Shown here piece by piece: positions 1-32,676 of a stretch of 32,676 bases of DNA; position 1 is the stretch's first letter, and each line of letters starts with the position of its first letter. The stretch comes from a virus. The position numbers were made by a program, and so were the translations under genes. Under the pieces are notes generated by a model that was not told the origin of the DNA, ran no database searches, and saw only the letters and a list, made by a program, of their open reading frames with translations. Where the stretch lies: IMG/VR virus record IMGVR_UViG_3300030331_003871, positions 1-32,676 of that record; one strand, 5' to 3'.

Positions 1-1662
1 GCTGCATTAACAGGAACAATAGCCGCTAAAAAAATATCCGCTAATACAAAAGCGGGCTTTAGTATCGTTCGATATGATGGAACAGGTACGGCTGGGACTA
101 TAGACCATTTATTAGGATATGTGCCAAATTTAATACTTGTGAAAAGAACAGACAGCTCGGGCAACTGGATAGTGGGTTCGACAGAAATAGATTCAAACTC
201 ATGGGGAAAAATACTACAACTTGATTTGACGGACGCTGAACAAACTTATGATGGATTCAACAATACTCCACCAACAACTTCAGTGTTTAGTCTTGGGACT
301 AAACCTCCTGTTAATAATGGCAGTGGCGAATATATAGCTTATTGCTTTGCAAACATAAACAGTTATCAAAAAATAGGTAGTTACACAGGTAATGGTTCTG
401 CTAATGGACCTATTATTAACACGGGATTTGAGCCAGCTTTTGTATTAGTTAAAAATGTAGATGACAATGGTTCAAACTGGATTATAGTCGACAACAAAAG
501 GAATACAGCTAACCCAAGAAATTTAGGGCTTTTCCCACAGGGTGATTTTCCCGAAAGTAGTTTCACAAACGGAATAAATTTTTTTACAAATGGTTTTCAG
601 GTTGTTGATACTGATAACGATTTTAATGGAAACGGAGATACATTGCTTTATTGGGCTATTGCTGCAAATGTTGAATCAGCGCCTACATTAGCTAATAGTT
701 TTTCAACGGATGAATGGACGGGAACTTCAGCAATTCAAAATGTTTATTCTTCTATTGCTCCAAACTTTAGTTGGACAAAAAACAAAGGCTCTAACACCGC
801 TTATTATCTTTTTGATAGTGTTAGAACCTCAGGTTACGAAATTTATTCTAATTTAACTAACAGTCAATATTACGATCCAAACACATTAACTTCATTTAAC
901 CCTAATGGGTTTAGCTTAGGAACAGGCACAGGAGTTAATAATAGTGGTCAAAATTATATTGCTTGGAACTGGAAAGCAACAGAGCTGCCCGCTATAAACA
1001 CTGATGGAACCATAACAAGCCAAGTTAGTGCTAATCAAGCGGCTGGGTTTAGTATTTTAAAATATACAGGAGATGGTTCTACTTCTAAAACTGTGGGACA
1101 CGGACTTTCTTCTGCTCCTGAATTTGTAATAGTAAAAAGGATTGATTCATCTGCTGATTGGTATGTTTGGATTACAGCAGTAATGAGTATCACAGGAAGT
1201 ACATCTGATTATATTGTATTAAATAGTGATGCTCAAAAAGTTACTGCAGCAAGTGTTACAAATATATGGGGTGGAAATGTACCATCTGCAACAACAATAG
1301 GAGTAGGTGATAGTGGTGGTTCTAATGCAAACGGGGGCGAATATATATCGTATTGTTGGCATTCTGTAGCTGGATATAGTAAAATTGGCTCGTATTCTGG
1401 GTCAGGAGTCTCTGGCAAAGAAGTTACTTTAGATTTTAGCCCAAGTTTTGTTTTAATAAAAAGAACTAACGCATCTGCAGGTTGGGTAATTGTTGATGAC
1501 AAAAGGGGTACAGCTGAATTATATCCTAACCTTCCTAACCAAGAGGACACTACTGCCACTAACATTGTGTTAGGAACAAATAAATTTACTTTAAACACTA
1601 CCGGTTCTTGGTATAATGCTTCAGGCGGTACTTATTTTTATATGGCAATTAAAATTAATTAA
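1..1662 (+). CDS. Tail fibre/spike-like repeat protein, 5' end missing (DUF7483-like)
   Basis: The reading frame is already open at base 1 and ends at TAA 1660-1662, so at least 553 residues are present and the N-terminus lies outside the window. The GTG at 121 is only an internal codon; the 40 codons before it continue the same domain. Two copies of one module are visible. Copy 1 starts with GFSIVRYDG (about residue 19) and copy 2 with GFSILKYTG (about residue 349). Each is followed by a V.VKR.DSS..W segment, then GGEYIxYC / GSGEYIAYC, IGSY(T/S)G, and a FVL(V/I)K...W.IVD(N/D)KR segment. This pattern resembles the DUF7483-type repeats of marine phage tail or adhesion proteins. The role in host recognition is inferred from this resemblance. 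Family-level confidence is moderate. Confidence 0.6.
   Translation, partial: AALTGTIAAKKISANTKAGFSIVRYDGTGTAGTIDHLLGYVPNLILVKRTDSSGNWIVGSTEIDSNSWGKILQLDLTDAEQTYDGFNNTPPTTSVFSLGTKPPVNNGSGEYIAYCFANINSYQKIGSYTGNGSANGPIINTGFEPAFVLVKNVDDNGSNWIIVDNKRNTANPRNLGLFPQGDFPESSFTNGINFFTNGFQVVDTDNDFNGNGDTLLYWAIAANVESAPTLANSFSTDEWTGTSAIQNVYSSIAPNFSWTKNKGSNTAYYLFDSVRTSGYEIYSNLTNSQYYDPNTLTSFNPNGFSLGTGTGVNNSGQNYIAWNWKATELPAINTDGTITSQVSANQAAGFSILKYTGDGSTSKTVGHGLSSAPEFVIVKRIDSSADWYVWITAVMSITGSTSDYIVLNSDAQKVTAASVTNIWGGNVPSATTIGVGDSGGSNANGGEYISYCWHSVAGYSKIGSYSGSGVSGKEVTLDFSPSFVLIKRTNASAGWVIVDDKRGTAELYPNLPNQEDTTATNIVLGTNKFTLNTTGSWYNASGGTYFYMAIKIN
52..1662 (+). repeat. Two tandem copies of a 330-residue domain inside the fibre-like gene
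   Basis: The codons for A-G-F-S-I occur at 52 and again at 1042, a spacing of 990 bases (330 codons). Downstream landmarks recur at about the same offset: YIAYCFANINSYQKIGSY near 340-390 versus YISYCWHSVAGYSKIGSY near 1345-1395, and IIVDNKRN near 480 versus VIVDDKRG near 1490. The copies are diverged at the nucleotide level, so this is an old protein duplication rather than a recent DNA repeat. Confidence 0.7.
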
Positions 1663-1665
1663 ACT

Positions 1666-1965
1666 ATGAATACAACTATATTAATATTAATAGGGTTAGT
1701 AGTTTTACTAATCATAATAAACATAGCCGCAATATGGCTTACAAAAAAAGGTCTTACTAAAGACGAAAACAATAATATGATTCCTGATATACTTGAAGAA
1801 AAGTTTGCTGTTTTAAAAATGGACGTATCTAAAAGAGTAGATCGTGTAGGTCAAGAACTTAAAGACGTTACCAAAGCTATAAAAGAAGTTGGCAACCAAA
1901 TAGGAGATGTGCCAAGTGCTTTCAAAGGCAAAAGCAGGTCAGGAAAAAAACCGAAGAAAAAATGA
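1666..1965 (+). CDS. Small membrane-anchored coiled-coil protein, lysis-region
   Basis: This 99-residue protein has one strongly hydrophobic segment at about residues 4-25. After it comes a charged, helix-forming stretch (about 42-82) with heptad-like spacing and a very basic tail ending KKPKKK. The start is an ATG three bases after the upstream stop. It sits just before a second small membrane protein, an M15 endolysin and a holin, which suggests a lysis or envelope role such as an accessory holin or inner-membrane partner. I do not recognise a named family. The topology (short outside, long cytoplasmic or reverse) cannot be decided here. Confidence 0.65.
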   Translation: MNTTILILIGLVVLLIIINIAAIWLTKKGLTKDENNNMIPDILEEKFAVLKMDVSKRVDRVGQELKDVTKAIKEVGNQIGDVPSAFKGKSRSGKKPKKK

Positions 1966-2019
1966 ATTATTACACTACAACGACTGCAGGAAATATTAAA
2001 TTTAAATATGTGATTATAA

Positions 2020-2178
2020 ATGATAAATGTAAATGATTTAAAAATATATAGCATTAACTTTCTTGCACTTATGACATCTTTAACAGATTTAGATGTCATC
2101 TTAAAGATTATATTATCACTTGTAGCTATAGGCTACACTATACATAAATGGTATATTATGCATGGAAAAAATAAGTGA
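2020..2178 (+). CDS. 52-residue single-span membrane protein, overlapping endolysin gene
   Basis: This short ORF starts at ATG 2020 and stops at TGA 2176-2178, giving 52 residues. It has a clear membrane span at about residues 26-47 (VILKIILSLVAIGYTIHKWY). It fills what would otherwise be an empty gap of nearly 200 bases between two genes. It overlaps the M15 peptidase gene by 17 bases in another frame, as expected for coupled translation. Short proteins with an IGYT-x-x-KWY segment next to endolysins look familiar from marine phages, from memory rather than a search. A lysis accessory role is inferred. An internal ATG at 2071 would give a shorter form. Confidence 0.6.
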   Translation: MINVNDLKIYSINFLALMTSLTDLDVILKIILSLVAIGYTIHKWYIMHGKNK

Positions 2179-2623
2179 TCATGTTTCTTATAAAGAAGCG
2201 ACTAAATCCAACACTGCTTCTAGATTAGGTATAGACAATACACCTAACTCTTATCATTTATCTAATATGGGAATCCTTGCTGATGAACTCTTTGAACCAC
2301 TCAGAAAATGGGTTGGCGGTCCGATAAAGATAAATTCATTTTATAGATCACCTGATTTGAATCAAGCAATAGGTGGTAGTTCCAGTTCTCAACATTGTCA
2401 AGGAAGAGCTGTTGATATTGATGATACTTTTGGACATAAAACAAACGCAGAGATGTTTGATTACATAAAGAACAATTTAGATTTTGATCAAATTATATGG
2501 GAGTTTGGTGATGATAATAATCCCGACTGGGTACATATGAGCTATGTCTCTGAAAATGAAAACAGATCACGTGCATTGAGAGCAAGTAGAGAAAATGGAA
2601 AAACTAAATATACCGTAATATGA
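2162..2623 (+). CDS. Peptidase M15-type endolysin (D-Ala-D-Ala carboxypeptidase-like)
   Basis: This 153-residue protein has the zinc peptidase M15 layout: an FYRSP segment (R62), then SSQHCQGRAVDID with ligands H78 and D85, and finally DWVHMS with H125. Members of this family cleave peptide cross-links in peptidoglycan, and phages use them as endolysins. The length fits a catalytic-domain-only enzyme with no separate wall-binding domain and no signal peptide, so export would depend on a holin. The downstream holin gene starts inside its stop codon (ATGA overlap at 2620). Fold and role are well supported; the exact bond cleaved is not shown. Confidence 0.88.
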   Translation: MEKISDHVSYKEATKSNTASRLGIDNTPNSYHLSNMGILADELFEPLRKWVGGPIKINSFYRSPDLNQAIGGSSSSQHCQGRAVDIDDTFGHKTNAEMFDYIKNNLDFDQIIWEFGDDNNPDWVHMSYVSENENRSRALRASRENGKTKYTVI

Positions 2624-3120
2624 GTAAACCTAAAAAAAAGTTTGGACAAACAACAGTTGGTAGGTTATTAAAAGCCTCTGTTGGTCTTATAAATCCTACG
2701 CTTGGTAGATTGATTCAAGGCGACATGTCGGTAGAACAAGTGGTGTCATCTATAAAAAATTCTGACGCACCTGCTGAGGATAAAATTAGAGCACAAGAGA
2801 TGGTATTGGAAGCATATGAGGCAGAGGTAGCAGATAGAGCAAGTGCGAGACAAAGAGAGATGGCAGCTTTAGCGGCAGGCTCTAATGATATATTATTTAA
2901 AACTGTAGGCTGGGGGATAACACTATGTTTTATAGGTGTAGTCGCTGGAGCAATAGGGCTGTGGGAAATACCTAAAGAATCCCAAAGGCTTTTTGATATG
3001 GGATTCGGGGCGGTTGTGGCTGCTTTTACACAAGTCATTGGATATTATTTTGGATCTTCAGCCGGTAGTAAACAAAAAACTAATTTAATAAATAAAAATG
3101 GCGAGGGGACTGAATTATAG
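2620..3120 (+). CDS. Putative holin, GTA/3TM-holin-like
   Basis: This 166-residue protein has an amphipathic N-terminal half, including a charged helix (about 52-82 with ADRASARQREM). Two hydrophobic spans follow, at about 96-115 and 126-145, and the segment YYFGSSAGSKQK closes the second span. The order of charged helix, two spans and GSSAGSK tail is typical of the 3TM-type phage and gene-transfer-agent holins. It starts at an ATG overlapping the endolysin stop, so the two are probably co-translated. Pore formation for endolysin release is inferred from family and position. Confidence 0.78.
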   Translation: MSKPKKKFGQTTVGRLLKASVGLINPTLGRLIQGDMSVEQVVSSIKNSDAPAEDKIRAQEMVLEAYEAEVADRASARQREMAALAAGSNDILFKTVGWGITLCFIGVVAGAIGLWEIPKESQRLFDMGFGAVVAAFTQVIGYYFGSSAGSKQKTNLINKNGEGTEL

Positions 3121-3235
3121 CACTTCTATAAAAAAAACAAAAGTTAAGCGTCCAGGTGTACATGCCAAAACTAAAACTTCATCTTTAAAATCTTCTAAAA
3201 ACTACCAGAAGCTTTACAGGGGGCAAGGGCGTTAA
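3098..3235 (+). CDS. 45-residue highly basic conserved-type phage peptide
   Basis: ATG 3098 to TAA 3233-3235 encodes 45 residues that are about one-third Lys/Arg, with the signature KRPGVHAKTKTSS and the ending YRGQGR. It overlaps the holin gene by 23 bases in another frame and fills the space up to the next promoter-like element. I recall very similar K-R-P-G-V-H-A-K-T-K peptides between lysis and packaging genes of marine phages, but cannot verify this by search. Its charge would suit nucleic-acid or ribosome binding; no function is known to me. Confidence 0.65.
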   Translation: MARGLNYSTSIKKTKVKRPGVHAKTKTSSLKSSKNYQKLYRGQGR

Positions 3236-3243
3236 ATAATTTG

Positions 3244-3271
3244 TATCTTTATATAAATTTAATTTAATCAA
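3244..3271 (+). promoter_or_regulatory. Promoter-like element plus A/T leader before the 74-residue gene
   Basis: TATCTTTA (3244-3251) matches the Bacteroidota -7 consensus TAnnTTTG at all but the last base. It is followed by a 20-base leader beginning TATAAATTTAAT and ending ATCAA directly before ATG 3272. The leader is nearly identical, at the same spacing, to the one before 9506. No convincing -33 TTG was located. Confidence 0.4.
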
Positions 3272-3496
3272 ATGGATATTAGAAAAATATCTGTAGGATC
3301 TGATTATAAATCAGGTGCTATGCATTATATAGTGGGACAATCTATATTAAATGGCGACTACAAAATACATCTCATACAATTTGATAATTATGCAAACTCT
3401 ATAAAAATATGGATACAAAAAGGTGATGAGGTGGTTTTATGGAAAGAGTTTAATGCCAACATGCCTTTTTCTTTAGAATATAACATTAATTTTTGA
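3272..3496 (+). CDS. Conserved-type hypothetical phage protein, 74 residues
   Basis: A 74-residue soluble protein with alternating hydrophobic residues suggesting a small beta-sheet: RKISVGSDYKSGAMHYIVGQ, IHLIQFD, IKIWIQ, VVLWKEFN, and the C-terminus SLEYNINF. The RKISVGSDYK...MHY...EYNI.F pattern is familiar from uncultured marine phages, without an assigned role. It is the first gene after a promoter-like element and overlaps the next start by one base (TGATG). It is therefore probably co-expressed with the GroES-like protein and the oxygenase. No catalytic motif is visible. Confidence 0.7.
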   Translation: MDIRKISVGSDYKSGAMHYIVGQSILNGDYKIHLIQFDNYANSIKIWIQKGDEVVLWKEFNANMPFSLEYNINF

Positions 3497-4059
3497 TGAG
3501 ATCGCCATATAATTTTATAGTTAAACCTCTTAATAATAAAAGATATAATAACACAAAAAAAATAGGTGGCATAGATTTTGTTACTAGCACAAGCCAAGAA
3601 AATCATATAGCCTCAAATCGAGAGGCTATAGTTATAAGTTTGCCAATAATATACAATGGTCCAATAGAAATTGGAGATACTCTTTTGGTTCATCATAATG
3701 TTTTTAAATTTTATTATGATATGAAGGGTCGGCAAAAAAGTTGTAAAAGTTTTTTTAGAGACAATTTATTTTTTGTAGATAGCGAACAGTTTTATATGTA
3801 TAAACATAACAATAAATGGTATAGCCATGATCGTTATTGCTTTGTAAAACCGGTAAAAACAAAAAAATCTATTATATATAAAAACACTTCTGAAGAACCT
3901 TTAGTGGCAGAGATGATATATCCAAATACTTATTTAAAAAAACAAGGCATAAGAAAACATACTTTAGTTAGTTTTAAACCTGACACAGAGTATCCCTTTA
4001 TGGTAGACGGAGAAAAGCTTTATAGAATGTATGACCATCAAATTACTATGGCGATATGA
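3496..4059 (+). CDS. Putative double GroES-like (Cpn10) protein
   Basis: I place the start at ATG 3496, which overlaps the previous TGA, rather than at the TTG three bases earlier, giving 187 residues. The N-terminal half reads like a GroES barrel: F.VKPL (about 7-12), a GGIDF segment where GroES has its mobile loop, IEIGDTLLVHH (57-67), and a closing LFFVDSEQFYMY (91-102). The second half repeats the plan: CFVKPV (115-120), LVAEMIYP (136-143), HTLVSF (155-160), then YPFMVDGEKLYRMYDHQI (166-183). This suggests two tandem Cpn10-like domains, as in chloroplast Cpn20. A co-chaperonin role in capsid protein folding is inference; the fold call rests on motif reading only. Confidence 0.5.
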   Translation: MRSPYNFIVKPLNNKRYNNTKKIGGIDFVTSTSQENHIASNREAIVISLPIIYNGPIEIGDTLLVHHNVFKFYYDMKGRQKSCKSFFRDNLFFVDSEQFYMYKHNNKWYSHDRYCFVKPVKTKKSIIYKNTSEEPLVAEMIYPNTYLKKQGIRKHTLVSFKPDTEYPFMVDGEKLYRMYDHQITMAI

Positions 4060-4523
4060 CAAATATTATTATAAATAATATAATAGATGATCCTGATCAA
4101 TATGTAAACAATATACTTGAGGGAGAGTTTATAGATGTTCAGGACGGCGATAATGTTTTTAAAGGAATTCAAGTTCGATCTAATGACGAGCTACAACAAA
4201 AGGTGGAAAAAGCTTTTCCTCAATATTTTGTCACTTACAATTTTGTGAGACAGTCTCCAGTTAATCAAAAGGAACCAAATTTTATACATACGGATGAAAT
4301 GATGGGGGACATGACAATACTTTTATATTTAAATAAAAAATATCCAAAACAAGCTGGAACCACACTTTATCAAGATGACAAACCTATGTGTGTTTTCCAT
4401 GCTGCGTATAATAGAATGGTAATATTCGATTCTAAAATCCCACACTCTAGAAACTTATATAAAAATTTTGGTACCAAAAAAGATTCACGTCTAGTTCAAG
4501 TAATGTTTATAAAATTAAAATAA
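4056..4523 (+). CDS. 2OG-Fe(II) oxygenase, DUF6445/prolyl-hydroxylase-like
   Basis: This 155-residue protein carries the non-haem iron facial triad of 2-oxoglutarate dioxygenases: HTD (H78, D80), then PHS (H130), and a 2OG-binding type arginine in SRLVQVMF (R145). The strands around them (MTILLYLN and MVIFDSKIPHSR) fit the double-stranded beta-helix core. The length is close to a minimal catalytic domain. The gene starts within the stop of the GroES-like gene and its stop overlaps the next start, so it belongs to the same transcript as the terminase. Substrate is unknown; a virion or host protein, or nucleic acid, is possible. Confidence 0.75.
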   Translation: MTNIIINNIIDDPDQYVNNILEGEFIDVQDGDNVFKGIQVRSNDELQQKVEKAFPQYFVTYNFVRQSPVNQKEPNFIHTDEMMGDMTILLYLNKKYPKQAGTTLYQDDKPMCVFHAAYNRMVIFDSKIPHSRNLYKNFGTKKDSRLVQVMFIKLK

Positions 4524-4801
4524 TGAAATCTGAAATATTAAAACTTAAAATTGTGGAAGCCGGCAGAAAAGCTGTTGAGCAATTAATTAAAGTTGCCAAA
4601 GAAGATATTATAAAACCAGATCCAGAAGATGAACTTGCAGCTGATAGATTAAAAAATGCTGCAGCCACCAAAAAACTAGCTATATTTGATGCATTTGATA
4701 TATTAAATAAGATTGATCAAGAAGAACAAGAGCTAAAAGAAGAAGATAAAAATATTAATATAAATACAAAACAAGGCTTTGCAGAAAGAAGATCAAAATA
4801 G
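4523..4801 (+). CDS. Putative terminase small subunit
   Basis: This 92-residue, mostly helical protein starts at an ATG overlapping the oxygenase stop and overlaps the large terminase gene by 23 bases. The core KIVEAGRKAVEQLIKVAKEDI followed by AADRLKNAAATKKLAIFDAFDIL is a helix-rich segment of the kind found immediately before terL in marine phages. Small terminase subunits recognise the packaging site and form a ring feeding the motor. I base the role mainly on position, size and this core; no helix-turn-helix is clear enough to claim. Confidence 0.55.
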   Translation: MKSEILKLKIVEAGRKAVEQLIKVAKEDIIKPDPEDELAADRLKNAAATKKLAIFDAFDILNKIDQEEQELKEEDKNININTKQGFAERRSK

Positions 4802-7025
4802 TTTATATCAAGTTTTAAGTAATTACATACCAAAAGGCGTAATAACTACCAAAAATTCTGGACGGACATGGGTATATGGATATAATAAAAAATATGATGT
4901 AGTTATTATTTCAAAAGACGGAACGCTAGGCGAAATAATAAATATAAATGGTCTAGTTATAGGTTTACCCAAACAACCAGACAAAATATACAGTAGATCC
5001 AAAACAAAATCGCAGCAATATTGGGAACGAGCTCCTCTACATAAAAGTTTGTCTAAAATTCAATCTATATTTCAATGGAACGAAATGAACTCAGTGTTTA
5101 AAAACAAATGGATTGACTACATAGAAAAAGAGTTTGATAGAAGAGAAGAAGGGTATTGGTTTAATAATAACGGTATACCTACATACATTACAGGATCTCA
5201 CTATATGTATTTACAATGGACTAGTATTGATGTAGGCTATCCAGACTTTAGAGAAGCTAACCGTATATTTTTTATGTTTTGGGAAGCATGCAAAGCCGAT
5301 AATAGATGCTTTGGGTTGGATTATTTAAAGATAAGACGATCAGGGTTTTCTTATATGGGCTCCTCTGAGTGCATCAACACTGGAACATTAGCCAAGGACT
5401 CTAGAGTTGGTATACTATCTAAAACCGGAGCTGATGCAAAAAAGATGTTTACTGATAAAGTAGTACCTATATCTAGTAGGCTTCCGTTTTTTTTCAAGCC
5501 GATACAGGATGGTATGGACAAACCTAAAACAGAGCTAGCATTTCGTATACCGGCAAGTAAAATAACCAAAAAAAATATGTACGACATTGTAGATGAAGAG
5601 TTGTATGGATTAGACACAACAATAGATTGGAAGAATACTGATGAAAACTCTTACGATGGTGAAAAGCTATTACTTCTAGTACATGATGAAAGTGGTAAAT
5701 GGATTAAACCAAATAACATATTAAACAATTGGCGTGTAACTAAAACTTGTTTGAGGCTTGGAAGCAAGATAATTGGAAAATGTATGATGGGATCTACATC
5801 AAATGCTTTGAGTAAGGGGGGAGAAAACTTCAAGAAACTATACGAAGATTCTAACTTATCTACAAGAAATGCAAACGGTCAGACAAAAAGCGGAATGTAT
5901 AGTCTATTTATTCCTATGGAATGGAATATGGAAGGATTTATAGATCGTTACGGGATGCCTGTTTTATATACACCAATAGAACCAGTTCTGGGTGTGGATA
6001 ATGAATATATATACAATGGAGCTATAGACTATTGGGAGGCTGAGGTGGATTCGTTAAAAAAAGATCCAGATGCTTTAAATGAGTTTTATAGACAGTTTCC
6101 TCGAACTGAAAGCCATGCGTTTAGAGATGAAAGCAAGGGTAGTCTATTTAACTTGACAAAGATATATCAACAAATAGATTATAATGATTCGTTAATAATG
6201 AACCAGCACGTAACAACAGGTAAGTTTTATTGGAAGGATGGTGTAAAAGATACCGAGGTTATATGGACACCAGACCCACAGGGAAGATTTAGGGTATCAT
6301 GGACTCCAAACAAACAGTTAGCTAATAAAACACAAAATAGAAACGGTGTATATTATCCTGTTAATGAGCACATTGGAGCTTTTGGTTGTGATAGTTACGA
6401 TATATCTGGAACAGTAGGCGGAAGAGGATCAAACGGGGCATTACATGGTTTAACAAAATACAATATGGATCACGCTCCAAGCAATGAATTTTTTTTAGAA
6501 TACGTAGCTCGCCCACAAACAGCGGAGATATTTTTTGAGGAGGTGTTAATGGCATGTGTGTTTTATAGTATGCCTATTTTAATAGAGAATAATAAACCAC
6601 GTTTACTGTATCATTTTAAAAATAGAGGTTATAGAGGATTCTGTATGAATAGACCTGATAGGCATTATAATAAATTATCTAAGACTGAAAAAGAAATAGG
6701 CGGTATACCTAATACTTCAGAAGATGTCAAGCAGTCTCATGCATCTGCGATAGAGTCATATATAGAAAAATATATAGGAGTAGATTTAGAAGGTACATAT
6801 AGAGAACAAACATCGATGGGATCTATGTTATTTACTAGAACTCTGGAGGAATGGGCAAGGTTTGATATAAGTAACCGTACTCAATTTGACGCCACCATCA
6901 GCTCAGGGCTAGCAATTATGGCAAATCAAAAATCACTATATTTACCTATTCAAAAACAATCAAAAATAAGTCTTAACTTTGCAAGATATAGTAACACAGG
7001 AAATTTCAGTGAATTAGTTAAATGA
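4779..7025 (+). CDS. terL: Terminase large subunit
   Basis: A 748-residue packaging motor ATPase/nuclease. The frame is open only from 4764 and the first usable start is TTG 4779, inside the small-subunit gene; no ATG occurs for about 100 codons. Visible motifs are a phosphate-binding-type segment RRSGFSYMGSSE (about 186-197; a canonical GxxxxGKS loop is absent), a Walker-B-like LLLLVHDE (297-304) and GSTSNALSKGG (338-348) in the coupling-motif position. The C-terminal RNase-H-like nuclease is suggested by GCDSYD (536-541), an acidic LIEN near 603 and a late RTQFDATISSGLA (about 700-712). It cuts concatemers and pumps DNA through the portal encoded next, whose start overlaps its stop. Confidence 0.88.
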   Translation: MQKEDQNSLYQVLSNYIPKGVITTKNSGRTWVYGYNKKYDVVIISKDGTLGEIININGLVIGLPKQPDKIYSRSKTKSQQYWERAPLHKSLSKIQSIFQWNEMNSVFKNKWIDYIEKEFDRREEGYWFNNNGIPTYITGSHYMYLQWTSIDVGYPDFREANRIFFMFWEACKADNRCFGLDYLKIRRSGFSYMGSSECINTGTLAKDSRVGILSKTGADAKKMFTDKVVPISSRLPFFFKPIQDGMDKPKTELAFRIPASKITKKNMYDIVDEELYGLDTTIDWKNTDENSYDGEKLLLLVHDESGKWIKPNNILNNWRVTKTCLRLGSKIIGKCMMGSTSNALSKGGENFKKLYEDSNLSTRNANGQTKSGMYSLFIPMEWNMEGFIDRYGMPVLYTPIEPVLGVDNEYIYNGAIDYWEAEVDSLKKDPDALNEFYRQFPRTESHAFRDESKGSLFNLTKIYQQIDYNDSLIMNQHVTTGKFYWKDGVKDTEVIWTPDPQGRFRVSWTPNKQLANKTQNRNGVYYPVNEHIGAFGCDSYDISGTVGGRGSNGALHGLTKYNMDHAPSNEFFLEYVARPQTAEIFFEEVLMACVFYSMPILIENNKPRLLYHFKNRGYRGFCMNRPDRHYNKLSKTEKEIGGIPNTSEDVKQSHASAIESYIEKYIGVDLEGTYREQTSMGSMLFTRTLEEWARFDISNRTQFDATISSGLAIMANQKSLYLPIQKQSKISLNFARYSNTGNFSELVK

Positions 7026-9457
7026 GAGAAGTTAGTATAAATATTGCATCTGTTGGATTTCCTAATCAATATGCATCAGATGCTGAAAAAGAAACAGAAG
7101 AATACGGACTTCAAATAGGACAAGCTATTCAATATGAATGGTTTCGAAAAGATTCAAATGGTTGCCGTTACTATACACAGTGGAGAGATTTTAATCGACT
7201 ACGCTTATATGCAAGAGGAGAACAGTCAATTGCTAAATATAAAAACGAATTAGCTGTTGATGGCGATCTTTCGTATTTAAACCTAGATTGGACTCCAGTT
7301 CCAATCTTGCCTAAATTTGTTGATATTGTGGTTAATGGGCTTTCTGAGCGTATATTCAAAGTAAAAGCATACGCTCAGGATGCTTTATCTCAAGCCAAAA
7401 GAAGCAAGTATCAAGATATGGTCGAGGGACAAATGGCGGCAAAACAGATACTGACTACTGTTAAAGAAAAAACTGGATATGATCCTTTTATAGTTGATCC
7501 GGATGAACTTCCGGCAACAGATGAGGAGCTTTCATTATACATGAATCTTAATTACAAGCCAGCGATAGAGATAGCTGAAGAAGAAGCTATTGACACTATG
7601 TTTGCTGAAAATCATTATGAAGATATAAGAAAACGTATTGACTATGATCAGATGGTTGTAGGTGTAGGTATGGCTAAACATGAGTTTCTTCCTGGCTCAG
7701 GGGTAAAATTATCTTACGTAGACCCTGCAAATGTTGTTTATAGTTACACAGAAGATCCTTTTTTCAAGGATTGTTTTTATTGGGGTGAAATTAAAACTGT
7801 AGGTATCACGGAGCTTATGAAAATAGATCCTACTTTAACTAACGATGATTTAGAAAAAATAGCTCAGTACAGTCAAAGTTGGTATGATTATTTTAATACA
7901 GCCCAATACTATGAAAACGATATTTTTTACAGAGATACTTGTACTTTGTTATACTTTAACTATAAGACAACTAAAAAAATAGTTTACAAAAAAAAGAAAC
8001 TTGAAGGCGGTGGAAGCAGAATGATTGAAAAGGACGATAGTTTTAATCCGCCTGATGAAATGGTCGAGGAAGGCAATTTCGAAAAAATAGAAAAAACTAT
8101 TGATGTTTGGTATGATGGTATTATGGTTATGGGTACAAACATTATACTCAAGTGGGAACTAGCTAAAAATATGGTCCGTCCCAAGTCCGCTACACAGCAC
8201 GCTTTACCTAATTACGTGGCTGTAGCACCTAGAATGTACAAAGGAAATATTGAATCCCTGGTAAGACGAATGATACCTTTTGCTGATTTAATTCAGATAA
8301 CACATTTAAAGTTACAACAAGTTATTGCTAGAACAGTTCCTGACGGTGTATATATTGACGCAGATGGTTTAAATGAAGTAGACTTAGGCACAGGAGCAGC
8401 GTATAATCCAGAAGATGCACTTCGTTTATATTTTCAAACTGGTAGTGTGGTAGGTAGAAGCTATACTCAAGAAGGTGATTTTAATCAAGCTAGAACACCA
8501 ATACAACAATTAACATCTAATTCAGGTGCATCTAAAACACAAATGCTGATAGCTAATTACAATCATTATTTAGATATGATAAGAGCTGTAACTGGTTTAA
8601 ATGAAGCTCGAGATGGTTCAACACCAAACCCTGAAGCTTTAGTTGGAGTACAGAAACTAGCTGCGCTTAATTCTAACACAGCAACTCGTCATATATTAGA
8701 TGGTGGATTATACATTTACAGGTCTCTAGCTGAAGCTCTAACTTATCGTATTGCAGATATATTAGAATATTCAGACTTCAAAGATGATTTTATAAACAAA
8801 ATAGGGAAGTATAATGTTAGTATACTACAAGAAATATCAGAGTTATATATATATGACTTTGGTGTATTTATTGAGCTTTCCCCAGATGAAGAGCAAAAAG
8901 CTATGCTAGAGCAAAACATTCAAATGGCTTTATCAAAACAAGATATTAATTTAGAGGATGCTATAGATATAAGGGAAATCAAAAATTTAAAATTAGCCAA
9001 TCAGTTATTAAAAGTAAAAAGAAAAGCGAAGCAAGAGCAAGATCAGCAAAATGAAATGCAAAAGCAAGCTATGACTGCTCAGCAACAGCTTAAGTCTCAA
9101 GAGATGGCTGCTCAATTGGCTATTCAAAAAATCAATATGGAAGCTGAAAGTAAGATGAAAGTCAAGCAAGCTGAAATAGCTTTTGAAATAGAAAAACAAA
9201 AAAGTGAAGCTCAACTTAAATCACAGCTTATGCGTCAAGAGTTCGCTTACAATCAACAACTGAGAAATGTTTCTGAAAATGCATTAGCTTTTAGAGAAGG
9301 AGCACGTGAAGAGGCTAAAAGTAAAAGAATAAGTCAGCAAAATTCTCAACAGTCACAGCTTATTAACCAAAGAAAAAACAATCTACCTCCAAAAAACTTT
9401 GAATCTAATGAAGATTCACTAGATGGTTTTGATCTCGCTGAGTTTGAACCACGCTAA
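7022..9457 (+). CDS. Portal protein
   Basis: This 811-residue protein lies directly after terL (ATGA overlap), as portals do. The N-terminal 600 residues are mixed alpha/beta, with the portal-like segments YEWFRKDSNGCRYYTQWRDF, VPILPKFVDIVVNGL and the later RRMIPFADLIQITHLKLQQ and NHYLDMIRAVTGLNEARDG stem/clip-type helices. The last 150 or so residues (from about 650) are a long Gln/Lys/Glu-rich coiled coil (QEQDQQNEMQKQAMTAQQQ), consistent with a barrel or internal extension. The length is in the range of large podovirus portals. It forms the ring through which DNA is packaged and ejected. Confidence 0.85.
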   Translation: MREVSINIASVGFPNQYASDAEKETEEYGLQIGQAIQYEWFRKDSNGCRYYTQWRDFNRLRLYARGEQSIAKYKNELAVDGDLSYLNLDWTPVPILPKFVDIVVNGLSERIFKVKAYAQDALSQAKRSKYQDMVEGQMAAKQILTTVKEKTGYDPFIVDPDELPATDEELSLYMNLNYKPAIEIAEEEAIDTMFAENHYEDIRKRIDYDQMVVGVGMAKHEFLPGSGVKLSYVDPANVVYSYTEDPFFKDCFYWGEIKTVGITELMKIDPTLTNDDLEKIAQYSQSWYDYFNTAQYYENDIFYRDTCTLLYFNYKTTKKIVYKKKKLEGGGSRMIEKDDSFNPPDEMVEEGNFEKIEKTIDVWYDGIMVMGTNIILKWELAKNMVRPKSATQHALPNYVAVAPRMYKGNIESLVRRMIPFADLIQITHLKLQQVIARTVPDGVYIDADGLNEVDLGTGAAYNPEDALRLYFQTGSVVGRSYTQEGDFNQARTPIQQLTSNSGASKTQMLIANYNHYLDMIRAVTGLNEARDGSTPNPEALVGVQKLAALNSNTATRHILDGGLYIYRSLAEALTYRIADILEYSDFKDDFINKIGKYNVSILQEISELYIYDFGVFIELSPDEEQKAMLEQNIQMALSKQDINLEDAIDIREIKNLKLANQLLKVKRKAKQEQDQQNEMQKQAMTAQQQLKSQEMAAQLAIQKINMEAESKMKVKQAEIAFEIEKQKSEAQLKSQLMRQEFAYNQQLRNVSENALAFREGAREEAKSKRISQQNSQQSQLINQRKNNLPPKNFESNEDSLDGFDLAEFEPR

Positions 9458-9477
9458 AAACGTATATTTTTTTTATT

Positions 9478-9505
9478 TAACTTTGTATAAATTTAATCTA
9501 ATCAA
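9478..9505 (+). promoter_or_regulatory. TAnnTTTG promoter-like element and leader before the scaffold gene
   Basis: TAACTTTG at 9478-9485 is a perfect match to the Bacteroidota -7 consensus. It is followed by a 20-base leader (TATAAATTTAAT...ATCAA) that matches the leader before 3272 at all but one base. There is no Shine-Dalgarno sequence. The location between portal and scaffold/capsid genes would allow separate high-level capsid expression. No clear -33 TTG at normal spacing was found. Confidence 0.5.
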
Positions 9506-10693
9506 ATGGAAATTAAAGTAAGAGAGCTCACAGAGGTCAAAGAAAAGTCGAAACAAGAAGTTGAACAAGAACTTTTAGACAAACATGAGCAACAACATAA
9601 GAACGAAAACCTTGATAATAAGCCAGAAGTATCTGGTAAACAAGAGGAAATAAAGTTTGAAGAAAATAATGTAGCTGAAGCTACAGAAGAAAAAAATACG
9701 GTTGAAGAGAATGCACCTGTAGACAATAAAATAGAGGAGCAAACAACCGAAGAAGTACAAAGCTCTTCTGAAATATCAGAAGAAGATGTTCTTTCATATA
9801 TTGGAAATAGATGGGGACAAGAGGTTAACTCTTTGGAGGAGCTCAAAGCTAAACGTGAAGAGCAAGAGCCTTTAGCCGAGGATGTAGCAGCTTACCTCAA
9901 ATATAAAAAAGAAACAGGGCGCTCTATGAGTGATTATCTTAAATTACAAAAGGATTATTCTGATGTGAGCCCTGACAATTTGCTTAGAGAATATCTAACA
10001 ATAACTGAAGAGGGTTTAGATCCCGAAGACATAAGCGACCTGATGGAAGAGTATGTATATGACGAAGATTCTGACGAACCTGCAGTTATTAAAAAGATTA
10101 AACTAGCAAAGAAAAAAATGGTTGCTAAAGCCAAAAAGTTTTTCTATCAAGAGCAACAAAAATACAAACTACCTCTTGAGTCAAGGGAAAGTTCAGGCGC
10201 AAATGATAAAGACTATCAAGCTTATAAGCAATACATTAATGAGGCTAAATCTAGAGAAGAAGAAAATTCTAGAAAGTCGGAGTGGTTTAGATCACAAAGC
10301 GACAAACTATTTTCTCCTGAGTTTAAAGGTTTTAAATTCACCATAGGCGAAAATAATTTTACTTATTCTCCAGGTACGGCAGCAGAACTAAGAAAATCTC
10401 AAGAGACTCCAATTAATTTTATTAGTAAATATTTGGATGAAAGAGGAATGCTTAAAGATGCTGAGGGGTATCACAGATCTCTAGCCATAGCCATGAATCC
10501 TGAAAAATTTGCTACGTTCTTTTATGAGCAAGGCAAATCTTTTGCGACAGAGGATGTAATGCGTAAAACAAAAAATGTCGAAATGACTGAACGTAGTGCA
10601 CCCGAAGTATCAACAAAAGGAGGGCTTCAGGTTAAATCAGTATCACAGCCTTCAAGCCGTGGTCTGAGAATTAAGAGTATTAAAAAAATGTAA
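9506..10693 (+). CDS. Putative head scaffolding protein
   Basis: This 395-residue protein lies between portal and major capsid protein. The first roughly 110 residues are extremely Glu/Lys-rich and low-complexity (KEKSKQEVEQELLDKHEQQH), followed by more helical acidic segments (EDVAAYLKYKKETG, DPEDISDLMEEYVYDED). The C-terminus is basic and ends GLRIKSIKKM, a typical place for scaffold-capsid contact. Composition, length and position match phage scaffolding proteins that guide procapsid assembly and then leave. No protease motif is visible, so an autoprotease fusion is unlikely. Confidence 0.7.
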   Translation: MEIKVRELTEVKEKSKQEVEQELLDKHEQQHKNENLDNKPEVSGKQEEIKFEENNVAEATEEKNTVEENAPVDNKIEEQTTEEVQSSSEISEEDVLSYIGNRWGQEVNSLEELKAKREEQEPLAEDVAAYLKYKKETGRSMSDYLKLQKDYSDVSPDNLLREYLTITEEGLDPEDISDLMEEYVYDEDSDEPAVIKKIKLAKKKMVAKAKKFFYQEQQKYKLPLESRESSGANDKDYQAYKQYINEAKSREEENSRKSEWFRSQSDKLFSPEFKGFKFTIGENNFTYSPGTAAELRKSQETPINFISKYLDERGMLKDAEGYHRSLAIAMNPEKFATFFYEQGKSFATEDVMRKTKNVEMTERSAPEVSTKGGLQVKSVSQPSSRGLRIKSIKKM

Positions 10694-10712
10694 AATTTAA
10701 AAATTAAAAATT

Positions 10713-12167
10713 ATGCCTGGACAAGTAAAAACGATTCCAACATTTGCGTTGACACCGAGTTCTGAGAGAACTCCGACAACGGAAAACTACATAACTAATT
10801 TTGACTTTTTGAATCAGTATCTACCTGATACTTATGAAAAAGAGTTTGAGCGTTATGGTAATAGAACAATTTCTTCCTTCCTACGTATGGTAGGAGCGGA
10901 AATGCCAACCAATTCTGACCTTATCAAATGGGCAGAGCAAGGTAGGTTACATACTAAATACACACAAGTAGGTTCAACAGGATCTGCAACAGATGATCAA
11001 GTACAATTTCAAGTCAATGATACGCTTGACCCCACATCTGCAGAACAAGTTATCAGAGTAGGACAAACAGTAATGATTGTTCAAAATGACGGATCTGGTT
11101 CTAACAAAGCAGTTGTAAGTGCTGTTGACAATTCTACAGCACCTGGTAAATTCACAGCTGATTTTTATGAGGCTGGTGGATTAGTAACTGCAGGAACTGG
11201 AGCTGGTAACGCTGATGTTACTGTATTTATTTACGGATCAGAATTTAGAAAAGGAACAGCTGGAATGGTTGGTTCTCTTGAAGCTAATGACTTTATTTTT
11301 GAAAACAAGCCTATTATCATCAAAGATACGTACAATGTATCTGGATCAGATATGGCTCAAATCGGATGGGTAGAAATTACTACTGAAGATGGAGCAACAG
11401 GGTACCTATGGTATCTAAAATCTGAGCATGAAACAAGACTTAGATTCGATGACTATTTAGAAACAGCAATGATTGAAGCTGTACCTGCTGAACAAAATTC
11501 AGGAGCAGCAGCAATTCTAGGTAGCTCAGGTGCAGCAGCAAATCCTGGTGCTGGGTCAGATGGTATATTCTATAGTGTCTCTACTAGAGGTAATATATGG
11601 GATGGTGGTAATCCAACTACATTAGCAGATTTCGATAATGTTATTAGTAGATTAGATAAGCAAGGAGCAATTGATGAAAACGTAATATTCGTTGACAGAC
11701 AATTTTCTTTTGATATTGACGATATGCTAGCAGCACAAAACTCTTATGGTACGGGTGGTACTTCCTACGGATTGTTTGACAATGACGAGGAAATGGCGCT
11801 GAATTTAGGTTTCACTGGATTTAGAAGAGGTTATGACTTTTACAAATCAGATTGGAAATATCTAAATGATCCCACAATGAGAGGTGGTTTACCAACTGGT
11901 GCTGGATCTGGACGTATAAACGGTCTATTAGTGCCTGCGGGCTCTACTAGTGTTTACGATCAAATACTTGGTAAAAACGCTAAAAGACCTTTCTTACATG
12001 TTAGATACAGAGCTTCAGAAACTGAAGACAGACGTTATAAAACTTGGATTACTGGTTCAGCTGGTGGTGCAAGAACAACAGACGTAGATAACATGCAAGT
12101 AAACTTCTTGTCTGAAAGAGCTGTTTGTACTATGGGTGCAAATAACTTTTTCTTATTTCAAGAATAG
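10713..12167 (+). CDS. Major capsid protein (probable HK97 fold)
   Basis: This 484-residue protein starts at an ATG after a purely A/T leader with several AAATT repeats. Such leaders are typical of strongly translated Bacteroidota genes, which do not use Shine-Dalgarno pairing. Features are the N-terminal helix region (TYEKEFERYGNRTISSFLRMVGAEM), an inserted beta-rich region (about 85-175, Gly/Val/Thr-rich), and a C-terminal region with NGLLVPAGSTSVYD and the strand ERAVCTMGANNFFLFQE. The position after a scaffold gene and before a terminator and connector genes fits the main shell protein. The HK97 fold is inferred, since no short diagnostic motif exists. Confidence 0.78.
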   Translation: MPGQVKTIPTFALTPSSERTPTTENYITNFDFLNQYLPDTYEKEFERYGNRTISSFLRMVGAEMPTNSDLIKWAEQGRLHTKYTQVGSTGSATDDQVQFQVNDTLDPTSAEQVIRVGQTVMIVQNDGSGSNKAVVSAVDNSTAPGKFTADFYEAGGLVTAGTGAGNADVTVFIYGSEFRKGTAGMVGSLEANDFIFENKPIIIKDTYNVSGSDMAQIGWVEITTEDGATGYLWYLKSEHETRLRFDDYLETAMIEAVPAEQNSGAAAILGSSGAAANPGAGSDGIFYSVSTRGNIWDGGNPTTLADFDNVISRLDKQGAIDENVIFVDRQFSFDIDDMLAAQNSYGTGGTSYGLFDNDEEMALNLGFTGFRRGYDFYKSDWKYLNDPTMRGGLPTGAGSGRINGLLVPAGSTSVYDQILGKNAKRPFLHVRYRASETEDRRYKTWITGSAGGARTTDVDNMQVNFLSERAVCTMGANNFFLFQE

Positions 12168-12184
12168 TTAATAATTCTGTTTTG

Positions 12185-12208
12185 GGGGGTAGCAATACCC
12201 CCTTTTTT
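12185..12208 (+). terminator. Rho-independent terminator after the capsid gene
   Basis: GGGGGTA (12185-12191) pairs perfectly with TACCCCC (12196-12202), closing a GCAA (GNRA-type) tetraloop. It is followed by six T residues. The hairpin is 17 bases after the capsid gene stop, so it would end or attenuate transcripts after the most abundant protein or protect their 3' ends. Confidence 0.85.
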
Positions 12209-12209
12209 A

Positions 12210-12231
12210 AAATCTAATTAAATTTAATCTA
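12210..12231 (+). promoter_or_regulatory. A/T leader shared with other start sites
   Basis: Between the terminator and ATG 12232 the sequence contains AAATTTAATCTA immediately before the start. This is the same motif found before 9506, and closely related ones precede 3272 and 22666. No TAnnTTTG is present here, so I read it as a translation-initiation leader rather than a promoter. Confidence 0.35.
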
Positions 12232-12984
12232 ATGAAAACAAAACCAAAATACGTTACTAAAACGTACAAACTAACTAGAGAAAATCCTGGGCTATCACTT
12301 ATATTAGCCTCAAGACACACACAAAGGTACCCTTTACTATATTTTGACGAAAAGACAGGAACTAATCGGTCTTTAAGATATGCAAGAAATCAAAATTCTC
12401 CATTCATGGAAGAGCAAGATGGTAATGCAATTTTAGAACCCATAGTTTTTGAAAACGGTTTTCTGACAGTAAAAAAAGAAAATCAAGTTCTGCAAAAGTT
12501 TCTAGAATTACATCCTGGTAATGGAAGAACATTTGTTGAAATAGACAAAAAGAAGGATGCTCAAGATAAAATTAATATCTTAAATGAAGAGGTTGATGCG
12601 CTTATTGAAGCAAGACAATTGTCAATAGATCAAGTTGTAAACATGTCACGTGTGCTTTTTAACAAAAATGTAAGCACCATGACAACGGCAGAGCTAAAAA
12701 GAGATTTGCTTGTTTTTGCAAAAAACAATCCAAAAGACTTTTTACTAATATTAAAAGACCCAATGTTACAACTAAATGCGACCGTACAAGGTTTTTTTGA
12801 CAACGGTTTTTTAAACTTAAGAAATAATGACAAAGAGATATGGTTTAATACACCGTCCAATAAAAAGAAAATGACTAACATTCCTTTTGGTGAGGATCCT
12901 TTGCATATGGCTGTATCATTTTTTCAATCTGACGAAGGTGTTGACCTTTTAAAGCATCTAAAAAAATTATCAGAAAATTTGTAA
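12232..12984 (+). CDS. Capsid-proximal protein of unknown function
   Basis: A 250-residue soluble protein flanked by two terminators, hence effectively a one-gene unit after the capsid gene. N-terminal half: ILASRHTQRYPLLYFDEKTG, RYARNQNSPFMEEQDGNAI, then a beta-rich segment ending TFVEIDKKKD. Middle: a helical region LNEEVDALIEARQL and MTTAELKRDLLVFAKNNP. C-terminus: KKKMTNIPFGEDPLHMAVSFFQSDEGVDLL. It resembles a protein recurrently found after the capsid gene in marine Bacteroidota phages (recalled, not searched). A head-decoration, completion or assembly role is plausible, but no function is visible. Confidence 0.6.
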   Translation: MKTKPKYVTKTYKLTRENPGLSLILASRHTQRYPLLYFDEKTGTNRSLRYARNQNSPFMEEQDGNAILEPIVFENGFLTVKKENQVLQKFLELHPGNGRTFVEIDKKKDAQDKINILNEEVDALIEARQLSIDQVVNMSRVLFNKNVSTMTTAELKRDLLVFAKNNPKDFLLILKDPMLQLNATVQGFFDNGFLNLRNNDKEIWFNTPSNKKKMTNIPFGEDPLHMAVSFFQSDEGVDLLKHLKKLSENL

Positions 12985-13033
12985 CTTAGTATCTCATAAC
13001 ATACTTTTTTCATTTATTTCAAAAGGTTTGATA

Positions 13034-13064
13034 GGCACCCTTTTTTAGGGTGTCTTTTTTTTTT
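13034..13064 (+). terminator. Rho-independent terminator before the connector operon
   Basis: GGCACCC (13034-13040) pairs with GGGTGTC (13048-13054) with one G-T pair, around a seven-base loop (TTTTTTA). A run of ten T residues follows (13055-13064). It lies about 50 bases after the stop of the preceding gene and directly abuts the promoter-like element at 13068. Confidence 0.85.
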
Positions 13065-13067
13065 ACT

Positions 13068-13075
13068 TATCTTTG
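13068..13075 (+). promoter_or_regulatory. TAnnTTTG promoter-like element before the connector genes
   Basis: TATCTTTG matches the Bacteroidota -7 consensus exactly. It lies three bases after the T-tract of the terminator and 14 bases before ATG 13090. The terminator-promoter pair marks a transcription unit boundary. Confidence 0.55.
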
Positions 13076-13089
13076 ATAAAACATTTGTA

Positions 13090-13821
13090 ATGATAAATTC
13101 AGTCAGAAATACTGTACTTGCTATATTAAACAAAAACAATTACGGTTATATATCTCCATCAGACTTTAATTTATTTGCAAAACAAGCGCAGTTAGATATA
13201 TTTGATGATTATTTTTATCAATACAATCAACTTATAAATCAAGAAAACGCTAGGCTTGTTGGCACTGGATACGCAGATATAAGAAAAGGTTATGAAGAGG
13301 TTATTGATTTATTTTCCGAAACAAAGACTCTTACACAGAGTAGTTTAAACCAATACTTTTTACCTTCATTAAGCACTACTGGAGATGATTATTATTTAAT
13401 AAATAAAGTTTTGTGCTTTAGTGGTGGAGTTTTTCAAGGAGAAGCTGAAAAGGTATCTAATAGTCAAATAACTTTATTAACTAATTCGCATTTAACAAGT
13501 CCTTCGTTAGGGTTTCCAGCATATAGTTTGCAAGCAAATATTATGACGGTATTTCCTGCACAGTTTAATGGAGCAAACGATATACAAGCACAGTATATTA
13601 GATACCCAAAAGCACCGAATTGGACATATATTAATGTAAGTGATGGTTCACCGGCTTTTAATCAAAGTGCGGCAGACTTTCAAGATTTTGAATTATCTCC
13701 AGATGACGAGACTTCTCTTGTATTTAAGATACTGCAGTATGCAGGAATGTCTATACGAGAAATACAAGCGGCACAATTTGGAGCAGAACAAGAACAAATA
13801 GAAGAACAAACTGAAAACTAA
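13090..13821 (+). CDS. Putative head-to-tail connector/adaptor protein
   Basis: This 243-residue protein begins with an adaptor-like helical start (NSVRNTVLAILNKNNYGYISPSDFNLFAKQAQLDIFDDYFYQYNQ) and continues with beta segments. Its C-terminus is a Gln/Glu-rich tail (QFGAEQEQIEEQTEN). It is the first gene of a unit that continues with a second connector-type protein and the stabilization protein, the usual order of podovirus neck genes. A role in bridging portal and tail is inferred from order and composition. Its stop overlaps the next start by one base. Confidence 0.55.
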   Translation: MINSVRNTVLAILNKNNYGYISPSDFNLFAKQAQLDIFDDYFYQYNQLINQENARLVGTGYADIRKGYEEVIDLFSETKTLTQSSLNQYFLPSLSTTGDDYYLINKVLCFSGGVFQGEAEKVSNSQITLLTNSHLTSPSLGFPAYSLQANIMTVFPAQFNGANDIQAQYIRYPKAPNWTYINVSDGSPAFNQSAADFQDFELSPDDETSLVFKILQYAGMSIREIQAAQFGAEQEQIEEQTEN

Positions 13822-14744
13822 TGGCATACTTATCACAATATGAATATTACGCAAATGCTGGTGGCACGCCAAGTAATGAGAACTGGGGTTCATACCAGTA
13901 TATTTCTTTAAAAGATATTGTTACAAATTTTTTGCTAATGTATAATGGAAATCATGCGTTAGTAAATAATGTTAACAGATTTAAGATTTTATTTCATGCT
14001 AAGAGATCTATACAAGAGCTAAACTACGATGCATTCAAAGAAATAAAAGCATTAGAATTAAAAGTATTTGATGATTTAATATTTACACTCCCATCAGATT
14101 ATGTCAATTGGGTAAGAATATCTTTGTATAAAGATGGGTACCTTAGACCACTTACAGAAAACATACAAGTAAATTCTGCACAAGCTTATTTACAAAGTTC
14201 TACCGGCACATTAAGTTTTAATGCAGACGGTTCAGTCGTTACAGCTCAGTCGAAATTAGACGAACAACGTATATCTGGACAGCAAGAGAGTATATATTTA
14301 AATCAAAATAACGATAATAGAACTATTAACGATCCTAGCGCTTTAGATCCCTACGATTTAAAAGATTACAATATAGGAGCTAGATATGGTTTAAATACAG
14401 AAACTGCTAATTTTAATCCTACCTTTCGTATAGATAAAAAAGCTGGTGTTATAAACTTTGATTCAACAATGGCTGGCGAGCAATGTGTATTAGAGTATAT
14501 CAGCGATGGTATGGAGGAAGGAAACGATGCAAAGGTAAGTGTAAATAAATTATTCGAACAATACATTTACGCTGCCATTAAATATGAATTGTTAAATAAC
14601 AAATTTGGGGTTCAAGAATATATAGTTAATAGAGCAAGAAAAGATAAATCAGCATTATTAAGAAACGCAAAAATTAGAATGAGTAATATTCACCCTGGTA
14701 GACTATTAATGAATATCCGTGGTGAAAACAAGTGGATAAAATAG
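13821..14744 (+). CDS. Putative neck/tail tubular-type structural protein
   Basis: This 307-residue protein has an aromatic N-terminus (MAYLSQYEYYANAG), a helix (FKILFHAKRSIQELNYDAFKEIKALEL) and a strand segment (VFDDLIFTLPSDYVNWVRISLYKDG). The C-terminal basic helical segment includes LFEQYIYAAIKYELLNN and ARKDKSALLRNAKIRM. The RSIQELNYDAFKE...LP.DYV.W.R arrangement is common in neck/tail tubular proteins of marine podoviruses, by recollection. The neighbours (adaptor before, stabilization protein one base after its stop) agree. The exact ring it forms cannot be assigned. Confidence 0.55.
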   Translation: MAYLSQYEYYANAGGTPSNENWGSYQYISLKDIVTNFLLMYNGNHALVNNVNRFKILFHAKRSIQELNYDAFKEIKALELKVFDDLIFTLPSDYVNWVRISLYKDGYLRPLTENIQVNSAQAYLQSSTGTLSFNADGSVVTAQSKLDEQRISGQQESIYLNQNNDNRTINDPSALDPYDLKDYNIGARYGLNTETANFNPTFRIDKKAGVINFDSTMAGEQCVLEYISDGMEEGNDAKVSVNKLFEQYIYAAIKYELLNNKFGVQEYIVNRARKDKSALLRNAKIRMSNIHPGRLLMNIRGENKWIK

Positions 14745-14745
14745 T

Positions 14746-17700
14746 ATGCCTAATACACAAAGAAATTTTGTAGCTGGAAGAATGAACAAGTCTCTAGATG
14801 AGAGACTGGTACCGAATGGTGAATACATCGATGCGTTAAATGTTCGTTTGGGATCTACAGAAGACTCCGAAATTGGTGCGGTAGAAAACTCCAAGGGAAA
14901 CACTCAACTAACTTTTTTACAATATGAAGAAACCGGAAGCGGAGAGACGGCTACGTTTCTAAGTTCGGACGCTGTTTGTATAGGAACATTTGAAGATGGG
15001 CAAGAAAACCGTATATATTGGTTTGTCCACGACCCTAATTTTTCAAAAGGCTTAACAAAAAAATTAGACTTAATTGTTTCTTTAAATCCTAATACTAACA
15101 ATTTAGCATACCACGTAGTAAGTATAGATGATGGGTCGGGTGTTAATACAACTTTAAACTTTAATTCTAAAAATCTCATAACTGGTGTTAATAAAATTGA
15201 AAACCTTTTATTTTTTACAGATAATGTCAACCCACCTAGGTTTATAAATGTTCTTGAAAATTACCCTAATCCAGAATTTAATCAAGATTTAATAACTGCA
15301 GAGCAGTTAATGGTAATTAAAAAGCCACCAGTTGAGTCACCAAAACTTACCCTTAAATTTCAAACTACCGCATTAGGTGATGATTTTTTAACTAACAGAT
15401 TTATATGTTTTGCTTATAGATATCAATATAGTAATGGAGAGTTTTCAGCTACTTCTCAATGGTCAGAAATAGCTTTTGATCCTGGAATGTATTTTTATGA
15501 TTTTGGCACAAACACTAACGAGGGTATGATTAACACCATATCTGGTATAGATATTGTTTTTAACAGCGGAAGCGAGTTAGTAAAAGCTGTAGAGATACTA
15601 TACAAAGAAAGTCTGAGCAATGTAATAAAAATAGTAGAAAAACTTGACAAGGGATTATTAGGATATGCTGACAATACTGATTATAGTTTTGCATTTAACA
15701 ATAGTAAAATATTTACAGTTTTACCTGAGTCGGAACTTTTAAGACTGTATGATAATGTGCCTCTTAGAGCTGTAGCTCAAACTATAATGGGCAACAGGTT
15801 AGTTTATGGTAATTATTTTGAGGGTTATGATTTGGTGGATTTATATACAAACCCTGTACAGCAACAATATAGAGCAGAGCTTATAGAAAAAGAAGTTGTT
15901 GTAACCGAATTGATAACATCTACTTCATCGGGCACTTATACTTATGGCAGTTCACAAACTATTGCTGATTCTGTTTTAAATGTTCAACTAGGCAACCTGA
16001 ATGTTTTTACTCAATTAGTGGCTGGTGCTTCTATCAATATAGAGTTTGTTTTTGAGCACTCTAAATATGACCCAACAGCTTCACAGCCCACAACAACTAC
16101 AGATAACATAACCATACAATTTGCGTATAATTTACCTCGTGATTATACCTCAGTATTTGATTTAGTATCAGATACTGACTTTCAAGAAGCTATTGGAACT
16201 TCTACCAATATAAAACCAGTTTATGATGCAGCGGGAGCTAATTCATGTACTGGATTTACTTTGACTGATAATGTTAATTGTTTAATACCTACAAATCAGA
16301 CAACGAGCACAGGTACAATAAGCAAATATGCTAGTGGTATTACATCAAGCACACCTGCAGGTGGTGAGCCTATTGCCATACTAAACAACACCCCGGGGTC
16401 TACAAGTATTAATTTACAATTACCGGCGATGAGGTATGTTGCTGATCCAGCTAGTCCAGCGGCAGGGTTTTATGAATATTACAAAATTGTTTCTTCAACT
16501 GCTACTTATAATTCTACTAGCACACCTAAAAGTTTACATAGTAATAGAGGATATGAAATAGGTATTGTTTACATGGATGAGTTTTTAAGATCATCGACTG
16601 CCTTGACAAGCACAAATAATACAGTATACGTTCCATGTCGAGCATCAAGAAATCAAAATGCAATCCAAGTTACTATACCTTTTGGACAAAGAGCGCCATC
16701 TTGGGCAAGGTTTTATAAGTTTTGTATAAAGCCAGATAAAAGCACATATGAAACTATATATTCTGAAAAATATTTTGAGGACCCTGACAGCAATAGCGTA
16801 TTCTTTTTATTAGAAGGTGAGAACGCAGCAAAGGTAGAATCTGGCACTAGGCTTGTTGTAAAAAGAGATAGTGGAGGCGCAGTAGAGCAATGTGTGATTG
16901 CTACAATAACAGATAAAAGCACGAAGCCATCTAACTTTTTAAAAATTAGAAACCCTAACGATACTACAACGTATGCGACTGAACCACCACAGGATCCTTT
17001 TGAGGTTGGATATTATATTCCCATACCAGCGGGAGCTTACGCAGAAATAGTACCATCTGGATTTAATATTTCACAAGAACAAACCGTAGGCGGAAATGTA
17101 GTTTATTACCCACCCCAAAGAACAACATTTCCAGCATTAAATAAATCTAGAGGTTATCCTATAGGTAGGGCTAGAGTTAATATAATCAACCCGAACCCTG
17201 ATTATGCAAGCGCCGTGCCTACTCAGTATAAATATTTTGATTATACTATACCTGTAAATAGTGTAATAACTATTAGAGTTTATCAAAATCGAGAAGGAGG
17301 TAATCGTAAAAAAGGTAGAGGTTGTGAATTTAGACGAAACTTATATGAATCACCTGAACTGGTATCGCAAGCTAATTATGATAATTTTTATCAGTGGTTT
17401 AACGGAGACAATATCGCAAATAAATTAATAGCAGAAAGTCAAACGGAAGTAGGAGGCGGAGGAACCATAGGAAATGTGTATAATACAGCTTTACTTACTG
17501 GTGCAGCTACAGAACCAGAAAAAACTATAAATGATGGCAACGCAGGTATTTTAAGCCCTGGCAATCCATCCACTTCAACCATATTAGTCGCTCAAGACAC
17601 AAACTATTATCAGTTTTATAGAAGTGATCCCGCAGCTGGTGGCGATAATTCATTATGGTTTGTAGCTACTGGCACATTAAGCTGTAAAAGTTTTGCTGGC

Positions 17701-20526
17701 ATCGGCGGTCACGCATCTAATGTTGAAATAGAAATAACAGTAGAGAGAGCTAATCAAGCAGGTGTTGTAGTTTTTGAAACAGAACCTTCAGATGCGTCAC
17801 CTGACATATGGTTTGAGAATGATTTGTCTTTTAAAATTAGTAATGTGGGTGAGCATTTTGGAAACGTACAAAACCAAAACATACAAACAGCTACCCCAGC
17901 TATTATAGACACTGGTTTTTTTGACTGCTTTACTTTTGGTAATGGAGTTGAAAGTTACCGTATAAGAGATTCTTTAAAAGGTGAAGCCTTTACATATGGA
18001 AACAGAGTAACAACCACTGCAGCTCAAGAATACAAAGAAGTACATAGATTTGCTGATTTGACATATAGCGGAATTTTTAACAATGAAAGTAATGTAAACA
18101 AACTTAATGAGTTTAATTTAGGATTATTAAACTTTAAAAATTTAGAGGAGTCTTTTGCATCCATACAAAAAACTGTAGCAAGACAAACAGACATATTGGT
18201 ATTACAAGAAGATAGAATATCTTATGTTCTAGCTGGTAAAGATTTATTATCTGATGCTGGAGGTGGAGGCGCTTTGACATCGGTCCCAGAAGTTTTAGGA
18301 CAACAAATAGCAAGACTTGAAGAGTTTGGTATTAGTAGAAATCCAGAAAGCTACGCAGAGTTTGGTGCTGATAAGTTTTTTACTGATGAGCAAAGAGGCG
18401 CAGTCATTCAACTAAAAGGTGGGGCATATAACAATGAATCTCTTACCGTTATCTCTGAAGCGGGCATGAGATCTTATTTTAGAGATTTGTTTCATAGCAC
18501 TTTTGATCAGCAAAAAGTAGGAGGTTTTGATCCTTACATGAACGAATATGTATTATCCTCCAATAGCAATCGATTACCTTTTGTTGGTGAATGTGATTTA
18601 TGTGGAACTAGTAGAGATATACAATTACAACCAAACACTCCATTTACATTTTGTGTTAATGTAACTCAAGAAGTAGGTACTGTTAATATAGATTATGTTT
18701 TACCAAGTGGCGGAAATAACAATATAGTTACTGAAGATGGTACGGGTACAACAAATGAAATAATGCACACAGAGGTTAATTCAGCAGCTCCAAGTGGATC
18801 TGATATTGTTACTGAGGATGCAACATCCAATAATTCATATACCATCACAGTTTTGTATAATGGTAACAGCTTTACAACTGGTGCAGTTACTGCAAGCGGT
18901 ACTTTACAAATCGACAAAAATTCAGTTTATGCTGATATAGTTGCTATAACCGTTTCATCAAATGCAATTACTACTGATAGCGTAGAGATTACAACATTTT
19001 GTCCTGAACCAGATCAAATAACTATAACACAAGTATCAATAACAAGTAATGCAGAAAGAGGTTTATTTATACATAATGAGTATAGATGGAAAGACGGATT
19101 GTTTGAATCACCTTTACATTCTGAGTTAGTCGAGTTTAACAACGGCACTCAGTATCCTTTATTATCTCAATATGTGGAGCTCACGGGTTCTCAGGGTGCT
19201 GGAGTTATACCAGATGATGGAGCAGAGGTTACTATAATTAGCAACAAAATTGACTTTGATGATTTTGAATTTGATTATAATACTAATAATTTTAGATATC
19301 TAAGAACTGCTACTTATTATGGTAAGACTACAACCGATTTAGCAGCTTTATTAGCTGCGGCAACTAAAGCTACACCAATAAATACGAGATTTGCCCCACA
19401 GTTTTCAGCACAATTTACTATGCCTGCTGGAACTGCAACAGAAAAATTCTTATATCTAATTTGGGATTATAGAAAGTCTACAAGAATACAAGCTTGTTAT
19501 TCAAGTGTATCAAGCACAGATGCGTGTTGCACATGTGCAGTTGAACCAACTCCAACAGCTACACTTACGCCAACAGCAACACCGTATCAGTGTTATAAAT
19601 ATGAGTTAGAGATGCCTGGTACTTGCGCTGCATATGCAATTATACCGGTTTTCAATACTACTTCGGTAGTTTCCTATACTGACTGTCAAGGGTCGTTAGT
19701 AAATGTTAGTGTCGATTACCCAGAAATACTAGACGTATACGCTCAAACAGGTACTGTTTCTGCAACGGCAGGTGCAACTATACAACTTTTAACGGCAAAT
19801 GTTGGAGGTAGTGTAGGTACCTTCTTTTGGACTGGATGTGATGGAACGCCTATTACTGAGACTGTTCAACCTGGTGCATCTAATAAAATTACAAGATGCG
19901 CAATAGATACACCGCAACAGCCGGTAGGTCAATCTGGAACTATAACACAAATTTCAACATGTGGACTTGTATTTTATAAAGCGCAAATGTGTGGCACAAA
20001 CACGGATGTATTTTTGCAGGGTCAGTCAAGTATTGGTACATTTAATTTAGGTGATGTTGTACAATTTACACCTATAAATACAGATTCAATTACAACGGGT
20101 AATCCTACTGAAACACTTTGTGCTACAATAAGCACTGTAGGAATTGGAAACGGACAAGATGGTGTAATTAATTTACAAGCGTCTGGATGTGGCGACCAAA
20201 CAAATTGTCCCCAACCAGTTACAGTGTACAAATGGAGATTTAATTTCATAAGACAAGACGGAGGTAGTGTGACGCCATTGACTTGTCAAACACGAGAATT
20301 TTGCCAGGATTTTGTTTATACAACTGCATCTAGTTTTAGCACAACAACCCCTGGATTCACCAGATTTTATCTAGATATTAATTTAACTATCCCATTTGTA
20401 GGTGCTAATAAATATTATGCAGCTAGAGTACCAGCAGCAGGTGAAACCATAGCTACTGTAGGATTTTCAGAAGCCAAATTGCAGATGGATTCTAATGGTT
20501 TCGTAACCGAACTTATAATATGTTAA
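14746..20526 (+). CDS. Giant stabilization/tail-hub-type protein with Cys-rich C-terminal modules
   Basis: A 1926-residue protein. The N-terminus (RNFVAGRMNKSLDERLVPNGEYIDALNVRLGS) matches the start of phage stabilization (P22 gp10-like) and tail-hub proteins, which sit under the portal. The long middle is beta-rich with YRYQYSNGEFSATSQWSE, RYLRTATYYG and FLYLIWDYRKSTRIQACYSS (about 1570-1590), followed by a CCTC cysteine cluster (1594-1597). A Pro/Thr linker (1601-1613) then leads to about 313 residues of Cys-containing modules. These include two with a TxCxG core (SYTDCQG, FWTGCDGTP), one FYKAQMCG module and a final FYLDINLTIPF module ending in Cys. Attachment or receptor binding is inferred for the C-terminus. 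The extension makes the protein much longer than P22 gp10 (472 residues). Confidence 0.72.
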   Translation: MPNTQRNFVAGRMNKSLDERLVPNGEYIDALNVRLGSTEDSEIGAVENSKGNTQLTFLQYEETGSGETATFLSSDAVCIGTFEDGQENRIYWFVHDPNFSKGLTKKLDLIVSLNPNTNNLAYHVVSIDDGSGVNTTLNFNSKNLITGVNKIENLLFFTDNVNPPRFINVLENYPNPEFNQDLITAEQLMVIKKPPVESPKLTLKFQTTALGDDFLTNRFICFAYRYQYSNGEFSATSQWSEIAFDPGMYFYDFGTNTNEGMINTISGIDIVFNSGSELVKAVEILYKESLSNVIKIVEKLDKGLLGYADNTDYSFAFNNSKIFTVLPESELLRLYDNVPLRAVAQTIMGNRLVYGNYFEGYDLVDLYTNPVQQQYRAELIEKEVVVTELITSTSSGTYTYGSSQTIADSVLNVQLGNLNVFTQLVAGASINIEFVFEHSKYDPTASQPTTTTDNITIQFAYNLPRDYTSVFDLVSDTDFQEAIGTSTNIKPVYDAAGANSCTGFTLTDNVNCLIPTNQTTSTGTISKYASGITSSTPAGGEPIAILNNTPGSTSINLQLPAMRYVADPASPAAGFYEYYKIVSSTATYNSTSTPKSLHSNRGYEIGIVYMDEFLRSSTALTSTNNTVYVPCRASRNQNAIQVTIPFGQRAPSWARFYKFCIKPDKSTYETIYSEKYFEDPDSNSVFFLLEGENAAKVESGTRLVVKRDSGGAVEQCVIATITDKSTKPSNFLKIRNPNDTTTYATEPPQDPFEVGYYIPIPAGAYAEIVPSGFNISQEQTVGGNVVYYPPQRTTFPALNKSRGYPIGRARVNIINPNPDYASAVPTQYKYFDYTIPVNSVITIRVYQNREGGNRKKGRGCEFRRNLYESPELVSQANYDNFYQWFNGDNIANKLIAESQTEVGGGGTIGNVYNTALLTGAATEPEKTINDGNAGILSPGNPSTSTILVAQDTNYYQFYRSDPAAGGDNSLWFVATGTLSCKSFAGIGGHASNVEIEITVERANQAGVVVFETEPSDASPDIWFENDLSFKISNVGEHFGNVQNQNIQTATPAIIDTGFFDCFTFGNGVESYRIRDSLKGEAFTYGNRVTTTAAQEYKEVHRFADLTYSGIFNNESNVNKLNEFNLGLLNFKNLEESFASIQKTVARQTDILVLQEDRISYVLAGKDLLSDAGGGGALTSVPEVLGQQIARLEEFGISRNPESYAEFGADKFFTDEQRGAVIQLKGGAYNNESLTVISEAGMRSYFRDLFHSTFDQQKVGGFDPYMNEYVLSSNSNRLPFVGECDLCGTSRDIQLQPNTPFTFCVNVTQEVGTVNIDYVLPSGGNNNIVTEDGTGTTNEIMHTEVNSAAPSGSDIVTEDATSNNSYTITVLYNGNSFTTGAVTASGTLQIDKNSVYADIVAITVSSNAITTDSVEITTFCPEPDQITITQVSITSNAERGLFIHNEYRWKDGLFESPLHSELVEFNNGTQYPLLSQYVELTGSQGAGVIPDDGAEVTIISNKIDFDDFEFDYNTNNFRYLRTATYYGKTTTDLAALLAAATKATPINTRFAPQFSAQFTMPAGTATEKFLYLIWDYRKSTRIQACYSSVSSTDACCTCAVEPTPTATLTPTATPYQCYKYELEMPGTCAAYAIIPVFNTTSVVSYTDCQGSLVNVSVDYPEILDVYAQTGTVSATAGATIQLLTANVGGSVGTFFWTGCDGTPITETVQPGASNKITRCAIDTPQQPVGQSGTITQISTCGLVFYKAQMCGTNTDVFLQGQSSIGTFNLGDVVQFTPINTDSITTGNPTETLCATISTVGIGNGQDGVINLQASGCGDQTNCPQPVTVYKWRFNFIRQDGGSVTPLTCQTREFCQDFVYTTASSFSTTTPGFTRFYLDINLTIPFVGANKYYAARVPAAGETIATVGFSEAKLQMDSNGFVTELIIC
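19546..19584 (+). repeat. Pro/Thr-rich linker (PTPTATLTPTATP)
   Basis: Residues 1601-1613 of the large protein form a simple PT/PTAT repeat between the hub-type body and the Cys-rich modules. Such linkers usually tether separately folding surface domains. A similar Pro/Thr linker occurs at 20734-20805 in the next gene. Confidence 0.7.
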
Positions 20527-20531
20527 ATTTG
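20524..20531 (+). promoter_or_regulatory. TAnnTTTG element four bases before a start: possible leaderless promoter
   Basis: TAAATTTG spans the stop codon of the preceding gene and ends four bases before ATG 20536. With the usual spacing of the Bacteroidota -7 element, transcription would begin at or next to the A of the start codon. The match is exact but could be a chance match in A+T-rich DNA. Confidence 0.35.
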
Positions 20532-20535
20532 TAAT

Positions 20536-22623
20536 ATGGGAGCAGCTGCAACGTTTTATATAGACAATCCTAGTTTTGAAAAAGCAACAACTGTTTTTTC
20601 AGACGCAGCTTTGACTACGTGTGCACCAAATGGTTTTTATCAGATGGGGGGTATTGTAAGAGAGCAGGTAGACTGTGTGGCTGGTTTGGGAGGTCGACTT
20701 TTACCTGCAGAAGACTGCCCTTCCTGTGGAGCACCTCCAACAACTGCGCCTCCTTTACCAACGCCAGCGCCTCAAACAACGCCGCCTATAACGCAACCTC
20801 CTCCAGATCCTTTATATTACAAGCTTATATCTTGTCCTACAACATCATCAGGTGGAGGTGGAACATTAAAATATACTGACATAACACCAAGCACCTCTTC
20901 GGCAAATCAAAGGTATCAAGACAGCACGCAAGACCCAGCCATATTTTATACATATGATGGTAGCGCTGGTATTTCCAATCCACCACCAAATACAATTGAC
21001 AGAAATATACAAATAGTCCCTGGAGTATTTAATTGTCCTACGTTACTTCCTGTATACAATTTTTATAATGCCATATTATGTAATAACGTAGACTCAATTA
21101 TAGTGAGATCACCAGAGGGGACAACCTTTGTAGCTGGACAAGTTGTGAAAGTTATAGGATCTACACTATGTTATGAAATTAGGACTATAGCGGCACAAAC
21201 ATCCATATATAGAGATTATGACACTAGTATTCCTCCTTATCCTAACTGCGAGGCATGTGATCCAACTCCTTTAGAGCCAAACGGTTTTCGTATTACAAAA
21301 CCTGGTGCGCCAGACAACGAAGTGCTTCAAGACACTAACAACCCTAGAAGTCAAGGAGAGCGAATATTGACAAGTTTTGATTTACAAGATTGTTGGACAC
21401 TTCAAGAGCCAATCATAACTGTAACTGCTAATTTTATAAGAGATGATTGTCCTCCCGATTTACAGTGTACACTTACTATTTTGTATGGCGGACCAAGTGG
21501 TGGTACGTTTAGCGCTACAGAATGTAATGGAACGCCTTTGAACACAATAGCTCTTTCTCCGAATGAAGAACGAAGTTTATGTTTCCAAACCGGAACACTA
21601 GTAACATCTGGTATTACTCAAGATGACCAAGGAGCATGTGATCCTAGTGCTATCGTTGATCCATATGATTACTATAATCTAAAAAGATGTGATGGAGTAA
21701 GTGGAGTGCTGATTGCAAAATATAATGGAGCTCAAATAAATAACGGTCAATCTGTTAAAATAGCAGGGATTTGCTATTATGTTGATTCCCCCTCAACCTC
21801 TAAATTCACTATGTCGATTATAGATGGCACACAAATATTTGATAATTGTAGCGAGTGTAACCCATGTGTAGGTGTTACTCAATTAATTTTAAGCTATGAT
21901 CCTAATAGTAGTTGTTTAACGACCAATTCGTCTGCAGTCCTTGCTAATAACACAACTTTAGCTACAGCTACCTTTATTTATCCAGCAGGCGCAACAAGTT
22001 GTACTACATCTAATCCGGCTCCTGTTGGATTTTACACTGGCGGAGGCATTTCAAGATATTGGAATGGTTTAGCTTTTACGCAAACTATTAATTGTACTTC
22101 AACACCACAAACTGTAACTGCTACATTAACAAGAGTAGATAACCAAATACAAGGTCCATCAGCTGGATATACTTTAGGTGGTGACCAAGTCAATGATGCT
22201 GTGGACGCACCATATGGTAGCTCAACAGCTTTCTCATTTAATACTACAGTTACAGTTAATAATGGATTTACATTTACAACTCCATACAATGTTACTAACT
22301 TTAGCGGCACTTTAAACACTCAAGATTTAACAGGTACCACAGTAATAACAGGGGAAGTGGTACAAGACGCACCTACATATTTCTATCAGATTCAACAATG
22401 CGGAACAGGTCAGATATATAATATGGAGGCTCCCTACACAATTAATTCAAATACAGTAGTATTTGCAAGACTAAAAGGAGTTGGATTTGTTACATTTTGT
22501 GGAACTGTTCTAGGAACTGCACCATCTTCAGCACAAATAACCGCTGATTTTGTACATATCATAACAAGCAGCGGGTGTAATAACCGTGTTTGTACTGGAA
22601 ACTACAACTACGATCCGTTTTAA
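20536..22623 (+). CDS. Cys-rich modular virion surface protein
   Basis: A 695-residue protein that begins directly inside a module (ATFYIDNPSF...FSDAALTTCAPNGFY), with no signal peptide. After CPSC (61-64) comes a Pro/Thr linker (67-90). Module type A (YY.L..C...G..VK..G..CY...nC..C) occurs clearly at 173-241 and 377-441, each closed by a CxxC (CEAC, CSEC), with weaker copies near 94-110 and 623-680. A TxCxGTP module lies at about 323-354. A second FYTGGGISRYWNG segment (about 478-510) resembles the N-terminal module. The preceding protein ends in the same module types, so the two probably form one adhesion apparatus. No known enzyme domain is seen; receptor binding is inference. Confidence 0.6.
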   Translation: MGAAATFYIDNPSFEKATTVFSDAALTTCAPNGFYQMGGIVREQVDCVAGLGGRLLPAEDCPSCGAPPTTAPPLPTPAPQTTPPITQPPPDPLYYKLISCPTTSSGGGGTLKYTDITPSTSSANQRYQDSTQDPAIFYTYDGSAGISNPPPNTIDRNIQIVPGVFNCPTLLPVYNFYNAILCNNVDSIIVRSPEGTTFVAGQVVKVIGSTLCYEIRTIAAQTSIYRDYDTSIPPYPNCEACDPTPLEPNGFRITKPGAPDNEVLQDTNNPRSQGERILTSFDLQDCWTLQEPIITVTANFIRDDCPPDLQCTLTILYGGPSGGTFSATECNGTPLNTIALSPNEERSLCFQTGTLVTSGITQDDQGACDPSAIVDPYDYYNLKRCDGVSGVLIAKYNGAQINNGQSVKIAGICYYVDSPSTSKFTMSIIDGTQIFDNCSECNPCVGVTQLILSYDPNSSCLTTNSSAVLANNTTLATATFIYPAGATSCTTSNPAPVGFYTGGGISRYWNGLAFTQTINCTSTPQTVTATLTRVDNQIQGPSAGYTLGGDQVNDAVDAPYGSSTAFSFNTTVTVNNGFTFTTPYNVTNFSGTLNTQDLTGTTVITGEVVQDAPTYFYQIQQCGTGQIYNMEAPYTINSNTVVFARLKGVGFVTFCGTVLGTAPSSAQITADFVHIITSSGCNNRVCTGNYNYDPF
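20734..20805 (+). repeat. Pro/Thr-rich linker in the Cys-rich protein
   Basis: Residues 67-90 (PPTTAPPLPTPAPQTTPPIT and following Pro residues) form a low-complexity hinge between the first module and the rest. It corresponds to the PTPT linker of the upstream gene. Confidence 0.7.
21052..21258 (+). repeat. Cys-rich module type A, copy 1
   Basis: Residues 173-241: VYNFYNAILC, then FVAGQVVKVIGSTLCYEI, then YPNCEAC. The same order of aromatic start, first Cys, GQxVK, CY and terminal CxxC recurs in copy 2 at 21664-21858. Confidence 0.6.
21664..21858 (+). repeat. Cys-rich module type A, copy 2
   Basis: Residues 377-441: YDYYNLKRCDG, then INNGQSVKIAGICYYV, then IFDNCSEC. It aligns with copy 1 over its whole length of about 65 residues. 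Confidence 0.6.
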
Positions 22624-22642
22624 CAGACTAGGATTTTATTTG

Positions 22643-22650
22643 TAAATTTG
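22643..22650 (+). promoter_or_regulatory. TAnnTTTG promoter-like element before the glycosyltransferase gene
   Basis: TAAATTTG matches the Bacteroidota -7 consensus and is followed by TATAAATTTAATTAA and the ATG at 22666. The TATAAATTTAAT core is shared with the leaders before 3272 and 9506. No Shine-Dalgarno sequence is present. Confidence 0.5.
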
Positions 22651-22665
22651 TATAAATTTAATTAA

Positions 22666-23928
22666 ATGGAATCTATTTTTATTCAAATCCCTAGTTACAG
22701 GGACCCTGAGCTATTACCTACTTTAAAAAGTTTACTAGACAATGCCATACATCCTGAAAGACTGACCTTTGGTATATGCCATCAGTTTCACCCAGATGAT
22801 ACGTGGGATACTTTAGATGCCTACAAAGATGACTCAAGATTTAGAATATTATCTATACCTTGGGATGAATCACGAGGTTTGTGTTGGGCGAGGCACCAGA
22901 TACAAAAACTTTGGAAGGGAGAAAAGTGGACTCTACAACTAGACTCGCATCATCGTGTCATAAAAGGATGGGATCAGGCGTTGATATACATGGCTAATCA
23001 AACAGAGGTGTCTAAACCTATTATCACAGCATACGCAGGTATGTATAAGCCAAATAGCGAAGAGCCTTTAGAGCAAACCCCATATAAAATGGTTGCACAA
23101 AAATTTATGGACTACGGAGGTATAGTCTTTGCACCAACCCACATACCTGCCTGGCAGTCTCTAACACGTCCTATACCAGCTCGTTTTGTATCGGGTCATT
23201 TTTATTTTACTTTGGGTATACATTGCAAAGAATACGTGTATGATCCAAACCTTTACTTTCAAGGCGATGAGATATCTTTATCATTACGATCTTACTCTTT
23301 GGGATATGATTTATTTCATCCACATAGAACAGTTGTATGGCATGAATATACACGTGAGGGTAGAAATAAACACTGGAACGATTTTCAGCGCCCTGAGCGC
23401 AATAAAATAAATAAATCATGGTTGGATATGGACAAGGAGTCAAAAGCTCGTTTAAGGCAGCTTTTAGGCACTGAGGACAACGGGTATACTTTATACCCAC
23501 ACGACATTGGTAGAATACGATCTATAAAAGAATATGAGGACTATGCCGGGGTTGATTTCAAACTAAAGAGATTACATCAGTCAACAAAAGAAGGAATAGA
23601 TCCGCCTACAGTTTTAGACTCTGATGACAACTGGCGTATGGTAAGACATAAAATACACAAGGGCACGGTGTATTGGACAGATGAATATCCCAAAATTAAA
23701 TCTTCTCTTGGTTGTACATGTAACATACAATTTATTATGGTAGCAATAGAAGATCAAGCTGGTAAAATATTATTCAGAGAAGATCTGGCGTCAGCTCAGT
23801 ACATAAACGGCGAGCTTACATTTTTGCCTTATGAGTTTGAGTCCCCATACATCCCTTATAAATCTATAGTTTGGACATATACTACCAAAAAGCAGTGGGT
23901 CCACAAAATAGAAAAGCAAATAATTTAG
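22666..23928 (+). CDS. Glycosyltransferase, GlcNAc-transferase (PF11397)-like
   Basis: This 420-residue protein has a GT-A-type N-terminal domain: IFIQIPSYRDPELLPTLKSL (nucleotide-binding start), then SRGLCWARHQIQKLW, and the metal-site segment LQLDSHHRVIKGWD (D93 with H95/H96). Later come FVSGHFYFT, the GDEISLSLRSYSLGYDLFHP acceptor-side segment (200-219) and VVWHEY (223-228). This order is characteristic of the Skp1 GlcNAc-transferase-like family. About 120 C-terminal residues (from about 300; DDNWRMVRHKIHKG, then beta-rich) form an extra domain. No membrane anchor is present, so it acts in the cytoplasm. Lying among tail genes behind its own promoter-like element, it may glycosylate virion proteins; host glycan modification is the alternative. 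Confidence 0.78.
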   Translation: MESIFIQIPSYRDPELLPTLKSLLDNAIHPERLTFGICHQFHPDDTWDTLDAYKDDSRFRILSIPWDESRGLCWARHQIQKLWKGEKWTLQLDSHHRVIKGWDQALIYMANQTEVSKPIITAYAGMYKPNSEEPLEQTPYKMVAQKFMDYGGIVFAPTHIPAWQSLTRPIPARFVSGHFYFTLGIHCKEYVYDPNLYFQGDEISLSLRSYSLGYDLFHPHRTVVWHEYTREGRNKHWNDFQRPERNKINKSWLDMDKESKARLRQLLGTEDNGYTLYPHDIGRIRSIKEYEDYAGVDFKLKRLHQSTKEGIDPPTVLDSDDNWRMVRHKIHKGTVYWTDEYPKIKSSLGCTCNIQFIMVAIEDQAGKILFREDLASAQYINGELTFLPYEFESPYIPYKSIVWTYTTKKQWVHKIEKQII

Positions 23929-23944
23929 TAAATTAGTAGTTGAT

Positions 23945-24760
23945 ATGGCACACGAAAATTTAAACTTTACCGATTTAACAGTCAGTTATAGCGAAAACTC
24001 TAAAGGATGGACAAGCTTTTTTTCATACATACCAGAGCAAATGGTTGGTATGAATAACTTTTTTTATTCTTTCAAAGGTGGTAATATATATCAACACAAT
24101 ACCAATGCGTTGCGTAACAATTACTATGGCGTACAATATATCTCACAAATCAAGAGCGTATTTAATGAAGTACCTCTTGAGAACAAAGTATTTAAAACTC
24201 TAAATATAGAAGGAGAAAATGCATGGACTGCAACTCTTGAAACTGATCTTCCTAACACTGGACTTATAAACGATGAATGGTTTGTGAAAAAAGAAGGTGA
24301 CTGGTTTGCTTACATAAGATCGGCAGGTAGTGATCCAGCATCAGTAACGGAGTATAAACAAAGATCTATGAACGGTATCGGTCAAAGCACCAGTGTCACA
24401 GGAACAAGCACTATACCAATTATCAACTTTGCCAACACAATAAATATAGGTAGTATTGTTGCAATAGGAGATATGATATATGCAGCTACACCACCTTATA
24501 CCACACCGATATTAGCTGGTAAAATAACTGATATAGAGGTAGACATTCCTAATAATATAAATAGAATTACTTTAGATTCTACAATTACGGGAGCAACAGC
24601 TCCGGCAACACAAACTGGATTTATTTTATATATCAAAAATCAAACAGTTGAATCACATGGATTATTAGGTCACTACATGATGTTTACATTACAAAACAGT
24701 AACACTACGCCAACCGAACTCTTTGCTGTCGAATCAGAAGTAGCCAAAAGCAATCCTTAA
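23945..24760 (+). CDS. Putative tail structural protein
   Basis: This 271-residue, beta-rich protein has an N-terminal segment (LTVSYSENSKGWTSFFSYIPEQMVGMNNFFYSFKGGNIYQHN) of a type I know from structural tail proteins of Bacteroidota phages. It is followed by a VFKTLNIEGENAW segment and WFVKKEGDWFAYIR. The second half is Thr/Ile/Gly-rich with an SH3- or carbohydrate-like strand pattern (IGSIVAIGDMIYAA). No enzyme motif is seen. Its place between the glycosyltransferase and the acetyltransferase, downstream of the hub-type protein, supports a tail or neck role. The precise position in the virion is unknown. Confidence 0.55.
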   Translation: MAHENLNFTDLTVSYSENSKGWTSFFSYIPEQMVGMNNFFYSFKGGNIYQHNTNALRNNYYGVQYISQIKSVFNEVPLENKVFKTLNIEGENAWTATLETDLPNTGLINDEWFVKKEGDWFAYIRSAGSDPASVTEYKQRSMNGIGQSTSVTGTSTIPIINFANTINIGSIVAIGDMIYAATPPYTTPILAGKITDIEVDIPNNINRITLDSTITGATAPATQTGFILYIKNQTVESHGLLGHYMMFTLQNSNTTPTELFAVESEVAKSNP

Positions 24761-24766
24761 AATTAT

Positions 24767-24774
24767 TATCTTTG
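24767..24774 (+). promoter_or_regulatory. TAnnTTTG match overlapping the acetyltransferase start
   Basis: TATCTTTG is a perfect consensus match, but it overlaps the only usable start (TTG 24772) of the next gene. If active, its transcript would start near 24778, after the TTG. Either it is not a promoter or it drives only the genes further downstream. Confidence 0.25.
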
Positions 24775-25191
24775 TCTATAAATGGATTAACAGTACGAAA
24801 CCTAACTGAACTAGATTATAGCAAACATTTAGTTCAGTGGTGGGAAGACTGGAACTGGGTTGCTCCAGTGAAAGAATTTTTACCTGACTCTGGTAAAGGA
24901 GGGGTGATGGTTTTGGACAATGATATACCTGTGTGTGCAGGATTTATTTATATGACAAACTCTAAGGTGGCATGGGTAGACTGGATTATATCCAACAAGA
25001 ATTATAAAGTAAAGCCGAATCGTAAAATGGCAATAAAGCTTCTTATTAAAACTTTAACTCAAATGTGTAGGGATCTTGGATTTACATTTAGCTATGCTTT
25101 GATTAAAAACAATAGTCTTATGGATACATACAAAGACTTAGGATATTCAGAGGCAGACCAATACAATAAAGAAATGATTAAAAAATTATAA
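24772..25191 (+). CDS. GNAT-family N-acetyltransferase
   Basis: A 139-residue protein of the GNAT acyl-CoA-dependent fold: LTVRNLTELDYSKHLVQWWEDWNWVAP at the N-terminus, CAGFIYMTNSKVAWVDWIISNK (strands 4-5 region), RKMAIKLLIKTLTQMCRDLGFTFSYA (acetyl-CoA-binding helix region), and a terminal YKDLGYSEADQYNKEMIK. The start is TTG 24772; the ATG at 24782 is in another frame and stops after one codon. The LVQWWEDW...FLPDSGKGG form is one I associate with acetyltransferase-annotated proteins in marine podovirus structural regions. The substrate is unknown; a virion or host protein amine is possible. Confidence 0.75.
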   Translation: MSINGLTVRNLTELDYSKHLVQWWEDWNWVAPVKEFLPDSGKGGVMVLDNDIPVCAGFIYMTNSKVAWVDWIISNKNYKVKPNRKMAIKLLIKTLTQMCRDLGFTFSYALIKNNSLMDTYKDLGYSEADQYNKEMIKKL

Positions 25192-25192
25192 T

Positions 25193-25954
25193 ATGGCAGC
25201 AGCAACCGCAATTATAGGAACAACATTAGCAGTGGGACAAGCTGGTATGAGTTTTGCTCAAGCTAGTAAACAAGCAAAAGCACAAAAGAAAGCAGAGCAA
25301 GCCGCAGAAGATGCGATGAAAGCTGCTCGTGCAAAGTTAGAAGAAAATGTATACGAGGGTTTAGATATTAATCTAAAATCTTTTGAAAGAGAAAGAGACG
25401 CTCTGGCAGGAATCGGTGCGCAGCTAGTTCAAGCTGGGCAAGAATCTGATCGAGGAGCTGCAGCAACTGCCGGTAGAGTAGCTATGGCAGCTGCAGAACA
25501 AGCCACAAATATTCAAGACAGAGAGATTGATGCTTTGGAGGCATTAGAACAAACTGTTGCTGCTGAAGAGGCAAAGCTTCAACAAGCTAGAGTAGGCTTA
25601 GATTTAGGAGAAGCTGAAGGAGCGCAACTTGCTGCTAGAGATGCACAGGAAGCAAAAAATGCTGCAATCACGCAAGGAGTTCAAGGTTTAGCTAGCGCTG
25701 GTTTAGGTCTTATGGAAAGCGCAGATTTATTCGCTAACTCACCGGAAGCAATACAAAAAAGACAAGCAGCTAGACTTTCTCGGAGAGTGGAATCGGGTAA
25801 AGTACTTCCAAGCGGAGTAAAAGTAAACCAGGGCGCTTTACAAGATATGCTAAGGGGCGGTGGAATTGATGGTTCTGCTGATGCTTTATCTAAAGGAGGA
25901 TTGCAAAATATTTTTTCTGGTGTGTCAGGTCTATTTCGTAAAAAAGGAAATTAA
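25193..25954 (+). CDS. Putative internal virion (ejection) protein, Ala-rich
   Basis: This 253-residue protein starts with a weakly hydrophobic Ala/Thr/Gly segment (MAAATAIIGTTLAVGQAGMSF). A long Ala/Gln/Glu-rich helical region follows (SKQAKAQKKAEQAAEDAMKA, later REIDALEALEQTVAAEEAK), then a Gly-rich C-terminus with SGLFRKKGN. The composition and position before two much larger proteins resemble podovirus internal core proteins of the T7 gp14 kind, which are ejected with DNA. The assignment is by composition and context, not by a motif. The start lies two bases after the acetyltransferase stop. Confidence 0.55.
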   Translation: MAAATAIIGTTLAVGQAGMSFAQASKQAKAQKKAEQAAEDAMKAARAKLEENVYEGLDINLKSFERERDALAGIGAQLVQAGQESDRGAAATAGRVAMAAAEQATNIQDREIDALEALEQTVAAEEAKLQQARVGLDLGEAEGAQLAARDAQEAKNAAITQGVQGLASAGLGLMESADLFANSPEAIQKRQAARLSRRVESGKVLPSGVKVNQGALQDMLRGGGIDGSADALSKGGLQNIFSGVSGLFRKKGN

Positions 25955-25959
25955 ATTTT

Positions 25960-27954
25960 ATGGCTAGTTATTATAAGTATGCTGAAAGAGATGTAGCTAA
26001 TGAAATAGACTGGAGGGCTATAACGGGTGAGATAACCCAAAACATGAAAGATATCGAAAAGGCACGTGAAGATAAACGTGTAGCGATACAAAAAGCTTCT
26101 GGTGACGCTATGAAAAGAATGATGGAAAAACCTCAAGGTGAGGATTTTCTTGAAAACAATCGAGTCGCTAACTACGCACAACAGGCACAAGAAATACAAT
26201 TAGAAAATTTACGTCTACTTAAAAGAGGTGACATATCTGAAAGGGAGTATAGTTTGAGATTCAACAATCTTACCACTGGTACCGATATGGTATTTAATTT
26301 ATCTAAAGAATATCAGGATTCCTATCAAATGCACATGGACAGAATGCAGCCTGATGAAAATGGAATAGTTCAAGCTAGCGGAATAGAGGGGGATATGTTA
26401 GGAAAAGCAGAACAATATGGTAATCCAAAAGATTCACAGTATTACATCAACCCGTTAACAGGGGAGGTAAATCTAGCTTTAACAAAAGAAGATGGACAAT
26501 CTGGGCAGGTAACTATAGGAGATAGTCAATTTGATTTGATGAGTTTAGGTACAGCCCGTAATATTATATTTCAAAAAGTAAACAAATATCAAACACAAAC
26601 TCAAGTTGAAGGTTTGGTAGAAGGATTAAAAACTGAGGTCAATGAAGCATTAGGAACTGGTGCATTGAAGGGTTATATAACCAAAGAAAAAGGATTAGAT
26701 GTTGACGGACTGTTTGAGACAAAAGACGGAAAGCTTGTTCCCTCAACTGATGAAGGTAAAGCAATTATAGCAAGTATAAATGCTACATTTGCTGGAGACG
26801 ATTTTTCAAGGGCTAGTTTTTTATTTGACACTGTGAAAACAGTTGATGGAGAAGTAGTTGAATTAGTGTATCCAAATCCAGAGGGTAATTTCCCTGAGCT
26901 AAAAAATAACCAAATAAAAATGGTTTTAAATAATCAAAATAGATATGTACCTGAAATCACTGATGAGCAAAACAGAATCATAGAAAAAAATATGGTTGGC
27001 TTAATAAAAAGTGGTATCGATAAAGAGTTTGGAATTACAGCTGATACACGATTGACTGACTATCAAAGATTCCAAGTTCGTAAAATCAACAGAGAATTGA
27101 GAGAAAAGAAAGATAGTTTGCAGCTTCGTTTAGATACTATATCTGAATTGTATAGAGGTGGAGATGTTGACTTGCAAGCTGCTGCAACGTTTTTTAGAGA
27201 TATAGATCCAAACATTGTAAAAATAGATAGATCAGATACAGGAGTTGCTGTGACCATATTAGATAGAGAAACGGGCTTACCAGAAGTTCGAGATATTAGT
27301 TTTTTTGGTGAGACTGATGGGGAGGTAGATACAAACAAACCATTAGACGAAAGAGACTTTATAAAAGCTGCTTCAAACATTTTATTAGGTAAAGAAGCTG
27401 CTGAATCTGCTGAATATTTAAACTTATATAATAAGAAACAGAAAGTTGGTGACGAAGAGGTTTTTGTTTACAATCGTAAACTTCGTAACGAAGGACAAGC
27501 TACTGCGGATACATCAATTACAGATGGATCAAGGCGTCCTGGTAAAGATACCACGGAAATAGATAGTTATTTAGAAAGTAGATTTTATGGAGCAGATACG
27601 GAAAGAAAAGAATCTGGGGCGTCAACTGGTATAGATTTCCGAGATGAAGACTTTGAAGTGGCTAAACAAATTATGACACGTTTTGCAGATGATAGAGTGC
27701 CAATAAATGCAAAAGCTGTTGGTACTTCTCAAACAGTAGACGCTCAAGGAAAGCCAATCATGGGAAGCGGATTTAAGGATTTAGTCGAGATAAGAATAGA
27801 CGGTTACAACAAACCACCGCTGACAATCCCGGCGGATTATAATAAAGATAGTGATGCTAGAAACGCTGAAAACCAGCTTAGAGAATACATTAAAGCATAC
27901 TTAATAAGCCAACAAGGCGGAGGCGGCGGAGGACCTTATTCAAAATATAACTAA
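25960..27954 (+). CDS. Putative large internal virion protein
   Basis: A 664-residue, charged, largely helical protein. N-terminus: YYKYAERDVANEIDWRAITGEITQNMKDIEKAREDKR. Middle: segments such as MQPDENGIVQASGIEGDMLG and YINPLTGEVNLAL. A long helical stretch DYQRFQVRKINRELREKK lies near 365-385, and the C-terminus is QQGGGGGGPYSKYN. It follows a short Ala-rich internal protein and overlaps the giant protein start by one base, matching the two-or-three large internal protein arrangement of podoviruses. No enzymatic motif was found. The ejection role is inferred. Confidence 0.5.
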   Translation: MASYYKYAERDVANEIDWRAITGEITQNMKDIEKAREDKRVAIQKASGDAMKRMMEKPQGEDFLENNRVANYAQQAQEIQLENLRLLKRGDISEREYSLRFNNLTTGTDMVFNLSKEYQDSYQMHMDRMQPDENGIVQASGIEGDMLGKAEQYGNPKDSQYYINPLTGEVNLALTKEDGQSGQVTIGDSQFDLMSLGTARNIIFQKVNKYQTQTQVEGLVEGLKTEVNEALGTGALKGYITKEKGLDVDGLFETKDGKLVPSTDEGKAIIASINATFAGDDFSRASFLFDTVKTVDGEVVELVYPNPEGNFPELKNNQIKMVLNNQNRYVPEITDEQNRIIEKNMVGLIKSGIDKEFGITADTRLTDYQRFQVRKINRELREKKDSLQLRLDTISELYRGGDVDLQAAATFFRDIDPNIVKIDRSDTGVAVTILDRETGLPEVRDISFFGETDGEVDTNKPLDERDFIKAASNILLGKEAAESAEYLNLYNKKQKVGDEEVFVYNRKLRNEGQATADTSITDGSRRPGKDTTEIDSYLESRFYGADTERKESGASTGIDFRDEDFEVAKQIMTRFADDRVPINAKAVGTSQTVDAQGKPIMGSGFKDLVEIRIDGYNKPPLTIPADYNKDSDARNAENQLREYIKAYLISQQGGGGGGPYSKYN

Positions 27955-30900
27955 TGAACGAGCAAGCTTTAAGAGACGCATATGAATCGTTTACTGCTGG
28001 AGGGTATCAAGGAACTTTTGAGGACTATATAAAACTAATAAATAGTAATCCTGAAGCACTACAAGACACCTATTCTTTGTTTAAAGAAGGGGGATATACA
28101 AAACCCATTGAAGATTTTCAAGTCCTTTTGGGGGTAAAAAAAAAAGACGGTGGGGAATTTACCTCAGAGGTTGGTTTATTGGAGCAACCAACTGCTCCAC
28201 AGGACTCTTTAATAAATCAGACAGAAGATCAAGTAGATGGTTTAAAAAGAGATCAAGAAGGAGAAGTTGATTATTTTCAGGGGACCTTCGGAGATATATT
28301 AAGAGGCTTTGATAGTGTAGCCCCTATTGGTATAGGCGACTTTGTTGATGATATTGCCAGAAGCGTAGCATCTGGATATAGACGTGGTGTATCATCAGAG
28401 AACGCTGCTGACCTTTTAGTTCGTGGTAACAAAGCTAGTGATGAAGATATTTATTCTTTTATAGAAGCAAACAAAAATGCTCAAGCTTTACCGCCATCCA
28501 AAGAGATGCAAAACTACATGAAAATATATGAAGAGAACGACAAAAGTTTTATGGGTGTAGTTCTAGGTTTGATACAAAATCCCACGGTAATTCCAGAAAT
28601 TATTACTAGTTCGTTTACTTCTATGGCAACTAACACTGATTCTCTGCTTGCAGGTTTGTCCACTGTTGGGACAGGCGCAGCTATTGGAGCTACAGCGGGA
28701 GGTGTTGGGGCTATTCCTGGAGCTGTTGCTGCTATACCTTACGCATTTGCTACTGCAGGCACCGTGCTTGAAATGGGCGCAACTTTTGCAGAGGTGTTAG
28801 AAGAAGAGGCTGGTGGTGAAGAACTAACACCAGATAAAGTTCGTGAGCTTATAAGCACACCCGAAGTATACGAAAGAATACGAAACAAAGCTGTCACAAG
28901 AGGATTAACGATAGGAGCTATAGATGCATTTACTGTTAGAATCGGTGGCACCATTGCTAAAAAAATAATTAAATCAGCCAAATCTAAACCTATAACGAAG
29001 GCTGCTATTGCTGGAACTGTGACTGAGGGTGTTGGAGGATCTGCCGGTGAGGCTGCAGCTCAACTTGCTACAGGAGAAGAGCTAGATATATCTGATATAG
29101 CACTAGAAGGTATTGCAGAACTGCCTATGGGTGTCATAAATTTAGCTACACAAAAAAAAGTAAAACCCCCCATATATGTTGTTAATGATGAAAAAACTAC
29201 GAAAGAAGAGGTAGACAACATGATTGAAACAATGAATAGAGGGGAGCTAGAGAAGTTACAATCTAATATCAAAATAGAAAACGATCCAATAACAACAAAA
29301 AAACTACAAGACCGTATTGTTTTTTTACAGAAGAAAGAGCAAATAAAAGAAGCACAACCTGATTTAAACGAGCCCACATTGGAGGCTATAACAGAAAAAC
29401 AAGTTCAGATAGATGAGAAAGAAAATAATAATACTGAAGTTGCTAAAGAAGAAAAATCAAAGTTACGTCAAGAAATAAAAGAGCTTTCTGAAAACCAACT
29501 TGATCCAGTAGAACAAACAACCAGAGATCAAAGACCAGTTGAAGACATCTCCAATCAAGAACAGGTATCTGAAAATCTATTTATTAATAGAAGCCCTGAA
29601 CAAGTTCAGCTAACGCCACAAAGACAGGACACTGTAAAGAAAGTAATTGATATAGCTAAAGTTGGAGCACAATCTGTAAGAAAAATATTACCTAATATGC
29701 GTATAGTATTGCACGAAACGCAAGATCAATATCAACAAGCAACCAATAAAACCGGTAGGGGATTTTTTGATACGCAAAATACCATACATATTAATTTAAG
29801 TAAAGCCACCTTGTCTACTGCTCCGCATGAGATATTCCATGCCGTGTTTTTAAAAAACATCAAGACTAATCAGCAGGCTGCACAACAAGCAGAGAACATG
29901 ATTAAATCTGTTCGTAAGGTTCTTCCTGAGAATAATCCCCTTGCTAAACGTATTGATAAGTTTGCTCAGTCTTACTCGGACGTATCACAATTACAAAATG
30001 AAGAGAGAGCTGCTGAATTGTTCGGGATTATGGCAACCGAGGAAGCGTATAAAGCTTTACCTGCACCTACCAAAAATATTATTATAAAATTTTTAGAAGA
30101 CATCGCAAAGACTATAGGTCTTGATTTAAACCTAACAGAGTTTACTAGAACAGACGAGGATGTAATTAATTTATTAAACACTTTATCTCAAAAAGTAAGA
30201 ACCGGACAAGAAATACAGTTAGCAGATATAGATATACTTGAGCAAGGCGAGCTTATAGAACAGGCTGATGGACCTATACCATCAAACATACCAGAAGAAG
30301 GACCGGATATAGATCTTAATAGAGAAGCTCGTAGTCCTTTCCAGTTAGACAATGGTGGTATAAATATTAATGAAATTAGAAGGGGTAGTATTAATGAGCT
30401 TTCTGGCGCAAACGCTTTTGTTTTTGCCGGTGATCAGGCAACCTTTGGTAAAATAAAAAGTCCTACAGGATTAGAGTACGAGTTTTTTGGAGGGTATCTG
30501 TATCCATACGGAACAGGTTTTGGGTGGGCATTCACAGATAAAACAAACGCTCAAAAAGTATTAAATAAAATAAATCAATCTGACGGCGTAGGACTTGTAA
30601 TGTCTCAAGACAAGGTAGGTGTTACTGGAAGTTTTAGATTTTTTCAATATTTAAATGCTGAAATAGCTCATGCTATTAATAAAGGCGCTAATCCTCAAGA
30701 GCTATTAGATTACGTAAATTCAAAATTACAGCTAACACAAGTAAAAAAGGCTTTAGAAACCAAAGGTCTTCCAACTCAAATATCAAACTTAGAACAATTA
30801 AATACTTTGATGCCGTTTGAAGGGAACAATAAAATTTCATATGAAATTAGATCTAATTTTACAACAGCTTTTTTCAGCGCACAATCCTTTGAAAGGTTTG

Positions 30901-32676
30901 GTATACCTCCTATACTTCCAACGGCAAAAACAGATGTAGGTGTATTAAATTATGTTAATGATCCTAGCTTAATTAATGTTGGATACGGAGATATAATTTC
31001 AGCTATTCAGTTTGAAAAAAATGGTCAAATACAAGAAGTAAGAGAGGGAGACCCAAACTATCATCCATCTTACCCATTCGTATTACCAGGTAAACCCATC
31101 ATGGTTTTTGATAGAGCAGTAGATGTTAGAAATGTATACCCACAAGCAGTTCCCAAAACAGGCTCACAAGTTCCATTAGCCGATAGGACAAAACCTAGAG
31201 CTGCTAGATCTGCAATGGGTGGACAATATATTGCTGAAGTGCCTGAAGAAATACAAACTCAAGACGCACCATTGATAAGAGAACAAAGAAGTATAGAGGA
31301 TGTAACACGTCTTTACAATATGAATACCGAAGGTTTTATACCTAAGACAGCTAATCTATCGCAACTTAGAAAAGCTGTAGAGCCATTTGGGTTTGAAGCA
31401 TTTCGTTCACGTGAGGATCAGTTCGGTAGAGGTGGTGGATTATTTATAAAGAAACCTGGGCAAAGAAGGTATAAACCTCCTCGTCTTGGTGCACGTCAAC
31501 AAGTTGAAGACAAAGATTCACAAGCTGAAGAAATAAGAAAACGATTAAATGCCAAAGATAAAAGACCGCCATCGGTCAATAAGCTATTTGGTAAATTAAA
31601 GGATGTTAAAAAAATTACATTTACTGAAAAGAATCTTTTATATAAAAGATTACGTGATCTACAAGAAGGAGCAAAAACATTACAAGTTGCACTGAGACGT
31701 GCGGAAAAAGTATTAGGTCAAGAGTTAAAAGAGTTAAGTGTTGATGGTACAATCAGCGTAAAACAAATGAATGCTATTATGTCTCGTTTGAGACGTACGG
31801 ACCTTTTGAATCCTGTAGCAAGAGATAATTTTATTGACTACATGACTCGAGTCATGGCTGATGTAGAATATACTAGTAAGATATCAGAAGCAAATCGAAA
31901 ATTAAGCAGGGCAAAAAAAGCATTAGTTAATAAAATAGGTATAGCTGCAGGAATCAAACCACAACTTGAAAGAATATTTAGCATTAAACCATCACGTATA
32001 CCTGTGAGTGTTTTGGATAATTATTTAGAACTTATAAATATATTTAGTCAGCCTAGAAAAATTTTAGATCTTCCTACACAACAACGTATAGAAGAATTGT
32101 ACGAACCTATTTTAAAACAATTAGACGAAGAATTATCCATGTCTAGTGATCTATCAGACAGGTTAGCAGAAACGGATCAGAAGGTATTCAAAGATGGTAA
32201 GTTAGACTACAGAGCCACTATACAGAAGATGCTTGATACAGGTCAAATAGATGATAGGGAGTTTGAAGTGATGCGAAAGTACAAATCACAAATCTTACCA
32301 ACACTTGAGCCAACGCAAAAAAGCGAGGCTGAAATAGAAGCTGCAAAGACTTTGCTTAAAATAGCGATTACTACGGCGGGTGACCCCAACCCAAACAATT
32401 TGCCTTCACGAGATGAAAGAGATGTAATTAGAGAATTTGGTAAACTCATAAGAACAAAAGCATTAGATTCACTAACACCTCAGGAGCTAACTAACGTACT
32501 ACGTATATTAGACAACATACAAAATGGTTACTTGCCACATGCCGCAAAGACCATGGTTAATAGGTTGAACGCAATAAATTCAGCGGCAGAAGTACAAGAA
32601 AGTATTAACAAGGCAAAGATTTTACCTGTGAGTAAAATTTATTCTAGGATTAAAGGTGTGTTGACTAGAAAAAACA
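27954..32676 (+). CDS. Giant virion-associated polyvalent-type protein with zincin motif, 3' end missing
   Basis: From ATG 27954 (one-base overlap with the upstream TAA) I read the frame to the window edge without a stop, about 1574 residues. Domains in order: two 30-residue GGY...EDF repeats (10-29, 40-59); a helical region; a hydrophobic Gly/Ala-rich segment with small-residue spacing (about 230-270) suited to membrane insertion; and a charged linker (about 400-540). A zincin-like domain follows, with PHEIFH (H625, E626, H629) and a later EERAAELFG (683-690) that could supply the third ligand. Next come a mixed domain with GGYLYPYG and WAFTD (about 800-1060) and a long helical region (from about 1220). 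This layout fits phage polyvalent proteins packed in the capsid and ejected. Peptidase activity is inferred from the motif only. Confidence 0.7.
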   Translation, partial: MNEQALRDAYESFTAGGYQGTFEDYIKLINSNPEALQDTYSLFKEGGYTKPIEDFQVLLGVKKKDGGEFTSEVGLLEQPTAPQDSLINQTEDQVDGLKRDQEGEVDYFQGTFGDILRGFDSVAPIGIGDFVDDIARSVASGYRRGVSSENAADLLVRGNKASDEDIYSFIEANKNAQALPPSKEMQNYMKIYEENDKSFMGVVLGLIQNPTVIPEIITSSFTSMATNTDSLLAGLSTVGTGAAIGATAGGVGAIPGAVAAIPYAFATAGTVLEMGATFAEVLEEEAGGEELTPDKVRELISTPEVYERIRNKAVTRGLTIGAIDAFTVRIGGTIAKKIIKSAKSKPITKAAIAGTVTEGVGGSAGEAAAQLATGEELDISDIALEGIAELPMGVINLATQKKVKPPIYVVNDEKTTKEEVDNMIETMNRGELEKLQSNIKIENDPITTKKLQDRIVFLQKKEQIKEAQPDLNEPTLEAITEKQVQIDEKENNNTEVAKEEKSKLRQEIKELSENQLDPVEQTTRDQRPVEDISNQEQVSENLFINRSPEQVQLTPQRQDTVKKVIDIAKVGAQSVRKILPNMRIVLHETQDQYQQATNKTGRGFFDTQNTIHINLSKATLSTAPHEIFHAVFLKNIKTNQQAAQQAENMIKSVRKVLPENNPLAKRIDKFAQSYSDVSQLQNEERAAELFGIMATEEAYKALPAPTKNIIIKFLEDIAKTIGLDLNLTEFTRTDEDVINLLNTLSQKVRTGQEIQLADIDILEQGELIEQADGPIPSNIPEEGPDIDLNREARSPFQLDNGGININEIRRGSINELSGANAFVFAGDQATFGKIKSPTGLEYEFFGGYLYPYGTGFGWAFTDKTNAQKVLNKINQSDGVGLVMSQDKVGVTGSFRFFQYLNAEIAHAINKGANPQELLDYVNSKLQLTQVKKALETKGLPTQISNLEQLNTLMPFEGNNKISYEIRSNFTTAFFSAQSFERFGIPPILPTAKTDVGVLNYVNDPSLINVGYGDIISAIQFEKNGQIQEVREGDPNYHPSYPFVLPGKPIMVFDRAVDVRNVYPQAVPKTGSQVPLADRTKPRAARSAMGGQYIAEVPEEIQTQDAPLIREQRSIEDVTRLYNMNTEGFIPKTANLSQLRKAVEPFGFEAFRSREDQFGRGGGLFIKKPGQRRYKPPRLGARQQVEDKDSQAEEIRKRLNAKDKRPPSVNKLFGKLKDVKKITFTEKNLLYKRLRDLQEGAKTLQVALRRAEKVLGQELKELSVDGTISVKQMNAIMSRLRRTDLLNPVARDNFIDYMTRVMADVEYTSKISEANRKLSRAKKALVNKIGIAAGIKPQLERIFSIKPSRIPVSVLDNYLELINIFSQPRKILDLPTQQRIEELYEPILKQLDEELSMSSDLSDRLAETDQKVFKDGKLDYRATIQKMLDTGQIDDREFEVMRKYKSQILPTLEPTQKSEAEIEAAKTLLKIAITTAGDPNPNNLPSRDERDVIREFGKLIRTKALDSLTPQELTNVLRILDNIQNGYLPHAAKTMVNRLNAINSAAEVQESINKAKILPVSKIYSRIKGVLTRKN

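Follow-up and report, generated by a model that had tools for sequence, protein, structure and literature searches.

Genomic setting of the giant gene

The window, by which we mean the whole stretch of DNA analysed here, comprises 32,676 bases and is an entire IMG/VR virus record, itself a fragment. Its genes run in the order TerL, portal, several virion proteins, a 1926-aa muzzle-like protein and further virion-block genes, and the giant gene that is the subject of this analysis is the last of the virion block. TerL and portal are 75% identical to those of an uncultured Manatee Spring podovirus and 45% identical to those of an Elemovirus of Flavobacterium, followed by Callevirus and Cellulophaga phage relatives. 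Matches to crassvirus Pfam families are limited to the muzzle-like protein (14746–20526; PF25731, E 2e-11), despite TerL and portal having Elemovirus and Callevirus-type flavophages as their best named relatives.

The giant reading frame starts with an ATG at 27954 and, as the initial annotation had stated, stays open to 32675, giving 1574 codons free of stops up to the end of the window. Two close viral contigs were found: L003, which supplies the gene in its complete form (2160 aa), and L002, which carries a partial protein. The features considered below are as follows.

25193..27954, + strand: two upstream virion-block genes (253 and 664 aa; phrog_13764 and phrog_35506, synteny)
27954..32676, + strand: gene for a giant polyvalent protein, probably of ejection type (1574 codons inside the window, 3' end beyond; open frame, homologues L002 and L003)
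28332..29189, + strand: N-terminal core, residues 127–412 (iterated HMM; phrog_32588, E 3.6e-47 over 127–521)
28626..28778, + strand: Gly/Ala-rich stretch, residues 225–275 (45% G+A, Kyte–Doolittle 1.59)
29634..30254, + strand: zincin-like metallopeptidase domain, residues 561–767 (alignments A1 and A3, AlphaFold topology, structural neighbours)
29826..29840, + strand: HEIFH motif, residues 625–629 (H-E-x-x-H invariant)
30000..30026, + strand: EERAAELFG, residues 683–691 (candidate third zinc ligand E683, E684 or E688, all invariant)
30255..31277, + strand: slot with swappable class-A cassette, residues 768–1108 (predicted PUA-like (YTH/EVE/ASCH) fold with helical insert)
30321..30332, + strand: left junction motif, degenerate REAR, residues 790–793 (homologues have REQK at this place)
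31278..31451, + strand: D3, a small conserved domain of 58 aa closing the slot, residues 1109–1166 (alignment A12, co-occurrence with the zincin)
31278..31289, + strand: right junction motif REQR, residues 1109–1112 (candidate zincin cleavage site)
31494..31505, + strand: junction-like RQQV past D3, residues 1181–1184

Elsewhere in the window, a gene for a GroES-type co-chaperonin (3493–4059; phrog_13932, E 2e-18) occupies the same position as cpn10 of Cellulophaga phage phi18:3, and the small protein encoded at 4056–4523 resembles three families only weakly (minor coat protein, endonuclease V, FlmC-type 2OG-Fe oxygenase). A glycosyltransferase gene (22666–23928; phrog_24687, E 2e-107) and an acetyltransferase-like gene (24772–25191) lie inside the virion block, between the muzzle gene and the putative ejection genes. 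The 695-aa protein encoded 3' of the muzzle gene (20536–22623) is about 713 aa long in L002 and L003 and has no match in PHROGs or NCBIfam.

The giant protein is most likely a virion component

We considered gene order and homology around the giant gene for indications of packaging. The 253-aa upstream protein matches a virion structural protein family (phrog_13764, E 1e-13) and the 664-aa protein matches phrog_35506; both genes are syntenic with structural protein genes of Cellulophaga phages. At the syntenic position of the giant gene itself, phi18:3 encodes gp123, whose annotation comes from MS/MS, and phi38:1 encodes gp101, whose annotation derives from similarity to another phage's structural protein. 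No direct sequence similarity was detected between either protein and the window protein. Because iterated HMMs started from phi38:1 gp101 also failed to reach the window protein, the link to mass spectrometry is one of synteny. The Elemovirus counterpart, which is homologous in the zincin domain and, via L003, in the C-terminus, is annotated as a structural protein, with no basis given in the annotation. Taken with gene position, the syntenic structural proteins indicate that the window protein is most likely packaged in the virion, in line with the ejected type of protein originally envisaged. Gene position and synteny further suggest that this phage-type polyvalent protein is probably ejected with the DNA. 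For crAss001 and other podovirus-like phages, the prevailing model has cargo of this kind ejected (PMC10172136).

Iterated HMM searches place the N-terminal core in 21 giant proteins, that of the Manatee Spring phage included. The Gly/Ala-rich stretch inside it had been described as hydrophobic: the composition is as described, and the hydrophobicity is borderline for the membrane segment suggested there (19-residue window, Kyte–Doolittle mean 1.59). Comparable stretches occur in the Elemovirus and phi38:1 giant proteins. A short repeat occurs twice in the first 60 residues (27954–28150; SFTAGGYQGTFEDYIKLINSNPEAL and LFKEGGYTKPIEDFQVLLG), and this repeat region is 45% identical in the Manatee Spring phage.

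A zincin-like domain with an invariant candidate active site

Residues 561–767 form a zincin-like metallopeptidase domain, for which zinc binding and proteolysis are predicted from conserved residues and modelled topology. H625-E-I-F-H629 is present as first reported, and EERAAELFG begins at residue 683, 54 residues later. All 61 aligned sequences keep H625, E626 and H629, and H587, H612, Y674, E683, E684 and E688 are likewise invariant in them. In the first viral scan, HExxH was kept in 76 of 76 distinct homologues, including all 33 recovered without an HExxH-containing search pattern; it was also kept in 45 of 45 further non-redundant homologues, a set that is partly ascertained because the scan patterns included HE[IVA]FHA. 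Conservation across homologues rules out a chance occurrence of HExxH. At least 273 viral contigs carry the family, compared with 117 after the first scan, and a scan of a bacterial genome collection with the zincin matched one contig (L169). This contig belongs to a MAG titled Aliivibrio and is possibly a binned phage contig.

The AlphaFold2 model places, in order, a helix, a strand ending at H587, further strands, the HEIFH helix and a later Glu-bearing helix, with good confidence in the sheet and values of only about 52–68 around the two active-site helices. Thus, the elements of a zincin core (an N-terminal helix, a three-stranded sheet and two C-terminal helices) are present at moderate model confidence, together with the ligand set of an HExxH helix and a Glu in a later helix, all of it invariant. 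The layout matches that of polyvalent-protein metallopeptidases, one phage clade of which has a conserved His ending strand 2 (PMC5512222). HExxH metalloproteins make up most of the structural neighbours found by VIA-align: lethal factor (Z 5.8), Zmp1 (5.3), selecase (4.8), PPEP-3 (4.6) and IrrE (3.9). Residues 2136–2363 of N4 gp50 align with Z 5.5 over 163 positions (rmsd 5.6), and these residues fall in the C1 domain, described by its authors as bearing a zincin-type HExxH (PMC12633501, PDB 9pnr). All VIA-align Z scores are below 8, and the absence of other folds from this comparison is no evidence. Searches of the giant protein or its parts against Pfam, NCBIfam and PADLOC gave no significant match for zincin or cassette, sequence profiles had no match in the PDB, and Foldseek against the PDB returned nothing at E <= 0.001 for either the window protein model or the L002 cassette model. 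The zincin identity proposed in the initial annotation is nevertheless borne out by the invariant site residues, by the resemblance of the predicted structure to known zincins and by neighbours that include N4 gp50.

An exchange slot next to the zincin

Downstream of the zincin, related proteins differ abruptly. L002 and L003 share 98% identity as far as the zincin extends and 97% once the following conserved domain begins; between these parts, L002 has about 350 residues that are absent from L003. The window cassette is similar in size to that of L002 but of a different type, though the two zincins are 86% identical. Conversely, the window cassette is 62% identical to that of L067 and the zincins only 40%, and the L002 cassette is 76% identical to that of L085 and the zincins 46%. 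Where D3 was found, it lies 7 to 637 residues from the zincin, and four slots are empty (7–25 residues). Cassette classes were set from the cassettes first and only then compared with a quick zincin tree, which rejects A, B and C as clades (p 4e-51, 5e-26 and 3e-41; AU p down to about 1e-51) and the empty slots as well (7e-4), and on which 27 class changes are required. By these sequence comparisons, residues 768–1108 are a swappable cassette. The domain originally placed at about 800–1060 is indeed unrecognised and contains GGYLYPYG (at 846) and GWAFTD (at 857), but its best bounds are 768–1108 and it is a variable cassette rather than a fixed part of the protein.

The slots of relatives hold an N6_N4_Mtase DNA methylase (L050, L066), ART-PolyVal (L037), LPD23 (L042, L107, L133), DUF3293 (L107), a class-I methyltransferase (L031), a Phage_L5_gp82-type domain (L110) and, in others, several unnamed families; Methyltransf_23 is also among the families matched in slots. 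As judged from sequence, the recognisable contents are mostly the repertoire of polyvalent proteins. The earlier suggestion that the window domain is an effector thereby gains indirect support, because the same slot holds known effector domains in relatives. D3 occurs only alongside the zincin in the contigs examined, and three previously unseen contigs with D3 also have the zincin.

One module is shared by the slots of L107 (2035–3120), L114 (9609–10694) and L042 (9177–10484), where it stands beside differing neighbours and starts with RQQI or REQI; it consists of LPD23 and an HELQHF stretch, possibly a second metallopeptidase. In the giant protein of the Manatee Spring phage (L005:741–12320, MW202828.1; 3859 aa), HEFGH occurs twice, and an HPNYPYG segment resembles the end of the window cassette; the arrangement there is different.

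A predicted PUA-like fold for the window cassette

Class A has 10 members and matches no family in Pfam, PHROGs or PADLOC. Isolated cassettes searched by tblastn gave no match in cultured phages. By hhalign, class A and class B are related (97%, E 1.5e-11), and by sequence class A is probably also related to two or three further classes. Class C cassettes (L012 type) have a class-A-like layout of GGxxY, WA and HxSY, with an hhalign probability of 0.6% for a relation to class A. Five elements are invariant across classes A and B: D, GG, Y, R and H-P.

The model of the L002 class-B cassette has a pLDDT of 85 and a pTM of 0.82. At 20–26% sequence identity, the window and L002 cassettes give models that are similar in strand order and share a helical insert; the two are not fully independent, because the alignment for the second model contained class-A rows. 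YTH domains rank first in VIA-align for both models (Z 6.1 and 5.9). The next rows are 2gbs (Z 3.9), presumably an EVE-type protein, for one model, and EOLA1/CXorf40A (5.0) and ASC1 (4.5), which we take to be ASCH-type proteins, for the other, whose next unrelated row stands at 4.0. Thus, the top neighbours of both cassettes come from the PUA/ASCH superfamily; the cassettes differ from it in a predicted barrel split by a large helical insert and in having no sequence-level PDB match. Because Foldseek found nothing significant in the PDB and every Z score is below 8, the PUA-like (YTH/EVE/ASCH) fold predicted for class A is a suggestion with two supports and not an assignment.

YTH, EVE and ASCH domains form one superfamily that reads (modified) nucleic acids (PMC7641849). 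The models suggest that the class-A module may bind nucleic acid, possibly modified, one conceivable use being to weaken modification-dependent restriction, and the residues invariant across classes A and B are candidates for a putative modified-base pocket (aromatic cage).

A peptide motif marks the module junctions

The borders of cassettes and sub-modules often carry R-[EQ]-Q-[KR], with K-P or G commonly in front of it and E, S or D behind. Across a less redundant set of 68 proteins, the stretch from the zincin to 30 residues beyond D3 contains 85 copies, compared with 1.1 +- 1.0 in shuffles, and the rest of the same proteins contains 18 against 6.2 expected. The 85 copies are not independent events, because many of those at the D3 edge were inherited together; copies at other borders, beside differing modules, weigh more. 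The motif is absent from the 60 residues upstream of the zincin, whereas in 49 of 66 proteins a copy follows the zincin within 700 residues. It was first noticed in the first homologue set. In the second set, 45 new and more remote homologues, there are 15 copies within 600 residues downstream (0.68 expected), found in just 10 proteins and missing downstream in the other 35. Two giant proteins that lack a zincin, phi38:1 gp101 and phi18:3 gp123, have no copy.

The 85 copies are encoded by 32 different DNA 12-mers with near-background codons, and therefore it is the peptide rather than the DNA that is conserved. A DNA recombination repeat is disfavoured by this diversity, though codon agreement within a protein is slightly above expectation (0.69 against 0.57). 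In close pairs with readable breakpoints, the breakpoints fall in linkers adjoining the motif. The occupied slot of L062 has PRQRK at both sides and the empty slot of L061 has one. Two of the three junction sites in the window are degenerate (REAR and RQQV).

Proposed processing of the giant protein and alternative explanations

These features could be explained by a phage-type polyvalent protein that is a virion component and enters the host along with the genome, and whose zincin would cut the polypeptide at R-[EQ]-Q-[KR] during or after ejection. Each slot module would be released as a free protein, as from a viral polyprotein, and the N-terminal ejection part would stay behind. In the window, the slot would supply one class-A module with its predicted PUA-like fold. 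Modules would be swapped between phages because their targets (restriction, signalling, modified nucleic acids) are host-specific. The polyvalent reading made originally fits a single polypeptide with a zincin, a PUA-like cassette and the core, and with methylase, ART-PolyVal and LPD23 domains in homologues. That a packaged and ejected polyvalent protein frees exchangeable effectors through zincin cleavage at the junction motifs is, in our judgement, evenly balanced between right and wrong. We lean somewhat against the stronger form, a phage polyprotein whose zincin itself recognises R-[EQ]-Q-[KR] and whose plug-in effectors (methylases, ADP-ribosyltransferases, PUA-like readers) are freed in the host at entry. 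Counting against cleavage are the absence of the motif from most remote homologues, the two degenerate window sites, the modest model confidence at the active site and the N4 virion RNA polymerase (vRNAP), which has the same type of HExxH domain and is packaged unprocessed (PMC5512222). The low structural Z scores, the negative Foldseek searches and the lack of detected sequence homology to the MS-verified Cellulophaga proteins also weigh against the reading as a whole.

The N4 vRNAP also illustrates a reading in which the motif is a mere linker or recombination-tolerant joint and the zincin is structural or serves packaging, as has been suggested for that polymerase, which needs the region for packaging. 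Exchange breakpoints in the same linkers, the slightly raised codon agreement and the patchy occurrence among remote homologues would all fit. However, a plain linker has no need to preserve a four-residue motif, and this one is kept as a peptide across its many DNA spellings; nor would a purely structural domain require the full catalytic set to be invariant. We regard this explanation as unlikely, while giving it some weight.

The zincin could alternatively be the effector, cleaving a host protein after injection, with slot and motif unrelated to its activity. Iyer et al. name host-protein cleavage as a possible role of such domains (PMC5512222), and among the structural neighbours are toxins and secreted peptidases whose substrates are other proteins. 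An arms race would be expected to give a variable, host-specific protease, which is the opposite of a constant zincin adjoining a variable slot, and the motif is confined to the C-terminal side of the zincin; we consider host-protein cleavage improbable. Of the two substrates originally envisaged, the protein itself or a host defence protein, self-processing is thus favoured, because a peptide motif marks the module junctions downstream of the zincin, and the host target less so. It is very improbable that another protease, from the host or the phage, cuts the motif: basic, glutamine-rich linkers are accessible to many proteases and most remote zincin homologues lack the motif, but so do the two zincin-less giant proteins examined, and the slot border D3 always came with the zincin in the contigs examined.

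Processing by the embedded zincin, the reading we prefer, builds on the proposal of Iyer et al. (2017) that such zincins process polyvalent proteins and release their domains (PMC5512222). That text holds nothing on PUA, ASCH, linkers or swapping, and has 'cleavage site' just in a reference title; in the literature cited, neither cut sites nor timing are given for phage polyvalent proteins of this kind. What is new here relative to Iyer et al. is the exchange slot, the junction motif and a concrete, testable cleavage hypothesis. A short motif that marks swappable modules makes the 2017 proposal directly testable and offers a route to unknown effectors, as any sequence flanked by a pair of the motifs becomes a candidate. 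What fills the slots, in some cases without a known family, likely serves as early-infection effectors against defences that Flavobacterium-type hosts deploy. The predicted PUA-like class would give phages their own relative of a superfamily that hosts use to detect modified DNA.

Comparison with known systems

The closest likeness is to the phage-type polyvalent proteins of Iyer et al. (PMC5512222), which share giant multidomain architecture, a mid-protein zincin with a His ending a core strand, and effectors such as methylases, ART-PolyVal and LPD23; unlike them, the window family has a single exchange slot across related phages, the junction motif and the predicted PUA-like class. N4 gp50 (PMC12633501) shares an HExxH zincin-like domain in a giant ejected protein, if ejection of the window protein is granted, but has no reported slot or junction motif, and neither the window protein nor its full-length relative has a recognisable polymerase domain. 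The Elemovirus 3694-aa structural protein (MT497072.1, QMP85339.1) has the same genome place, a zincin 30% identical over 571–884, a C-terminus homologous to that of L003 and one RQQK (residue 2079) after its cassette; it differs in its greater length, another cassette class, a DUF3293 and the lack of a detected D3. The crAss001 cargo proteins gp45–gp50 (PMC10172136), likened by place and description, are also large, encoded downstream of the muzzle gene and thought to be ejected ahead of the DNA, with no zincin or slot described. Polymorphic toxin systems (PMC3482391) likewise combine a constant carrier with exchangeable effector cassettes and embedded processing peptidases. Their toxin module is C-terminal, whereas the window cassette lies inside the protein, with D3 and a long C-terminus after it, and its carrier is a phage virion-type protein.
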